DNA from: Terrimonas sp. | Lineage (GTDB): Bacteria > Bacteroidota > Bacteroidia > Chitinophagales > Chitinophagaceae | DNA length: 64,000 nt | Assembly: GCF_003075435.1 (NCBI RefSeq) | Contig: NZ_QCZJ01000006.1 | Coordinates: 186,001 to 250,000, forward strand | Direction of reading: 5' to 3' | Shown here: in pieces, positions 1 to 64,000 of the stretch | Layout: each line of letters opens with the position of its first letter | How positions within the stretch are numbered: position 1 is the stretch's first letter | Notes under the pieces: generated by a model | The model's database searches: none | What the model was told of the DNA's origin: nothing | Seen by the model: the letters and a program-made list of their open reading frames with translations, nothing else | Translations under genes and position numbers: made by a program

Positions 1-1
1 T

Positions 2-457
2 TTTATTGCAGGGCAAAAGTCGAATGAAGATTTTGTGTTTTTATTTAGAACAGCCCTGCATACAAAAGTTGTATACAACGGGTTTCCTCTCGCTTTTTAT
101 AATGGAGCTGTAGAAGGTCAGGCAACCAGCTCCTTAAGCAAAAGTGTTAAGCTGAATGATTCGATTTTTTTTCATAATAAAGTAATGGAGGAGTGGTTAA
201 ATACAGGAAAAGAAAATAAGTCGTTTAAAATTTTTATGAAATATGAAATCAGGCATATCTGGAGTATTCAAATAAAAAATAAGGATTATGATTCATTAAA
301 CAAGTTTATAACAAATTTACATACTGGGTATGATCAACTTTTTAGTGTGATAGAAAAAAAGGCTATGAGGATACGGAAGTTAAATACCTTAATGAAAGGA
401 TATATATTGATTACTAAATTAAGATGGATCATCAGAGGCTATCCCAGGGTTTCTTAG
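2..457 (+). CDS. Glycosyltransferase family 2, C-terminal part (partial)
   Basis: The reading frame is open from the left edge of the window and ends at 457, so only about 150 C-terminal residues are seen. The segment reading roughly SNEDFVFLFRTAL followed by an LAFYN motif resembles the acceptor-side end of GT2 enzymes (the E-D-x-x-L-x-L-R region and the following L-x-x-Y motif). The tail is basic and carries no membrane segment. The next gene starts 8 bases downstream on the same strand, so it is probably co-transcribed with the polysaccharide locus. The GTG at 35 is an internal codon rather than the real start. The GT-A core with its DxD motif is outside the window, so the call rests on the C-terminal pattern only. 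Confidence 0.55.
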   Translation, partial: FIAGQKSNEDFVFLFRTALHTKVVYNGFPLAFYNGAVEGQATSSLSKSVKLNDSIFFHNKVMEEWLNTGKENKSFKIFMKYEIRHIWSIQIKNKDYDSLNKFITNLHTGYDQLFSVIEKKAMRIRKLNTLMKGYILITKLRWIIRGYPRVS

Positions 458-465
458 GGTAATGT

Positions 466-1443
466 ATGAATACTATAGATAAAATAAAAGGGAAATTGCG
501 GCATCGTCTTGTAAGAATAATGAGATATACATTTTTATATCCTTACATTTATCGTTCATACTGGCATTCATTGTTTTTTAAAGGTGACAGTACTTCAGAT
601 AACCAATATTTTTATTTTTCAGCAAAGCCAAATATTGGAGCAGGCATCGGGCATCAATTGGCAAACTGGATTGCAGGTTATTGGTTTGCGCGTCAGTTCG
701 GTTTAAAATTTGCCCATCTTCCGTTTTCTTCTGATAAATGGGAGGCTTTTTTGGGATTTGGAGAAAATGAAACAGATGCCGCTACCTTGTTTCAAAGTGG
801 GTATCAAAGCGTACGACTTCCTTTGTTTCATGAGTTTAATGAGAAGGAAGTAGGCGGCATTAAAAAAATTATACAATCTTACAGTAATAAAAAAGTAGTA
901 TTTGTTGCCGAACAGGATCAATTTTATAAAGCGCAGTTTGGTGTTATAAAAGAAATACAAAATAAATTTTATTCAGCAACCGCGAGGCAGCATGATAAAC
1001 TAAGCTTTAAGCCTGGAGATTATAATATAGCTATTCATGTAAGACGGGGAGATATTGTTACAGAAAGCATTAACAGAATTCCTAATAAATCATTGCGTTT
1101 TCAGGGGAATGATTATTTCGTAAAAGTCCTGGAAAACACAATTCAAAATATCAAAACCTCTAAACCTATTTCGGTTTATTTGTTTTCGCAGGGTACTGTC
1201 AAAGACTTTTCAGATTTCAACCAGTTCTCTAATATCCGGTTCTGTTTGGAAATGAATGCAATAGACTCCTTTAATCATATGGTGCATGCAGATGCACTGA
1301 TTACAAGTAAAAGTTCATTTTCATATAAAGCTGCTTTACTGAACAGGGGATTGAAAATATGCCCGGAAAATTTTTGGCATGGATACCCGCAAAGCGAAGA
1401 GTGGATTTTAACAGATGACGATGGAAATATTTTAAGCATATAA
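466..1443 (+). CDS. Fucosyltransferase-like glycosyltransferase (GT11/GT23-like)
   Basis: A 325-residue protein with the nucleotide-sugar motif H191-V-R-R-G-D196, the signature of alpha-1,2 and alpha-1,6 fucosyltransferases (GT11, GT23/NodZ). Near residues 58-66 it has GAGIGHQLA, which matches the GxGNQLxQ motif at the N-terminus of these enzymes, with H in place of N. A role adding a deoxyhexose such as fucose from GDP-sugar to a repeat unit in the cytoplasm is expected from the family. It sits inside a run of glycosyltransferases on the same strand. The donor and linkage cannot be read from the sequence; GDP-fucose synthesis genes are not in the window. Confidence 0.7.
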   Translation: MNTIDKIKGKLRHRLVRIMRYTFLYPYIYRSYWHSLFFKGDSTSDNQYFYFSAKPNIGAGIGHQLANWIAGYWFARQFGLKFAHLPFSSDKWEAFLGFGENETDAATLFQSGYQSVRLPLFHEFNEKEVGGIKKIIQSYSNKKVVFVAEQDQFYKAQFGVIKEIQNKFYSATARQHDKLSFKPGDYNIAIHVRRGDIVTESINRIPNKSLRFQGNDYFVKVLENTIQNIKTSKPISVYLFSQGTVKDFSDFNQFSNIRFCLEMNAIDSFNHMVHADALITSKSSFSYKAALLNRGLKICPENFWHGYPQSEEWILTDDDGNILSI

Positions 1444-1461
1444 ACGAGTTTAAATGTTGTA

Positions 1462-2469
1462 ATGACTATGGCAAAAGACAGACTTGATTTTATCGACCGA
1501 ATGAAGGGCATAGCTATCTTGTTGGTGATAGTAGGACACATCTTACAGTTCAACAAAATAGATGGAGGTACAAACAATAAATTGTTTGGAATAATTTACT
1601 CTTTCCATATGCCATTGTTTTTTATACTAAGCGGGTATGTTGCTACGTTTGGACGGGACAGAATTACCGGGTTGTCGTCCTTTTTTAAATCAATTTGGCG
1701 GAAAGCATACACGCTTTTGCTTCCTCTTTTTGCATGGTCATTGATAGCGAGGAAATATTTTTTTGCATCCGATTTTCAGATAATTGGTGTATCGGATATC
1801 TTTAATACAATCCTCAACCCGGATTTGTGGTTTTTGAAAGTACTTTTTGAGATTCATGTGCTTTTTGCTATTTTTTGTTTATTAAACTATTACCTGAGCA
1901 GAAAAGGGAATATTTATATAGATCTCTTAACTTTTTTCGTTATTCTGTTGCTCCCAATCGCCGGTTATTTTTGGATTGATACAATATTTTTTCAGTCTTT
2001 GCTTTTATATATTTTATTTTTCTTTTTCGGCAGTTTTCTTTCGAGGTATCAATTCCTGGAAAATTTTTTACTGAATAATTATGTATATGCGCTTTCTCTG
2101 TTTGTGTTTTTGGTCTTTTCTGCTCATTGGAAGTTTGCCGGAAATTTGTTTGATGATGTGTTGAAAGTTGTACTCTCAATAGCAGCCTTTACTGTTTTAC
2201 TGGGTATTACGCAAAAGTCAAATTTACCTGAATGGGCAGATGCTCAAATGCAACAGATGGGCAGGGAATCATTATCTATCTATGTCATGCAATTCTATTT
2301 GACCAACCGGATAAGTTTTTTCTCATGGAGCACTGGATTGAATCAGTATATTCTTTTTGTTTTGGTTTTAACCCTTTCGGTCCTGATTGCTTATATCTGC
2401 ATATTTGTGCATAAGATATTTGAAAAGTCAGCAATTCTGAATTTATTATTTTACGGCAAACGATTATGA
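1462..2469 (+). CDS. Acyltransferase family 3 (OafA/WecH-like) membrane protein
   Basis: A multi-spanning membrane protein of 335 residues. The start reads R-L-D-F-I-D-R-M-K-G-I-A-I-L-L-V-I-V-G-H, the classic acyltransferase 3 opening, with the conserved His at about residue 26. About ten hydrophobic segments follow. Family members move acetyl or other acyl groups from the cytoplasm onto envelope sugars. The start may be at 1462 or at the second Met, 1468. The stop overlaps the next gene's ATG by 4 bases, showing translational coupling. O-acetylation of the polysaccharide made by this locus is the likely role. Confidence 0.85.
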   Translation: MTMAKDRLDFIDRMKGIAILLVIVGHILQFNKIDGGTNNKLFGIIYSFHMPLFFILSGYVATFGRDRITGLSSFFKSIWRKAYTLLLPLFAWSLIARKYFFASDFQIIGVSDIFNTILNPDLWFLKVLFEIHVLFAIFCLLNYYLSRKGNIYIDLLTFFVILLLPIAGYFWIDTIFFQSLLLYILFFFFGSFLSRYQFLENFLLNNYVYALSLFVFLVFSAHWKFAGNLFDDVLKVVLSIAAFTVLLGITQKSNLPEWADAQMQQMGRESLSIYVMQFYLTNRISFFSWSTGLNQYILFVLVLTLSVLIAYICIFVHKIFEKSAILNLLFYGKRL

Positions 2470-3434
2470 ATACATTCTCATTTTATACATTAAAAGGCTC
2501 CCGAAAGGCGTATGAAAAAATTTTTGGAAAGAGAATACTGCCTAAGCCTGATTGCGAACAGAACCCGGATATGTGTGCAGAAATAATTTTCAATACACTT
2601 ACAAGTGATACTCCTGCAATGATAGCGAGACTTGGAAGTACCGAAATGATTTGCATATCTAATTATTTGGGAGTACATAATAAAAAAAACCTTTTAGGTT
2701 ATATTAAAGGAACCGCGCAACCCTGGTGGTGGGAGGAAGGAAGAATTGAACAAATGCAGAACTGGAGTGGTTTTTTCCCACCGACAAAAGAAAAGATTGA
2801 AAAATTTTGTGAGCTGATGCTGAATGACATTACCTGCGTTGATGTTTTAGGCTCCTGGCTTCCGGAAGAACGGCTACTTGAACAGGAATTACAGAATGCA
2901 GAAAAAATCCGGTTTATTTATCTGGATCCATTTTGGTCGAAGCTTCCATGGACGAGGGCTTTAAAAGATAAGAAAGTGTTGGTTGTTCATCCTTTTGCAG
3001 AAACAATTCAAGCTCAGTTTAAAAAGAGAACATTAATTTTTAAAGATGATTTATTGCCTTCTTTTGAGCTTAAAACTATAAAAGCAGTACAGAGCATTGC
3101 TGGCAATAGAACCGGCTTTTCAGACTGGTTTGAAGCGCTGGATTATATGAAAGGAGAAATAGATAAGCAGGATTATGATATATGTTTGATAGGCGCAGGC
3201 GCATATGGATTACCATTGGCTGCACATGTCAAGCGTATGGGTAAAAAAGGGTTTCATATAGGTGGAAGCTTGCAGTTATTGTTTGGGATAAAAGGCAAAC
3301 GCTGGGAAAAGCCGGAATATGCATCAGGTGCAAAGCTCAATTATCCAGGCTTATTTAATGAGCACTGGACGCGGGCAAATGAAAAAGAAAAGCCACAAAA
3401 CTCTGAAAAAGTGGAAGATAATTGCTATTGGTGA
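2466..3434 (+). CDS. Possible GT-D fold glycosyltransferase of a polysaccharide locus
   Basis: A soluble 322-residue protein with no signal peptide. The segment A-R-L-G-S-T-E at about residue 55 resembles the A-R-F-G-D-G-E motif of GT-D fold (formerly DUF1792) glycosyltransferases. A later segment, CLIGAGAYGLPLAAHVKRMG, looks like a nucleotide-binding glycine loop followed by a helix, and is followed by a conserved G-G-S-L-Q-L-L-F-G-I-K-G-x-R-W block. I recall proteins of this type only from capsule and O-antigen loci of Bacteroidota. The gene is coupled to the upstream acyltransferase by an ATGA overlap. Glycosyl transfer is inferred from motif likeness and context, not proven. Confidence 0.5.
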   Translation: MNTFSFYTLKGSRKAYEKIFGKRILPKPDCEQNPDMCAEIIFNTLTSDTPAMIARLGSTEMICISNYLGVHNKKNLLGYIKGTAQPWWWEEGRIEQMQNWSGFFPPTKEKIEKFCELMLNDITCVDVLGSWLPEERLLEQELQNAEKIRFIYLDPFWSKLPWTRALKDKKVLVVHPFAETIQAQFKKRTLIFKDDLLPSFELKTIKAVQSIAGNRTGFSDWFEALDYMKGEIDKQDYDICLIGAGAYGLPLAAHVKRMGKKGFHIGGSLQLLFGIKGKRWEKPEYASGAKLNYPGLFNEHWTRANEKEKPQNSEKVEDNCYW

Positions 3435-3470
3435 TTTTTAAAAGGTATAAACATTCGGTATTAAAATAAG

Positions 3471-4388
3471 ATGAGATACATAAACCTAAAATGGGCAAAA
3501 AGTGAAGATGATGGGAAATTTAATTTTGGCGATGATTTAGGCCCATATATCATTAATAAATTATCCGGAAAAGAGGTTAGATATTTTCACTTTGCTAATA
3601 GCAGAATGAATATTATCAAACAATTTTTGCATGGCGTATTTAATGGCAGGTTAAGCAAAAAATATGCAGGTGATTTTCTTAGGTGTTTTTTTGCGAAGGA
3701 TTACTTGATCTCAATAGGAAGTATTCTGCAGTGGTATGGCTCATCAAGGTGTATTGTATGGGGATCCGGAATTATTAACCAGCAGGATAACATACAAAAT
3801 TCTAGTTTTCTTGCTGTGAGGGGAAAATATACACAGGCAAGAATAAAAGAATTAGGCTATACAGCGCCAGAGGTTATTGGCGACCCGGCATTAATAATGC
3901 CATTGATATATAACCCTGACGTAAAAAAGAAATATAAACTTGGCATTATTCCTCATATTACGCATTATGAAATAATCGGGAGTAAAATTTCATCGCCCGA
4001 AATAAATATTATAAAACTTGATGATCACGATTTAGAAAAAGTGATAGATGAAATAGTATCGTGTGATTATACGATTTCCACTTCCCTTCATGGCGTTATT
4101 GTTTCACATGCATATAATGTAAGATCACTTTGGTTTTCTTATAATAGCAAGCCTATTCCGGGTAATAATGTAAAATTCCTTGATTATTTTTCATCAGTAG
4201 GCATTCCGGAGTATAAGCCTTTTACATTTGAGTTAGAAAAGACTATCAATTTGCATGAAATAGAAGATCTGATCCTGGCTAATAATGATATTAATCATGC
4301 AAAGGTCGATATAAGAAAAATTCAGGAACAATTAATAAGCGTAGCTCCGTTCCCGGTTTTGGAAAAGTTTCAGGTGCAGCGGCGGTAA
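3471..4388 (+). CDS. Polysaccharide pyruvyl transferase family protein
   Basis: A 305-residue cytosolic protein with two hallmarks of the polysaccharide pyruvyl transferase family (PF04230): N-F-G-D-D near the N-terminus (about residue 18) and S-T-S-L-H-G-V-I-V-S-H-A at about residue 204. Members transfer a ketal-linked pyruvate from phosphoenolpyruvate onto a sugar of a repeat unit, adding negative charge; some relatives are instead glycosyltransferases. The gene lies between a putative GT-D protein and a GT4 enzyme. The sugar acceptor cannot be told from the sequence. Confidence 0.85.
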   Translation: MRYINLKWAKSEDDGKFNFGDDLGPYIINKLSGKEVRYFHFANSRMNIIKQFLHGVFNGRLSKKYAGDFLRCFFAKDYLISIGSILQWYGSSRCIVWGSGIINQQDNIQNSSFLAVRGKYTQARIKELGYTAPEVIGDPALIMPLIYNPDVKKKYKLGIIPHITHYEIIGSKISSPEINIIKLDDHDLEKVIDEIVSCDYTISTSLHGVIVSHAYNVRSLWFSYNSKPIPGNNVKFLDYFSSVGIPEYKPFTFELEKTINLHEIEDLILANNDINHAKVDIRKIQEQLISVAPFPVLEKFQVQRR

Positions 4389-4422
4389 TATGTTAGTAAG
4401 TTGGTTTAATATCTAAGTGAAC

Positions 4423-5664
4423 ATGAAGAAAATATTATGGTTAAGTAATTGCCACTTAAGCAATACCGGGATGTCGTCAACCGGCACATGGCTGTTTGCC
4501 ATGATGGAAGCTTTGTTGAAAACGGGGCAGGTAAAACTATATAATGTTACACAGGGTGGAGTAAAAGAATTTACAAAACAAGACTGGGGCGATGTGGGGC
4601 AATGGGTAATTCCACGCCAGAAAATTAATAATAAAGGATTGCCTGCGTCGGAGACAATCAACTTTTTTAAGAAAATTGAAGAGGATGTTAATCCTGACCT
4701 CATTCATATCTGGGGAACAGAAAGCCTCTGGGGAATGCTGGGCGCCAAAAAAGTCTTTAACGCTCCTGTTTTGCTGGATATGCAGGGCATTTTATATGCA
4801 TATGCAAAAGTTTTTTTTGGCGGGTTAACAACAAAGGAATTATTACAAACAACAGGATTAAAAGAATTGTTATTACCTGTAAGACATTTGTATTTCCGGA
4901 AAAAAGAATTTGAAAGAAGAGGCATTCATGAAAAATTTGTGATACATAACACCTCCTTTATTTCTGTGCAATCAGCGTGGGTAGAAGCACATATTCTTTC
5001 TGAAAACCCAGGTTGCCGGCTTTTTCATACAGGAATAATTTTAAGAAAAGAATTTTACAATGCCAGTCCATGGCAGCATACAGAAACAAAAAATCCTGTG
5101 ATCTTTACCTCAAGTTCCGGTTCCACATCGTATAAAGGGCTTCATGTTTTATTCAGGGCTTTGGCTGTAATAAAGCAGAAATTCCCTTCGGTAAAGCTTA
5201 AAATAGCAGGAACCATTATCCAGCAAAAAAAAATACAGGATGGGTACACGCTCTGGCTTATAAGGCTCGCAAAGAAGCTTGGAGTTTATGAGTCTGTGGA
5301 ATGGCTGGGCCCGCTAAATGCTGCCCAGATAGTGCAGCAGTTTCAACAGGCGTCGGTAGTAGTAATACCTTCGGTAGTAGAAACATATTGTCTTGCATTG
5401 GCAGAAGCAATGATTGTAGGAGTGCCATCTGTTGTATCCTATTCCGGCGCAATGCCGGAGCTGGCTGATCACAACAAATCTGCCTTATATTTTCCGACAG
5501 GTGATTTTATGAGTTGCGCATGGCAGGTAGAAAAAATTTTAACCGACAAAACACTGTGCGAAAAGCTTTCTGTTGCGGCACGGGCTACAGGAATAAAAAG
5601 AAATGACCCTGATGATATAGTAAATAACCAACTTCGCATATATAATGAAATAATTGGAAAATAA
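4423..5664 (+). CDS. Glycosyltransferase family 4
   Basis: A GT-B fold enzyme of 413 residues. The C-terminal half shows the donor-binding E-x7-E motif in V-V-E-T-Y-C-L-A-L-A-E-A-M followed by G-V-P-S-V-V-S-Y, and a G-S-T-S-Y-K-G-L block near residue 230, typical of retaining GT4 enzymes. The ATG at 4423 is preferred to the GTG at 4417 because it places the Met directly before K-K-I-L-W-L, the first beta strand of the fold. The acyltransferase gene follows 3 bases after the stop. It probably adds one sugar to the lipid-linked repeat unit on the cytoplasmic side. Confidence 0.85.
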   Translation: MKKILWLSNCHLSNTGMSSTGTWLFAMMEALLKTGQVKLYNVTQGGVKEFTKQDWGDVGQWVIPRQKINNKGLPASETINFFKKIEEDVNPDLIHIWGTESLWGMLGAKKVFNAPVLLDMQGILYAYAKVFFGGLTTKELLQTTGLKELLLPVRHLYFRKKEFERRGIHEKFVIHNTSFISVQSAWVEAHILSENPGCRLFHTGIILRKEFYNASPWQHTETKNPVIFTSSSGSTSYKGLHVLFRALAVIKQKFPSVKLKIAGTIIQQKKIQDGYTLWLIRLAKKLGVYESVEWLGPLNAAQIVQQFQQASVVVIPSVVETYCLALAEAMIVGVPSVVSYSGAMPELADHNKSALYFPTGDFMSCAWQVEKILTDKTLCEKLSVAARATGIKRNDPDDIVNNQLRIYNEIIGK

Positions 5665-5667
5665 AAT

Positions 5668-6288
5668 ATGCAGAAATCAGTTTCATTGTTTTTTAAAGGG
5701 CTTCGCAGGATATTCCTGGCCATTACCAGTTGGTTTGACTGGCTATATTGCCGGTTCTTGTTTTATACACAAAACGTGCAATGCAAAAGTTTTGTAACCA
5801 AAGGCATACCTTACGTAAGTGTTGCATTAGGAGGAAGATGTGTTATAGGTAGCAGGCTGGCTATGAATAATGGATTAAAAGGTAATCCGATAGGAAGACC
5901 ACAGCCATGCATTTTTTTTGTTGACAGCCATGCAGAGATCGTAATAGGGAACAATGTTGGAATGAGTTCTACTGCAATTGTTGCACATACCTCAATAACT
6001 ATTGGGAATAATGTAAAGATTGGGGGAGGCGTTTGTATTTATGATACAGACTTTCATGCGTTGGATGCTGAAAAAAGGGCAATGAGGGGTACAGATAAAG
6101 CACAGGCAAATAAGCAGCCGGTGGTTATTGAAGATAATGTTTTTATAGGCGCTCATTCAACAATTTTGAAAGGAGTAATAATAGGTAAGAACGCTATTAT
6201 CGGAGCTTGTTCCGTTGTTACACGCAGTGTGCCGCCCAATGAGATTTGGGGAGGGAATCCCGCTAAATTTATAAAAGCATTGCCATGA
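5668..6288 (+). CDS. Left-handed beta-helix (hexapeptide) acyltransferase
   Basis: A 206-residue protein with a run of hexapeptide repeats (for example I-V-I-G-N-N-V, I-T-I-G-N-N-V-K-I-G-G-G-V, V-V-I-E-D-N-V-F-I-G, I-I-G-K-N-A-I-I-G) and the terminal G-G-N-P-A-K motif of the WbbJ/maltose O-acetyltransferase group. The H in D-T-D-F-H-A-L is at the position of the catalytic His of this family. Use of acetyl-CoA on a sugar is the expected reaction. The stop overlaps the next ATG by 4 bases. Confidence 0.85.
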   Translation: MQKSVSLFFKGLRRIFLAITSWFDWLYCRFLFYTQNVQCKSFVTKGIPYVSVALGGRCVIGSRLAMNNGLKGNPIGRPQPCIFFVDSHAEIVIGNNVGMSSTAIVAHTSITIGNNVKIGGGVCIYDTDFHALDAEKRAMRGTDKAQANKQPVVIEDNVFIGAHSTILKGVIIGKNAIIGACSVVTRSVPPNEIWGGNPAKFIKALP

Positions 6289-7520
6289 ATAGCAGGCAAA
6301 ACCGGTTAGCGGCTACGTCTTTCCTGACAATATTAATATCGGATATACTTGATTATATAGCCGGCGGCGGTTTTTTACCTTTTAATCCAGCCACTTTCAC
6401 GGCAATATTAAGATTTGTATCTGTATTTTGTTTGATTATTTATGTAAGAAATACGAATTGGAAAGGGCAGGTTCCAAAATATGCTGCCAGGCTGCTTACC
6501 TTTTTGATTGCCTGGAATATTATAACGATTATCCGCGGAGCTTTTAATGCGAAAATATATTATGACTGGAGATTTCTTTTTCTGTCATCTCTGTTTTTCT
6601 TTTTAATTCCGCTGGCTGTAATAATTGGGATTACCATAGTTTTTAACGGACCATTTTTAAAAATGATAATTAAGAAAGTCTACCTGTATGCATTATTCCT
6701 GTTTCCCTTGGGTGTTCTCCTGCTATTTGCATATGCCCGTGCTGTAATTTCCGTATGGTTTTTTGTGATGCTTAGTATTTATTTTAAAAATAAGTGGCGG
6801 ATATTAATTTTTATTACTGCTTTTTTAAGTATGATTACAGCCTTTGAAATTCGGGCAAATTTTTTGAGGGTAGCTATAGGCGTTGTGCTGTTTGGAGTGT
6901 ATCTGTTTAAAGGTGTAATAAAGCAGGGATGGTTAAAGATCGTGAGCTTCCTGCTTTTTCTGGCCCCATTTATATTGCTGTATCTGGGCATAGCAGGCAC
7001 TTTTAACGTATTTCAGCCGTTTGATGAAGAAGATGTATTTGTTGTAGATCAAGGCGGAAAAGAAAGCAGCAATTTAATGGCAGACACAAGAACCGGGTTA
7101 TATGTGGAAGTATTAAACTCAGTTGTGGCTGATAATATTTTACTATTTGGAGGAGGTGCAACTGCAAAATATAAATCTGATACCTTTGTTTTAGCAGATA
7201 ATATGACTGAGCGATATGGTGCTGAAGTGGGTTTCTTAAATACTTTATTATATTCCGGGTTGACAGGAGTGTTTTTGTATTTTTTTGTGCTTGCTTATGC
7301 GGCTTACCTGGGGCTGAATAAATCGAATAATTTTTTCTGTAAGACAATAGCAGTATTTCTTGCGTTCAGGTGGATACTTTTTTTTATTGAGGATATTACA
7401 AAATATGATATGAATTTTTATTTTTTATGGGTAGCAGTAGGCGTATGTTTTTCAAACCAGTTCCGCAACCTGAGTGATGAACAAATCAAGATTTGGACAG
7501 CTAAATATATTTTTGCATAA
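6285..7520 (+). CDS. O-antigen polymerase/ligase-like membrane protein (Wzy-like)
   Basis: A very hydrophobic 411-residue protein with about ten predicted membrane spans and one large polar loop at roughly residues 245-300, the layout of Wzy polymerases and WaaL-type ligases. Sequence motifs in this family are weak, so the call is from topology and from position in a polysaccharide locus that shows no other polymerase. It would join lipid-linked repeat units in the periplasm. A ligase role is possible. It is translationally coupled to the upstream acyltransferase. Confidence 0.65.
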   Translation: MNSRQNRLAATSFLTILISDILDYIAGGGFLPFNPATFTAILRFVSVFCLIIYVRNTNWKGQVPKYAARLLTFLIAWNIITIIRGAFNAKIYYDWRFLFLSSLFFFLIPLAVIIGITIVFNGPFLKMIIKKVYLYALFLFPLGVLLLFAYARAVISVWFFVMLSIYFKNKWRILIFITAFLSMITAFEIRANFLRVAIGVVLFGVYLFKGVIKQGWLKIVSFLLFLAPFILLYLGIAGTFNVFQPFDEEDVFVVDQGGKESSNLMADTRTGLYVEVLNSVVADNILLFGGGATAKYKSDTFVLADNMTERYGAEVGFLNTLLYSGLTGVFLYFFVLAYAAYLGLNKSNNFFCKTIAVFLAFRWILFFIEDITKYDMNFYFLWVAVGVCFSNQFRNLSDEQIKIWTAKYIFA

Positions 7521-7533
7521 TACCTGATAACAA

Positions 7534-8373
7534 GTGACAGATAACACTCCACATATTGCCGTTATAATGACATGCTTCAACCGCAGGGATAAAACAGTTC
7601 AGTGTCTTAAAAACCTGTTTTGCCAGGAGGAAATGAATACAGGGTATGCTGTTAAGGTTTTCCTGGTTGATGATGCTTCTACTGACGGTACCCCGGAGGC
7701 TGTTTCTGAACTTTTTCCTGGTGTGCAGATAATTAAAGGTAATGGACATTTATATTGGAACAGAGGTATGCATACGGCATGGGAGGCGGCTAAAAATGAG
7801 TGTGATTTTGATTACTACCTGTGGCTGAATGATGATACGGATATTAAAATCAATGCCATCATCGAAATGCTGGAGTGCGCTGCTGCAACTAAAAACAATG
7901 CCATAATATGTGGAGCAATTTGTTCCAGGTTAAATCAAACATTTACCTACGGAGGCAGAAAAGCTAATGGCGAAGAAATTCATCCTGATGGAGCGTTGCA
8001 GGAGTGCTATACTATTAACGGTAATTGCGTATTAGTAAGCAAATTAATTTGCGACAACACGGGAATATTAGATCCGCTTTATCCTCATGCAATAGGCGAT
8101 TATGAATACGGGCTCAGGGCAATAAAAAAAGGATTTAGAATTGTAACTACCCGTCAATATATAGGATATTGCGAGAGAAATGCTAAACTACCTGCATGGT
8201 GTTATAGCAATGTCCCGCTTAAAGAAAGATTTGAAGCATTATACTCTCCTTTAGGCAACAGTCACCCTTACTACTTTTTTATTTTTGAAAGGAAGTATTA
8301 TGGGTGGTTAACAGCCATCAAGCATTATTTTACGATACATTTACGCGTTTTAATACCAGCATTATGGAAATAA
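7534..8373 (+). CDS. Glycosyltransferase family 2 (rhamnosyltransferase-like)
   Basis: A 279-residue GT-A enzyme. The N-terminus has V-I-M-T-C-F-N-R, the nucleotide-binding D-D-A-S-T-D-G-T, the N-G-H-L-Y-W-N-R-G-M block and the metal-binding D-D-T-D (in L-W-L-N-D-D-T-D). The pattern is close to WbbL-type inverting rhamnosyl- and galactofuranosyltransferases. The start is a GTG at 7534; the first in-frame ATG would remove the opening beta strand. The end overlaps the next gene's start at 8364. Confidence 0.85.
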   Translation: MTDNTPHIAVIMTCFNRRDKTVQCLKNLFCQEEMNTGYAVKVFLVDDASTDGTPEAVSELFPGVQIIKGNGHLYWNRGMHTAWEAAKNECDFDYYLWLNDDTDIKINAIIEMLECAAATKNNAIICGAICSRLNQTFTYGGRKANGEEIHPDGALQECYTINGNCVLVSKLICDNTGILDPLYPHAIGDYEYGLRAIKKGFRIVTTRQYIGYCERNAKLPAWCYSNVPLKERFEALYSPLGNSHPYYFFIFERKYYGWLTAIKHYFTIHLRVLIPALWK

Positions 8374-9254
8374 AACCACCTTTTGTTTTTCAGGCTGATG
8401 CTGAAATTGTAAATGATGTTTACGAAAATCATCCAAATTATCTTATTGAATATAATGAAAATGCTGTAAAGGAATATTGTATTGTATATTTTGCCAGTAA
8501 TGATCTTTATTATCCTAATAATGAAATAGCTTTTTCTGAAAGTGTGATAAAAAAAAACAGGTTTGAATGGTATGGCAACAGAATTAACTACGGGTATAAA
8601 CACATTTTTCTACGTGATATAAAGAAGCAATGGTACCTCACCGGAATTAATGCAACGCTCAACTGCCCTGCGGCACTTTTTGATTTTCTAAGGGAAGAAA
8701 CTATGGGCTATAAAACTATTTTCCTGGGGAGTTCGGCAGGAGGTTTTATTTCTGTCATACTTGGCCAGTTAATAAATGCTGAAAGGATTTATACTTTTAA
8801 CGGACAATTTGAAATACTTTCTTTATTGAATGAAAGTAATGCAGAAATGATAGATCCAATACTTTTTCGGAACAAGAATAATGAGATACTGTTGCCATAC
8901 TATAACGCTGCAAACTTTATTACCAATCCATCAACTGTATATTATTTTCATTCAAATAAAAGTACCTGGGATATTGAGCAAAACGAATTAGTTAAACAAA
9001 TTCCTGTTAACAGGATCAGTTTTATTACAAACAATCATGGCGTACCATTTTTGAAATCGAATCTTCCTGTAGTATTAAACCTTTCTTTGGGTCAGTTAAA
9101 AGAGTTGTCGGGAAAAACAATACATCCTTTGTTTTTTTCGCTGAAGATGGTTGGGCTTTTAAAAACACTTGAAGGTCTGAAGTCAATAGTTCAATTCGCT
9201 TTAAATAAAGTTTATATAAAGACTATACAGAAGTGGAAGAAAAAGAATCAATAG
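8364..9254 (+). CDS. Alpha/beta-hydrolase-like protein of the polysaccharide locus
   Basis: A soluble 296-residue protein. Near residue 130 it has I-F-L-G-S-S-A-G-G-F, a nucleophile elbow of the G-x-S-x-G type, followed by a helix and A-E-R-I-Y-T-F-N-G-Q, a layout seen in serine hydrolases and in related proteins of capsule loci. A conserved N-N-H-G-V-P-F near residue 230 could supply the catalytic His. The start is set to the ATG at 8364, which overlaps the end of the upstream GT2 gene, rather than 8304 well inside it. I do not recognise a named family. An esterase acting on the glycan, or a divergent transferase using this fold, are both possible. Confidence 0.5.
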   Translation: MEIKPPFVFQADAEIVNDVYENHPNYLIEYNENAVKEYCIVYFASNDLYYPNNEIAFSESVIKKNRFEWYGNRINYGYKHIFLRDIKKQWYLTGINATLNCPAALFDFLREETMGYKTIFLGSSAGGFISVILGQLINAERIYTFNGQFEILSLLNESNAEMIDPILFRNKNNEILLPYYNAANFITNPSTVYYFHSNKSTWDIEQNELVKQIPVNRISFITNNHGVPFLKSNLPVVLNLSLGQLKELSGKTIHPLFFSLKMVGLLKTLEGLKSIVQFALNKVYIKTIQKWKKKNQ

Positions 9255-9259
9255 ATAAA

Positions 9260-10474
9260 ATGAGAAGGCTTTTACTATCTGCTTTTGCTTGTGATCCTAC
9301 CAAAGGGTCGGAGCCGGGAAATGGTTGGAACTGGGCAATTGGGTTAGCTAATAAAGGTTTTGAGGTGCATTGCATAACCAGGGAAGTTTCACGTAAAGGC
9401 ATTGAATCAAAACAGAAACCTGTAAATCTTCACTTTCATTACCTACAATTGCCAATAGGGCTGGAGAAACTGTATTCTGCATCACAACCTACCATGTATC
9501 TCTATTACATTATATGGCAATGGTATGCTTACAAGATGGCGCTTCGTTTGCATAAGCAGATTAAGTTTGAGATAGCGCATCATGTTACCTGGGGTAGTTT
9601 ACAAATGGGCTCTTTTATGTACAAATTGAATGTGCCGTTTATTTTTGGACCTGCAGGTGGCGGGCAGGTGGCGCCTGCAGCATTTAAAAAATATTTTAGA
9701 GAACATTGGAATGCAGAAGAGAAAAGAGAAACTGTTACCAGGTTTATGCTTAAATATAACCCTGCCTGCAAAAAAATGCTCCAAAAGGCTTCAGTTGTAC
9801 TGGTTTCCAATAGGGATACGCTTGAAATGGCCGAAGAAAATGGGGCGCGGAATGTTAGGTTCACATTAGATGCCGCGTTACCAACATCTTTTTTCCCTGA
9901 ACAACAAACTATAAAACGAACTGAAAATGAACAACTTAAATTACTATGGGTGGGACGCTTCATGCCCCGGAAAGGGATTTTACTCTTGTTGGACGTAATG
10001 AAAGAATTGGAAAGCTATGCCGGCATTACACTTACCGTAATTGGTGATGGGGAGATGAAAGAAGTTTTTCTTGACAAATTAAAGGAATACAAGCTTGAAA
10101 GCAAGGTTTTCTGGAAAGGTAAAGTGCCTTTTGAAGGGGTAAGGCAATATTATGCTGACCATGATGTTTTTTTCTATACATCGCTAAGGGATTCATGTCC
10201 TGCTCAATTAATTGAGGCAATGGCATTTGGTATGCCGGTTGTTACACTTAACCTGCATGGCCAAGCGTTAATAGTTGACGATAGCCGTGGGTTCAGGGTT
10301 TTATGCGAAACTCCGGAGGCAGCAATTAGAAACCTGAAAGAAGCCATCCTGACATTATATACATATCCTGCATTATTAAGGTCGATGAGCATTGCTGCCT
10401 ATAATTTTGCGGGGCAACAAAAATGGGAAAAGAAAATAAATAATATAGTTGAACAATACTATCCGATAAAATGA
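9260..10474 (+). CDS. Glycosyltransferase family 4
   Basis: A GT-B fold protein of about 404 residues. The start reads R-R-L-L-L-S-A-F-A-C-D-P-T-K-G-S-E-P-G-N-G-W, a donor-loop pattern common in GT4 enzymes. The C-terminal domain has W-V-G-R-F-M-P-R-K-G and the E/D-x7-E motif as D-S-C-P-A-Q-L-I-E-A-M. The ATG at 9260 begins the first beta strand, while an earlier ATG at 9233 lies within the upstream gene. The stop overlaps the next ATG (ATGA). Confidence 0.85.
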   Translation: MRRLLLSAFACDPTKGSEPGNGWNWAIGLANKGFEVHCITREVSRKGIESKQKPVNLHFHYLQLPIGLEKLYSASQPTMYLYYIIWQWYAYKMALRLHKQIKFEIAHHVTWGSLQMGSFMYKLNVPFIFGPAGGGQVAPAAFKKYFREHWNAEEKRETVTRFMLKYNPACKKMLQKASVVLVSNRDTLEMAEENGARNVRFTLDAALPTSFFPEQQTIKRTENEQLKLLWVGRFMPRKGILLLLDVMKELESYAGITLTVIGDGEMKEVFLDKLKEYKLESKVFWKGKVPFEGVRQYYADHDVFFYTSLRDSCPAQLIEAMAFGMPVVTLNLHGQALIVDDSRGFRVLCETPEAAIRNLKEAILTLYTYPALLRSMSIAAYNFAGQQKWEKKINNIVEQYYPIK

Positions 10475-11391
10475 ATATAGCTCCAATACTTTTGTTTACA
10501 TATAAAAGGTTAGATACGCTTAAACAAACAGTTGCCGCGCTGCAAAAAAATTCGCTTTCTGCGCAAAGTGATTTGTATGTGTTCTCTGACGCGGCTAAAA
10601 AAGAGCCGGATCAGCAGGCTGTAAGTGATGTACGGGATTTTTTAAAAACCATCAATGGGTTTAAATCAATCAGAATAATAGCACGTGAACAAAACTTCGG
10701 GTTAGCAAAATCCATAATTTCGGGCACATCAATGGTGCTGGAAACTCATGATAGTGTAATAGTTATGGAAGATGACCTCCTTACCACAAGTAATTTCCTC
10801 GCTTTTATGAACGAGGCTTTAATACGGTATAAGGACGATAAAAAAGTTTTCAGTATTTCCGGTTATTCATTTGATCTTAGGGCAGACTGTAGTAATTATT
10901 CATTGGATGCTTATTTTTTGAATAGAGGATGGTCGTGGGGTTGGGCGACATGGAGAGACAGATGGATTAATGTGGATTGGAATGTTAGCACGTATGCTGA
11001 ATTCACTGCGGATAAAAAGGCTCAACAGGCTTTTGCCCGGGGAGGGTCTGATCTGAACAAAATGTTGCGGGAGCAAATGGAGGGACGGCTTGATTCGTGG
11101 GCTATCCGTTGGTTTTATCATCAATTCAAAACAGGTGGCGTAACACTTTATCCTGTTTATTCAAAAGTATATAATTCCGGATTTGACGAATTTGCAACAC
11201 ATACAACAGGTTCAGAAAAAAGATATGTACCTGCATTAGATAAAGATGGGAAAACTTCTTTTGTGTTTCCTGATGCTATTGAAGCAACACACTATTTTCA
11301 AAAGATGTTTTTACAGAAAATGGGCATAACAGCCCGGGTACGCTCCAAATTACATACAATCTTTTTAAATATGTTTAAAAGAACAACGTGA
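10471..11391 (+). CDS. Glycosyltransferase family 2
   Basis: A 306-residue GT-A type protein. It opens with [10 protein letters not shown], has F-S-D-A-A near residue 35, the acidic metal motif V-M-E-D-D-L near residue 99, and a strong [12 protein letters not shown] block near residue 155 that is characteristic of a GT2 subgroup acting in capsule and LPS synthesis. It overlaps both neighbours by 4 bases, so it lies in the middle of a coupled operon. The product linkage is unknown. Confidence 0.8.
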
Positions 11392-11936
11392 TTAGGATCT
11401 TAAAAAATATCAGGGATATCTATCTCGTTAAAATAAAGTGGCGGAAGTATGATATAGGTGAAGGGTTTCATGCCGGAGCCAGGGTGAGATTATGGGCAAA
11501 AAATAAAATTAAAATCGGTAAAGATTTTTATATCGGAAGAGATTCGCAGATTGAATCGGACTGTGTTATAGGTGATTACGTAATATTTGGCAATAAAGTA
11601 GCAATAGTAGGTAAATATGATCATAATTTTCAGCAGGTAGGTGTTCCGGTAAGGCATGCCATGCAAATAAGGGATAAATCCTATAACTGGAAAGGGGCAG
11701 AAACCAAACCTGCAATAATAGGTAATGATGTTTGGGTTGGGTATGGTGTAATAATTATGAGCGGTGTTAGAATTGGTGACGGAGCGATTATAGCAGCAGG
11801 TTCGATAGTCGTTAAGGACGTGGAACCTTACACTATATATGGAGGCATACCTGCAAAAAAAATCAGGGATCGCTTTGAAGATACGGCAGCATTGGATAAC
11901 CATATACAGTTACTAAAACAATATACTCGTACTTAA
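11388..11936 (+). CDS. Hexapeptide-repeat acyltransferase
   Basis: A 182-residue left-handed beta-helix protein. Repeats such as [31 protein letters not shown] and the terminal Y-G-G-I-P-A-K-K-I place it with sugar O- or N-acetyltransferases of the WbbJ/CysE superfamily. The H in K-Y-D-H-N-F may be the catalytic base. The start is a GTG overlapping the stop of the upstream GT2 gene. It is the second such enzyme in this locus, so at least two positions on the repeat unit may be acylated. Confidence 0.85.
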
Positions 11937-11974
11937 AGTAGTGCTTAAGTTTAATTACAAATTGACTGATCATT

Positions 11975-13222
11975 ATGCTTACTAAAAATAATTATACGCC
12001 TTTATATGTAGGAGTATTATTATTTGTACCTTTTCTTTCCGTTTACATTTTTACCACAGGCCTTACAAATGGGCTTGACCCCATTTTTTCAATTGACGAG
12101 CCCACTCATCATTATCCTACTATCCTTGCATTCGCAAAGCAAATGCCCTTTCTTTATTTAAAAGATTATAGCTCTGCAACCACTCCCCTTTTTCATATTT
12201 TGGTTGCAGCCATAAGCAAAGTAATTGGAACGGATATTGAAACCTTAAGGCTTGTCAATTTTTTCATAACCTATGCTTCTGTTGTCTTGCTTTTTAATAT
12301 ACTTATTCGGCGCTTTAGATTATCCGTTCAAAGCTCATTTCTGTTTGCCCTGCTTTTCGCATTGTCTCCGTATTATTTCAGAGAAGCTTTTGTGCTGCTT
12401 ACTGATAATTTACCTGTTTTATGGTTATTGTGTTTCTTTAATTTTTACCTGAGATACAAACAGGAGGGCAAAGAAAGGCTGTTTTTAATTTCGCTGCTGT
12501 TTGTTATGCTGATGGGGCTTACAAGGCAAACATACCTGTTTGTATGTCTGCCCATTTTAGCAGACATATTAAAGGAAGATGTACCAGTTAAGCAGAAAGC
12601 ACTACATTGTTTTTTTCTTTTTTTAGCGGCTGCTCCAACCTTGTATTTCTTTGTATTATGGCAAGGGTTAACACCTCCCTCTTTTACTGAATGGCATACA
12701 CGTAAAACATCACTAAGTCCTAAGGCAATATTATACGGATTAAGTACGGTAGGGTTCTATAGCATTTTTATTCCGGGCATAAACATTTTTGCTTCCCTTT
12801 GCCGGAAAGAGAATGCTTTAATTATTTTTAGCGGGCTTTTACTGGTGTGGGGCGTTACTTTTTTCTTTCCCCTGATAAAAGGCCCTAAGGATTTTGGATT
12901 CCTGTGGTACATGGCAGAACCTTTTTCAAAAGTTGCCGACTCTGCAATATTATTTTATATACTTGGAGGATTAGGAATAATTTACTTGCTGGGTATCGGG
13001 CAAAAAAAAGGTTCCCGATTTTACATCTTGTTTCTCCTTGGATTGTTTCTTTCAGAAATCCCTAACGATGCTATTTTTCAGCGGTATTATGATAATAGTA
13101 TATTACTTGCGCTTATATTTTTGAGTGCTGAATATTATGTATCTGATAAAATAGATACTTGCCGGCGCATAGCCTTAATTGCTTTTTTTGTTATGTATTT
13201 TATTGTTTACACAGTTGCATAA
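11975..13222 (+). CDS. GT-C type membrane glycosyltransferase (ALG10-like pattern)
   Basis: A 415-residue integral membrane protein with about ten hydrophobic spans. The first external loop carries I-D-E-P-T-H-H-Y-P-T, an acidic pair followed by His, in the place where GT-C enzymes keep their catalytic acid; eukaryotic ALG10 glucosyltransferases show a similar D-E-x-F-H-x-x-Q. It would use a lipid-phosphate-linked sugar to decorate the glycan at the periplasmic face. The family call is from topology and this motif; close homologues may be annotated only as hypothetical membrane proteins. Confidence 0.55.
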   Translation: MLTKNNYTPLYVGVLLFVPFLSVYIFTTGLTNGLDPIFSIDEPTHHYPTILAFAKQMPFLYLKDYSSATTPLFHILVAAISKVIGTDIETLRLVNFFITYASVVLLFNILIRRFRLSVQSSFLFALLFALSPYYFREAFVLLTDNLPVLWLLCFFNFYLRYKQEGKERLFLISLLFVMLMGLTRQTYLFVCLPILADILKEDVPVKQKALHCFFLFLAAAPTLYFFVLWQGLTPPSFTEWHTRKTSLSPKAILYGLSTVGFYSIFIPGINIFASLCRKENALIIFSGLLLVWGVTFFFPLIKGPKDFGFLWYMAEPFSKVADSAILFYILGGLGIIYLLGIGQKKGSRFYILFLLGLFLSEIPNDAIFQRYYDNSILLALIFLSAEYYVSDKIDTCRRIALIAFFVMYFIVYTVA

Positions 13223-13282
13223 TATATGTGAGACAATATCAAATTGATTTATCTTCTTTAATAATAAGAAATCAGTCACGAA

Positions 13283-14041
13283 ATGGAAGTTCTAGGATTA
13301 TCTGTAACAACAGGAAGATATAGGGATTTTATTGACGAAATAAAACATTTAGCACTTTCAAATAAATCTTCTTATGTATGTGTTGCTAATGTACATATGC
13401 TTGTAGAGGCACATAATAACAAATCTTTTGCTGATATAGTAAATAGTGCAGATATAGTTACACCAGATGGGACGCCGTTGGTTTGGGCATTGCGCTTATT
13501 ACACAAACATACCCAGGATAGGGTTGCCGGAATGGATCTGCTGCCCGACCTTTTAAAGCAATCAGAGCAGGATAACATTCCGGTATATTTTTTTGGAGGT
13601 ACAGAAGAAATGATTAAAAAAACAGTGCAGTTTTTGAAAGTAAAATATCCTCAGTTAACTGTTGCCGGATATTATAGCCCACCTTTCAGACCTCTGACTG
13701 ATACCGAAAAAACAGAAATAGAAAGAAATATTAACAGAAGTAACGCAAAAATTGTTTTTGCTGTTCTGGGGTGCCCCAAACAGGAAAAATGGATGGCTTC
13801 TATGAAGGGTAAGATCAATGCATGTATGGTGGGGATAGGAGGAGCGTTACCTGTACTTATCGGGGAACAAAAAAGAGCCCCGAAATGGATGCAAAAATGT
13901 GGATTGGAATGGTTATATAGATTTATGCAGGAACCTCGTCGTTTGGCAAAAAGATATTTTGTGACCAACAGTATTTTTATCTGGTTGTTATTAAAAGCCA
14001 TGCTTAAACAGTGGGTTGCCCCCAGGACAAATCGCTGCTAA
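13283..14041 (+). CDS. WecG/TagA/CpsF family glycosyltransferase (GT26)
   Basis: A 252-residue protein with all hallmarks of GT26: V-A-N-V-H-M near residue 34, D-I-V-T-P-D-G-T-P-L-V-W-A near residue 57, F-F-G-G-T-E, L-G-C-P-K-Q-E-K-W-M near residue 166, G-I-G-G-A-L-P-V-L and the basic tail L-E-W-L-Y-R-F-M-Q-E-P-R-R-L. Such enzymes add the second sugar, often ManNAc or ManNAcA from the UDP form, to undecaprenyl-PP-linked GlcNAc on the inner membrane. The gene sits directly before the initiating transferase, as is common. Confidence 0.92.
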   Translation: MEVLGLSVTTGRYRDFIDEIKHLALSNKSSYVCVANVHMLVEAHNNKSFADIVNSADIVTPDGTPLVWALRLLHKHTQDRVAGMDLLPDLLKQSEQDNIPVYFFGGTEEMIKKTVQFLKVKYPQLTVAGYYSPPFRPLTDTEKTEIERNINRSNAKIVFAVLGCPKQEKWMASMKGKINACMVGIGGALPVLIGEQKRAPKWMQKCGLEWLYRFMQEPRRLAKRYFVTNSIFIWLLLKAMLKQWVAPRTNRC

Positions 14042-14077
14042 CTGTAAATAATATTAAAATAATATTAATAATCTTTT

Positions 14078-15469
14078 ATGAACCAGCATCTTTCAAACCT
14101 TATTCGTATAGGTTTTTTATTACTGGACTTACTGGCTCTTAATACAGTTTATTATGGGTGCAGATTTTTCTTTTCGAATTATATACCTGCAGAACTGAAT
14201 AATCAATATTCATATTTATGGATATGGTGCAACTTTGCATGGATAATAGTAAGTTGGGGAAACAACACCTACCGTAACAGCGATATTTTTTCGTTCGAAA
14301 AATTTTCGCGTAATACCATGCATGCTTATGGATATTTTCTCGCATTGGTAACGCTCTACCTCTTTCTGAATAAGCAGAGTGATGTGTCAAGATTGTTTTT
14401 CCTCAGTATGCTCATTTCGTTTGCATTCGGGCTTATAGTAGACAGGATCATTCATTTGGGACTCTACCATTATTTCAGGAACAAGGCATATATAACCAGG
14501 AAAGTGGTTATAATAGGATATAATACACGGGCAAAGAAACTGGCGGAATACCTGGAACAGCAGCCGATATATACCGAAATTCTTGGGTTTTGTGAAGATG
14601 AAACCAACATTCATGAGCTTACACATTATCCGATTATTTCTGACAGGCGAAATATTATTAACTATTCCCTGAAAGAACAGGTTACGGAAATATTCTCTAC
14701 CATTTCCCCGGAAGAAGATAAATACATATACACCCTTATGAACCAGGCAGACCACGCTTGTATTAAATTCAGGATATTGCCTGATCTTGATCATTTTATC
14801 AGAAGGCCGGTACATATTGAATATATAGATGATATGCCTGTATTATCTCCAAGACATGAACCTTTGGATGATGTAGGGAACAGAATTAAAAAGCGGTTTT
14901 TTGATATAGTGGTGAGCAGTATAGCTATAATATTTATTTTATCGTGGCTTGTTCCTATCCTTGCGATACTTATCAAGCTTGAATCCAGGGGTCCTGTATT
15001 TTTTGTTCAAAAGCGAAATGGTAAAGACGGCAGGCCATTTAATTGCCTGAAGTTTAGAAGTATGACGGTTAATAGGGACTCAGACAGCAGGCAGGCCACA
15101 AAAAATGACAGCAGGATTACAAAAATGGGAGCCTTTATGCGAAAAACGAGCCTTGATGAATTGCCCCAGTTTTTTAATGTATTAATGAGTGATATGAGCG
15201 TAGTAGGGCCGCGCCCCCATATGCTAAAGCACACAGAAGAATATTCAAGATTGATTAACCAGTTTATGATCCGCCATTTTTTAAAACCAGGGATAACCGG
15301 GTGGGCACAGGTAAACGGCTTGAGAGGAGAAACAAAAACTACAGAAGATATGGCAAACCGGGTAAAATATGATATCTGGTATCTTGAAAACTGGAGCCTT
15401 TGGCTTGATACCCGTATTGTATTTATGACCGTTTTTAATGTGATGAAGGGGGAGAAAAATGCTTATTAG
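14078..15469 (+). CDS. Undecaprenyl-phosphate sugar phosphotransferase (WcaJ-like)
   Basis: A 463-residue polyisoprenyl-phosphate hexose-1-phosphate transferase. The N-terminal part has four to five membrane spans and a CoA-binding-like fold (V-V-I-I-G-Y-N near residue 145). The C-terminal catalytic domain begins at about residue 270 with K-R-F-F-D-I-V-V-S-S, then K-F-R-S-M, D-E-L-P-Q-F-F-N-V-L, V-G-P-R-P-H and K-P-G-I-T-G-W-A-Q-V-N-G. It loads the first sugar onto undecaprenyl phosphate to start repeat-unit assembly. It is the last gene of the polysaccharide locus in this window. Confidence 0.93.
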   Translation: MNQHLSNLIRIGFLLLDLLALNTVYYGCRFFFSNYIPAELNNQYSYLWIWCNFAWIIVSWGNNTYRNSDIFSFEKFSRNTMHAYGYFLALVTLYLFLNKQSDVSRLFFLSMLISFAFGLIVDRIIHLGLYHYFRNKAYITRKVVIIGYNTRAKKLAEYLEQQPIYTEILGFCEDETNIHELTHYPIISDRRNIINYSLKEQVTEIFSTISPEEDKYIYTLMNQADHACIKFRILPDLDHFIRRPVHIEYIDDMPVLSPRHEPLDDVGNRIKKRFFDIVVSSIAIIFILSWLVPILAILIKLESRGPVFFVQKRNGKDGRPFNCLKFRSMTVNRDSDSRQATKNDSRITKMGAFMRKTSLDELPQFFNVLMSDMSVVGPRPHMLKHTEEYSRLINQFMIRHFLKPGITGWAQVNGLRGETKTTEDMANRVKYDIWYLENWSLWLDTRIVFMTVFNVMKGEKNAY

Positions 15470-15522
15470 TAAAAATTTGCATACTTCCGGAGAGTTAATT
15501 TATTTTCCTTTTTAAAAATCAT

Positions 15523-15559
15523 TTTTTGAAGTTTGTTAATTCTGTTTTATTTTTTTGTT
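15523..15559 (+). promoter_or_regulatory. Possible Bacteroidota promoter before the ECF sigma gene
   Basis: A TTTG about 20 bases upstream of a TA-plus-T-run ending in TTTG loosely fits the TTTG / TAnnTTTG consensus. The stretch is very T-rich, so a chance match is quite possible. It would start the polysaccharide utilisation locus. Confidence 0.3.
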
Positions 15560-15606
15560 ATTTTTAAATATCGGATATCATTGACTAAACCACAAATTGG
15601 AGATTC

Positions 15607-16125
15607 ATGACCACGCAGGGAGTAGAAAATGCACTTGAAGTATATTTCATGGATGTATTTAAACGCCATGAATACAGGCTATATACATTAGTATTACATC
15701 TTACCAAATCTGATGAATATGCAAAGGATGTAATTCATGAGGTGTTTATGAAGCTCTGGCTACAACGTTCAGGCATTTATTCAATTGTAAATGTTGAGTC
15801 ATGGCTGTATAAATTAACAGAAAGTAAAGTAATAGATTTTTTGCATAAAACTTCTGCTGAAAGAAAATTAAGGGATGCGTTGTGGATTAGTATGCGCAAT
15901 ATGACGATAGAAGCCATTGAAGAAAAAATTTCTGAAAAAGAGTATACAAGTATTATTGATAAAGCAATTGACCAACTTCCTCCACAAAGAAAGCGCATAT
16001 ACAGGCTTTCAAATGCTGATAGCTTAAATTACCAGGAATTTATTCAATATCTTAAAATTTCAAAAGGCACTTTAAAAAATCAATTTACTAAGGTTATATA
16101 TTCCATTAGAAATATATTTCAATAA
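15607..16125 (+). CDS. ECF RNA polymerase sigma factor (sigma-70 family)
   Basis: A 172-residue ECF sigma factor. Region 2 is seen in A-K-D-V-I-H-E-V-F-M-K-L-W (residues 38-50), and region 4 in L-P-P-Q-R-K-R-I-Y-R-L near residue 125 followed by an HTH-like segment ending K-G-T-L-K-N-Q-F. The region-4 helix is less canonical than in most SusC-linked sigmas. It heads a locus of FecR, SusC and SusD genes, so it most likely drives that locus when the SusC STN domain signals substrate to the anti-sigma. Confidence 0.9.
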   Translation: MTTQGVENALEVYFMDVFKRHEYRLYTLVLHLTKSDEYAKDVIHEVFMKLWLQRSGIYSIVNVESWLYKLTESKVIDFLHKTSAERKLRDALWISMRNMTIEAIEEKISEKEYTSIIDKAIDQLPPQRKRIYRLSNADSLNYQEFIQYLKISKGTLKNQFTKVIYSIRNIFQ

Positions 16126-16192
16126 ATTTCTTTTTGAAATATTACTGTGTTAACTACTGCTATTAAAAATTGACAGCATAGCGTGTTTGCCA

Positions 16193-17209
16193 ATGGAAGA
16201 GAGAATAGAATATCTGCTTCGACAATATGAAAAAAATAATTGTTCCAGGGAGGAATTAGAAGAGTTGTTTTCATATATTAATGGATTAAGGGCAGGAGAC
16301 CAATCTCTGAAACAAGCCGTAAGGAACATTTATGATGATATAAAAAAAAATCACCCATCCTTTACTTATGTTGATGAAAATGGAAAGCTGGTACTGACCG
16401 GGCCTGACGATCAATCTGCTTTCTCCGACAAAACATTGGTTTCAGGGAAGCCCAAATGGAAATTACTGGTTGTAGTAACAGTCTCCTGTATAATAGGATT
16501 TTGTACGCTTATCTGGATTGTAAGAAAAAATTTTTCTGTTGTAAATTATATTCAAAAACCGACTACCAGCAACCCTTCAAAAAAAATCAGCACAAAGGTG
16601 CAGCAGGGAAGGTTATCTCTTTCAGACAGCACAGAGGTTTGGTTAAATGCTAACAGTGTAATAGAAATTCCTGATAAATTCTCTGACGACAAGCGCGAAA
16701 TAACCTTGAATGGTGAAGCCTTCTTCAGCTCAAGATCGTCTTCATCTGCCCCACTTGTTATACATTGCGGTAGAATAACAATAACAGCGCATTCCAGTGC
16801 TTTTAACATAAAAGCTTATCCTAAAGACAAACAATTGTCTGTAAGCTCTGTTTCCGGAAAAATTAGGGTGACCCAGGGATCAGACTTATTGGGTGTGTTA
16901 GCCGGAGGACAATCACTTAAGGTGAACAAAGATGACGATAATATTAGCCGCAAAGCAGTTTCTTCAGAAAATGTAGCTTCCTGGCGTGAGGGAAATATGA
17001 AATATGAAGAGGAGTTTCTGATCGATATAATTGCAGATATAGAAAGAGTATATGGTATAAATGTGACGCTGTCTGATGCTGCATTTGAACGCATGAGGGT
17101 GTCTTTTTCTTTTACTAAAGACACTCCTGTTGCCCGGGTTTTGGAAAACCTGTGTGCCATAACCAACACACAACTGGATGGAGAAAATGATGAGTTTATA
17201 ATACTATAA
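16193..17209 (+). CDS. FecR-family anti-sigma factor (first copy)
   Basis: About 338 residues. There is a short cytoplasmic N-terminal part, one membrane span at about residues 86-107 and a periplasmic FecR domain (K-V-Q-Q-G-R-L-S-L-S-D-S-T-E-V-W-L-N-A near residue 140), followed by the C-terminal STN-like region ending N-T-Q-L-D-G. The FecR core is diverged: the usual G-E-A-Y-F-D-V is G-E-A-F-F-S-S. The ATG at 16193 is chosen over the TTG at 16187. A clear terminator follows, so this gene and the sigma gene may form a separate transcript from the second FecR. Confidence 0.85.
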   Translation: MEERIEYLLRQYEKNNCSREELEELFSYINGLRAGDQSLKQAVRNIYDDIKKNHPSFTYVDENGKLVLTGPDDQSAFSDKTLVSGKPKWKLLVVVTVSCIIGFCTLIWIVRKNFSVVNYIQKPTTSNPSKKISTKVQQGRLSLSDSTEVWLNANSVIEIPDKFSDDKREITLNGEAFFSSRSSSSAPLVIHCGRITITAHSSAFNIKAYPKDKQLSVSSVSGKIRVTQGSDLLGVLAGGQSLKVNKDDDNISRKAVSSENVASWREGNMKYEEEFLIDIIADIERVYGINVTLSDAAFERMRVSFSFTKDTPVARVLENLCAITNTQLDGENDEFIIL

Positions 17210-17233
17210 ATAGCCCTTTCTCAACTATTTTTT

Positions 17234-17263
17234 AAGGACTTGCCACAAGCAAGTCCTTTTTTA
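17234..17263 (+). terminator. Intrinsic terminator between the two FecR genes
   Basis: A 9-bp perfect stem, AAGGACTTG (17234-17242) with CAAGTCCTT (17250-17258), has a 7-base loop and is followed by a run of T. It would end the sigma-FecR transcript and separate it from the second FecR and SusC/D genes. Confidence 0.85.
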
Positions 17264-17338
17264 TTATAAATTTTATCTCTTCTTAGGGGTAAAGACTGTG
17301 TGCTATTGTCTTAATACTATCCAAACGACGGCTTGCTT

Positions 17339-18460
17339 ATGACAGTTGACAGAATATGGTATATATTAGGCAAAAAACTTAATGGCGAAGCCAGCCATGA
17401 CGAGCTTAAAGAACTTTCTCAAATTTTAGCCCAGCATCCGGAGTTATATTACCCCATTCAGAACATTACCGATATATGGAAGCTTGACAAACCATATGAT
17501 AAGCAGGAAGCATTTGATGCATTACAGCATCATTTAATGCGTCTTGCAGATAACAGGGGCGAGATCATTATGGAAGAAAGCTCTGCGCAGGATCGGTCTG
17601 CTCAATCCCTGTCGTCCCAAAAACGTAAGTACATTTTTTATGCTTTTACTGCGGCTTCTGTTATAGCTATATTTTCTTACTTACTTTTTTTTAATTCACC
17701 AGCCAGCTCTAAAACCAAAAGCATAACCGCGAAAGTACAGGAGCATACAATCAATGAAATTTCAACAAAAACAGGTGCGCATTCAAAAATTATTTTGCCA
17801 GACGGGTCGCTGGTATGGCTAAACGGTGGCAGCAGGCTAACCTATGATAAAGCATTTAATAAGGGAGAAACACGTGAAGTTGAATTAAAGGGCGAAGCTT
17901 ATTTTGATGTTGCTAAAAATGCCTTGAAGCCGTTTATTATCCATACGCATCAAATGGACATTAAAGTGCTGGGCACGACCTTTAATGTAAAGTCTTATCC
18001 CGAAGATAAAAGTTCTGAAACCAGCCTGATACATGGATCAATTGAAGTGACTGTGCGCCAGGGAACCGGTGAAAAAATTATTTTGAAGCCGAAAGATAAG
18101 CTGATTGTAACAGGATATACAGCCAGGCTGGCTGAACCTGAAAAAACCGGCAATACAGCGGCAACTTCAACCAGCAGTAAAATAAGCAGTATAAGTTATT
18201 TACCCTCTGACAGTACAATAATAGAAACTTCTTGGATGGATGACAGGCTTATTTTCCGGGATAAATCATTTGTAGAGCTGAGCGCAGATATGGAAAGAAA
18301 ATATGGTATTGCTTTCAGCTTTCAAAATGAGAAAGTCAAACAGCTGATGTTTAGTGCCAATTTTAAGAACGAGAATATAGAGCAGGCGCTTAAAGCACTG
18401 CAACTAGCCAATAGATTTTCATATACACTTATGAAAGACACTGTAATAATTTCTCACTAA
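17339..18460 (+). CDS. FecR-family anti-sigma factor (second copy)
   Basis: About 373 residues, with the standard layout of SusC-associated FecR proteins: a cytoplasmic anti-sigma region, a membrane span at about residues 98-117, and a periplasmic FecR domain with the canonical I-I-L-P-D-G-S-L-V-W-L-N-G-G-S-R-L-T-Y, L-K-G-E-A-Y-F-D-V and V-L-G-T-T-F-N-V-K-S-Y blocks. The C-terminal DUF4974-like domain ends the protein. The ATG at 17339 is preferred over the TTG at 17333. No second sigma gene accompanies it. It likely contacts the STN domain of the SusC encoded next. Confidence 0.9.
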   Translation: MTVDRIWYILGKKLNGEASHDELKELSQILAQHPELYYPIQNITDIWKLDKPYDKQEAFDALQHHLMRLADNRGEIIMEESSAQDRSAQSLSSQKRKYIFYAFTAASVIAIFSYLLFFNSPASSKTKSITAKVQEHTINEISTKTGAHSKIILPDGSLVWLNGGSRLTYDKAFNKGETREVELKGEAYFDVAKNALKPFIIHTHQMDIKVLGTTFNVKSYPEDKSSETSLIHGSIEVTVRQGTGEKIILKPKDKLIVTGYTARLAEPEKTGNTAATSTSSKISSISYLPSDSTIIETSWMDDRLIFRDKSFVELSADMERKYGIAFSFQNEKVKQLMFSANFKNENIEQALKALQLANRFSYTLMKDTVIISH

Positions 18461-18516
18461 CCCAATTCTGCTATGGCAATGCTTAATACATCATGAGAAA
18501 ACATTGAACATAAAAA

Positions 18517-18585
18517 CGGGAAATGTTCCAGCATTTCCCGCCAGGTGTAAAACTTGCCTGAAACGTAATATTAAATGCAAGTTTT
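18517..18585 (+). promoter_or_regulatory. Two consecutive hairpins upstream of susC
   Basis: Hairpin one is CGGGAAATG (18517-18525) with CATTTCCCG (18532-18540), a 9-bp stem with a 6-base loop. Hairpin two is AAAACTTGC (18549-18557) with GCAAGTTTT (18577-18585), also 9 bp, followed by a T-rich stretch. They lie in the 152-base gap between the second FecR and susC and could act as terminator, attenuator or RNA-processing site that sets SusC/D levels apart from FecR. Confidence 0.6.
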
Positions 18586-18612
18586 GTTTAATTAACCCTT
18601 AATGATAAATAT

Positions 18613-21600
18613 ATGAAAAAAAAACGGCTATGGTATTATCACCATTTACCGACTGCTTATTTTAAAGTATTAACAGTTATGAAGCTTACTGTTTTATTGC
18701 TGGTGCTTAGCGTTTGCCAGGTAATGGCAAAAGCAAAGGCCCAGGAAAAAATTACCCTGAACCTTAGCAAGGCATCCATCAGCCAGGTGCTGAGCGCTAT
18801 TGAAAAGCAAGGCTATTACCGTTTTGTATACAATAGCAGTTTGATTGATCTGAAACAAAAAACATCCATTGATGCGAAAGATGCCAGCATTGATGAGGTA
18901 CTTAAAAATCTCTTTACACGTACTGTTCTTTCTTACAACAGGCTTGATGATAACCTGATAGTGGTTATGGAAAATGAAGCTTTAAGAAAAGATATTACCA
19001 TTACAGGTAAGGTAAATGATGCATCAGGCAATCCTTTAGCCGGGGCTTCAGTAACCATAAAAGGAACTTCAAAAGGTGTAACTACAGATGCCAATGGTGA
19101 TTACACTATTTCTGCTCCGGAAAACGGAACATTGGTTATCTCTTCCGTTGGTTATAAAACACAGGAGATTGCCATAAACGATCAAACAAAAATTGACGTA
19201 TACCTTGAGCCATCAGTTTCACAACAACTCAATGAAGTAGTGGTAATTGGGTATGGTACAGCAAAGAAAGGCGATTTAACCAGTTCGATTGCGACAATTA
19301 AGCCGGAGGATCTGAAGAAAACCCCGAGCGGCGCATTGCTTAATGCTGTACAGGGCAACGTAACCGGTGTCCAAATCAGTAGCCTGGGCGGCCCTGGTGA
19401 TGCACCCGAAATTAATATCCGCGGGATCAAATCCTTATACGGGGGAAGTGTTTTATATGTAGTGGATGGAGTATTTGTTGACAATATTGATTTCTTAACA
19501 CCCAATGATATCCAGGATTTCCAGGTGTTAAAAGATGCTTCGTCTGCTGCTATCTATGGTTATAAGGCTTCTAACGGGGTAGTATTAATTACCACCAGGG
19601 GTGGCAAATATAACAAAGATGCTACCGTTACTTATTCCGGTTATTATGGCACACAAAGAGCTGCTAATGTAGTAAAAATGGCTAATGCAGAGCAATTTGT
19701 AAACTTTGCCAACGAATCAGGTTCCAGCGTTGAAATAGCGAGTGTGCAGGCAGCTATTGCCAGGTATGGAAGGAGCCGGGTTAACCCGAACCTGCCTAAT
19801 GCAAATACCGATTGGTATAAGGAGGCCCTGCGCAACGCCCCCATTATGAATCATGATATTTCTGTTGATGGAGGTTCTCAAAAAATATCCTATTCTGTAG
19901 GAGCTAGTTATTTTACCCAGGATGGGATATTAGATATAAAAAGCAGTAGTTATCAACGGTACAATTTAAGGGCAAAATTAGAAGCAAAAGCCAAAGATTG
20001 GTTAACTGTCGGAGCCGGTATGGTGTACAGTAAAAGTGAGCAATACGGCTACGGCAATATTAACCCATGGGCAGAGATATATTATGCTGTACCTATATTA
20101 CCTGTGCTGGATGCCAACTATGCCGGACAAACGGTATATTCCCAGCCATATTCTTCAGCAAAGGATGTAGGATACAGGGATCATCAGAACCCATTCCCCA
20201 ATATGAATAATGTAGATAACCTGGGAGAAAGAAGAAGGATCACTGCCAATGTGTTTGGCGATTTTCATATTCTACCAAAAACCTTAAACTTCAGAACGAG
20301 CCTTTCTTATAATAACAGAAATGATAATAACAGGCTGATGAATTTGCCTTATTATATAGCCGATGCTTATCAAAGAAGTTTAGTACAATCATCCATTACA
20401 AGGTCTAATGCACTGGAGGAAAATTACACTTTTGATAATACGTTAACTTATACTAAGGCATTTGGAGATCACGATATTACCGCAATGGGGGGATTTTCTT
20501 TCAGGGACGAGAGGTATACCTTCTTTTCAACTACAGGAAATTTTTATGAAGGACCTTTTTCAAGAGATGTAAAGCAATCCTGGTATATTGAAAACACCTC
20601 TGCAAGCTCAAGGGTGTCATCAGATGATGGAACCAGGGTATATAGCCGTTCCTATTTCGGGCGGTTGCAATACAAATACAAAAACAAGTACATAGCCTAT
20701 GCTACAGTGAGAAATGAAGCTGCTAACAAGTACAACCAGGAAAAGAGTATTACTTTGCCTTCCGTAGGGTTGGCGTGGATCGTATCCAGTGAAGATTTCA
20801 TGGAAAATCTGTCTTCCATTAATTATTTGAAACTCAGGGCAGGTTGGGGCCGTTTGGCCAATGGCAATGTGCCAACTGCAAGGGCGCAAAGCGCCAATGC
20901 TGTGTGGAGTGTATTTAACGATACAAAAGTAGACGGCTTTAATTTTTCAACTTACCAGGATAACTTAAGCTGGGAATTTAACGAAGAACTGAACGTGGGT
21001 GCAGACCTGGAATTATTGGACAGAAGGTTAAGCATTACCGCAGATTACTTTGTAAAAAATACCAAAAACCTTGCTATCCCTGTATTGCCCCAGGTAGGTA
21101 ACGAAACGAGTTATCAAAACGTGGGAGCTATGCGTAATAAGGGTATAGAAATTTCGGCCACCTGGAGAGGAAAGATTGCTAAAGATTGGGGGTATACGAT
21201 AGGCGCTAATTTTAGTACCATTAAAAATGAAGTTACCAACCTGTTTGGCCAGGCTTTTATAACCAGGGGACCACTGGCTGAGTTTCCGCAGAGATTAACA
21301 GTAGGGCAGCCCTTTGATGTATTTTATGGATACGAGATCACAGGCGTTTATCAAACCCAGGCTGAAGTAGATGCAGATCCGGTAGCTGCTGCTGCAAATG
21401 CAGCCGGTGCAGGAACGGTAAAACCGGGGTATTTTAAATTCAGGGATGTAAACGGAGATAAAGTATTAGATGCCAACGACAGGGTATATTTAGGCTCCCC
21501 GGCCCCTACTTATTATTATGGTGGTAACATTGGGGTAGACTATAAAAACTTTGATTTATCGGTACGCATTTACGGGCAGGGCGGCAATATAATTTTTAAC

Positions 21601-21972
21601 AGTAGCCGTGCAGAAGTTTTCAGGAACCAGGGAAGAAATATAGACGCCCAGTTAGCTGATAACCGCTGGCATGGAGAAGGAACATCCAACAGCTACCCCT
21701 CATCTGAAGGGTACAGAACGGCATGGAACCAAAAGGCTTCAAGGTTTTGGTTAGAAGACGGGAAGTTCTTCAGGATTCAAAATATCCAGTTAGGATACTC
21801 CATAGAGAAGCGTAACAAGGTACCTGAAATGCGTTTTACCCTTACTGCTGACAGGCCTTACGTGTGGTCTAAAAGTAAATCAACCAATGTGGAAGTGGGT
21901 TTTGATGGCATTGATTCGGGTACTTATCCTACCCCTTCCGTGTTTACCGTTGGTTGGAGCGTTAAATTTTAA
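18613..21972 (+). CDS. SusC-like TonB-dependent outer membrane transporter with STN domain
   Basis: An 1119-residue TonB-dependent receptor. After a long basic leader and a signal peptide (to about residue 44, ending A-K-A-Q-E) comes an STN signalling domain (about 48-115) and a carboxypeptidase-D-like repeat domain (about 128-205, I-T-G-K-V-N-D-A-S-G-N-P-L-A-G). Then follow the SusC plug with V-V-V-I-G-Y-G-T-A-K-K and a 22-strand barrel to the end. It imports oligosaccharides with the SusD lid encoded next. The STN domain fits regulation through FecR and the ECF sigma upstream. Confidence 0.95.
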   Translation: MKKKRLWYYHHLPTAYFKVLTVMKLTVLLLVLSVCQVMAKAKAQEKITLNLSKASISQVLSAIEKQGYYRFVYNSSLIDLKQKTSIDAKDASIDEVLKNLFTRTVLSYNRLDDNLIVVMENEALRKDITITGKVNDASGNPLAGASVTIKGTSKGVTTDANGDYTISAPENGTLVISSVGYKTQEIAINDQTKIDVYLEPSVSQQLNEVVVIGYGTAKKGDLTSSIATIKPEDLKKTPSGALLNAVQGNVTGVQISSLGGPGDAPEINIRGIKSLYGGSVLYVVDGVFVDNIDFLTPNDIQDFQVLKDASSAAIYGYKASNGVVLITTRGGKYNKDATVTYSGYYGTQRAANVVKMANAEQFVNFANESGSSVEIASVQAAIARYGRSRVNPNLPNANTDWYKEALRNAPIMNHDISVDGGSQKISYSVGASYFTQDGILDIKSSSYQRYNLRAKLEAKAKDWLTVGAGMVYSKSEQYGYGNINPWAEIYYAVPILPVLDANYAGQTVYSQPYSSAKDVGYRDHQNPFPNMNNVDNLGERRRITANVFGDFHILPKTLNFRTSLSYNNRNDNNRLMNLPYYIADAYQRSLVQSSITRSNALEENYTFDNTLTYTKAFGDHDITAMGGFSFRDERYTFFSTTGNFYEGPFSRDVKQSWYIENTSASSRVSSDDGTRVYSRSYFGRLQYKYKNKYIAYATVRNEAANKYNQEKSITLPSVGLAWIVSSEDFMENLSSINYLKLRAGWGRLANGNVPTARAQSANAVWSVFNDTKVDGFNFSTYQDNLSWEFNEELNVGADLELLDRRLSITADYFVKNTKNLAIPVLPQVGNETSYQNVGAMRNKGIEISATWRGKIAKDWGYTIGANFSTIKNEVTNLFGQAFITRGPLAEFPQRLTVGQPFDVFYGYEITGVYQTQAEVDADPVAAAANAAGAGTVKPGYFKFRDVNGDKVLDANDRVYLGSPAPTYYYGGNIGVDYKNFDLSVRIYGQGGNIIFNSSRAEVFRNQGRNIDAQLADNRWHGEGTSNSYPSSEGYRTAWNQKASRFWLEDGKFFRIQNIQLGYSIEKRNKVPEMRFTLTADRPYVWSKSKSTNVEVGFDGIDSGTYPTPSVFTVGWSVKF

Positions 21973-21987
21973 TATCAGCATTTTAAA

Positions 21988-23550
21988 ATGAATAAAATGA
22001 AAAGTAAAAAATATTTATGGGCGTCTTTATTAATTGTTACAACGTTTTTATTAACGGATTGTAATAAGCAATTAGATGAGCCAAGAGAATTGGAAACCCA
22101 GGCTGGAAGCGTGGATTATACCAATGCCAGTGCAGCAAAAGCAGCGTTGGTAGGGGCGTATCAATCATTCTATGATTTTTGGTGGGAGCATGTTCCCTGC
22201 CTGTCAGTTCGCGGAGACGATGTAAATTCCGGGGGCGGCAGGAATGGCGTATTCGATCAACCTCCTTTTCACGATGAGGATATGTTTGTGTATGATGCTA
22301 ATTTTTGGATGATAAATAATGCCTGGGATGGATTGTTTCAACATGTGCTGCAAATCACAGCACAAATTGAACAATTGGAAAAATTCAGGAAAGCTGGCGT
22401 AAATGCTGCATTGATAGATCAATACATTGCCGAATGCCAGGTATTAAGAGGCTGGCTTACATTAACGTTGTCAAGAACATTTGGTGGAGTGTTTAAAGTA
22501 ACCACTACAGACCCGACAGTGCTTTCAATGCAGACCAAGGACGAGATCATGAGCTGGATTAAAGAAGAAATGCAGGATGCGTCAACGAAGTTATTGGATA
22601 TGCATCCTAATCAAAGAACTGATTTAAGAGGAGGGGTCACAAAATATACTGCTTTGGCAGTAAAGGCAATGGCCGAGCAGGAATTAAAAGATTACAATGC
22701 GGTTGCAACAACTACTGGTGAGATTATTTCTTCCGGGAAGTTTAGCCTGTATGGGGATTTTAATAAAGAATTTAAAACCGCAGGTAAATTATCAAGTGAG
22801 AATATTCTGGAAGTCCAATATTCGGATTTTAATTCAGGCTCGGGAGATAGCCGGAATTATTTAAATGATTTTTTTGGTCCTACAAACTGGACGCCTGCAG
22901 TTAGTGGCGCCGGGGGCGGCTGGGGATTTTTTGAGCCAAGTGAGAAATACATTAAGTTTATGTTGAACAGAGGTGAGAAGACCCGCCTCCAGACAAGTGT
23001 AATTTTTACACCCGATGGTATTGATAAAATTAAATCAGACCCTGCATTCTCAACGTTGCCGGCATGGGTTTCTAACACCACCCCTGAAGGTGATGTTTTC
23101 CTGAATTCCCCCAGGGTTTATTTCTATAGCGGCAAGCATTACCTTCCTACAACAGAATTAATTCCGGGAAGGACAGGTTATGCCAGTAATAAAAACATGA
23201 ATATTATCAGGTATGCGGAAATATTATTAATGTATGCGGAAGCTGTAACCCGTGGCGGTAATGCATCTGCCGGAAGCGCAGATGCTGCTGTAAACCTGGT
23301 AAGGGCCAGGGCAGGTCTGGCGCCTTTATCCGGTGTAACCAGCCAGCAGGTAATAGATGAGAAATATGCAGAACTGGCTATGGAATGGGGTAACAGGTTT
23401 TATGATATGATACGTTTGGAAAATACTGCCGAATTGAGTTATGACGGCAGGACATTTACCATGGACAAAAAATACCTCCCTTATCCTTTGCCGCAATTGG
23501 ATAAGAGTGCTATTTTAAAAGAATATGCAGATACGCATCCTGATCATTAA
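21988..23550 (+). CDS. SusD-like outer membrane glycan-binding lipoprotein
   Basis: A 520-residue SusD/RagB family protein. The lipoprotein signal ends in L-L-T-D-C, with Asp before the lipid-bearing Cys, which is unusual but seen in Bacteroidota. The conserved C-terminal block I-I-R-Y-A-E-I-L-L-M-Y-A-E-A and the following Y-A-E-L-A-M-E-W-G-N-R-F-Y-D-M-I-R are clear. It forms the surface lid of the SusC transporter. The start at 21988 lies 15 bases after susC, and a second Met three codons in is equally possible. Confidence 0.95.
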   Translation: MNKMKSKKYLWASLLIVTTFLLTDCNKQLDEPRELETQAGSVDYTNASAAKAALVGAYQSFYDFWWEHVPCLSVRGDDVNSGGGRNGVFDQPPFHDEDMFVYDANFWMINNAWDGLFQHVLQITAQIEQLEKFRKAGVNAALIDQYIAECQVLRGWLTLTLSRTFGGVFKVTTTDPTVLSMQTKDEIMSWIKEEMQDASTKLLDMHPNQRTDLRGGVTKYTALAVKAMAEQELKDYNAVATTTGEIISSGKFSLYGDFNKEFKTAGKLSSENILEVQYSDFNSGSGDSRNYLNDFFGPTNWTPAVSGAGGGWGFFEPSEKYIKFMLNRGEKTRLQTSVIFTPDGIDKIKSDPAFSTLPAWVSNTTPEGDVFLNSPRVYFYSGKHYLPTTELIPGRTGYASNKNMNIIRYAEILLMYAEAVTRGGNASAGSADAAVNLVRARAGLAPLSGVTSQQVIDEKYAELAMEWGNRFYDMIRLENTAELSYDGRTFTMDKKYLPYPLPQLDKSAILKEYADTHPDH

Positions 23551-23569
23551 TTTATTAAGTATTAATATT

Positions 23570-24643
23570 ATGAAAAGTATTTTGAAATGTATTATTACAG
23601 GGATAGTGTTATCATTATCCTTTGCAGCCTGTAAGAAAGGCTACATAGACCCGATTTCAAAAGTAGACCCGGGGCCTGATGAACTGGCGCCAATAGTAGA
23701 GATAATCAGCCCGTCATCTGATATCCAGATTCCACCTACTACTGATGTTACAAATTTTGATTTTAAATTTAAGGTTACAGATGATATTGAGCTAAGCAAA
23801 GTTGATATTTCCTTAAATGGTACTTTATTAAAGTCATATGCCAGTACTGATCTTATAGATTACAGGGGAATATCAGGTACTTATACTTATGCTGATTTGG
23901 GTTTAGGTGCTCATACTTTTGAAGTTGTTGCAACTGACCTGTCCGGAAAAAGCACTACTAAATCATTTGCGTTTAACATCAGTAATAAGTATATTCCACT
24001 TTTATCAAGCGAAGTTTTATATGTTCCTTTTGATGCAGATTTTAAGGATTTGATAAATACTGTTTCACCGGTTGTTACGGGTACTCCCGCTATTGCTACA
24101 GGAGGGCATAATAGTGCAGCTTACCAGGGAGCAACTGATGCATATCTGACGTTTCCAATTGCAGGCTTGTATAGTTCGGAAGGGATCAGTTTTTCTTTTT
24201 GGTACAAGCTGAATGCTTCCCCTGATCGTTCAGGAATTATTACTATTAATGATAATGACAATAATTCGGATGAAAATAGAAGCCAGGGGTTGAGATTATT
24301 TAGAGAGGTAGCTGCAGGTTCCCAAACAATGAAAATTAATGTAGGAACGGGTTCCGGAGAATCATGGAATGATGGCGGGGCAATTCCTGGTTCAGGTGCT
24401 TGGGTGCATGTTGCAGTTACTGTTTCCCCAACAGAATCTAAAATTTATTTCAATGGTGTTCTTCAAAGAACAGCGACATATACTACTGCGTTCGACTTTT
24501 CAACAAGTACGACTATGACGATTGGTTCAGGCGCACCATCATTTACTTATTGGAGCCATTTATCTGATTTAAGTTTATATGATGAGTTCAGGGTATTCAA
24601 TAAAGTATTAACACCTGAAGATATTGAACTTTTAATGCAGTAA
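23570..24643 (+). CDS. LamG/concanavalin A-like surface lipoprotein
   Basis: About 357 residues, with a lipoprotein signal ending L-S-F-A-A-C-K-K. Residues about 38-140 form an Ig-like domain, and about 150-357 a LamG-like concanavalin A fold (L-Y-V-P-F-D-A-D-F-K-D, I-S-F-S-F-W-Y-K-L, G-A-W-V-H-V-A-V-T, D-E-F-R-V-F-N-K). It takes the SusE/F position after SusD and probably is a surface glycan-binding protein. The ATG at 23570 is used; an upstream ATG would overlap susD without giving a signal peptide. A very strong terminator follows. Confidence 0.85.
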   Translation: MKSILKCIITGIVLSLSFAACKKGYIDPISKVDPGPDELAPIVEIISPSSDIQIPPTTDVTNFDFKFKVTDDIELSKVDISLNGTLLKSYASTDLIDYRGISGTYTYADLGLGAHTFEVVATDLSGKSTTKSFAFNISNKYIPLLSSEVLYVPFDADFKDLINTVSPVVTGTPAIATGGHNSAAYQGATDAYLTFPIAGLYSSEGISFSFWYKLNASPDRSGIITINDNDNNSDENRSQGLRLFREVAAGSQTMKINVGTGSGESWNDGGAIPGSGAWVHVAVTVSPTESKIYFNGVLQRTATYTTAFDFSTSTTMTIGSGAPSFTYWSHLSDLSLYDEFRVFNKVLTPEDIELLMQ

Positions 24644-24665
24644 TAGCTTGAATTAAATCAGCAGG

Positions 24666-24709
24666 TTAAAAACGCCTTACGGTACGGCAAAACCGTAAGG
24701 CGTTTTTAA
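24666..24709 (+). terminator. Strong intrinsic terminator after the SusC/D/LamG operon
   Basis: An 18-bp perfect inverted repeat (24666-24683 with 24692-24709), with the core AACGCCTTACGGT pairing with ACCGTAAGGCGTT, an 8-base loop and flanking A and T runs on both sides. It can act in both directions. It separates the binding and transport genes from the enzyme genes. Confidence 0.93.
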
Positions 24710-24790
24710 TATAAGATTAAGAGCCCGGAAGTATAGTGCTGACACATATTGTTAACGCCTTTACTTTTTTAAAACATGCAGGCCTGAGAA

Positions 24791-26443
24791 ATGAGAAAAA
24801 TATTATTTTCAGTTTTGTTATTTCATGCTGTTTTTATCAGCGCATGTAAGAAAGGAAGTGACCCTGCACCACCATCCCCGGCTCCTGATTTTTCTATCAA
24901 CAGTTGGGAGGTAGACGGAGTTACTAATCAGAATGACAATAAAGGAACAGCCGTAAACCCGGATATCCGGCTTTATTTTCCGGTAGCAATTGACAAGGCT
25001 TCGGTTGCTTCGGCTATTGAGCTGCCCACAGCTAATTATAATGTAAATTATCAGAATGGCGACAGCATATTAGTAATACAGCCAAAATCTACCTTATCAT
25101 ATCTTTCAAACTATAAGCTTACTGTTAATAATACCCTGAAATCAAAGGGTGGGGGGAAGTTGATTTTTCCTGTTGAAATAAAGTTGCAGACCAGGTATGA
25201 CACTTTATATAAATTTCCCCTAATAAGTGACAGCGCCCTGCTTGATAAAGTACAGCAACAAACATTTAAATACTTCTGGGACTTTGGACACCCGGTAAGC
25301 GGCCTGGCAAGAGAAAGAAGCAACGGCAATAATGATGTGGTTACTTCCGGCGGTTCAGGATTTGGTATAATGGCTATACCGGTGGCGGTTAGCCGGAATT
25401 TTATTACCAGGGCTGATGGGCTTGCCCGTATGCAAAAGATAGTTGGCTTTTTAAAGCATACTGCGGTTAAAGTAAAAGGCGCATTTCCGCACTGGTTAAA
25501 TGGGTCTACCGGTGCTATCATTCCTTTTAGCACCAATGATGATGGCGCAGACCTGGTGGAAACATCTTATTTAATGGCGGGGTTGCTTACTGCCAGGCAA
25601 TATTTTAATGGAACAGATGCTGATGAAACTGCTTTAAGGAACGATATCAATGTGCTGTGGAATGGAGTGGAATGGGATTGGTTCAGAAATGGCGGACAGA
25701 ACGTTTTGTACTGGCACTACAGCGATGCAAAACAATGGATCATGAACCTCCCGGTACAGGGCTGGAATGAATGTCTCATCACTTATATACTGGCGGCATC
25801 TTCTGCTACTCATGGTATTCCTCAATCGGTTTATGCAAATGGCTGGGCCTCCGGTTCATCATTTTTAAATGGCAATGCTTATTACAGCTACCAGTTGCCG
25901 TTAGGTCCGTCGCTGGGAGGTCCGCTGTTCTTTTCACACTACTCATTTTTAGGGGTGAATCCTAATGGGCTGAGTGACGCTTACGCAAACTACAGCACAC
26001 AAACCACTAATCATTCACTCATTAATTATGAATATTGTAAAGCAAACCCCAGGAGATGGTATGGCTATAGCGATAGCTGCTGGGGGCTAACGGCAAGCGA
26101 TATACAAAATGGTTATACAGCCAGCTCACCCACAAATGATATTGGAGTGATTGCACCAACAGCTGCTATATCTTCTTTGCCGTATACTCCTGTTGAGTCA
26201 ATGAAAGCTTTAAAATTTTTTTACTATACACTTGGTGATAAAATATGGAAGGATTATGGTTTTGTTGACGCGTTTTCACTGCATGATCTCTGGTTTGCCA
26301 ACTCTTTTTTAGCAATAGACCAGGGCACGCAAATTATAATGATTGAAAATTACCGGAGCGGGTTATTATGGAACCTATTTATGAGTTGCCCGGAAATAAA
26401 AGCAGGGTTGCAATCATTGGGGTTTAATGCGCCGGGGTTATAG
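24791..26443 (+). CDS. GH144-type glucanase, lipoprotein (glucoamylase-like domain)
   Basis: A 550-residue lipoprotein (F-I-S-A-C-K-K) with an Ig-like domain at about 33-133 and an (alpha/alpha)6-barrel catalytic domain at about 145-550. Blocks T-F-K-Y-F-W-D-F, G-G-S-G-F-G-I-M-A, D-D-G-A-D-L-V-E-T-S, L-F-F-S-H-Y-S-F-L-G and S-C-W-G-L-T-A-S-D mark the glycoamylase family that includes GH144 endo-beta-1,2-glucanases, first described from Chitinophaga. Asp254 and Glu257 match, from memory, acidic residues important in that enzyme. As a lipoprotein it probably cuts polymer at the cell surface. Other substrates of the wider family cannot be excluded. Confidence 0.8.
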   Translation: MRKILFSVLLFHAVFISACKKGSDPAPPSPAPDFSINSWEVDGVTNQNDNKGTAVNPDIRLYFPVAIDKASVASAIELPTANYNVNYQNGDSILVIQPKSTLSYLSNYKLTVNNTLKSKGGGKLIFPVEIKLQTRYDTLYKFPLISDSALLDKVQQQTFKYFWDFGHPVSGLARERSNGNNDVVTSGGSGFGIMAIPVAVSRNFITRADGLARMQKIVGFLKHTAVKVKGAFPHWLNGSTGAIIPFSTNDDGADLVETSYLMAGLLTARQYFNGTDADETALRNDINVLWNGVEWDWFRNGGQNVLYWHYSDAKQWIMNLPVQGWNECLITYILAASSATHGIPQSVYANGWASGSSFLNGNAYYSYQLPLGPSLGGPLFFSHYSFLGVNPNGLSDAYANYSTQTTNHSLINYEYCKANPRRWYGYSDSCWGLTASDIQNGYTASSPTNDIGVIAPTAAISSLPYTPVESMKALKFFYYTLGDKIWKDYGFVDAFSLHDLWFANSFLAIDQGTQIIMIENYRSGLLWNLFMSCPEIKAGLQSLGFNAPGL

Positions 26444-26477
26444 GTATTAACCATTCTTTAAGCGATATCTTGATAAT

Positions 26478-27815
26478 ATGAAACATATATTTCTATTTAC
26501 TTTTCTCTTTTTCAGCCTGTGTGCTGATGCACAGCAGAAGAAACCCATTCAACCGGTATTTGATGCTGCCAAACGGCCTAAAAATCTTTCTGATTCAGCA
26601 TTGCTTGACCTTGTTCAAAAACAAACTTTTCGCTACTTCTGGGATTTTGCACACCCAGTAAGCGGAATGGCGAGAGAAAGAAGCAATACAGCATACTATG
26701 GGCATGAAGTGGTAACAACCGGGGGAACGGGCTTTGGTATTATGTCGATAATTGTTGCAACGGAAAGGGGTTGGATATCCAGGGACACTGCCGCGGGATT
26801 TATGCGTAAAATGGTCAATTTTTTATTGAAAGCAAATTCCTATCATGGCGTATTTCCACACTGGCTTGATGGCGCTACCGGTAAAACCATTCCTTTCAGC
26901 AGGAAGGATGATGGAGCAGATCTTGTAGAGACATCATTTTTGTTCCAGGGCTTGCTTTGTGCGCGGCAGTATTTTAACCAGGATAATCCGGTAGAAAACG
27001 AATTCAGGAATAAACTCAACTGGCTATGGACAGGTATTGAATGGAACTGGTTTACACGCGATGGGCAGGATGTTTTATACTGGCACTGGAGTCCCAACAA
27101 TGGATGGGCAATGAATTTTCCGGTGAGGGGGTTTAATGAATGCCTGATCATGTATATACTTGCTGCAAGTGATGAGAAACATTATCCTGTCAGCGCTTCC
27201 GTATACCACCGGGGTTGGGTGGAAAGCAATTTTTTTAAAAATGGCAAACAATTTTACGGTCATACTTTACCCTTAGGGTTTGACTATGGCGGGCCATTAT
27301 TTTTTTCACATTATTCCTTTCTGGGATTAAACCCTAAGGGACTGAAAGACCGCTATGCAGACTACTGGCAGCAAAATGTAAATCATACTTTAATCAATCA
27401 CGACTACTGTGTAGAGAATCCTAAAAAATTTAAAGGCTATAATGATAGCTGCTGGGGACTGACTGCGAGTGATACCTATAATGGTTATGATGCGCATTCT
27501 CCCACTAATGATCATGGAACTATTACGCCAACAGCAGCGCTGTCTTCTTTTCCATATACGCCCGAATTATCTATGAAAGCACTCAAACATTTTTACTATA
27601 ACCTTGGAGATAAGATATGGGGTGAATATGGATTTACAGATGCATTCAATGAAACGCAAAACTGGTATTCAAAAAATTACCTGGCAATAGATCAGGGACC
27701 TATTATTGTGATGATAGAAAATTACAGAAGCGGGTTATTATGGAACTTATTTATGAGCTGCCCGGAGATTAAATATGGATTGAAGAAGCTGGGGTTTGAA
27801 AGTAAGGGCAAGTAA
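26478..27815 (+). CDS. GH144-type glucanase, periplasmic (second copy)
   Basis: A 445-residue paralogue of the preceding protein, with the same catalytic blocks (T-F-R-Y-F-W-D-F, T-G-F-G-I-M-S, D-D-G-A-D-L-V-E-T-S with Asp148 and Glu151, S-C-W-G-L-T-A-S-D). It lacks the Ig-like domain and has a signal peptide ending A-D-A-Q without a lipobox Cys. It is therefore likely periplasmic and could shorten imported oligosaccharides. Tandem surface and periplasmic copies suggest a two-step breakdown of one glucan. Confidence 0.8.
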   Translation: MKHIFLFTFLFFSLCADAQQKKPIQPVFDAAKRPKNLSDSALLDLVQKQTFRYFWDFAHPVSGMARERSNTAYYGHEVVTTGGTGFGIMSIIVATERGWISRDTAAGFMRKMVNFLLKANSYHGVFPHWLDGATGKTIPFSRKDDGADLVETSFLFQGLLCARQYFNQDNPVENEFRNKLNWLWTGIEWNWFTRDGQDVLYWHWSPNNGWAMNFPVRGFNECLIMYILAASDEKHYPVSASVYHRGWVESNFFKNGKQFYGHTLPLGFDYGGPLFFSHYSFLGLNPKGLKDRYADYWQQNVNHTLINHDYCVENPKKFKGYNDSCWGLTASDTYNGYDAHSPTNDHGTITPTAALSSFPYTPELSMKALKHFYYNLGDKIWGEYGFTDAFNETQNWYSKNYLAIDQGPIIVMIENYRSGLLWNLFMSCPEIKYGLKKLGFESKGK

Positions 27816-27819
27816 GTTA

Positions 27820-27894
27820 GTCGCCAGAGGTGACAGGGGAGCTGTGCGTGGCGAACCTGCCTGACGGCAGTCAGGGACGCCACGCACAGCTCCC
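27820..27894. repeat. Intergenic palindromic repeat cluster
   Basis: GTCGCCAGAGGTGAC (27820-27834) is followed by a perfect 17-bp inverted repeat (27837-27853 with 27878-27894, core GAGCTGTGCGTGGCG). Its loop holds a second palindrome, CCTGAC (27860-27865) with GTCAGG (27870-27875), of the CCTGCCTG-x-CGGCAG type. Related pieces occur in inverted order at 28410-28455. It lies between a GH144 gene and the DoxX gene and could also act as a transcription or mRNA-stability element. Confidence 0.85.
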
Positions 27895-27960
27895 AATGGC
27901 CGCCAGAGATGCCATGTGCAGCACCATATAGCAGTAGTTGATGGTTTTAAATCATATACA

Positions 27961-28374
27961 ATGAAAAGAATATTTTCTCCTGATTCCTGTATGATGCAAG
28001 AAGGATTAACCTTTATCAGGATCATCATTGGATTGTTAATGGTCTACCATGGTTGGGAGGTATTTGACAAAGCAAAGATGGTGGAGTACGCTAAATGGGA
28101 ACGTTTTAATAGCTATGCTGCTCCTGCCGTAATGGTATATATAGGCAAAGGTGCAGAATTAATTTCGGGGGTATTGCTTGCGTTTGGGTTATTTACCCGT
28201 ATTGCTGCGGTTATATTAATAATTACCATGCTGTACATATGTTTTAAAGTAGGAAACGGCAGGTTTTGGTATGAAGACCAACACCCGTTTTTATTTGCAC
28301 TGCTGGGGTTGATATATTTCTTTGCTGGCGGAGGAAAGTATAGTATTGATAATATATTGTTTAAAAAGAAATAA
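27961..28374 (+). CDS. DoxX family membrane protein
   Basis: A 137-residue protein with four membrane spans and the DoxX pattern: E-G-L-T-F-I-R-I-I-I-G-L-L-M-V-Y-H-G-W-E near the start, and G-A-E-L-I-S-G-V-L-L-A-F-G-L-F-T-R-I-A-A in the middle. DoxX proteins are linked to redox balance, but the role is poorly defined. Its place within a glycan-degrading operon is curious; it may simply be carried along. The ATG at 27961 gives the family-like N-terminus, while the upstream in-frame ATG at 27916 would add residues encoded by repeat DNA. Confidence 0.85.
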   Translation: MKRIFSPDSCMMQEGLTFIRIIIGLLMVYHGWEVFDKAKMVEYAKWERFNSYAAPAVMVYIGKGAELISGVLLAFGLFTRIAAVILIITMLYICFKVGNGRFWYEDQHPFLFALLGLIYFFAGGGKYSIDNILFKKK

Positions 28375-28409
28375 TGATATAAGTGTTGTGTGAGGTTTGT
28401 GAACGCTGC

Positions 28410-28455
28410 GTGAGGCGTCCTCGCCTCACACATATCTCTTGTCGCCTCTGGCGAC
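28410..28455. repeat. Intergenic palindromic repeats, inverted relative to 27820-27894
   Basis: GTGAGGCG (28410-28417) pairs with CGCCTCAC (28422-28429), an 8-bp stem with a 4-base loop, then GTCGCC-TCT-GGCGAC (28441-28455). Read on the minus strand, the order GTCGCC..GGCGAC followed by a G-T-G-x-G-G-C-G stem matches the cluster at 27820-27894, so these look like two copies of one repeat family flanking the DoxX gene in opposite directions. Confidence 0.75.
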
Positions 28456-28469
28456 TAAAACATATAAAT

Positions 28470-30206
28470 ATGAGACAATTATTTTTTACAATGCTGTTAC
28501 TGCTTGTTATACAAGCTCCATTTGCCCAGCAACGCACCTATTGCAACCCCGTCAATATCGATTATGGCTATACACCCATTCCCAACTTTAGCGAATGGGG
28601 CAGGCACAGGGCAACGGCTGACCCGGTAATTGTAAATTATAAAGGCGATTACTTTTTGTTCAGCACCAACCAATGGGGCTACTGGTGGAGCAGTGATATG
28701 CTCAACTGGAAGTTCATCAGCAAGAAGTTTTTGCGTCCATGGAATGGAGGGGTATACGATGAGCTTTGTGCGCCTGCTGTAGGCATTATCGGGGATACAA
28801 TGCTGGTTTTCGGGTCAACTTATACTTCAACTTTTACCATCTGGATGAGCACCAATCCCAAAGCCAATGAATGGAAACCATTGATAGATTCATTTTCGTT
28901 GGGCGGCTGGGACCCATCTTTCTTTACAGATGATGATGGCAGGCTTTATATGTACAATGGCAGCAGCAACAAATTCCCGATGTATGGCATAGAGTTGAAT
29001 AGAAAAACGATGTCGCCTATAGGATACAGAAAGGAAATGTATCTCTTAGAGCCATGGCGCTACGGCTGGCAACGGTTTGGTGAGGATATGGACAACACCT
29101 TTCTTGATCCGTTTATTGAAGGCTCACATATGACGAAACATGACGGTAAATACTATCTTCAATATGGTGCGCCCGGCACAGAGTTCAGTGGTTATGCGGA
29201 TGGTGTAATTGTAGGTGAACATCCACTGGGCCCTTTCGCGCCGCAATCTGATCCCTTAAGTTTTAAGCTGGGTGGTTTTGTAAGAGGCGCAGGGCATGGC
29301 GCTACTTTTGAGGACAATGATAAAAAATTCTGGCATGTAAGTACGGTTGTACTATCTGTAAAAAATAATTTTGAAAGAAGGCTGGGCATTTGGCCGACAG
29401 GCTTTGATAAAGATGGAGTGATGTGGTGTAATACCGCATTCGGCGATTACCCCACCTATTTACCGGGAACAGCTAATGCTGGTGGTTTTACCGGGTGGAT
29501 GTTGCTGAATTACAAAACACCTGTACAGGTTTCGTCTACTCTTGGTGGTTACCATGCTAACAACGCGGTAGATGAAGTGATGAAAACATACTGGAGCGCG
29601 GCTACAGGCAATAAGGGTGAGTGGATACAAGCGGATCTGGAAAATATATCCACAGTAAATGCAATACAGATCAACTATGCTGACCAGGATGTGGATGATG
29701 ATCGTTTAGGAAAAAGAACCGACCAGTTTCACCAGTATAAAGTATATTATTCTGCAGATGGTAAAAAGTGGAGTGTATTAACGGATAAGAGTAATAATAA
29801 AACAGATGTGCCTCACGACTATATAGAACTAAACCAACCGGTAAAAGCCCGGTATATCAAACTGGAAAATATACACATGCCCACCGGTAAATTTGCAATA
29901 AGTGGATTAAGAGTATTTGGCAATGGCGGCGGAGCAAAACCGGATAAAGTAAAACAGTTTATTGTTTTGCGAACTGAAAAGGATAAACGAAGCGCATATA
30001 TGAAATGGAGCCCGGTTAATAATGCATATGCCTATAACATTTACTATGGCACCGATCCGGAAAAATTATACAACTGTATAATGGTACATGATGTAAACGA
30101 GTATTGGTTTAAAGGAATGGATAGCCAAAAAACTTACTATTACACTATTGAAGCTATTAACGAAAACGGTATATCTGAAAAGCTACCGGTGATGAAAGTA
30201 GAATAA
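28470..30206 (+). CDS. GH43 family glycosidase with F5/8C and FN3-like domains
   Basis: A 578-residue secreted protein (signal peptide ending A-P-F-A-Q). The five-bladed propeller (about 46-330) has the GH43 triad: base Asp51 in T-A-D-P-V-I, Asp148 in G-G-W-D-P-S-F-F, and acid Glu217 in F-I-E-G-S-H. A discoidin-type carbohydrate-binding domain follows (about 345-495), then a short FN3-like domain (about 505-578). GH43 members act on arabinosides, xylosides and some galactosides. Its exact substrate and how it fits with a glucan-degrading locus are not clear. The ATG at 28470 is the only one giving a signal peptide. Confidence 0.85.
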   Translation: MRQLFFTMLLLLVIQAPFAQQRTYCNPVNIDYGYTPIPNFSEWGRHRATADPVIVNYKGDYFLFSTNQWGYWWSSDMLNWKFISKKFLRPWNGGVYDELCAPAVGIIGDTMLVFGSTYTSTFTIWMSTNPKANEWKPLIDSFSLGGWDPSFFTDDDGRLYMYNGSSNKFPMYGIELNRKTMSPIGYRKEMYLLEPWRYGWQRFGEDMDNTFLDPFIEGSHMTKHDGKYYLQYGAPGTEFSGYADGVIVGEHPLGPFAPQSDPLSFKLGGFVRGAGHGATFEDNDKKFWHVSTVVLSVKNNFERRLGIWPTGFDKDGVMWCNTAFGDYPTYLPGTANAGGFTGWMLLNYKTPVQVSSTLGGYHANNAVDEVMKTYWSAATGNKGEWIQADLENISTVNAIQINYADQDVDDDRLGKRTDQFHQYKVYYSADGKKWSVLTDKSNNKTDVPHDYIELNQPVKARYIKLENIHMPTGKFAISGLRVFGNGGGAKPDKVKQFIVLRTEKDKRSAYMKWSPVNNAYAYNIYYGTDPEKLYNCIMVHDVNEYWFKGMDSQKTYYYTIEAINENGISEKLPVMKVE

Positions 30207-30227
30207 TCATTAAAACAAATATCGAAG

Positions 30228-30884
30228 ATGAAAAAATTATCTCTTATCGTTTTTTTTCTTGTATGTTCAGTTAGCCTGTTTGCACAAAATCCTCCATTCT
30301 ATAACGATATCCGGAAATTTAAACAACAGGATAGCCTGAATTTTCCGGCCAGGAAAGCTGTTTTATTTATCGGCAGCTCCTCATTTACAAAATGGACGGA
30401 TGTGCAGGATTATTTTCCCGGGTATAAGATCATTAACCGCGGATTTGGCGGCTCCACATTACCCGATCTTATCCGTTATGTAAATGATATTGTAGTGCCG
30501 TACAAACCCAGGCAAATTGTGATATACTGCGGGGAGAATGATATTGCTTCGTCTGATACGACAACTGCGGAAACAGTTGCGCAAAGATTTGTTACATTGT
30601 TTGAAGCTATCAGGAAAGTATACCCGAAAGTAACAATAGACTTTATATCCATGAAACCAAGCCCAAGCAGGGAGCGGTTTCTGCCAAAACTGCAAGCTGC
30701 CAATCAGCAGGTCAAAGATTATATAGCTACTCAAAAAAATGCTGCATATATCGACATCTATCCCTATATGATGCACGAAAACGGAAGCCCAAGAAAGGCT
30801 TTATTTATTGAGGATATGCTGCACATGAATAAGCATGGGTATGCTATATGGCAATATGCCATCTTACCTTACCTTAAAAAATAG
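30228..30884 (+). CDS. SGNH/GDSL-type hydrolase
   Basis: A 218-residue secreted protein (signal peptide ending L-F-A-Q). Block I is F-I-G-S-S-S-F with the nucleophile Ser, block II has R-G-F-G-G-S, block III is G-E-N-D (the G-x-N-D motif) and block V is D-M-L-H with the catalytic Asp/His. It would remove ester groups such as acetyl or succinyl from a glycan. Substituted cyclic beta-glucans carry such groups, which would fit the locus; this is inference. Confidence 0.88.
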   Translation: MKKLSLIVFFLVCSVSLFAQNPPFYNDIRKFKQQDSLNFPARKAVLFIGSSSFTKWTDVQDYFPGYKIINRGFGGSTLPDLIRYVNDIVVPYKPRQIVIYCGENDIASSDTTTAETVAQRFVTLFEAIRKVYPKVTIDFISMKPSPSRERFLPKLQAANQQVKDYIATQKNAAYIDIYPYMMHENGSPRKALFIEDMLHMNKHGYAIWQYAILPYLKK

Positions 30885-30910
30885 ATGTATATAACACTAA
30901 CACCTGCAAT

Positions 30911-33190
30911 ATGAAAAGGATATTAACCATACTGTTGCTCCTGTATATAACTGTTCCTCTTACTGCGCAAAAGGCATCTGACGCCAGAATGAATGCTTTT
31001 ATCAGCAGCTTAATGCAGAAAATGACTATTGATGAAAAAATAGGACAGTTGAATTTGCTTACCGGCGGAGAAGCAACAACAGGCTCTGTGGTAAGTTCAG
31101 GCGTAGAGAACAAAATTAAGAAGGGACAGGTTGGGGGCATTTTCAGTATGTCTTCACCTGCACGTATCCGTAAAGCACAGGAGATTGCGGTTACACAAAC
31201 CCGTTTGAAGATTCCCATAATTTTTGGAATGGATGTAATACATGGTTACAAAACGATGTTTCCTATACCACTTGGTTTATCATGCACCTGGGATATGAAT
31301 TTAGTTGAACGCAGTGCAAGGATCGCTGCTACCGAAGCTAGTGCAGACGGATTAAACTGGACATTTTCGCCAATGGTTGATATAGCCCGGGATCCACGCT
31401 GGGGACGTATATCCGAAGGTAATGGGGAGGATCCTTACCTGGGTTCACAAATTGCAAAAGCAATGGTAAAAGGTTACCAGGGAGATGATCTTTGGAAGAA
31501 CAATACCATTATGGCCTGTGTGAAACATTTTGCATTATACGGTGCAGGTGAGGCCGGCCGAGATTATAATACGGTTGACATGAGCCGCGTGAGAATGTAT
31601 AATGAATTCCTGCCTCCTTACAAGGCTGCGGTAGATGCAGGTGTCGGCACGGTAATGACTTCTTTCAACGAAATTGACGGCATTCCCGCAACCGCCAATA
31701 AATGGCTGTTTACTGATCTGCTTCGCAGGCAATGGGGATTTAAAGGAATGATAGTTACAGATTATACTGCGGTGAATGAGATGATAGATCACGGCATGGG
31801 TGACCTGCAGCAGGTATCTGCACTGGCACTAAAAGCAGGAGTGGATATGGATATGGTAGGCGAAGGATTTCTTACCACATTAAAAAAATCGCTGCAGCAG
31901 GGAAAAGTTACACAAAAACAAATTGATGATGCATGTAGAAGGGTTTTAGAGACAAAGTATAAACTTGGTTTGTTTGATGATCCTTACCGTTATTGTAATG
32001 AAGAACGTGCAGCAAAAGAAATATATAGTGAAGCCAACCGTAAGGAAGCAAGAGCAATTTCAGCGGAGAGTTTTGTATTGCTTAAGAATGCAGATTATAC
32101 ATTGCCGGTAAAAAAATCCGGCACTATTGCATTGATTGGCCCACTGGCGGATAACCGCTCAAATATGCCCGGAATATGGAGTGTATCTACTGATTTTACA
32201 AAACCTGTATCTGTGCTGGAAGGACTAAAAGAAGTAGCAGGCAGTAATGCAAAAATTCTTTATGCCAAAGGTTCTAACCTTACAGAAGATAGCCTGCTGG
32301 AGCAAAGGGCTACTATGTTTGGTAAAACATTGGGAAGGGATAACCGCAGTGATGAAGCATTACTGAAAGAAGCATTGGATATAGCAGTGCAATCAGACGT
32401 AATAGTAGCTGCATTAGGCGAAGCCGCAGAGATGACAGGTGAAAGTGCCAGCAGAACGGATATTGGAATACCGGACGTGCAGCGAAAATTACTTGAGGCC
32501 TTACTGAAAACCGGCAAACCTGTAGTATTGGTTTTATTTGCCGGAAGGCCGATGACACTGGTTTGGGAACAGCAAAATGTTCCTGCCATATTAAATGTTT
32601 GGTTTCCTGGTTCTGAGGCCGGAACAGCTATAGCAGATGTGTTGTTTGGTGATGTAAATCCTTCAGGTAAATTGTCTGCTACTTTTCCTCAGAACGTAGG
32701 ACAAATACCATTATACTATAATCATAAGAATACCGGTCGCCCTTTACCCGATGGGCAATGGTTTCAGAAATTCCGTTCTAATTATTTAGATGTATCCAAT
32801 GATCCGTTGTATCCCTTTGGTTTTGGATTGAGCTATACAACTTTCAGTTATAGTGATATTACATTAAGCAGCAATACTTTTAAGCCCAACGAAAAAATCA
32901 CCGCGACGGTAACGGTAACGAATTCCGGCAATATAACAGGTAAAGAAGTTGTTCAATTATACATTCGTGATATGGCAGGGAGCATTACCCGGCCGGTGAA
33001 GGAATTAAAAGGGTTTCAAAAAATTGAACTAAAAGCAGGAGAATCGAAAACTGTTTCATTTACTATTTCGGCAGAAGATCTGAAGTTTTATAACAGTGAT
33101 TTGAAATTTGTAGCTGAACCCGGCGACTTTAAATTATTTATCGGTACAAACAGCAGAGATGTTAAGGAGGTGGATTTTAAATTATTATAG
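30911..33190 (+). CDS. GH3 beta-glucosidase (BglX-like)
   Basis: A 759-residue secreted GH3 enzyme (signal peptide ending L-T-A-Q). The TIM-barrel domain carries the nucleophile Asp284 in G-M-I-V-T-D-Y-T-A. The second domain carries the likely acid/base Glu511 in M-T-G-E-S-A-S-R, and the C-terminus is a fibronectin-III-like domain. K-H-F near residue 206 and D-P-R-W-G-R near 161 are the usual sugar-binding motifs. It would release glucose from oligosaccharides in the periplasm. A Bacteroides GH3 enzyme (BT_3567, from memory) with GH144 neighbours prefers beta-1,2 links, which makes that specificity plausible here. Confidence 0.9.
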   Translation: MKRILTILLLLYITVPLTAQKASDARMNAFISSLMQKMTIDEKIGQLNLLTGGEATTGSVVSSGVENKIKKGQVGGIFSMSSPARIRKAQEIAVTQTRLKIPIIFGMDVIHGYKTMFPIPLGLSCTWDMNLVERSARIAATEASADGLNWTFSPMVDIARDPRWGRISEGNGEDPYLGSQIAKAMVKGYQGDDLWKNNTIMACVKHFALYGAGEAGRDYNTVDMSRVRMYNEFLPPYKAAVDAGVGTVMTSFNEIDGIPATANKWLFTDLLRRQWGFKGMIVTDYTAVNEMIDHGMGDLQQVSALALKAGVDMDMVGEGFLTTLKKSLQQGKVTQKQIDDACRRVLETKYKLGLFDDPYRYCNEERAAKEIYSEANRKEARAISAESFVLLKNADYTLPVKKSGTIALIGPLADNRSNMPGIWSVSTDFTKPVSVLEGLKEVAGSNAKILYAKGSNLTEDSLLEQRATMFGKTLGRDNRSDEALLKEALDIAVQSDVIVAALGEAAEMTGESASRTDIGIPDVQRKLLEALLKTGKPVVLVLFAGRPMTLVWEQQNVPAILNVWFPGSEAGTAIADVLFGDVNPSGKLSATFPQNVGQIPLYYNHKNTGRPLPDGQWFQKFRSNYLDVSNDPLYPFGFGLSYTTFSYSDITLSSNTFKPNEKITATVTVTNSGNITGKEVVQLYIRDMAGSITRPVKELKGFQKIELKAGESKTVSFTISAEDLKFYNSDLKFVAEPGDFKLFIGTNSRDVKEVDFKLL

Positions 33191-33289
33191 AGGGGATGTT
33201 ACGTGAGGCGGCAGTGGGAGCTGGGTTAAATCTCTCTGCATTACAGGTAAAACCATCATCACAGCAAGGGAAAGTATAAAAAGATAATC

Positions 33290-35548
33290 ATGCCATTAGC
33301 GAAAATTGTTATAACCATATTGTTCAGCAGCCTGATTTGTCCGGCAATTAATGCGCAAAATAATTTTGATATTATTCCCAAACCAGTGAGCGTTAGCACA
33401 GGATCTGGCAATTTTACTTTTCAGCCAGATATTGATATAATAACAACAGTAGCTTTTAAAGATGCTGCAGTTTTATTAAACGAACATCCTGCCATAAAAA
33501 ATGCAAGGATAAAGACTGTGAAGAAAAATGATGCGGCCAATAAACATGCGATCTATATGCTTAACGCAACTGAAGCGGATAAGCTACCTGAAAATGCTTA
33601 TTCCCTTGCTGTTAATGAAGAAAACATCATTATTAAGGCGTGGGATAAACCGCAAATGATTAATGCTGTTTATACGCTGGTACAGTTAGGGTATTTGCAG
33701 CAGGATCCGAAAACGTTAACCACGGCAGTTATCATTGATGAACCAAGATTTTCATACCGGGGATTGCATTTAGATGTATCGCGCCATTTCATGCCCTTAT
33801 CTTTTGTAAAAAAATATATTGATGTAATGGCCATCTATAAATTCAACAACCTGCACTGGCATTTAACCGATGGCGCCGGGTGGCGTTTGGAAATAAAAAA
33901 ATATCCCCAATTAACCCGGCTTGCCGCCTGGCGTACGCATGCAGGCTGGAAGGAATGGTGGAACAATGGCAGGCGCTATATTGAAAAAGGCGCACCTAAT
34001 GCAAGCGGTGGTTTTTATACGCAACAGCAGGCAAAAGAATTAGTGGACTATGCGGCTAAAAAAGGCATTAATGTTATTCCTGAAATTGAAATGCCGGGCC
34101 ACTCTGAAGAAGTGCTGGCAGTGTTTCCGGAACTATCCTGCACCGGTAAGCCATATACGCAAAGTGAATTTTGTATTGGTAATCCTGAAACTTTTACGTT
34201 TTTAAAGAATGTGTTGGATGAAGTACTAACCATTTTTCCATCCCGGTATATTCACATAGGCGGGGATGAAGCCGATAAAAAACATTGGGAAACCTGCCCT
34301 AAGGACCAGGCATTGATGCAAAAAGAAGGGTTACGCTCGGTAGATGAATTGCAGAGTTATGCAATTAAGCAAATGGATATTTACTTGCAATCCAAAGGAC
34401 GGCGAATAATTGGTTGGGATGAAATTTTAGAAGGAGGTTTAAGTGGTGGTGCTACGGTAATGAGTTGGCGCGGAGAAGCAGGAGGGATTAGATCAGCCAA
34501 TGCAGGGCATGATGTAATAATGACGCCCGGCTCTCATTTGTATTTTGATTCATATCAAACGGATCCCAGAACACAACCCGAAGCAATAGGTGGTTTTCTT
34601 ACTTTAGAAAAAGTATATTCCTATGATCCTGTTCCTGCAGCAATTGCCCCTGATAAGGTAAATCATATTTTAGGTGCGCAGGCCAATTTGTGGACGGAAT
34701 ACATACCTACAACTGAGCAGGCGGAATATATGGTGTTTCCAAGAGCCCTGGCACTGGCAGAGCTGGACTGGACCGCAAAGGAAAAGAAAAACTGGAAGGA
34801 TTTTCAACAACGCCTGCAATCGCATTACAAACTATTACAGGATTTGAATGTGAACTATTATCGCCCGTCTTATAATGTTGGGCATGAATCGATATATAAT
34901 CCCGATAAAAAATCAAATTTAATTACATTGACTACTGAACAGCTGAATGCAAAGAATATTCATTACACAGTCAACGGAACGGCGCCTCAAATTAGCTCGA
35001 CATATTACGTGGCTCCTTTTGAACTAAATCATTCCGCAGTAGTTAATGCCGCATATTTTCAGGATTCTATACAAATAGGACCAACATTAACCTTTATTAC
35101 CGATATACATAAGGCAATAGGCAAACCGGTAATGTACAATAGCAAATGGGATGGGTATCCTGCGCAAAATGAAGCTACCATGACCAATGGCATTATGGGC
35201 GGGCTAACTTATCACGATGGCCAGTGGCAGGGTTTTACAAGACCTGTTGATTTGATTGTTGATATGCAGGAAACAACTATCATTAACAGTGTTGCCATGA
35301 ATTTTATGCAGCTTATTGGCCCGGGCGTTTATATGCCGGGCGAAATGCAGGTCTTACTTTCCGGTGACGGAAAAAATTTTCAACTGGCAGGTGTAGCATA
35401 TAATGATATTTCCGATAAAGACAGCAGGCTGCTCTTTAAAAGGTTTGATGTGAAATTAGAAAAGCCACAGCAGGCAAGATATGTGCAGGTGAAGGCCACT
35501 AATCCTAAGAGGGGGTATTTATTTACTGATGAAATTATTGTATACTAA
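33290..35548 (+). CDS. GH20 beta-N-acetylhexosaminidase
   Basis: A 752-residue secreted protein. The N-terminal GH20b domain is followed by the catalytic barrel with G-L-H-L-D-V-S-R-H-F, N-N-L-H-W-H-L-T-D-G-A-G-W-R and the catalytic pair Asp326-Glu327 in H-I-G-G-D-E-A-D. The C-terminal part has a chitobiase-like repeat and an F5/8C-like module (about 625-752). It removes terminal GlcNAc or GalNAc. It does not obviously belong to glucan breakdown, and a 99-base gap precedes it, so it may be an add-on to the locus. Confidence 0.9.
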   Translation: MPLAKIVITILFSSLICPAINAQNNFDIIPKPVSVSTGSGNFTFQPDIDIITTVAFKDAAVLLNEHPAIKNARIKTVKKNDAANKHAIYMLNATEADKLPENAYSLAVNEENIIIKAWDKPQMINAVYTLVQLGYLQQDPKTLTTAVIIDEPRFSYRGLHLDVSRHFMPLSFVKKYIDVMAIYKFNNLHWHLTDGAGWRLEIKKYPQLTRLAAWRTHAGWKEWWNNGRRYIEKGAPNASGGFYTQQQAKELVDYAAKKGINVIPEIEMPGHSEEVLAVFPELSCTGKPYTQSEFCIGNPETFTFLKNVLDEVLTIFPSRYIHIGGDEADKKHWETCPKDQALMQKEGLRSVDELQSYAIKQMDIYLQSKGRRIIGWDEILEGGLSGGATVMSWRGEAGGIRSANAGHDVIMTPGSHLYFDSYQTDPRTQPEAIGGFLTLEKVYSYDPVPAAIAPDKVNHILGAQANLWTEYIPTTEQAEYMVFPRALALAELDWTAKEKKNWKDFQQRLQSHYKLLQDLNVNYYRPSYNVGHESIYNPDKKSNLITLTTEQLNAKNIHYTVNGTAPQISSTYYVAPFELNHSAVVNAAYFQDSIQIGPTLTFITDIHKAIGKPVMYNSKWDGYPAQNEATMTNGIMGGLTYHDGQWQGFTRPVDLIVDMQETTIINSVAMNFMQLIGPGVYMPGEMQVLLSGDGKNFQLAGVAYNDISDKDSRLLFKRFDVKLEKPQQARYVQVKATNPKRGYLFTDEIIVY

Positions 35549-35680
35549 GCCGTTGACGATAGATTAAAAATCAAATAGAATAAAAAGTCACGGGAATACG
35601 TCTGTTCCGTTATATTGTACTGTTGTTATTCCCTGCTGGCTATGCTTTTTTTGCGTAGTATAATAGAATAGCTTTGTTGC

Positions 35681-35694
35681 CTCCGGCGACTTAA
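35681..35694. repeat. Degenerate copy of the GTCGCC palindrome
   Basis: The stretch TGCCTCCGGCGACT resembles the right half of the GTCGCC-x-GGCGAC palindromes at 27820 and 28441, embedded in an otherwise plain gap (35549-35718). It lies just upstream of the HAD gene promoter. Confidence 0.45.
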
Positions 35695-35706
35695 CAAATT
35701 CCTGCT

Positions 35707-35714
35707 TATTTTTG
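35707..35714 (+). promoter_or_regulatory. Minus-7 promoter element of the HAD gene
   Basis: TATTTTTG fits the Bacteroidota TAnnTTTG element exactly. The HAD ATG at 35719 is only 4 bases downstream, so the mRNA is expected to have almost no leader. A good -33 TTTG at the usual distance is not obvious. Confidence 0.5.
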
Positions 35715-35718
35715 CGCT

Positions 35719-36333
35719 ATGCAACATATAGATAATATCATTTTTGATCTTGGTGGTGTAATTCTTACTTTAGATATGCCCGCAGCAGAACAAAAATTTA
35801 CTGCCTTAGGCGTAAAAAATTACAATGAACTTTTTCGCAGCGGCAATGTTTCTTCTTTCTTTAAGGATTATGAAATAGGTGCTATTGATAATATTACTTT
35901 TCTGAATGCTTTAAGGGATTTGGCTGGACTGCCACTCACCGATGATCAGTTGACGGATGCGTGGAATGCTATGCTGGGTGTTTTTCCCAAAGAAAGAATT
36001 GACTTGCTTCATAATTTAAAATCAAAATACAGGTTGTTTTTGTTCAGCAATACCAATGCTATTCACCTTGATAAATTCCGTAAAATATACTCGGATACTT
36101 TTACCAATACTAATTTTGATGATCATTTTGAAAAAGCATATTACTCACAGGTATTGGGAATGCGCAAGCCTGATATTAACTCCTATAAATATATTATTGA
36201 AGAACAGGGGCTAAATGCCTCACGTACACTTTTTGTTGATGATTCGGCTATGAATATCGAGGGTGCTGTTTCGGCCGGTTTGCAAGGAGTGCATATTAAA
36301 CCAGGCACTACTATATTGGATATTGGTTGGTGA
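35719..36333 (+). CDS. HAD-superfamily hydrolase (subfamily IA)
   Basis: A 204-residue phosphatase-like protein. Motif I is I-F-D-L-G-G-V-I (residues 8-15), where the second Asp of the usual D-x-D is replaced by Gly, as in the YihX branch of HAD-IA. Motif II is L-F-S-N-T-N near residue 112, the motif III Lys is in M-R-K-P-D, and motif IV is F-V-D-D-S-A-M-N-I near residue 173. Sugar phosphates or small phosphometabolites are typical substrates. It is monocistronic, with no gene in the same direction nearby. Confidence 0.9.
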   Translation: MQHIDNIIFDLGGVILTLDMPAAEQKFTALGVKNYNELFRSGNVSSFFKDYEIGAIDNITFLNALRDLAGLPLTDDQLTDAWNAMLGVFPKERIDLLHNLKSKYRLFLFSNTNAIHLDKFRKIYSDTFTNTNFDDHFEKAYYSQVLGMRKPDINSYKYIIEEQGLNASRTLFVDDSAMNIEGAVSAGLQGVHIKPGTTILDIGW

Positions 36334-36357
36334 GTAAATATCGTTATGATTTAACAA

Positions 36358-36981
36358 TTAAAAGAAAACCACTCCCTCGCTTCCACCCACAGGCAACGAA
36401 TGATCAAACCTTCCCCTCGTAATCTTGGCGGAAGGTAAGGTTGCTTCAAAAACTCCCGAAAGCTGGTTACTTATGCCTGCTGCATTGCCGGGCATTAATA
36501 TTGCCCTCAGAAAATAGATACTACCGGTTCCTTTTTCTAAGCGATTGCTGTTCACCATAAAATAACCGTTAGTGCCATCCACCGATAAACGGGTATTATT
36601 AAAAGCATTAAAATCACTATAAGAAAACCCTTTTTTTACCCCTAATACCAAACTTACAGAATAGGGATTGGAAGAAGAATATATATCGCTTTGCCAGTTA
36701 ATAATAAGGGTATCACTGTCTGTTGCAGTGTCATCCTTAAATAATTCAATTTCAGGAGAAAGAACACTGCCGCTAAATCTTCCATAAGACATTCTGTTTC
36801 TTGTGCGAAAAGGATATCCATTAATATAGCACGACATTACATTATTACCCATATCTGAAAACACAGATAAATCTTCCGCATCATCGTCTTCATAAAATAC
36901 CGTATAGTTTTTATCACACGAAACAAATGCTATTGAAATGAAAGCAAATATTATCCATTGTAAAGACTGCATTGTTTTCAT
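36358..36981 (-). CDS. Hypothetical lipoprotein
   Basis: A 207-residue protein with a lipoprotein signal ending F-V-S-C-D. The mature part is rich in Ser, Asn and acidic residues and likely beta-structured; I recognise no domain. It overlaps the stop of the upstream barrel-like gene by 4 bases, so the two are probably translated together and may work as a pair in the outer membrane. Confidence 0.75.
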   Translation of the reverse strand: MKTMQSLQWIIFAFISIAFVSCDKNYTVFYEDDDAEDLSVFSDMGNNVMSCYINGYPFRTRNRMSYGRFSGSVLSPEIELFKDDTATDSDTLIINWQSDIYSSSNPYSVSLVLGVKKGFSYSDFNAFNNTRLSVDGTNGYFMVNSNRLEKGTGSIYFLRAILMPGNAAGISNQLSGVFEATLPSAKITRGRFDHSLPVGGSEGVVFF

Positions 36982-37628
36982 TTGTTTCTATTTTTAAATT
37001 CAACTACATAACCAATATTTATAGACAATGGCACGGGTAACTTATAACTGTAATTATTAACACTATCTACCAATGGAGAAGACAATACCTCCACCTGGAG
37101 AAAAACAGCCCCAGTTCCCAGGTTTCGTTTATACTGAATACCTCCTCCTATACATAAACCAATTTTTTTCAGATCCCGGTGAGGGTTCAGCACAGTATAT
37201 TGCTCCATATTATAGTTATCGTAAGCCGTATTTATTTTTTGATATGCAATGCCCGCATTAACAAAGGGAGAGATGGAGTTTTTATACCATGCTATCAGTT
37301 TGAATCTGTTGCCAATTATAAATGCGGCAGAATACCATTTAGCCTTATATGCTGCTGTAATGTTTAACGGTAACAAAGGATTGGAGGTATATGCTGCATC
37401 AATCCCCGAATGGTTACTTAACGGAAGTGCGCCCTGGACCCTGATCAGCATCTGGTATACCCGGTGATTGATAACAGGATACTGCAACCCGATATTTGCC
37501 TGGCCAAAAGACGGTTTGTTAACCAGATCAATACTGTAACCCACATAGGATTCTATAGTATTTTGCGCATATGATAACACAGGAAGAACAAACAATAAAG
37601 CAAGGAGTCTGGGCTTAAGTGTATTCAT
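36978..37628 (-). CDS. Outer membrane beta-barrel-like protein
   Basis: A 216-residue protein with a signal peptide (to L-S-Y-A-Q). The rest alternates aromatic and polar residues in segments such as I-N-I-G-Y-V-V-E-F and shows G-G-G-I-Q-Y, typical of small eight-stranded barrels in Bacteroidota. The start is taken at the Met before N-T-L-K-P-R (37628), since the earlier in-frame ATG would add a polar leader. Function unknown; coupled to the lipoprotein gene downstream. Confidence 0.7.
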   Translation of the reverse strand: MNTLKPRLLALLFVLPVLSYAQNTIESYVGYSIDLVNKPSFGQANIGLQYPVINHRVYQMLIRVQGALPLSNHSGIDAAYTSNPLLPLNITAAYKAKWYSAAFIIGNRFKLIAWYKNSISPFVNAGIAYQKINTAYDNYNMEQYTVLNPHRDLKKIGLCIGGGIQYKRNLGTGAVFLQVEVLSSPLVDSVNNYSYKLPVPLSINIGYVVEFKNRNK

Positions 37629-37762
37629 TTGGTTTGTTAACATTTATACTGTGACAACAAAAATAGTTAAAACGTTGTCTTGATCTTCTTTCTGATATAA
37701 AACCTGTATTACCTTTTATTGTGTATGCGGGTATTGAGCATTGTTTCTTAGCTAATATTTCT

Positions 37763-38377
37763 TCAACTTAAAGCGGCAAACCGGCTTTCGATCGAGGTTA
37801 ACCACTTTTCGCGCTTTTTATCTGACACAAATTTTACGAGGCATAAGTTTATCCATTTTCTTTTAGGAAACCCAATTTTCCAGAATGTACCACGCAATAA
37901 GGCATATTTAACAGCATTTCCAAAAACAAGGCGATACAATAATGCCGGTGTGTTTTGGGTTGTTATTATTGTTGTACGCTTTAGCTTTTTTAATCTGCTG
38001 ATCATTTTTAAGCCACTTTTCGCATAATCGTAACTAATACCCGGAAAAATTACTTTGTCAATAAATCCTTTTGTCATAGCGGGCATAAGTTCCCACCATA
38101 TAGGAAAAATGAAAATAAGATGTTCCGCTTGTTCTAAACGTTCTTTATAATTCAGTACCAGCGGATCAATATTCTCATATATATTTTCTCCATCCGCTTT
38201 TGCGCAGGCAAAGGCGTATAAGTCTTTTGCGCGCATAACAGGATCAAACTCATCCCGGTCAAGGTGCATAAGATCTACTTCGTGCCCGGCCTTTTGAAGC
38301 CCGTTGATTACAGCAATCAAAATAGCATTACAGTAACTCTTTTCATAGGGGTGATTAAATACAATTGCTACTCTCAT
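37763..38377 (-). CDS. NAD(P)H-dependent quinone oxidoreductase, flavodoxin-like fold
   Basis: A 204-residue protein starting M-R-V-A-I-V-F-N-H-P-Y, with the flavin phosphate loop (N-H-P-Y-E-K-S-Y) and F-I-F-P-I-W-W-E-L-M-P-A-M-T-K-G-F near residue 85, the FMN-binding block of NQO1/MdaB-like enzymes. It would reduce quinones or nitro compounds. The ATG at 38375-38377 is used; the longer frame begins with non-family residues. A Crp/Fnr gene lies 63 bases upstream on the same strand, a common pairing. Confidence 0.88.
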   Translation of the reverse strand: MRVAIVFNHPYEKSYCNAILIAVINGLQKAGHEVDLMHLDRDEFDPVMRAKDLYAFACAKADGENIYENIDPLVLNYKERLEQAEHLIFIFPIWWELMPAMTKGFIDKVIFPGISYDYAKSGLKMISRLKKLKRTTIITTQNTPALLYRLVFGNAVKYALLRGTFWKIGFPKRKWINLCLVKFVSDKKREKWLTSIESRFAALS

Positions 38378-38440
38378 AATTAAAACTGTTTTGTTTATAC
38401 AAAGTTGAGGTAGCCATAAGGCTTGAAACGATAACAATTG

Positions 38441-38998
38441 TTAAGAAACAGATCTGCGCCTGTTTCTTATCCTGCTTAACGAAACGGGTGTAATGCCGAG
38501 GTAGGAAGCGATATAATGTTGTGGTACACGCTGCAATATTTCAGGACGTTGCTGCAATAGTTCCTGATACCGTTTCTGCGGACTGTCTTTAATACGGGAA
38601 AGAAAGAGCCGTTGATAAAAAATTAAACGCTGAAAGGTTTGTTCTTCAAATTCATTTTTTATTTCAGCAGAATGATTTAATATGAATTGGAAATCTTTTT
38701 TTGTAATGCTGTGCAGGATACAAGGTTCAATGGTTTCGATAGTAAACATACTTGGTTGATTTATTCTGAAACTTTCTACGGATGAAACGCCTTCCCCTTC
38801 AAAGAAAAACTGGAAAGTAATATCCTTCCCGCTATTATTAAACCATATCCGCAGGCAGCCTTTTTCAATAAAGTAACCTTTTCTTGAAACTTGCCCTTCG
38901 CGCAGCAGTATAGTTCGTGCCGGAACTTGCTGTTTTTTAAAAAGATCGCTGAATGGTGACCATTTACTGTCGGGAAGAATAGTTTGTTGCCTGCCCAT
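38441..38998 (-). CDS. Crp/Fnr-family transcriptional regulator
   Basis: A 185-residue protein with an N-terminal cyclic-nucleotide-binding fold (L-L-R-E-G-Q-V-S-R-K-G-Y-F-I-E-K-G-C-L-R) and a short C-terminal HTH (P-Q-H-Y-I-A-S-Y-L-G-I-T-P-V-S-L-S-R-I-R). The cAMP-binding Arg/Ser motif is not evident, as is usual for this Bacteroidota group. It probably controls the oxidoreductase gene downstream. Confidence 0.9.
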   Translation of the reverse strand: MGRQQTILPDSKWSPFSDLFKKQQVPARTILLREGQVSRKGYFIEKGCLRIWFNNSGKDITFQFFFEGEGVSSVESFRINQPSMFTIETIEPCILHSITKKDFQFILNHSAEIKNEFEEQTFQRLIFYQRLFLSRIKDSPQKRYQELLQQRPEILQRVPQHYIASYLGITPVSLSRIRNRRRSVS

Positions 38999-39140
38999 GC
39001 AGTTTATTTTATACGTAAAGTTAGGTATGAAAGTGAATAGCTTATTTCTTAAATGATAAGCCCGAATTTATGAAAGCGGTTATTTTATTATACGCTGCTA
39101 TATGATATGAAGTTCCCGGCTTTGTATGGCCTATGTTCCC

Positions 39141-39157
39141 CGGAGATCCTGTCTCCG
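39141..39157. other. Short hairpin downstream of metH
   Basis: CGGAGA (39141-39146) pairs with TCTCCG (39152-39157). It lies between the Crp/Fnr gene and the end of metH, without a T run in the direction of metH, so it is at best a weak terminator. Confidence 0.35.
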
Positions 39158-39191
39158 CAAAAAAATTGAAATAAAGAAGATGTTACAGCAT

Positions 39192-41885
39192 TTACTCCAT
39201 TACTGGTCTCAGCCACCGCTCCATATCATTCCTGCTCATTTCTTTACGTTGCAGGTAATCTTCAAACTGATCCTGCTGTATTTTACCTACGCCAAAATAC
39301 TGGCTTTGGGGGTGACTGAAATACCAGCCGCAAACAGACGCGGCAGGATACATAGCCAATGATTCTGTAAGATGAATACCTGTCGCTGCTTCTCCGCCTA
39401 ACAATTCAAACAGTTTATATTTTTCTGTATGATCCGGGCAGGCTGGGTAACCGGGAGCCGGGCGGATGCCCTGATATTTTTCTTTGATAAGATCTTCGTT
39501 GCTTAAATGTTCATCTTTTACATAACTCCAAAACTCTTTACGCACTCTTTCATGAAGGCATTCCGCAAATGCCTCAGCAAAGCGGTCGCACAAAGACTGG
39601 AGCATTATCTTATTGTAATCATCATGATCCTTTATAAATCTTTCCAGGTGTGGTTCTATACCCTTTATGGTTACGGAAAAGGCGCCGATCTGGTCTTGTT
39701 TACCGGTAGTTAAGGGAGCAATAAAATCAGTTAAAGAAAGGTTGGGCTGGCCCGGTGCTTTCTTTATTTGTTGCCTTAAAGATTCAAGATGTATTTCCTC
39801 CCCATCATTATTTATAACGATAGTATCCTTTCCATCGCTATTGGCCTGCCAAAAACCAATAACGCCCTGAGCTGTAAGCCATTTCTCATTGATGATGGTA
39901 TCTAACAGTTTGTTTGCATCATTATACAATTTGGTTGCTTCCACGCCTACTTTTTCATCAGTGAGTATAGCAGGAAAATTTCCATGCAATTCCCATGAAA
40001 TAAAAAATGGCTTCCAGTCAATATAATCACGGAGTTCAGCTAAACTGTAATCTTCAAAAATTTTTGTACCTGTAAATGTAGGAACAGGAGGAGTATAGTT
40101 ATCCCAGTCAATAGCAGTTTTATTTGCCTGTGCTTCTGCGAAAGGCAAATATTGTTTAACCGGTTTTTTATTCTCAAAATCTTCTTTTAGTTTTTTATAT
40201 TCCGTACGGGTTTTATTTAAAAATTCTCCTTTCTGATCCGAACTCAGCAATGAGCCTGCTACCGTTACACTGCGGCTCGCATCTAATACATGCACTACGC
40301 CATTATCATATTGCGGCGCAATTTTTACAGCCGTATGCATACGTGATGTGGTTGCACCGCCAATCAATAACGGCTTATCCATACCGCGCCTCTTCATTTC
40401 ATGCGCCACATTTACCATTTCGTCTAATGAAGGGGTAATCAACCCGCTTAACCCAATAATATCTGCTTTTTCTTTTTCCGCTGTATCTAATATTTTGTCT
40501 GTAGGAACCATTACGCCCATATCTATAATGTCATAACCATTACATCCCAGCACAACACCAACAATATTTTTGCCTATATCATGAACGTCACCTTTTACCG
40601 TTGCCAGCAAAATTTTTGGAGCGTTGCCATTGGCTGCTAAAGGATTATTCTTTTTTTCTTCTTCAATAAATGGTGTAAGCCATGCTACTGATTTTTTCAT
40701 TACCCTTGCGGATTTTACCACCTGCGGTAAAAACATTTTACCGGCACCAAACAAATCTCCCACTACACCCATACCATCCATTAACGGACCTTCAATTACA
40801 TCAAGTGGTTTGGGATATTTCAATCTTGCTTCTTCGGTATCTGTATCTATATAATCAGTAATGCCGTTTATAAGCGAGTGCTTTAATCTTTCTTCAACAC
40901 TCTCCTTACGCCAGCCTTCATCTTTAACTTCTGTTTTCCCTTTTGCTTTTACGGTTTCCGCAAATGCTATCAGCTTTTCGGTTGCTTCATTATTTTCATT
41001 GTTGCGGTTCAGTATAACATCTTCACACAGGTTGCGCAGTGCCGGTTCTATCTCGTCATATACTACTAATTGCCCTGCATTCACAATGCCCATGTTCATG
41101 CCGGCTTTTATAGCATACAGTAAGAACACAGAATGCATTGCTTCACGCACCGGCTCATTACCGCGAAATGAGAAGGAGAGATTACTGACGCCTCCGCTTA
41201 CGCCTGTTAAAGGCATCAGGCGTTTAATTTCCCGGGTAGCTTCAATAAAATCAACGCCATAATTATTGTGCTCTTCAAGCCCTGTGGCAATAGCGAAAAT
41301 ATTAGGGTCGAAAATAATATCCTGCGGATCAAAACCAACCTGCTCTGTTAATATTTTATATGCTCTGTGGCAAATATTAATCTTACGTTCTTTAGTGTCG
41401 GCCTGTCCTGTTTCATCAAATGCCATTACTATTACGGCCGCGCCATAACTCTGGCAAATGATCGCCTGCTGAATAAATTTTTCTTCTCCTTCTTTCATGG
41501 AGATAGAATTTACTATACACTTTCCCTGCACGCATTTTAATCCGGCTTCAATAATCTCAAATTTTGAGCTGTCAATCATGATCGGGATCTTCGCAATATC
41601 CGGCTCACTCTGCACCAGGTTGATAAATGTTGTCATGGCATGCACACCATCCAGCAACGCGTCATCCATATTAATATCCAGCACCTGCGCACCATTTTCT
41701 ACCTGCTGGCGTGCAACACTTAATGCCTCTTCATACTTATTTTCCCTGATTAAACGAGCGAATTTTTTTGAACCGGTTACATTGGTGCGCTCACCTATAT
41801 TAATAAAGTTTGTTTCCGGACGAACCACCAGCGGTTCAAGCCCGGATAAACGGAGATATGGTTTTATAATTACGGGTTCTGACAT
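39192..41885 (-). CDS. metH: Methionine synthase, folate/cobalamin/activation part (MetH C-terminal polypeptide)
   Basis: An 897-residue protein matching MetH without the homocysteine domain. Order: pterin-binding domain ([13 protein letters not shown] near residue 27), cobalamin cap and Rossmann domain with [15 protein letters not shown] (the D-x-H-x-x-G cobalt-ligand His), and AdoMet reactivation domain ([12 protein letters not shown] near the end). It takes methyl from methyl-THF to homocysteine through methylcobalamin. The homocysteine part is encoded separately at 42770-43774, a split known in this phylum, but here an ORF6N gene lies between the two. Confidence 0.95.
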
Positions 41886-41898
41886 AATATTTTTTAAG

Positions 41899-41965
41899 CT
41901 ATGGGCTTTGGGCGATCAGCTTTGAGCGGTCAGCAGTCAGCTATCGGCTGTCAGCTTTAAGCCAC
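41899..41965. repeat. AGCTGTCAGC-type repeat cluster
   Basis: The stretch between metH and the ORF6N gene is a series of 8-12 base units such as gatcagctt, ggtcagcagtcagct and ggctgtcagctt. Similar clusters lie at 44059-44160 and 51966-52021. This kind of low-complexity GCTGA/TCAGC repeat is dispersed in many Bacteroidota genomes. Confidence 0.7.
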
Positions 41966-41978
41966 GGTTTTTATTCTC

Positions 41979-42009
41979 AACCTGAGGTCGTAAATTGTGA
42001 CCTCAGGTT
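41979..42009. repeat. Palindrome (AACCTGAGGTC...GACCTCAGGTT)
   Basis: A perfect 11-bp inverted repeat (41979-41989 with 41999-42009) surrounds the core gtaaattgt. It sits 3' of the ORF6N gene. A 25-base stretch within that gene (42351-42375) matches it at 20 positions, including the AAATTG centre and TCAGGT end. Confidence 0.8.
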
Positions 42010-42043
42010 ATTCCTCATCTTCCTGTCCCTTATATTTTTCAAA

Positions 42044-42547
42044 TTATCTATTCTTACCGCGAATTTTGAATCCTATTGGTTCCCTTGGCTTTTCTTCTTT
42101 CATCAGTAAGCTTTTCAACACTTTAAAAATCGCCTGTACTTCTTCATATTTCATCGTCAATGCCTGTTCTATCTTTTCAATTTTTAACCAAAGGTCTTTA
42201 TTGTCAACTATCAACTGCCGCATCTTAGTATATACCCTCACAATCTGTATATTCATTTGTATTGCTCTTTCAGACCGCAGAACCGAAGAAAGCATGGCAA
42301 CTCCCTGCTCAGTAAATGCAAAAGGCATTTTCCTGGTGCCACCTCCACTTGATATCGCAAATTGCGACATCAGGTAGGAGAACTCTCCGCTTGTAATTTG
42401 AAACATAAAATTCTCCGGAAACCGGGAAATGTTTCTTTTTACAGCCTCATTTAACCGAGAAGTTAACACTCCATACATTTCTGCCAGATCTTTATCCAAC
42501 ATTACTTTAATACCCCGCACTATATAAATCTTTTGCACAAGCCTCAC
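42044..42547 (-). CDS. ORF6N domain-containing protein
   Basis: A 167-residue protein whose first 90 residues match the ORF6N DNA-binding domain of phage and mobile-element proteins: I-Y-I-V-R-G-I-K-V-M-L-D-K-D-L-A-E-M-Y-G, N-E-A-V-K-R-N-I-S-R-F-P-E-N-F-M-F-Q and G-T-R-K-M-P-F-A-F-T-E-Q-G-V-A-M-L-S. A coiled C-terminus follows. The only start is a GTG that lies inside a flanking palindromic repeat (42542-42581), so the native N-terminus may have been lost or replaced. It interrupts the two metH genes on the same strand. Confidence 0.85.
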   Translation of the reverse strand: MRLVQKIYIVRGIKVMLDKDLAEMYGVLTSRLNEAVKRNISRFPENFMFQITSGEFSYLMSQFAISSGGGTRKMPFAFTEQGVAMLSSVLRSERAIQMNIQIVRVYTKMRQLIVDNKDLWLKIEKIEQALTMKYEEVQAIFKVLKSLLMKEEKPREPIGFKIRGKNR

Positions 42548-42581
42548 CCTCCTTCTCCCTCTCCTCGCAACGGAGAGGGGG
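42542..42581. repeat. CCCTCACCC-type palindromic repeat, left copy
   Basis: A CCTCACCCTCCTTCTCCCT lead-in is followed by a hairpin of CCCTCTCC (42557-42564) and GGAGAGGG (42572-42579). It is related to the inverted copy at 42727-42766 and contains the GTG start of the ORF6N gene. Elements of this form are scattered in Bacteroidota genomes. Confidence 0.8.
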
Positions 42582-42726
42582 CGGTGCTATAGAATAAACC
42601 CAACTTATATACCTGCCACATCATCTATAGAATACATCCAGACAAAACGTTCAGGTATTCTCACCATTTTTATATATTCACGAACTTCCCTCACTATATC
42701 TCATCAACCTGATTTGAATTTGGGCA

Positions 42727-42766
42727 CCCCTCTCCGCTGCAGCGGAGAGGGGCTGGGGGTGAGGGC
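42727..42766. repeat. CCCTCACCC-type palindromic repeat, right copy (inverted)
   Basis: A perfect 26-bp palindrome without a loop (42727-42752, centre CTGCAG) is followed by CTGGGGGTGAGGG, the complement of the CCCTCACCC lead-in of the left copy. The pair encloses about 145 bases of non-coding DNA between the ORF6N gene and the first metH gene. It ends 4 bases short of the stop codon of that gene. Confidence 0.85.
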
Positions 42767-42769
42767 TTT

Positions 42770-43774
42770 TCAAATTAACTCCTTCTCTACCACCGGCAAT
42801 TCCCTTGGCTTTATATTTTTTACATTATCTGCTATATGCTTTATATGATCCGGCGTTGTGCCACAGCAACCGCCTACTATATTCACAAAACCTTCTTTTG
42901 CCCAGTCTTCCAAAAAGTGTGCTGTTTGATGTGGTTCTTCATCATATTCCCCCATGGCGTTGGGGAGGCCCGCATTAGGATATGCCGATACATAACAGGA
43001 AGCGATATGCGCTAATTCAGCAATATGCGGCCGCATTTCGCTTGCGCCTAAAGCACAGTTTAACCCTACGCTTAATGGTTTTGCATGAGCTACAGAAGTA
43101 TAAAACGCTTCCAGCGTTTGCCCGCTTAATGTTCTGCCTGATGCATCGGTAATGGTGCCGCTGATCATGATCTCTTTTTTAGGCGCGCCCGGGTTTTCGC
43201 GGTAGAATTTTTTGATGGCGAAAATGGCTGCTTTAGCGTTCAGCGTGTCAAAAATGGTTTCTACCAGGAATATATCAACGCCGCCATCTACCAGCCCGCG
43301 TATCTGCTCATAATAAGCCGCAACCACTTCATCAAAAGTTACAGCACGGTAACCAGGGTTATTTACATCAGGAGAAAGCGACAGCGTTTTATTCAACGGG
43401 CCAATGGCGCCAGCCACCCAGGCCGGTTTGCCGGTTTGCTTAATAGCTTCTCCTGCACATTCAGCAGATGCCACATTCAGTTCATAGGCAAGCGACTGCA
43501 TATCATAATCCGTCATAGCAATGCTGGTGCTGCTGAAGGTATTGGTTTCAATAATATCAGCGCCGGCAGCAAGGTATTGCTTATGTATATCAATAATGAT
43601 TTGTGGCTGTGTAATGCTCAGCAGGTCATTATTACCTTTTACATCGGTATGCCAGTCTTTAAAGCGCTCACCGCGGTAATCGGCCTCGGCAAGTTTATAA
43701 CGCTGAATCATGGTGCCCATAGCGCCATCTATTACCAGTATGCGTTGTTGTAATGCGTTTCTTATATCACTCAT
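42770..43774 (-). CDS. metH: Methionine synthase, homocysteine-binding part (MetH N-terminal polypeptide)
   Basis: A 334-residue homocysteine S-methyltransferase domain. [10 protein letters not shown] opens the barrel, and the zinc ligands are the Cys in G-L-N-C-A-L-G and the pair in G-G-C-C-G-T-T-P. It works with the polypeptide at 39192-41885. The start is the ATG at 43774 (M-S-D-I-R-N). A longer frame to 43873 is an artefact of a palindromic repeat that translates as P-A-Y-R-Q-A-G. Confidence 0.93.
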
Positions 43775-43849
43775 AATTTTCCCTCCTGTATCATTTAGTA
43801 GCACTGTTGCATTATACTCATCAGCATTACTGACGTTGACAAGTGCGAC

Positions 43850-43871
43850 GCCTGCCTGCCGGTAGGCAGGC
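43850..43871. repeat. GCCTGCCT...AGGCAGGC palindromic repeat
   Basis: Arms 43850-43857 and 43864-43871 with a 6-base loop lie in the metH leader. It is the same family as the inner palindrome at 27856-27875. In this phylum such repeats often extend reading frames with P-A-x-R-Q-A-G peptides, as happens here on the minus strand. Confidence 0.85.
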
Positions 43872-44021
43872 AAGTAATGTATTATAGTAGTAATGCCGCC
43901 GGCATCAAAAAAAGTAAACTAAACTTTAAAACGTTGGGAAACTTTGAGAAGGTTTCTTATCGTTTATTAGTTCAGTTTTTAAACAGGCTGAACAATAAAC
44001 AAATCCGCCTGTAATTGGGTG

Positions 44022-44052
44022 CAAAGGTAGGGAAGGGAATTGAAAGTGCAAA
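44022..44052 (-). promoter_or_regulatory. Promoter of the metH gene cluster
   Basis: On the minus strand TTTG (44052-44049) lies 19 bases before TACCTTTG (44029-44022), which fits the Bacteroidota -33/-7 consensus well. It would give a leader of about 240 bases before the first metH gene at 43774. The leader contains the GCCTGCCT palindrome; I found no convincing SAM or cobalamin riboswitch core in it. Confidence 0.65.
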
Positions 44053-44058
44053 AGGGGC

Positions 44059-44133
44059 AGCTGTCAGCCATCAGCTATAGGCTGTGGGCAATGAGATAAA
44101 CGGCGCGGAGCTAATAGCTGATGGCTGACAGCT
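44059..44133. repeat. AGCTGTCAGC-type repeat with 20-bp inverted arms
   Basis: AGCTGTCAGCCATCAGCTAT (44059-44078) is perfectly complementary to 44114-44133. A second pair, GGCTGTGGG (44080-44088) and CCCACAGCC (44146-44154), is present but not nested within the first. It fills the gap between recR and the metH promoter. Confidence 0.85.
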
Positions 44134-44168
44134 CATAACCCATACCCCACAGCCCAAAGCTGCCCGCT

Positions 44169-44786
44169 CTAATGCGACACATACTTCTCCACCGGCATGC
44201 GGTTTTGCAGGCTCCGGCCTAAAGTAAGTTCGTCAGCATACTCCAGCTCACCGCCAAATGATATGCCGCGGGCTATAGTAGTGATTACCACATTATACGG
44301 CTGTAGTTTTTTTTGAATGTAATAGATGGTAGTATCTCCCTGTATATTAGGGCTTAACGCAAAAATGATTTCGTGTATGCTTCCCTGCTGTACGCGGTTT
44401 ACCAGCGTTTCTATATTTAACTGATCCGGACCTACGCCATCAAGCGGGGAAATAATACCGCCAAGCACATGATACAATCCGCTGAACTGCTGCGTGCTTT
44501 CAATGGCAATAACATCGCGTATATTTTCTACCACGCAAATGGTTTCTTTTTTGCGGGATGGGTTACTGCAGATATTGCAAACAGCACTATCGGATATATT
44601 ATGACAAACCGTGCAGAATGCAATCTCCTTTTTCATTTTGTCTATTGTTTCGCTGAAACGTTGTACTTCTTCAGGGTTTTGTTTGATGAGATGAAGTACC
44701 AGCCGGAGCGCTGTTTTTTTTCCTATGCCCGGCAGCCGGGCAAATTCATTCACCGCGTTTTCTAACAGAGAGGAAGATATTTGCAT
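44169..44786 (-). CDS. recR: Recombination protein RecR
   Basis: A 205-residue protein with helix-hairpin-helix L-P-G-I-G-K-K-T-A-L-R (residues 18-28), the C4 zinc finger C-T-V-C...C-N-I-C (about 57-72), and a Toprim domain (I-C-V-V-E-N-I-R-D-V, G-G-I-I-S-P-L-D-G-V-G-P). It loads RecA with RecF/RecO at single-strand gaps. The length is standard. A -7 element ends 4 bases before the ATG. Confidence 0.96.
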   Translation of the reverse strand: MQISSSLLENAVNEFARLPGIGKKTALRLVLHLIKQNPEEVQRFSETIDKMKKEIAFCTVCHNISDSAVCNICSNPSRKKETICVVENIRDVIAIESTQQFSGLYHVLGGIISPLDGVGPDQLNIETLVNRVQQGSIHEIIFALSPNIQGDTTIYYIQKKLQPYNVVITTIARGISFGGELEYADELTLGRSLQNRMPVEKYVSH

Positions 44787-44789
44787 TGG

Positions 44790-44827
44790 GCAAAGATATT
44801 GAGGTATTTTTATTGAATTACCTCAAT
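44790..44827. promoter_or_regulatory. recR minus-7 element next to a 9-bp dyad
   Basis: TATCTTTG on the minus strand (44798-44791) is the -7 element of recR. Next to it ATTGAGGTA (44798-44806) and TACCTCAAT (44819-44827) form a perfect inverted repeat with a 12-base spacer. A regulator bound there could affect both recR and the divergent gene at 44861. Confidence 0.5.
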
Positions 44828-44860
44828 CTGGTATAAATTAGCTGCTCTTAAACCTTTGAT

Positions 44861-46132
44861 ATGAAGTTTTTAATCCCTGGAATAACACTCATTATAGCTA
44901 TTGGTATTTCTCCGGCTGCCATTGCACAAAAAGCTAAAAAGAAAGGATACATTGTATTAAACACTGGTGATACAACCTATGGTTGGATTGATTATTTTAA
45001 TTGGGAAAGAAACCCCAACTCAATAAGTTTAAGAAAAGACGCTTTACTACAGGATATTACCAGCTATTCAAAATACGAAATACAAACTGTAGAAATATCG
45101 GGATTGGACCTTTACATAAAAGCCGTTGTTGAGAAGGATGCCCGGCCTGTAACAATCGGCTCTCTTTTGCCGCCAGATGATGACTCGCTGATTGTTGATA
45201 CAGCTTTACTTCGCGTATTGGTAAAAGGAAGCCAGTTTAATCTATATGAATTATTTGACGGCAAATATCATTTCTTTATACAAAAACCCGGAGGCGATAT
45301 TAAAGAACTGAAATACCGGGTTGTTAGCAATGATAATAATAACACTTACAGCACTCAAAGATTATTTATAAACCAGTTAACATCGTACCTGGTAAATCAG
45401 TCAAGGACTGAAGGTTTAGTAAAGAAGATATATGCGGCTAATTATACTGAAAAAGATTTGACACGGATAGTGACGGAAATGAATAATCTTTCAGGAAATG
45501 TGCAATATGTAGCGCCTGTAGAAAGTAAAAAGGTTGGAGTGTCCTTTTTTGCAGGAGCGGGAGGCGGTTATAGTAATCTAAAGTTTGGAGGAAACAATTC
45601 AACACTTGGAGATATGCAATATAAAGGTTCCTTTGTGCCGTATGTTACAGTTGGAGTTGATATTTCTTCTCCAAGAAATTTACATGCGTTTACACTGAGA
45701 GCTGAGGTTAGTTATTACAGCACTGACTATAGTGGAGAAGGCACAAAAGATGTTCCTGTCAGCACATCGGATAAGTATATTACGAGCTATGCTCTTTTGC
45801 AGAAAAATATTTCCCCAACGGTTTCTTTATTATACGGCTTTGTCAGGAAAGAGTCTCGCCAAATATATGTTGGTGCAGGAGTTGCATGGAATTTAGCTTC
45901 TTATAGCAAAAATATATATACTGAAACAAGTGATACCTGGGGAAACAGAGCATTTAAAGATTATCTTATTTTTCCTAAAAGCTGGATATCTCCCTTACTG
46001 AAGTTGGGCATAAAATTAAACCACAGGATTTCTGCTGAATTAGATGGGCGCTTTATAAGTTCTATGACCGATTATAGCGCATGGTCGTTAACGCCGCGGA
46101 CATTTACAGGACAGATCAGGTATCATTTTTAA
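44861..46132 (+). CDS. Hypothetical outer membrane protein with C-terminal barrel
   Basis: A 423-residue protein with a signal peptide ending A-I-A-Q. The N-terminal half (about 26-215) is a soluble part beginning K-K-G-Y-I-V-L-N-T-G-D-T. From about residue 225 the pattern changes to G-V-S-F-F-A-G-A-G-G-G-Y-S and ends in T-G-Q-I-R-Y-H-F, a terminal aromatic typical of outer membrane barrels. Function unknown; divergent from recR. Confidence 0.75.
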   Translation: MKFLIPGITLIIAIGISPAAIAQKAKKKGYIVLNTGDTTYGWIDYFNWERNPNSISLRKDALLQDITSYSKYEIQTVEISGLDLYIKAVVEKDARPVTIGSLLPPDDDSLIVDTALLRVLVKGSQFNLYELFDGKYHFFIQKPGGDIKELKYRVVSNDNNNTYSTQRLFINQLTSYLVNQSRTEGLVKKIYAANYTEKDLTRIVTEMNNLSGNVQYVAPVESKKVGVSFFAGAGGGYSNLKFGGNNSTLGDMQYKGSFVPYVTVGVDISSPRNLHAFTLRAEVSYYSTDYSGEGTKDVPVSTSDKYITSYALLQKNISPTVSLLYGFVRKESRQIYVGAGVAWNLASYSKNIYTETSDTWGNRAFKDYLIFPKSWISPLLKLGIKLNHRISAELDGRFISSMTDYSAWSLTPRTFTGQIRYHF

Positions 46133-46139
46133 CAGATAG

Positions 46140-47585
46140 CTACTTCATCACATCTTCCGGTGGTGTTAGCGGCAGCTCAATGGTGATCTCATTATCCCAA
46201 TTGGCCCTGATGGTATATTTCTTACTATCTGAAATGATTTTTTCGGGCTGCAGTTTTTTCATATAACTGCCCGGATCCCATTTGAGGTTATTGTTTTTGT
46301 CGTACAGAATGCGTATCTGGTAATCTCCTGTATGGAATAAAGGAAAGTTTAATTCCTTGCTGTGTGCCGGTTGAGCCTGCTCCAGCTTATCTGCCTTAAA
46401 AAATAAGAACACCACATGCTGGGCTGTGTCGAGATTTCTTATGCGTAATTTTAACGTACCATAATCTGCTTTTTTTCTTGTTATGATCTTTATGGTATCG
46501 GCTTTTCCTAATTCAAGTTCCGAAGAATCTCTGGCAATATCTTTTTCAAGTATCAGCCGGAAATGTTGTTCTTCTTTCCAGGGATATTTAAGCGTGATTA
46601 TTTTTCCTGTAGTGTCATGCGCAACAGTATATCCCGTTACAGGCTGAAACAATGTATCCGTAAAGTGCAGTTTGTTTTCATCAAACGCAACAAGAGAGTC
46701 GTTGAAAGTGAGTATGAAATCAGACAACAGGTCCTGCTGCCCCTCTGCTAAATTGGTACTATACGAAAGCTTTTTATCTTTTTTGGGCGTTGTGGTTTTA
46801 CGTTGTGTAGATGGTGCAGAGGATGGTCTGCCCGGTTTTTTTTCTTCCGGCTCCTCAGTAAAAGCATATAGCACAGGGTGAATATCGCTTTGGCCAACGT
46901 TTATAACGCTATCGTAAAAAGCAAAGACATCACTATTGCGCAAATACATTTTTTGCCCACTCGGATCTTTTAACGCAAACAGGTTATATTGCCCGGGCGC
47001 TATATTGTTAAATGTAAATAAACCGGAACTATCCAGTCTCGTAAAATAGCGGGGCTTTTCTTTCATTACCACGGAATCATCAAAATTGCGGTGAAGCATT
47101 ACGATCAATGTGCTGTCCGGCTTTCCTGTTTCTGCAATAATTACTTTTCCGGACAGCCGTCCGCTATCAATATAGCTGCCGGTAGAAAACAGGTAAGTAA
47201 AATTTTTATAAGGATTGCCCTCATTTAAATCCTTTAACGACTTACCAAAGTTGATGCTGTACGTTGTATTTTCTTCCAGTGTATCTTTTATTCGTATGGT
47301 TACCTCCTTTAACCTCGCTTCAACAACAGGGTTTGTTTTGGGTACAGGTGAAACAATCAGTTGCTCTTCTGTCCGTTCAAGCTGAATGTATTCATCAAAG
47401 GCGAGCACAATTTTATTTCCTTTAAAATTGAGTGTTGAATCTTTAGGCACAGCGCTTAACATAACGGGAGGAAGAGAATCTCTTGGTCCGCCGGTGGGTG
47501 GAATGATCTGCGCACAACCCGAAGTAAATACAACAAGTTTATAAGTAAGGAAAACTACCGCAACAAAAAACGACATTCTTTTCAT
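46140..47585 (-). CDS. Ig-like domain envelope lipoprotein
   Basis: A 481-residue protein with a lipoprotein signal near C-A-Q and the conserved P-P-T-G-G-P-R-D-S-L-P-P opening of a Bacteroidota family with an SbsA-type Ig-like domain (about 40-130). A beta-rich part follows (about 130-225, a prealbumin-like G-Y-N/Q fold), then a proline/lysine linker near 248-272, then two further beta-rich parts. The start could also be the Met at 47576. An envelope-structural role is likely but unproven. Confidence 0.75.
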   Translation of the reverse strand: MKRMSFFVAVVFLTYKLVVFTSGCAQIIPPTGGPRDSLPPVMLSAVPKDSTLNFKGNKIVLAFDEYIQLERTEEQLIVSPVPKTNPVVEARLKEVTIRIKDTLEENTTYSINFGKSLKDLNEGNPYKNFTYLFSTGSYIDSGRLSGKVIIAETGKPDSTLIVMLHRNFDDSVVMKEKPRYFTRLDSSGLFTFNNIAPGQYNLFALKDPSGQKMYLRNSDVFAFYDSVINVGQSDIHPVLYAFTEEPEEKKPGRPSSAPSTQRKTTTPKKDKKLSYSTNLAEGQQDLLSDFILTFNDSLVAFDENKLHFTDTLFQPVTGYTVAHDTTGKIITLKYPWKEEQHFRLILEKDIARDSSELELGKADTIKIITRKKADYGTLKLRIRNLDTAQHVVFLFFKADKLEQAQPAHSKELNFPLFHTGDYQIRILYDKNNNLKWDPGSYMKKLQPEKIISDSKKYTIRANWDNEITIELPLTPPEDVMK

Positions 47586-47680
47586 GCTATACTGATAATC
47601 CGCATTTCAAATAAGAAGTGGCAAACTTAATGGCTTTCAGGTAATCCGCCTTCATTCATTTGTCAATAATCTGGTAAATA

Positions 47681-50600
47681 TCATGCCTCATCTTCTTCCG
47701 CCGGGTGTAGTGCCACGGAAAGATGATTGCTTTTTATGAAATTACACCAGTCACAGTCGGCTTTTCCGCAGCCGGTTTTAAATTCCCGGTTTTGTATTTT
47801 TTGCCAGGTGGTAATGATCTGTTGTGTTACAGTAGTAATATCTGCATCTGTTACTTCTACCAGTTCAGTTTTATATTCTTTGCCCACAGGCTCTATAAAA
47901 TCAAATTCGGTGCTTACCACCTGCCAGTCATTGGTCCTGTCATTATCCAGTAATATTTTATAGAATACTGCCTGGCGCCAGTAGTCGCCTCCATTGGGTT
48001 CATTATCATTAGGGCGAACCAGTTTCTTTTTAGCATTCTCATATTTGCCGGTTTTGTAATCAACCACATTTACCTGCCTGCCATTGAATTCAAGCTTATC
48101 GAGCTTGCCGTTGATAGGCACATGCTGAACGGTAACATTCCTGATATTCTTTTCAGCTAAAATTATTTTATTCCACTTGTCAATATAGTTATTATAATAG
48201 TCAGGTAAGATTTTTTCTCCATATGCTTTTTTCAGTTTAAATGCCTCCGGTGTAAATGCTTCGCGGTTATTTTTCATATACCAGTTAAAGTCTGCCAGCA
48301 GGTCTTCTTTAGGAAGAAAAACATTCCCGTTCTCTTTCATTTTTATAAAAAGCCGTTCAATGCTCCAGTGTATAGCGCTGCCAAAAGCCATGCTTTCATT
48401 TTTAGCAGCAGGTACGCGGATTAGATTTTGATAATAAAATTTTAAAGGGCAGCTCAGGTAATTATTGAGGTGGGTAACGCTCATGGTATAGCGCTTCAGT
48501 ATATCATCAATATATTCCGCTTCTACCAGCTCAATTTCAGGTTTTGCTTTTTCTGTAAACCGCTGCTGCAGGTAACCGGCAAGCAATTCATCAGGCACTG
48601 TTTTATTGGTGAGCTGAAGCGATCCGCCTTCAATCAGTTCCGTAACAAAAGTGCTGGGCGTTTGTTCCTTATCTTTTTCATCTTTTACAGCATAAGATAT
48701 ATGCAGGTGTGTTTTAGCCCGGGTAAGCGCCACATAAAACAACCGCCTGTTCTCTTCAATGCCGGGCGGCGTTGTGCTGTTGCTTTTCAGGTTATCGGGC
48801 AATTTATAGGAGCGGTTTGCCCCCCTGCTGTTTTCATCCCATATTTTTTGTGTGCAGCCTGTTACAAACACATGAGCATATTCCGAGCCTTTAGCACCAT
48901 GCGCGGTTACCATGTTTACGCCTTCGTCGTTCGAGGTTATCTTATACAGCGATACCGGCAACCGGCTGGACTTCATCATGGCTATATTATCCAGCCATTC
49001 CTTTAATGTTATATCAGGGTTGCGGTGACTTTCTTCTTTCAAATGATCAAATAATGCGTTCAGCACCTGCATCAGCCAGGGCTTTTCAGCACTTTGCATA
49101 ATGTATGAAAGCACACCTGCTTTCTGAATAACCTGCTCCAGCAATTGCTGCACGGTGGTATTTACAGAAGCTTTGAGCAAATGCTCAAGCGTATCGCTTA
49201 TTTCTTTTACTGACTTGCCGTCAGGCTCGTTAAACAGGTCGGCTTTGGGAGCGACAGATTCCGCTATTATGCGGCGCAGGGAGAATGCATCTTCTTTTGC
49301 GGCTTTGTTTTTTGCATTAACCGCAATGGTTAGTTTAGCAATCTGCAGCGGATGAAGATTAAAGAAGTCACTATGCAGCAGCAGGAATAAAATATCATCG
49401 CCGCTATAGGGAATATATTTTTCCCGTTCTATCCATTGTAATATCAGCAGCAGGTTTTGAATAAAAGGCAATCCAAGTATATCCACTTTCTTTTTGGCAT
49501 TTACCGGTATCTTTTTGCCTTCCAGCATCGAGATGATCGTTTCTGCCTGTGCGTGATTTCGGTATATTACTGCTATTTCCTTACCGCTGATACCCTGCTG
49601 AATAAGATTTTCAATCTGCATGGCAATATCAATAGCTTCCTGGCCGGCGTTGGCATATTCAACAATTACAGGTGCGGTATCAATACCTTTAAATAGAGGA
49701 TTGGATGATATAAGGGGATGGTTGTTCTCCGGCTTAATTACGCGTCCGGTATTATGAGCTATGAGTTGGTATGCTGCATTTAAAACAGGAGTAGTAGAAC
49801 GGTAATTGTTGATAAGATCAATGGTAGTTAATGCATGTTCGTATTTTTTTTCAAAAGCTTTAATGTTCTCAACATTCGCATCCTGGAAAGAAAAAATACT
49901 TTGATCCGCATCTCCTACTACAAAAAGATTAGGCACATCCCAATAGCCGGTAAGTTTTTGCAGCAATAAATTTTGTGAGCGGCTGGTATCCTGGAACTCG
50001 TCCACCAGAAAATACATAAACCGTTCCTGGTAGTCCAGCAGCAGGTTATTATTTTCTTCAAAAGCTTTCAGCACCCACAGTATCATATCATCAAAATTAT
50101 AACGACCTGCGGCAGCCATCATGGTATTGTATTGCGGGTAAAGATTTACCGCGGCACTAAGCGTTTCCATTTTTTCCTTTTCATCGTCAATGGCTGCTTT
50201 TTTAGGAGCACCCGCTTCAAAGCCTTTGTATTTTCTTTTATATTGGAATTCTTCCCGGTTTTCCAAATTGTCTGCATAATCCTTTATCCTTTCGTTCAAA
50301 TATTCCGGCGTCCATGCTTCTTTCTTCATTAAACTGAACAGTGCTTTCAGCCTGTCTTTTTCGTAATATACTTCGCCGCGAAAACGCTTGAGCTTATTAT
50401 CTGGCGGAATGGAATCTATCAGCTTATGAAAGAGATCAATTTCCTCCAGGTCGCCTATGGGAGAAAGGTTAAGCTTGCCAAAGTAGGTTAGGTTATCCTG
50501 GATGACTTCATTACAAAAAGAGTGAAATGTGTGTATGCGCACGTTATAGGCTGGCGTACCGATAATCTTAAGCAAACGATTGCGCATTTCTATAGCGCCA

Positions 50601-50809
50601 TTATCGGTATAGGTTAAACAAAGAATATTATTAGGATTAATGTCCGTTTGCCGCAGAATATTTGCGATACGCAAAGCAAGCACCTGCGTTTTGCCTGTGC
50701 CGGGACCCGCATTAACCAAAACAGGACCTTCTATAGTATCAACGGCATTTTTTTGCTGCTCATTCAGTTTGTTGTAATATTCCAGGAATTCCAGCTCTTT
50801 AGTATTCAT
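47681..50809 (-). CDS. UvrD-type helicase fused to a PD-(D/E)xK nuclease with Fe-S cysteines
   Basis: A 1042-residue SF1A helicase. Walker A is A-G-P-G-T-G-K-T (34-41), Walker B V-D-E-F-Q-D-T, then G-D-A-D-Q-S-I-F-S-F-Q-D and the motif V/VI block R-R-L-F-Y-V-A-L-T-R-A-K. The C-terminal domain has L-S-C-P-L-K-F-Y-Y, V-V-D-Y-K-T-G-K and the triplet C-G-K-A-D-C-D-W-C, which together give the four cysteines of AddB/Cas4-like iron-sulfur nucleases. It probably processes DNA ends or aids repair as a single-chain alternative to AddAB. Confidence 0.9.
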   Translation of the reverse strand: MNTKELEFLEYYNKLNEQQKNAVDTIEGPVLVNAGPGTGKTQVLALRIANILRQTDINPNNILCLTYTDNGAIEMRNRLLKIIGTPAYNVRIHTFHSFCNEVIQDNLTYFGKLNLSPIGDLEEIDLFHKLIDSIPPDNKLKRFRGEVYYEKDRLKALFSLMKKEAWTPEYLNERIKDYADNLENREEFQYKRKYKGFEAGAPKKAAIDDEKEKMETLSAAVNLYPQYNTMMAAAGRYNFDDMILWVLKAFEENNNLLLDYQERFMYFLVDEFQDTSRSQNLLLQKLTGYWDVPNLFVVGDADQSIFSFQDANVENIKAFEKKYEHALTTIDLINNYRSTTPVLNAAYQLIAHNTGRVIKPENNHPLISSNPLFKGIDTAPVIVEYANAGQEAIDIAMQIENLIQQGISGKEIAVIYRNHAQAETIISMLEGKKIPVNAKKKVDILGLPFIQNLLLILQWIEREKYIPYSGDDILFLLLHSDFFNLHPLQIAKLTIAVNAKNKAAKEDAFSLRRIIAESVAPKADLFNEPDGKSVKEISDTLEHLLKASVNTTVQQLLEQVIQKAGVLSYIMQSAEKPWLMQVLNALFDHLKEESHRNPDITLKEWLDNIAMMKSSRLPVSLYKITSNDEGVNMVTAHGAKGSEYAHVFVTGCTQKIWDENSRGANRSYKLPDNLKSNSTTPPGIEENRRLFYVALTRAKTHLHISYAVKDEKDKEQTPSTFVTELIEGGSLQLTNKTVPDELLAGYLQQRFTEKAKPEIELVEAEYIDDILKRYTMSVTHLNNYLSCPLKFYYQNLIRVPAAKNESMAFGSAIHWSIERLFIKMKENGNVFLPKEDLLADFNWYMKNNREAFTPEAFKLKKAYGEKILPDYYNNYIDKWNKIILAEKNIRNVTVQHVPINGKLDKLEFNGRQVNVVDYKTGKYENAKKKLVRPNDNEPNGGDYWRQAVFYKILLDNDRTNDWQVVSTEFDFIEPVGKEYKTELVEVTDADITTVTQQIITTWQKIQNREFKTGCGKADCDWCNFIKSNHLSVALHPAEEDEA

Positions 50810-51147
50810 TTTCAGGGTTATTGTAGTCAGCTAAAATATTTAAATTGTTTATTACCCGTTTTAATTATTGTAGTGCTTTAAACCGGTTAACAAGTGGTAT
50901 GTAGTAATATACAAAACTGGTAGAGTATCAACGTCGCCGCCTTGTTGTAACACAGGGTATTTATTATGCTAATTATATTTTTCTCAGGTAACTAACGTTA
51001 TAACATTAATAAATATAACCACTTTGTAGTATTGGCTGCTTTAAAATGCTTCAATACTTTTACACCAGTAATTGATACACTACAGCCGTTGAAACCAATT
51101 GATGAGCACGACACTTAATTCACTAAAAGTACATTTACTTGTTTAAA
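50810..51147. other. Non-coding gap upstream of the helicase gene
   Basis: About 340 AT-rich bases between the helicase start and the terminator of the TPR gene. It must hold the helicase promoter on the minus strand, but I could not find a convincing -33/-7 pair, repeat or reading frame in it. Confidence 0.5.
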
Positions 51148-51180
51148 AAAAAGCCGCAACAATTTTGTTAGCGGCTTTTT
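51148..51180 (-). terminator. Intrinsic terminator of the TPR gene
   Basis: AAAAAGCCGC (51148-51157) pairs with GCGGCTTTTT (51171-51180), with an inner AACA/TGTT stem. A and T runs on both sides would make it work in either direction. It lies 20 bases past the TPR gene stop. Confidence 0.88.
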
Positions 51181-51199
51181 AAATATTTCCTGTACTCAG

Positions 51200-51850
51200 C
51201 TAACCGGGTATGCGGCTTATATACTTTTCAATCTGCTTAATCTGGTCAACCACCTGTGGTGTAGTAGGCTTTTGTTCTTTTGCTCTTCTGAAATAATCCT
51301 TAGCTGCCCTGAACTCTCTTTTATTAATAAATATCTGGCACATTTGAAGATATGCCGCCGCGGTATTTTCTTTATCAGGCAAACCGGCACGGATGGCTTT
51401 GCGGATATATTCTTCCGCCTGCTTCATATTGCTTTTTTGCATGGCAATGCTGCCTAGCTGAAAATATGCGGCGCCTTCGGTCTCTTTCATTGGCATGCCC
51501 AGGCTCAGGCTTTTTTTCATCATCACTTCGGCGCTATCAAAATCCTGTTTGAACAAAGCCAGGTTTGATTTCAAAAAATAGTAAACACTGCGCACAGGCT
51601 TTATCAGCAGCCCGGGAAATTTAATAGAATCCAATACCTTTTGCGCGCCTTCAATATCACCATCTTCCATATAACCCTGTATCAGGCGCATGGGGCCAAA
51701 CAGGAAATGGCTTACAATACCAATAAGCGCTATAAAGTAAAGCGCAAATGCCGGCCAAAAGCCTGAATATATATTAACGATTATCGCCAGGGCCAACGCT
51801 ACAAAACTGAGCGGCAAACGGTATTTTATCAATAATGTATAAAACTTCAT
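51200..51850 (-). CDS. TPR-repeat membrane protein
   Basis: A 216-residue protein with two membrane spans (about 12-30 and 33-52) followed by about four tetratricopeptide repeats (for example A-A-Y-F-Q-L-G-S-I-A-M-Q-K-S and A-A-A-Y-L-Q-M-C-Q-I-F-I-N). It likely acts as a scaffold on the cytoplasmic or periplasmic side of the inner membrane; the partner is unknown. Confidence 0.82.
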   Translation of the reverse strand: MKFYTLLIKYRLPLSFVALALAIIVNIYSGFWPAFALYFIALIGIVSHFLFGPMRLIQGYMEDGDIEGAQKVLDSIKFPGLLIKPVRSVYYFLKSNLALFKQDFDSAEVMMKKSLSLGMPMKETEGAAYFQLGSIAMQKSNMKQAEEYIRKAIRAGLPDKENTAAAYLQMCQIFINKREFRAAKDYFRRAKEQKPTTPQVVDQIKQIEKYISRIPG

Positions 51851-51965
51851 ATCCTGTTTTTAGGGCTGCAAAGATAGGAAAACCCCACTGTATAGTAAGG
51901 TGTGTTTTGAAGGGGGAAGGCGAAGGGTGGAAGGTGGAAAGTATAACATAGCAGATTTAGGGTAA

Positions 51966-52021
51966 ACGCTTATAGCTGACGGCTAACCGCTGACACCTGA
52001 TAGCTGATTGCTGACAGCTAC
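51966..52021. repeat. AGCTGTCAGC-type repeat cluster
   Basis: Units such as tatagctgacggct, gatagctgat and tgctgacagct lie between the TPR and VOC genes. It is the third cluster of this dispersed family in the window. Confidence 0.7.
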
Positions 52022-52474
52022 TTACTCCTTTGCGTCATTCACCTCAATCCAGTACCCATCAGGGTCTTTAAGCCATATTTGTTTTACGCCATCAACCCGC
52101 GAAGATATACTGCCTTTTTTGCCGTTAATATCTTCCCATTCTATTGATCTTTGTTTTAATACATTGGTAAATGCCGGCACTGATGCCACACTGAAGCAGG
52201 TATGATTATTCTTATAATACTCCTTCTTAATATCAGCACCCTGTATAATATGCATAGCTGCGCCCGGGCCTATTTTGAGCCAGATATGCTTACCGTCATG
52301 AAAAGGCTCGGGTATGGTGTCGAGCCCTAATACATTGATATAGAAGTCGCCGGATTTTTGTACATCCACCACATAGATAGCCACATGATTTATACGGGCT
52401 TTAGGCGCCTGGGCAAATGTTTTGCCGCAAAAAACAAGCAATGCCAGGGTAATAACGGAAAACCTGATTTTCAT
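52022..52474 (-). CDS. Secreted VOC-family (glyoxalase-like) protein
   Basis: A 150-residue protein with a signal peptide (F-A-Q-A-P) and one vicinal-oxygen-chelate module: H-V-A-I-Y-V-V-D-V-Q-K-S-G-D-F-Y, H-T-C-F-S-V and D-P-D-G-Y-W-I-E-V. The metal ligands H and E are present. Periplasmic VOC proteins of this type are of unknown role; a metal-dependent lyase or dioxygenase is possible. Confidence 0.85.
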   Translation of the reverse strand: MKIRFSVITLALLVFCGKTFAQAPKARINHVAIYVVDVQKSGDFYINVLGLDTIPEPFHDGKHIWLKIGPGAAMHIIQGADIKKEYYKNNHTCFSVASVPAFTNVLKQRSIEWEDINGKKGSISSRVDGVKQIWLKDPDGYWIEVNDAKE

Positions 52475-52513
52475 ATTAATATTTAAGATGCTGAAAGTAC
52501 TGAAAATTAGCAG

Positions 52514-52542
52514 TTGAAAATCTTATGAAACCACTATTTTTG
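52514..52542 (+). promoter_or_regulatory. Promoter of tRNA-Arg
   Basis: TTG (52514-52516) lies 18 bases before TATTTTTG (52535-52542), a good match to the Bacteroidota consensus. Transcription would begin about 20 bases before the tRNA. Confidence 0.65.
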
Positions 52543-52570
52543 CAGCCCGTTATTACTTGTGTAATAATTT

Positions 52571-52642
52571 GGTCCCGTAGTTCAATGGATAGAATAGAAG
52601 TTTCCTAAACTTTAGATACAAGTTCGATTCTTGTCGGGACTA
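52571..52642 (+). tRNA. tRNA-Arg (anticodon CCU)
   Basis: A full cloverleaf can be drawn. The acceptor stem is GGTCCCG with CGGGACT, the D stem GTTC/GAAT, the anticodon stem GAAGT/ACTTT with loop TTCCTAA (anticodon CCT), and the T arm ACAAG-TTCGATT-CTTGT. CCA is not encoded. The 3' half overlaps, on the opposite strand, the last codons of a serine recombinase remnant, so it is the likely integration site of the element to its right. Confidence 0.93.
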
Positions 52643-53498
52643 CTTCACCGGAAAGGTGCAATTTCTTGCTACTTTTCCGGTTTTTTATTTCGCTCAAACC
52701 CCCTCCCAGTGTAAATATCAGCCGAACGGCTTCGTTTAATCGGGTGGTTCGATATTGAAAACCGTCAAAAACAAGTTTTTCCGGATATATCGAACCAATG
52801 ATTTGACGTTTCTGCGTAACTGTTCCCTCATCATACAAAATATCTAACCTGGAAAGATTGCTGACTGCTTGATTTAATAGCCCGTCAATACTCTTTTCTA
52901 CCTGGGAAGAGCCTGCCAGGTTTGCTTCCAGTATGGTAATTTTGTTGGTACAGTCTAGCTTTAATTCCCGGTAATCTTCCGGGTCAAGTTTTTGATCGGC
53001 GACTAATTCTCTGGCATTTTTTAACCGTATATTCAGATCATCTATTTGCGAAATGATTTGCTTTCTGTTGCTCTGCTGGCTCCGGGTTTGTTCGTAGTAA
53101 GATTCTTTTAGTGTGACAACATATATGTCACTCATGCCCGGCTTGGGTACATATTTTCTCAGCTCCCGCACAAAAAGACTATTGGCATTTTCTGTTCTAA
53201 ACCTACTCCCGCAGGAAGAAACACAGTGATAATAATAGTAATGATTGTAGCGACCTTTTGATGCACTACCGGTTAACATGCGACCACATTTGGGACAAAT
53301 AAGAAAACCACGCAAAGGCATTTGTTCATCCACTGTGATCTGTGTAGCGGGTCTTTCTTTTCTTTTTCTTCCCAACAAAAGATCCTGCACTTCATAAAAA
53401 AGTGCTTCGGATATAATGGCTTCGTGTTGGCCTTGTACTGCAGTTGATTCTTCGTCTTTGTGGTTAAGTTTAATGCGATTTTCGGTTTTTAATTTTAT
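52605..53498 (-). pseudogene. Large serine recombinase, C-terminal remnant
   Basis: The frame is open for 297 codons from just after a TGA at 53499-53501. It carries the end of the recombinase domain (H-E-A-I-I-S-E-A-L-F-Y-E-V-Q-D-L-L), the zinc ribbon (C-P-K-C-G-R-M-L-T-G-S...H-C-V-S-S-C) and the coiled coil (about 150-200) of large serine integrases. The N-terminal resolvase domain with the catalytic Ser is missing; its place is taken by the gene at 53470-54054. The last 13 codons (V-V-P-T-R-I-E-L-V-S-K-V, stop) are antisense to the tRNA. It can no longer catalyse integration or excision alone. Confidence 0.85.
52647..52687 (+). terminator. Terminator of tRNA-Arg
   Basis: ACCGGAAA (52647-52654) pairs with TTTCCGGT (52674-52681), followed by a T run. 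It lies in the recombinase remnant, so after integration the element itself supplies the tRNA terminator. Confidence 0.75.
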
Positions 53499-54054
53499 TC
53501 ATTTGATAGGCAAGCTTAATCAGGCAATAGAGGTGCTGATAAAATAATACCAGGTTTCCATTATATATTTTTTTATTGCCATCGTATGTAACAACAGCAT
53601 CCAGCATATCCAGTATCTCTGCCTTTGCATAACCAGAAGGGAAGGTCTTGCAAAAAGCTTTAATAGCTAAAGCAGGCTTGCGCATTTCTTCATCGTTTAA
53701 CAAAACGGGAATATTCATCTCCCTTAACATCCGCTGTATTTGTCTTGATAGCCCCTTTCCCGGCATATTCTTTTTTGAATAATTACTTTTTTTGTGCAGG
53801 ATATAAAGCGCTTCAATAAGCTTATGTAGTTCCGCTATGAAGTCAATCAGATCTTCTCTTGTGTTGCCTTCATCATAAGCACTCTGGTCGTTAGATAGAG
53901 CAATATGTAACCATAGTTTGAGTTCACGCCTGAAATCGTCAAGATGAAAGTTTTTAAATACTTCAGAGAGGCAATGAACGCCCTGCTTTTCCAACTTGGT
54001 TAAAAAGTGGTAGGGCTTTTGAAATCGCTTTGTTGCTGTGCTTTCTCCGTTCAT
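53470..54054 (-). CDS. Conserved hypothetical protein of a mobile-element operon
   Basis: A 194-residue, mostly helical, basic protein without signal or membrane segments. The block F-R-R-E-L-K-L-W-L-H-I-A-L-S-N-D and E-D-L-I-D-F-I-A-E-L-H-K-L-I-E-A-L-Y-I is of a type I associate with small Bacteroidota proteins near transposons and recombinases; no function is known to me. It overlaps the HEPN gene upstream by 4 bases and the recombinase remnant downstream by 29 bases. Confidence 0.7.
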   Translation of the reverse strand: MNGESTATKRFQKPYHFLTKLEKQGVHCLSEVFKNFHLDDFRRELKLWLHIALSNDQSAYDEGNTREDLIDFIAELHKLIEALYILHKKSNYSKKNMPGKGLSRQIQRMLREMNIPVLLNDEEMRKPALAIKAFCKTFPSGYAKAEILDMLDAVVTYDGNKKIYNGNLVLFYQHLYCLIKLAYQMNKIKNRKSH

Positions 54055-54914
54055 AATGCTGTTGGTGACATTGTATGCTTTACCGGGTGTTTTCCGGTCT
54101 GCTCTAGTATTTCATGAATGTGACTTATCTTTTCCGTAAGCTTTAAGAGATCGGCATTACTAATTTTATAATCCTCTTTATACCGGGTGTCTATATATGC
54201 TTTTTGCAGAAGGTTGAAAAGCCGTTTTTCCTCTTCGGTTTTTTGAGGAAAAATATCAGGTAGTTGATAGGATACCAGCCCTGCATAACGCAATAGCCTG
54301 TCAATACTGTGGGTGTTGGCATGGTAGCCAGTACCCGCCTTCAACAAAGTACGCAAAGCCTGCTCTGCCGATTGATGTAACATGAAAGCTGCCATAGCAT
54401 GTTGCTTTCTGATTCTATACAGTTCCGATCCGGCAAGAAACTCTTTCGCCTTTGTTAGCCCTTCTGCAAGATTTTTTTCGGCTGCTACATCATGATTTGC
54501 AGTCTGTGAAACAGGTAATTGGCAACTTCCGGAATTATAGATGACTACCGCCGATTGCTGTACGTTTATTGCAAATGAATTCCCTACTCTCAGCCATTCT
54601 TCAAAAGCGCTTTTTTGTAATACGATGGTAGTTACTGGTATAAATGCTTTGCAATGGGTTTCTATCTTATCCTGCCATTCGTGTGCCTCTTTATTGTTGA
54701 GGTCTTCCATTAAAATCAAGAGAATATAATCTGCCATGTGCTGGGAAGTAGGAGCCGTTTGCTGAAATATGCTTTCGCTTCTTCGCCGGAGCAAAGAAGC
54801 ACCCAGCAGAAAGATCATTGTAGGGTTCGCTGCGTTTACTATCAAGTCAACCAAACGTTGCTGATTTGAGAAATGGGCATCCTTGCCAAAATGGTATATC
54901 GTAAACGGCTTCAT
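54051..54914 (-). CDS. HEPN-domain protein with degenerate nucleotidyltransferase-like N-terminus
   Basis: A 287-residue protein. Residues about 160-285 form a HEPN helical bundle (A-A-F-M-L-H-Q-S-A-E-Q-A-L-R-T-L-L, T-H-S-I-D-R-L-L, L-L-Q-K-A-Y-I-D-T-R-Y). The first 120 residues, with I-F-L-L-G-A-S-L-L-R-R-R-S-E-S-I and Y-I-L-L-I-L-M-E-D, recall an MNT nucleotidyltransferase fold that has lost its G-S-x-x-x-G-x-x and D-x-D residues. MNT/HEPN pairs are toxin-antitoxin modules; a fused and decayed form could be a regulator or a toxin. It is the middle gene of a three-gene coupled operon. Confidence 0.72.
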   Translation of the reverse strand: MKPFTIYHFGKDAHFSNQQRLVDLIVNAANPTMIFLLGASLLRRRSESIFQQTAPTSQHMADYILLILMEDLNNKEAHEWQDKIETHCKAFIPVTTIVLQKSAFEEWLRVGNSFAINVQQSAVVIYNSGSCQLPVSQTANHDVAAEKNLAEGLTKAKEFLAGSELYRIRKQHAMAAFMLHQSAEQALRTLLKAGTGYHANTHSIDRLLRYAGLVSYQLPDIFPQKTEEEKRLFNLLQKAYIDTRYKEDYKISNADLLKLTEKISHIHEILEQTGKHPVKHTMSPTAL

Positions 54915-55375
54915 ATCTCCTCCTTTTTTGATAGTTTACGCCTTGGCTTTCTAAACCATTTCTTGAAAAAGTAGGTATGATGTTTATCCCGCCATTTGGC
55001 ATATAGGTCTATCAAATTCATTTTACCATTGCTTTCGCGCGGAAATAGCATTCCAATGGCATCCATTTCCTTAAATATCTGGCGGATATCTTCTTCGCTG
55101 TAATGATGCTGACCATATCCATGAGCAATAAAATAATTGATGAGATGTTCTTTCGCAGCATCCCTGCCTTCCCGGTTCGAACTGGCGCAGGCCAGATTAT
55201 CAGTAAAATCCCAGATGATTTCCCTGGGTGTTTTATCAACCAGCCGGCAAAGCAGCAGGAATTGATAAGGAAGAACGAATTTAAAGTTAGCATCACGGTC
55301 GTAAGCGCCGGTTTGCCATTTTAATACTGGACGAGGTTTCTGTTGCATGCCCTTTTTGGTTGAAGTCTTTTTCAT
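54911..55375 (-). CDS. Conserved hypothetical protein, first gene of the HEPN operon
   Basis: A 154-residue basic protein. The centre, F-V-L-P-Y-Q-F-L-L-L-C-R-L-V and E-H-L-I-N-Y-F-I-A-H-G-Y-G, plus D-L-Y-A-K-W-R-D-K-H and the Trp/Lys-rich tail, form a pattern I have seen only as uncharacterised proteins in this group of bacteria. It lacks a catalytic signature. The stop overlaps the HEPN gene's ATG (ATGA). Confidence 0.7.
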   Translation of the reverse strand: MKKTSTKKGMQQKPRPVLKWQTGAYDRDANFKFVLPYQFLLLCRLVDKTPREIIWDFTDNLACASSNREGRDAAKEHLINYFIAHGYGQHHYSEEDIRQIFKEMDAIGMLFPRESNGKMNLIDLYAKWRDKHHTYFFKKWFRKPRRKLSKKEEI

Positions 55376-55436
55376 TCAGGTGTTTTTGAAGTGAGAAAAT
55401 TTGTTGAAAAGACCAACCGGCAGCCAAAAAAATAGA

Positions 55437-55580
55437 CGTGGGTTAGTCCTTAATGATTCTGAGGGTTACGACACCCTGATCTCAAATAAGAACGCCCACG
55501 CCTGAACCTTAAAAATAAGGAAAACGCGAGCGATTTACCTTATCCTCCCGAGATCAATGATATGTCGTAATTTCAGAATC
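55437..55580. other. Highly structured intergenic region (possible ncRNA or site of action)
   Basis: Imperfect inverted repeats (55455-55483 and 55550-55580) read GATTCTGA..TTACGACA..TGATCTC in one direction and the complement in the other. Inside, GGGT..ACCC, CCTTA..TAAGG and ATAAGG..CCTTAT form small stems, and CGTGGG (55437-55442) pairs with CCCACG (55495-55500). It lies 60 bases before the operon on the minus strand and 195 before the HTH gene on the plus strand. It could be a structured RNA leader, an att or res site, or an operator. Confidence 0.55.
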
Positions 55581-55649
55581 GGGAATAAAGCAAATACGCT
55601 TTTATATGTTATAGTATAATTTCTAAGTCATAAAATGAATTAATAAAAT

Positions 55650-55765
55650 TGTTATGCAATATAACACAATTGTTATACAATAACAATATTATTTTCCACA
55701 AGATCTCTTTCTCTTGAAAATCAATTTTTTACAATCTTGTAAATTGTGTTCTATAAGCACAATTT
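55650..55765. promoter_or_regulatory. Dyad repeats upstream of the HTH gene (possible operators)
   Basis: TGTTAT-5-ATAACA (55650-55666), ATTGTTAT-3-ATAACAAT (55669-55687) and AAATTGTG-9-CACAATTT (55741-55765) are AT-rich dyads. The first two share the TTGTTAT half-site. The last ends 9 bases before the HTH start. Autoregulation by the HTH protein is a reasonable guess. Confidence 0.5.
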
Positions 55766-55774
55766 ATTTGCCCG

Positions 55775-56092
55775 ATGAGTAAAATAATGAACTCCAAAAG
55801 AAAACCCACCCATCTGGTTATAAACAGGCTGGCAGTTGTTTTAAAAGAAGAACGGGTCTCTAATAAGCAGCTAGCAGAAACATTAGGTTATGAACCTGCA
55901 ACTGTTTCGAAATGGGCTACCAATACAATACAACCTCCGCTTTCTACTTTCTTTCGCATTGCACTCACCATCAATCGTGATCTGAAGGATTTTTTTATTT
56001 CGTCTAAAGACATTGATGGAGGAGAGGTGAAAAAAATACTCAAGGAGTTGGCGGTAATTGCGGAGAAAGGGAAAAGAACAGGGAAGAAGTGA
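55775..56092 (+). CDS. XRE-family HTH transcriptional regulator
   Basis: A 105-residue protein with one Cro/CI-type HTH (V-S-N-K-Q-L-A-E-T-L-G-Y-E-P-A-T-V-S-K-W, about residues 28-47) followed by a basic tail. It is divergent from the HEPN operon and probably represses it and itself through the dyads between them. The Met at residue 5 is an alternative start. Confidence 0.88.
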   Translation: MSKIMNSKRKPTHLVINRLAVVLKEERVSNKQLAETLGYEPATVSKWATNTIQPPLSTFFRIALTINRDLKDFFISSKDIDGGEVKKILKELAVIAEKGKRTGKK

Positions 56093-56251
56093 GAGATAGG
56101 TTCCTATATTTAGGGATAATGGTTCATCGTTTCTTTTATCGGAGGGGAGGGTGGAAAACACTCATCCATAAGAAGAAATTTTTCAGTCTTTTCGGAAAAT
56201 CAGTTCCTTATAGCTCAACCTAAAATTCATCCGTTTATTTCCTGATTTTTA

Positions 56252-56911
56252 CTATCGTTCAACAAGGCTATTAAAAATTTCTTCAATTACTCTACCCTCC
56301 CTCATCTCATTTCGCTCATCTACATCTCGAGTTCTATCTTCAATATAGCTTTCCGCTTCGGAATCAAGATAAGCGGCATATTCTTTTTCATGTTTCTCCA
56401 ATTCTTCCAATTCATCAGTTAATGATAGATTGTATAGAGATTCAATACCCTGAATCTGATTTTTAAGTGAGTCTAAATCTGAATTGTCAACAGATGACAT
56501 TTCCTCTGCAACTATTTCACCAACTCTGTCTACAAACACTTGATTCGTAGTAATCTTCTCATAAGTATCAGGAAATATATCTTCGAGTTTCGAGAATAAC
56601 TCCAAATTATCAAGCCAGCTTATTTTTTCTAATTGGAATTCCAATAGCTTTTCTTCCTCAAATGTAAGCTTGTTTCTATCTAAATTTTGGAGTAGATCAA
56701 TATAAAATTTGTGTTCAGAATAGGAAAAGTTATCAATATAAAGGTATTTCTGAAATTGGCTATGAACTAAATCAGAAATCTGCTTACTATGGCTTCCAAT
56801 TTCTGTATAAACCGTTCTTAAGAACTCATACTTATAGTATGAATCAGCAACCCACGAAAGGGTTGCATTATATTGCTTGAGGGATCTGAAGCGATTTGAT
56901 AATATATATAC
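56252..56911 (-). pseudogene. 5'-truncated gene of unknown function
   Basis: An open frame of 220 codons runs from just after a TAA (56912-56914) to 56252. Composition is protein-like: hydrophobic-aromatic first half (Y-Y-K-Y-E-F-L-R-T-V-Y-T-E-I), acidic coiled second half. There is no ATG, GTG or TTG in the first 89 codons; the first usable start is a TTG at 56644, giving only 130 residues. This suggests that the true 5' end was cut off near 56.9 kb. I recognise no domain. Confidence 0.55.
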
Positions 56912-56983
56912 TTAACCCAACCAAATTCATACTAATTTTAATGTTTCAGATTTGCATCCTTAATTCAATCAATAATTTTAATT

Positions 56984-57472
56984 ATGAAATTTGCATTTTT
57001 TACGGCGTTTTTAGCTATTCTAGTGAAAACAGGGCCAGCCCAAAGTTTTACCATTCCTGAACTTATTGATTTAGAAAATAACGATATCGATTTTTTTGAT
57101 TCAAAAGTTATCCAAAAAGGATATCTGCTCTCAAAAAGTAACAACGATGAAGTGAGGTATACTCTTAAAGATAATCTTGCCATGCTGAATTCTATAGCCA
57201 TAGCTTACTACCCGAACGTCGTTGACAGCTCCCTAAGAGATCGATGTATTTGGTGGATATTTAATTCTGAAAGTAATTATATAAAAATTAAGAGTGAACT
57301 TAAAAGCGAGGGCTTTGCAATTGTGAATGACTTAGCTGAAAAGGATGGAAAGGGGCATAGATTTATATATGCAAGAAAAGAGAATGAGAAGGTTGTTAGT
57401 ATTCATCTAGTCATTAGAAACTCGGAAATCTATAAATATCCCATTTACAATTTATTGGTTTACAATAAATAG
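56984..57472 (+). CDS. Hypothetical secreted protein
   Basis: A 162-residue protein with a signal peptide (to about residue 19, G-P-A-Q) and no lipobox. The mature part has F-D-S-K-V-I-Q-K-G-Y-L-L, W-W-I-F-N-S and G-H-R-F-I-Y-A-R-K, resembling small Bacteroidota proteins of unknown role. It is monocistronic and AT-rich relative to the housekeeping region. Confidence 0.65.
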   Translation: MKFAFFTAFLAILVKTGPAQSFTIPELIDLENNDIDFFDSKVIQKGYLLSKSNNDEVRYTLKDNLAMLNSIAIAYYPNVVDSSLRDRCIWWIFNSESNYIKIKSELKSEGFAIVNDLAEKDGKGHRFIYARKENEKVVSIHLVIRNSEIYKYPIYNLLVYNK

Positions 57473-57966
57473 AAACAGCAACTTTACTAAGTCACATAGA
57501 AGTAGTTCGACCTAGGATCTGTATTACCCTAACATAAAGGTGAAACGATTTCATGGATGCAGTATAAGCTGCTTTAGCTTTCAGTCTCGACGTTCAAGGA
57601 AATTGAATTTTGCTCTTTTCTCTACTGGCATGTGTCTTCACATACCAACATAAATGTCCTTTGCTTGCTTTTTTCGGTGGGTAAGAGACACCCACCGATA
57701 GAGAAAGTGCTCTTTGCTGCCATGAAAAAATGCAGATGAAGTGATTGCGACGCAAGGGACGATGCCATGAAAAACAAAAGCTGGTATCTGAAAATAAAAT
57801 AACGCGAGTTCGATAAGATTATGAGTTCAAATTTTTCCCTACTGGTATGTGTCTTCACATACCAGCACAATTTTAGGTGGCAGATAAAGTATAGAGGTAA
57901 GTACTGCAACTTCTCTTGGGTTATTTTATCAGAAGGGGGAAACACCCACCGATAAGGAGAATATAA
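57473..57966. repeat. Repeat-rich gap with two copies of a hairpin-bearing unit
   Basis: Two 29-base segments, 57622-57650 and 57839-57867, are identical at 27 positions. In the second copy CTGGTATGTG-TCTT-CACATACCAG (57842-57865) is a perfect 10-bp hairpin. Each is followed by CACCCACCGATA (57688-57700 and 57943-57954). In the first copy this forms a 9-bp stem with TCGGTGGGT (57674-57682). The unit gaps differ. No credible coding frame crosses the region. Confidence 0.7.
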
Positions 57967-58947
57967 TTCCTCTTACGTAAAACAGGAAAAACATGGGATG
58001 ATGTTATAGAGCCTTCTGCATCTATTAATGACATAGATAAAAAGTCGGTTGACGACTATTTAATGGCTGCACAAAAAAGTGGTCGTCTGCCTGATATGGG
58101 TGCAGCCACATTGCCGGAGCTTTTGGAAAAGCTTCGCCTTTCAGAAGCTGGGAAAATAAAACGTGGAGCAATTGTTCTTTTTGGCAAAGATCCTGGTAGA
58201 TTTTACCCCAATATATTAGTGAAGATCGGCCGGTTTGGTACTTCAGATGATGATCTGAAGTTTCAGGAAACAGCAGAAGGGAATCTTATTCATCTTTTGC
58301 AGGAAGTGCCGGAGCTGCTCAACAGGAAATTTTTCACTAAAGCAGTCAGCTTTGAGGGGTTGCTAAGAGTTGAGAAAGGCGAATACCCGGTAGCGGCTTT
58401 AAGAGAAATGCTGCTGAATGCGTTGGTTCATAGAGATTATATGGGTAGCGCTGTGCAGATCAGGATGTATGATAACCGATTCAGTAGCTGGAATGAGGGA
58501 TTGCTGCCACAAGGACTATCTCTTGAATCATTAAAGCGGCAACATCCATCACGTCCCCGGAATCCTCTAATCGCAGATGTGTGCTTTAAAGGCGGTTATA
58601 TTGACGCCTGGGGACGGGGTACGCTTAAAATTATTAACTCCTGCCGGGAAGCCGGGTTACCAGAGCCGGAAATTATTGAACAGGACGGAGGTATTTTAGT
58701 TACGTTGTTTAAGGATCGCTATATTGAGGCTGGGCTGAGGAAAATGGGTTTGAATGAGCGGCAGTTAAAGGCGGTGAAATATGTAACAGAAAACGGAAAG
58801 ATTACCAATAAGCAGTACCAGGAAATTTTAGGAGTGGCAAGGATTACTGCAACCAGAGATTTACAGTCATTGGTGAAAAAGGGTGTTTCGAGATATTCAG
58901 AGTCAAAAGGTGCCGGTTCCTACTATGAGTTGGGAATTGCACCATAA
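57967..58947 (+). pseudogene. AlbA/Schlafen-type ATP-binding protein, N-terminus lost
   Basis: The frame is open from after a TAA at 57964-57966. The first residues (R-K-T-G-K-T-W-D-D-V-I-E) match the end of the AlbA_2 DNA-binding domain of RecG-like regulators. The GHKL-type ATPase part (E-M-L-L-N-A-L-V-H-R-D-Y, D-A-W-G-R-G-T-L-K-I) and a C-terminal winged helix are intact. The first ATG, at 58063, would give 294 residues without an AlbA domain. The stop lies in the first unit of an 11-base tandem repeat. It may be a pseudogene or a shortened product. Confidence 0.7.
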
Positions 58948-58998
58948 TTGCACCATAATTGCACCAATTGCATCATAATTGCACCATAATTGCATCAA
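58935..58998 (+). repeat. 11-base tandem repeat (AATTGCACCAT, nearly 6 copies)
   Basis: Five near-identical units and one 9-base unit run from 58935. The stop codon of the truncated ATPase gene is inside the first unit. The unit length is not a multiple of three, so copies before the stop would shift the frame. Confidence 0.9.
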
Positions 58999-59340
58999 AG
59001 GGTTCCTGAAATGAGCAAATAACAACGAACCAGGTGAAACTGGGAAGGATTCAAATTTTTGCCAGTACAATGGGTTTACTGTTCATTTTTTGATTCCTGT
59101 TTCGCAGATTTTGTTCGGTATCAAATGACCGCATTGGCCGTAAATTGGCCGGGAAATGACCGGAATGGGTAATGATAATGCACCAAACTTAGTTACCAAC
59201 CTGTAACCAGGTATAACTAAGTTGGTGAAAATAAAAACTTATGCAATTGCCGAAGCAAAATTATCATTTAGGATATAGTAGCTTAGTTAGATGAGAATAA
59301 CTAGGCTTATCGAAGTAAGCGGTTAGTAAGCAAAAGGGTT
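58999..59340. other. Non-coding gap before the AlbA gene
   Basis: It holds imperfect 10-11 base repeats (AATGACCG / ATTGGCCG at about 59125-59167), a hairpin (59181-59227, arms CACCAAACTTAGTTA and TAACTAAGTTGGTG with an inner ACCTG..CAGGT stem) and presumably the promoter of the operon that follows. No convincing gene is seen. Confidence 0.6.
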
Positions 59341-60882
59341 ATGTCTGAACTGAATTATTGGGAAAAGGAATTACTTATTAACTTGTGTACCAGCGAGTGT
59401 GTAAGCAGTGTACAAGTAAAAATTGGTATGAATACGGAACGAATCAAACGCCTGTTAAAACAAAAAGAAAATATTCACCTTGAGTTCAAGGAGGCAATCA
59501 CTGCGTTGCCGGATAATTTGTTTGAAACCATCTGTGCCATGCTTAATCGTGATGGTGGTGATATCCTTCTGGGTGTTGATGATAATGGAAGTGTTTTGGG
59601 AGTTGATGAAAATGTGGTCTCAAAGATGGTAACCGATCTGGTAAACCTTTCTAATAATCCGCAAAAGCTCGATCCACCTTTTATTCTTTTTCCGCAGGTA
59701 TATGATATCAACGGCCGGAAGGTCATTCACATACAGGTACCGGCAAGCTCACAGGTGCATAAAACGGGGAAGATCATTTACGACCGTAGCAATGACGGTG
59801 ATTTTAAAGTAGAGCAGCCACACCGGATTGCAGAAATTGCCAACCGTAAGCGCAATCATTATACGGAAGGTATTATTTATCCTGCGTTGCGAATGGAGGA
59901 CTTTAAACAGGAGCTTTTTCCTAAAGTCCGCAATCTTATCCGCAGCAACAATCCGGCTCACCCCTGGCTGGCATTGGATGACAGGCAGATGATGGAAATT
60001 TCTGGCCTGTGGAAAAAAGATTACCTGAGTGGACAGGAGGGTTTTACGCTCGCTGCGGCTTTGCTACTGGGTAAGGATGAAGTTATTCAGCAGATAATAC
60101 CCCACTATAAAATTGATGCGCTGGTAAGAATAAACAATACAGATCGGTATGATGACCGGTTATACATCCAGACCAATCTTATTGAAGCGTATGAACTATT
60201 GATGGATTTTGTAAACCGCCATCTGCCCGATAAATTTTACCTGCAAGGTGACCAACGGATAAGTCTCCGTACCACCATATTCCGGGAAATTGCTGCCAAT
60301 CTTATCATTCATCGTGAATACACTAATGCGGCACCCGCCACTTTTGTTATTTATGCTGACCGGGTGGAAACAGAAAACGCCAACAACCCTCATGGCGAAG
60401 GCCCTATTGACCCAACTAATTTTGTTCCTTTTCCCAAAAATCCGCTGATAGCCAAATTCTTTATTCAGTTGGGCCGGGTGGAGGAGCTGGGTTCTGGCAT
60501 ATTAACCACTACCCGGTTAATGAAAGAATATGCAGGTAAGGGAAAAGCTGTGTTTATAGAAGGCGGAACTTTTAAAACGATTATTCCATTGCCCGACGGG
60601 AAAGCTATAGTGATAGATGATACAGTAAGTGATACAGTAAGTGATACAGTAAGTGATACAGTAAGTGATACAGTAAAGCAAAGGATGGTAAAGGTTATAC
60701 AGGAATTGGTTAAGCAGCCCGGCCTCAAATCGAAAGACCTGGCGAAACTCACAGGAGTATCAGAAGTTTCAGTACGCAGAGATATGCAAAAACTTACGCA
60801 ACTGGTAGAGTTCAAGGGGGCTCCTAAAACGGGAGGATATTTTTTAACCGATTATATGCTTTTAAAACTGGATAAAAAATAA
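59341..60882 (+). CDS. AlbA/Schlafen-type DNA-binding ATPase regulator
   Basis: A 513-residue protein. The AlbA_2 (Schlafen AAA_4) domain spans about 30-165 (L-E-F-K-E-A, E-T-I-C-A-M-L-N-R-D-G-G-D-I-L-L-G-V-D-D-N-G), then the GHKL ATPase domain (R-E-I-A-A-N-L-I-I-H-R-E-Y and R-V-E-E-L-G-S-G-I), then a D-T-V-S tandem repeat and a winged helix (S-K-D-L-A-K-L-T-G-V-S-E-V-S-V-R-R-D). The Met at 59428 is nearer the usual start. It is intact, unlike the relative upstream. The next gene begins 4 bases later. Confidence 0.85.
   Translation: MSELNYWEKELLINLCTSECVSSVQVKIGMNTERIKRLLKQKENIHLEFKEAITALPDNLFETICAMLNRDGGDILLGVDDNGSVLGVDENVVSKMVTDLVNLSNNPQKLDPPFILFPQVYDINGRKVIHIQVPASSQVHKTGKIIYDRSNDGDFKVEQPHRIAEIANRKRNHYTEGIIYPALRMEDFKQELFPKVRNLIRSNNPAHPWLALDDRQMMEISGLWKKDYLSGQEGFTLAAALLLGKDEVIQQIIPHYKIDALVRINNTDRYDDRLYIQTNLIEAYELLMDFVNRHLPDKFYLQGDQRISLRTTIFREIAANLIIHREYTNAAPATFVIYADRVETENANNPHGEGPIDPTNFVPFPKNPLIAKFFIQLGRVEELGSGILTTTRLMKEYAGKGKAVFIEGGTFKTIIPLPDGKAIVIDDTVSDTVSDTVSDTVSDTVKQRMVKVIQELVKQPGLKSKDLAKLTGVSEVSVRRDMQKLTQLVEFKGAPKTGGYFLTDYMLLKLDKK
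60619..60676 (+). repeat. 12-base in-frame minisatellite (GATACAGTAAGT, about 5 copies)
   Basis: Perfect units encode D-T-V-S repeated between the ATPase and winged-helix domains of the AlbA-type protein. Copy change would alter linker length without frameshift. Confidence 0.93.
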
Positions 60883-60886
60883 TAGG

Positions 60887-61669
60887 ATGATTAATTATTC
60901 CATGAAATATGGCGTTTCGGAAACTGCACGCTTATTTGACATGGATAGAGATACAATAAAAAAATGGGCATACATTTTCTCTGATTATTTGAGCGCTGGG
61001 GCTAATCCGGCAAAAGGAACACCTCGCCAATTCTTGATAGATGATGTAAGAGTTTTTGCTTACATTCTTATGTATTGGGAAGATGATCCTGATATTGAAT
61101 ATATCAAATTAGGATTAAACTCCCGTAGTCAATTTGAATATGATTCCATTGATAATCTTATAACTTCTATTACACCCTTATTCAGGGCAATGCCCGGGGA
61201 TATTGACGAAACATGGAGAGGTGTAGTCTTCGGCGGCGAATTTGAACTGGGAGATATTTTTTCGACTGCGGATTCATTCAAAATGGCTGGTGACAAGCTG
61301 GTAGAGATAGCACATAAAAATCACGAAGAACGAGAACTATTTCAACCAGCTATATACAATTATCGGCACGCAACAGAATTGTATATCAAATCCATTACCG
61401 GAGAGGAGATTAATCACAATCTACATGATCTGTTATTGAAGCTAAAAGCTGTTTTAAAGAATGAATTTAATACAAGCCCTCCGGAATGGTTTGAAAATAT
61501 CATCAAAGCCTTTCATTACTCAGACCCAAAGGGTGTAGCATTTAGATATGGAATTACCGAGCCTAAAGAGGAGTTGTATGCAGATATGCATCAGGTCAAG
61601 AGGTTAATGAATTGGCTTTCGGCTTCTTTTAAAAGAATTAAAATAGAAAGGTTAAAAGTAGATTACTGA
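60887..61669 (+). CDS. HTH protein with C-terminal HEPN-like helical domain
   Basis: A 260-residue protein. The N-terminus has a MerR-like HTH (V-S-E-T-A-R-L-F-D-M-D-R-D-T-I-K-K-W-A) and a following wing (G-T-P-R-Q-F-L-I-D-D-V). The second half has A-I-Y-N-Y-R-H-A-T-E-L-Y-I-K and N-H-N-L-H-D-L-L-L-K-L, which recalls HEPN or abortive-infection helical bundles, although the R-x4-6-H motif is not exact. The middle gene of a tight three-gene operon (4-base gap before, 1-base gap after). It could be sensor, toxin or transcription factor of the system. Confidence 0.6.
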   Translation: MINYSMKYGVSETARLFDMDRDTIKKWAYIFSDYLSAGANPAKGTPRQFLIDDVRVFAYILMYWEDDPDIEYIKLGLNSRSQFEYDSIDNLITSITPLFRAMPGDIDETWRGVVFGGEFELGDIFSTADSFKMAGDKLVEIAHKNHEERELFQPAIYNYRHATELYIKSITGEEINHNLHDLLLKLKAVLKNEFNTSPPEWFENIIKAFHYSDPKGVAFRYGITEPKEELYADMHQVKRLMNWLSASFKRIKIERLKVDY

Positions 61670-61670
61670 T

Positions 61671-64000
61671 TTGTCAGAACTTAGCATTGATAAAAAATTG
61701 CAACTATACCGTTCCCTTTTCAAAGGTCGGGAGGATGTATTTGCAACCCGTTGGGAAATACCTGCCAAATCTCCAGGAGGGGAAGGAAAGAGTGGTTATA
61801 TGCCTGCATATTTGTATGATCCTTACAGATATAAGGCGCATAAAATGAAAGGAGGGACTTTCCAATCATACACTGACAAAAAGTATTTGCCGTTTACAGA
61901 CGACCAACTTACAAAACATTTTAACGGTGAGCAGCTTATAGGAGTATATCCTTTACTACAAAACAATACATCATGGTTTATTGTTGCCGATTTTGATGAA
62001 CTGAACTGGATAGCTGATAGCAAAAAACTTTTGGAATGTTGCAAATCCAAAAATATACCTGCATATCTTGAGCGTTCACGTTCGGGTAAAGGCGGACATG
62101 TATGGGTATTTTTCAGCCAGGCATATGCTGCTTTAAAAAGTAGACGGATATTCCTATCACTCCTAACTGAATCTGGAGTGATTTCGGTATTTGATAAGAA
62201 TTCAAGCTTTGACAGGTTATTTCCCAATCAGGATACGCTTTCGGGAAAGGGGCTTGGCAATCTCATAGCATTGCCATTACATAAACTTGCGTTGGATGAA
62301 GGAAATAGTTGCTTCATTGATCCGGAAACACTCATACCATTTCCAGAACAATGGAATGTTCTTTCAGAGATTGAAAGAACTGACATAAAACTACTGGATG
62401 AAATTTATAACAAAGTTGCTGTTGACGGCAACAGCACAACAAAAAACGTTGCACCTTTAAGCAGCGGCGAACTAATTGTATCATTAGACAATGCTTTACG
62501 ATTCACCCGATCAGCAATACCACTTACGCTTATCACTTTCCTTAAAGAAGAGTTGAATTTTACTAACTCAGCCTTTATCATAAAAAAGAAGGCCGGGAGA
62601 AATACATTTGGAACAGAACGTTATTTCCGTTTTATAGAAGAAACCGAAGACGAAGTTATTTTACCAAGAGGTTTTGCAGGTAAAGCACTAAGGTTTTGTA
62701 AGGATGCCGGTATTGCCTACAGCTTTAAGGATGGCAGGCAAAAGAAGGCCTCAGTTTCATTTAAGTTTAAGGCATTGTTAAGAGACTACCAGGTGCCTGC
62801 CCTTGAAGCAACGAGCAAAAAAGAGATGGGAGTGATTGTTGCGCCACCAGGTTCAGGGAAAACAGTAATCGGGTTAAAGATTATTGCCGATAAGCAACAA
62901 CCGGCATTAATAGTGGTTCACCGGAAACAGTTGATGGAACAATGGATCGAAAGAATCGAAGCTTTCTTGGGCATTCCGCAACATGAAATAGGGAAAATAG
63001 GAAAAGGAAAATTAAAGATAGGTAAACACATCACCGTTGCTACTATTCAAAGCCTTACTAAAGAAATTGAAAAAGATGAAGCATTAAAAAATGCATTCGG
63101 AACAATACTGATTGATGAATGTCACCACATTCCTGCTGAAAGCTACAGTAAAACAATCCACCAGTGCAATAGCTATTATTTATACGGATTGACAGCTACT
63201 CCCTTCCGGAAATACAATGATGGCAAACTGATTTTTATTCACCTCGGGGAAATAATTGCTGAAATTACAGCACAGCAAACCGGCAGACATAAGCAGGCGT
63301 CTGTTGTTATAAGAAACACGGAGCTGGATGTTCCATTCAACCCCAAAACAGACAGGTTTGAAACTTTATCGAAGATATTGGTACATGATTCTTCCAGAAA
63401 TAAATTGATTTTGAATGACATCATCAACGAGCTGAATAGCGGTAAAAAGGTAGTAATCCTTACAGAACGGAAAGAACATATTGATTCGCTGCACCAATAT
63501 CTCAAACAATCATATGAGGTCATAACATTAAATGGTGATGATTCCGAAGCAAGCCGAACTGCTAAATGGAAAATACTGAATGCAGGAAATTATCAGGCAG
63601 TTATTACAACAGGGCAGTTTTTTGGAGAAGGAACCGACCTCCAAAATGCTTCTTGTCTGTTTCTCGTATATCCTTTTTCGTTTGAAGGGAAATTAATACA
63701 GTATATAGGGAGAGTACAACGATCAGAGATAGCACCGGTTATATACGACTATCGTGATAGTAAGATCGATTATCTCAATAAAATGTTTTTAAAAAGAAAC
63801 GTTTATTACAGAAAGCTGGAAAAGCAGGCGAGTTTGTTTGATGATCCTGTTGAAGAGAGTAATACCCCTTCTGAAAAAAATACTGCTGTAACTATTGACC
63901 GGAACGTAAATGTTGCGATAGAGTCATTAGAGTTTAGGTATGGCAGCATTGCTTTTACATACCAAGCCTCGGAATTAAATTTTCAAATTGAATTTGAAAT
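61671..64000 (+). CDS. Primase (AEP, TOTE-type) - SF2 helicase fusion, 3' end beyond the window
   Basis: The frame begins one base after the upstream stop with TTG at 61671 (no earlier ATG; the next in-frame ATG at 61800 would cut the domain) and stays open for 776 codons to the window end. Residues about 40-210 form an archaeo-eukaryotic primase domain with D107-F-D109, S-G-K-G-G-H143-V-W and F-D181-R-L-F-P-N-Q, all catalytic positions kept. Residues about 375-700 are an SF2 helicase with P-G-S-G-K397-T, D482-E-C-H, T508-A-T and Q677-Y-I-G-R-V-Q-R. From memory this matches the domain called AEP-TOTE in conflict systems. A C-terminal nuclease or other effector may follow outside. Confidence 0.85.
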   Translation, partial: MSELSIDKKLQLYRSLFKGREDVFATRWEIPAKSPGGEGKSGYMPAYLYDPYRYKAHKMKGGTFQSYTDKKYLPFTDDQLTKHFNGEQLIGVYPLLQNNTSWFIVADFDELNWIADSKKLLECCKSKNIPAYLERSRSGKGGHVWVFFSQAYAALKSRRIFLSLLTESGVISVFDKNSSFDRLFPNQDTLSGKGLGNLIALPLHKLALDEGNSCFIDPETLIPFPEQWNVLSEIERTDIKLLDEIYNKVAVDGNSTTKNVAPLSSGELIVSLDNALRFTRSAIPLTLITFLKEELNFTNSAFIIKKKAGRNTFGTERYFRFIEETEDEVILPRGFAGKALRFCKDAGIAYSFKDGRQKKASVSFKFKALLRDYQVPALEATSKKEMGVIVAPPGSGKTVIGLKIIADKQQPALIVVHRKQLMEQWIERIEAFLGIPQHEIGKIGKGKLKIGKHITVATIQSLTKEIEKDEALKNAFGTILIDECHHIPAESYSKTIHQCNSYYLYGLTATPFRKYNDGKLIFIHLGEIIAEITAQQTGRHKQASVVIRNTELDVPFNPKTDRFETLSKILVHDSSRNKLILNDIINELNSGKKVVILTERKEHIDSLHQYLKQSYEVITLNGDDSEASRTAKWKILNAGNYQAVITTGQFFGEGTDLQNASCLFLVYPFSFEGKLIQYIGRVQRSEIAPVIYDYRDSKIDYLNKMFLKRNVYYRKLEKQASLFDDPVEESNTPSEKNTAVTIDRNVNVAIESLEFRYGSIAFTYQASELNFQIEFE

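Follow-up and report, generated by a model that had tools for sequence, protein, structure and literature searches.

Which glycan is served by a group of carbohydrate-active genes in Terrimonas sp. that encodes two GH144-type enzymes, a GH3 and an SGNH hydrolase, and which of the neighbouring genes belong with them? The genes lie in the window (the whole 64,000-nucleotide stretch that was analysed), on contig 6 of a 6.2-Mb genome; on the evidence of GH43 protein identity (93 and 92%), its closest named relatives are MAGs of Chitinophagaceae. A sequence-only reading had placed a beta-1,2-glucan utilisation locus at 24791-33190. The analysis makes it highly probable that the locus is a SusCD-type PUL for beta-1,2-glucans of bacterial origin, probably substituted ones.

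Extent and gene order of the locus

Plus-strand genes between 15607 and 33190 were found to make up a single co-directional block with short gaps. The genes named in the sequence-only reading were where it had put them (24791-26443, 26478-27815, 30228-30884 and 30911-33190), but its limits were too narrow, because regulators, SusC, SusD and a LamG lipoprotein, also plus-strand and closely spaced, precede them. By Pfam, the block opens with a probable regulator, an ECF-type sigma factor (15607..16125; Sigma70_r2 and Sigma70_r4_2), followed by two FecR-type anti-sigma factors (16187..17209 and 17333..18460), a SusC TonB-dependent transporter with an STN signalling domain (18613..21972; NCBIfam OMP_RagA_SusC, 786 bits), a SusD lipoprotein (21988..23550) and a lipoprotein of the surface glycan-binding type with Big_7 and Laminin_G_3 domains and the lipobox FAAC in its translation (23570..24643). 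With susC and susD adjacent and the glycoside hydrolases co-directional, the arrangement is that of a SusCD-type PUL. The two GH144, SGNH and GH3 genes were present as described; a DoxX-family small membrane protein, a recurrent accessory gene (27916..28374; Pfam), and a GH43 with an F5/8 type C domain (28470..30206; Pfam) were located between the second GH144 and the SGNH gene, and the GH20 with an F5/8C domain (33290..35548, also plus strand; Pfam) was located outside the interval first proposed. A HAD phosphatase gene follows the GH20, downstream of the locus.

Bacteroidota GH144 PULs (PMC6499787; PMC8072126) likewise cluster SusCD, two GH144 and GH3, as in the Maribacter dokdonensis locus with GH3, two GH144, susCD and a sulfatase (PMC8072126), and the literature attributes loci of this type to beta-1,2-glucans (PMC6499787, PMC8072126). 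The window locus differs from them in having SGNH, GH43 and DoxX, in lacking a sulfatase, and in being led by ECF sigma and FecR genes.

The transporter genes back the beta-1,2-glucan context that had been proposed, as this SusD type occurs only beside GH144. Relatives of SusD at 48% identity or more were found in 8 of 296 Bacteroidota genomes, from four families, and in all eight a GH144 gene lay within about 5 kb (distances read from tables). The same SusD type occurs in one other of the 149 genomes of the window's family, where most GH144 loci carry SusC and SusD only about 23-41% identical to those of the window, so that the import genes look as if they had been exchanged, between loci of the same kind.

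For comparison of gene content, 60 GH144-centred loci of 14-20 kb each were surveyed. GH3 was present in 45, GH43 in 37, SGNH in 36, the LamG protein in 33, GH30 in 23 and DoxX in 11; a third GH144, GH97, GMC and Gfo/Idh/MocA oxidoreductases and an alpha/beta-hydrolase also occurred. GH31, sulfatase and phosphodiesterase-like genes were seen by eye from sequence in some sister loci. Cultured relatives with the block include Terrimonas ferruginea DSM 30193 (L101) and Parapedobacter luteus DSM 22899 (L135). The GH20 was rejected as part of the locus. In the closest sister locus (L065), which has the same gene order apart from a few inserted extra genes and shares genes at 69-94% identity, the GH3 gene runs directly into the HAD gene, and the single GH20 among the 60 loci adjoins susC, outside the enzyme block.

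Enzymes predicted to degrade beta-1,2-glucan

Assignment of both proteins to GH144 was borne out by sequence, active-site residues and tree, and for the lipoprotein also by predicted structure. Protein A (24791..26443) and protein B (26478..27815) were 53.7 and 59.4% identical (404 aligned residues) to CpSGL, the endo-beta-1,2-glucanase of Chitinophaga pinensis on which GH144 was founded (5gzh/5gzk), and phmmer gave E values to CpSGL of 1.6e-135 and 2.4e-164; chance is excluded as the source of the matches by the Pfam Glycoamylase E values of 6.9e-71 and 7.7e-79. Seven PDB sequences were matched by the pair (phmmer, E up to 0.001), namely CpSGL twice, BDI_3064, XcSGL and three uncharacterised close homologues, with GH162, GH189 and GH192-194 absent among the seven.

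All four acidic residues of CpSGL (D135/D139/E142/E211) were kept, as D250/D254/E257/E327 in A and D144/D148/E151/E221 in B. In CpSGL, mutation of D135, D139, E142 or the general acid E211 lowers activity (PMC12102758), and since the position of D139 is not acidic in other groups of the SGL clan (PMC12102758), this residue helps to set GH144 apart. The residues singled out beforehand (Asp254/Glu257 and Asp148/Glu151) were exact in position and aligned with CpSGL D139/E142; the general acid, left off that list, was present in both proteins (E327 in A, E221 in B). D254, E257 and E327 were invariant among 51 aligned GH144 proteins.

For the structural check that had been proposed, the AlphaFold model of protein A (pLDDT 93.7) was superposed on GH144 crystal structures with rmsd values of 1.0-1.9 Å, including 4gl3 (1.0 Å, TM by target 0.97) and CpSGL 5gzk (1.5 Å, TM 0.94), other SGL-clan families being clearly poorer matches, and it has an (alpha/alpha)6 barrel like that of CpSGL. 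A phylogeny (FastTree, 148 proteins), also proposed beforehand, placed both proteins inside GH144 and not in some other glycoamylase clade. Protein A groups with 54 proteins of about 560 aa; the clade of protein B numbers 59 and includes 4gl3, which is uncharacterised; CpSGL lies in yet another clade, of 30. CpSGL has much in common with the window pair (54-59% identity, same fold, four shared acidic residues) but stands in a clade apart from theirs; A and B are thus GH144 members yet not orthologous to this characterised enzyme. Protein A further differs from CpSGL in being a lipoprotein with a Big_5 domain. An exo-acting GH144 is known, BDI_3064 of Parabacteroides distasonis (5z06), which also has an N-terminal extension and scores lower against the pair than CpSGL does (384 and 424 bits vs 456 and 551). 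Given such an exo-acting relative and the separate clade of CpSGL, endo or exo action can be assigned to A and B only provisionally, and the pair is predicted to hydrolyse beta-1,2-glucan. The description of A as a surface lipoprotein with an Ig-like domain stood as to its lipobox (FISAC19) and Big_5 domain (residues 41-121, E 6.8e-7), its surface location being probable; B has a signal peptide without a lipobox, as expected of the periplasmic location predicted for it.

The GH3 (30911..33190; nucleophile D284) matched the NCBIfam BglX model with 973 bits and aligned over its full length with 5xxl (E 0), an entry taken here as BT_3567, which is the GH3 that B. thetaiotaomicron uses on beta-1,2-glucan. 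At subsite +1, R610 is the equivalent of Lin1840 Arg572, which binds sophorose and corresponds to JMB19063 Arg587 (PMC4757417), and the aromatics are Y285 and F621; the arginine and two aromatics of the Lin1840/BT_3567 type, from GH3 enzymes of beta-1,2-glucan clusters, are therefore all present, as anticipated for a GH3 acting on beta-1,2 oligomers. Because enzymes with this arginine, including those of the BT_3567/Lin1840 type, also cleave laminaribiose (PMC4757417), R610 speaks for beta-1,2 specificity without being proof of it, and the protein is best regarded as a predicted beta-1,2-active beta-glucosidase that would release glucose from sophoro-oligosaccharides. The SGNH hydrolase (30228..30884; Pfam Lipase_GDSL_2, E 1e-14) has all four conserved blocks, GSSS (49), GGST (74), GEND (102) and DMLH (196), and may strip ester groups from the glucan.

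GH43 as a core partner of GH144

The sequence-only reading had set the GH43 aside as unexplained; it proved to be a conserved core member of GH144 loci. Its ORF spans 28383-30206, with the true start probably at 28470, from which its residues are numbered. GH144 was found in 96 of the 149 family genomes. The GH43 clade (identity of at least 62%; hand count of tabulated genomes) was found in 68, every one of them among the 96 with GH144 and none among the 53 without it (Fisher 6e-20; kinship ignored). Phylum-wide, GH144 was present in 54/59 GH43 genomes vs 38/237 others (3e-28; kinship ignored), and the two genes lay within 15 kb of each other in 30 of the 59 (hand count). As these counts take no account of shared ancestry, the p-values overstate the case, and the better argument is the repeated association on the GH43 tree, where the GH144-linked state occurs in several separate clades, some only 38-45% identical to the window GH43, and is clustered (10 changes vs 26.5 when shuffled). 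Among the 37 GH43 loci of the survey, the next gene was SGNH in 23 and GH3 in 11. GH43 is a core partner of GH144 across the phylum; SGNH behaves as a core part of the locus to a lesser degree.

Solo GH43 relatives away from GH144 also occur in many genomes, which would suit a bystander preserved by common descent, or an enzyme of general use in the periplasm, with no role on the GH144 substrate. Such an explanation is unlikely in view of the clustering of the linked state in several clades, the presence of GH144 in every genome of the window's family that has the close GH43 clade, and the usual position of the gene directly before SGNH or GH3.

The Asp/Asp/Glu triad (D51, D148 and E217, placed by alignment) was invariant among 31 aligned proteins, and the model, with a pLDDT of only 69.6, gave a VIA Z of 26.4 to 7erl (rmsd 3.0 Å over 287 residues). 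The triad and five-bladed propeller are shared with GH43 beta-xylosidases and arabinofuranosidases. The best PDB sequence match had an E value of 4.8e-7, and the structural matches were tied, the solved GH43 structures listed being about 15-23% identical, all of them too distant for a subfamily or a specificity to be carried over by sequence or by fold. A literature search for a GH43 acting on periplasmic or cyclic glucans returned nothing relevant. It is possible, and is put forward tentatively, that this GH43 recognises some substituent or linkage on natural beta-1,2-glucans, a specificity that has yet to be described.

Source and nature of the substrate

A GH35 in another GH144 locus is a beta-1,2-galactosidase, inactive on sophoro-oligosaccharides (PMC11739564), so the substrates of GH144 loci may extend beyond pure glucans. 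With this precedent, the locus could serve a mixed glycan that contains beta-1,2-glucose among other units (e.g. a heteroglycan with pentofuranose or galactose), GH43, SGNH and perhaps GH20 acting elsewhere on it. The tight GH43-GH144 linkage, seen in several separate clades of GH43, and the GH30, GH97 and, by eye, GH31, sulfatase and phosphodiesterase-like genes of sister loci would agree with such a substrate. It is nevertheless judged rather unlikely: the commonest partners, GH144 and BglX-type GH3, both fit beta-1,2-glucan and recur as a pair while the accessory genes vary by locus, and GH20 is almost never present. Glucans that differ in their branches and substituents could account for the variation in accessory genes; PMC11842490 cites one such glucan, the O-succinylated cyclic glucan of Brucella. 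The idea that GMC, Gfo/Idh/MocA and DoxX genes found in sister loci make up an oxidative (3-keto) glycoside pathway drew no support from the papers searched.

The glucan might also be the cell's own, since the genome encodes a synthase elsewhere, with GH94 domains, that matches NdvB (8rf0, E 0) as well as the structure of a GH189 domain (8wy1, E 5e-127). Recycling of this product by the locus is very improbable. The synthase is on another contig, the SusCD/sigma/FecR arrangement fits import from outside, and GH144 was present in 21/29 family genomes with the synthase vs 75/120 without it (149 genomes, p = 0.39). Recycling is left unsupported by this lack of co-occurrence in the family, which makes a foreign glucan taken as food the better reading. 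The source suggested by the sequence-only reading, periplasmic or cyclic glucans of proteobacteria with ester groups for the SGNH enzyme to remove, is a candidate.

For a PUL that feeds on foreign beta-1,2-glucans, the following course would be expected. The SusD and LamG lipoproteins would bind the glucan on the cell surface, where GH144 protein A would cleave it outside the cell; the fragments would be imported by SusC, with import sensed through its STN domain and the FecR/ECF sigma genes. In the periplasm, protein B would shorten the fragments and GH3 would free glucose from sophoro-oligosaccharides, while ester groups would be taken off by the SGNH enzyme and a further substituent by GH43.

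The GH144 PUL type is already known and abundant in Bacteroidota, and the window locus is an expected example of it. What merits further work is the tie between GH43 and GH144 across the phylum, for which the GH35 beta-1,2-galactosidase (PMC11739564) is a precedent. With GH43, and SGNH less so, as core parts, the locus offers a defined enzyme set for learning what natural beta-1,2-glucans carry, and for testing whether Bacteroidota regularly feed on the periplasmic and cyclic glucans that other bacteria make. If the GH43 does have the specificity proposed, the glucans eaten by Bacteroidota would be chemically more complex than so far described.

Genes flanking the predicted glucan locus

An extracellular polysaccharide cluster (1462-15469), comprising glycosyltransferases, an acyltransferase, a pyruvyl transferase, a WecG/TagA family member and a sugar transferase, was located immediately upstream of the predicted beta-1,2-glucan locus. 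On the minus strand, methionine synthase was seemingly split into two genes (39192-41885 and 42770-43873), with the homocysteine methyltransferase domain apart from the 897-aa remainder. A 481-aa protein encoded on the same strand (46140-47585) contained a strong Big_5 domain, the type also carried by the GH144 lipoprotein of the window, and no further Pfam domain.

Predicted glucan genes elsewhere in the genome

The glucan synthase encoded on another contig was matched to NdvB (8rf0) at an E value of 0, and NdvB-type synthases were present in 29 of the 149 genomes sampled from the same Bacteroidota family. A separate SusCD locus, on contig 28 (L211:8943-19373), contained one GH30 and two GH16-like genes; its substrate is probably beta-1,3/1,6-glucan, and its GH30 was approximately 65% identical to GH30 from the GH144 loci of relatives.

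Sister loci and the import module

In the sister loci L187, L189, L072 and L111, an additional block was inserted between GH144 and GH43, encoding Gfo/Idh/MocA, SDR, ROK kinase, SIS, MetE-like, NagB-like, metallo-beta-lactamase-fold, DoxX and GMC oxidoreductase proteins; the set resembles a pathway for sugar oxidation. DoxX alone was retained in the window, and the closest GMC gene of this genome was found on contig 12.

The SusC/SusD/LamG trio (18613-24643) was rare in its own family (2/149 genomes), yet relatives at approximately 41-54% identity adjoined GH144 in other families (loci L199, L095, L138 and L274), which suggests that the import module has been swapped between GH144 loci.
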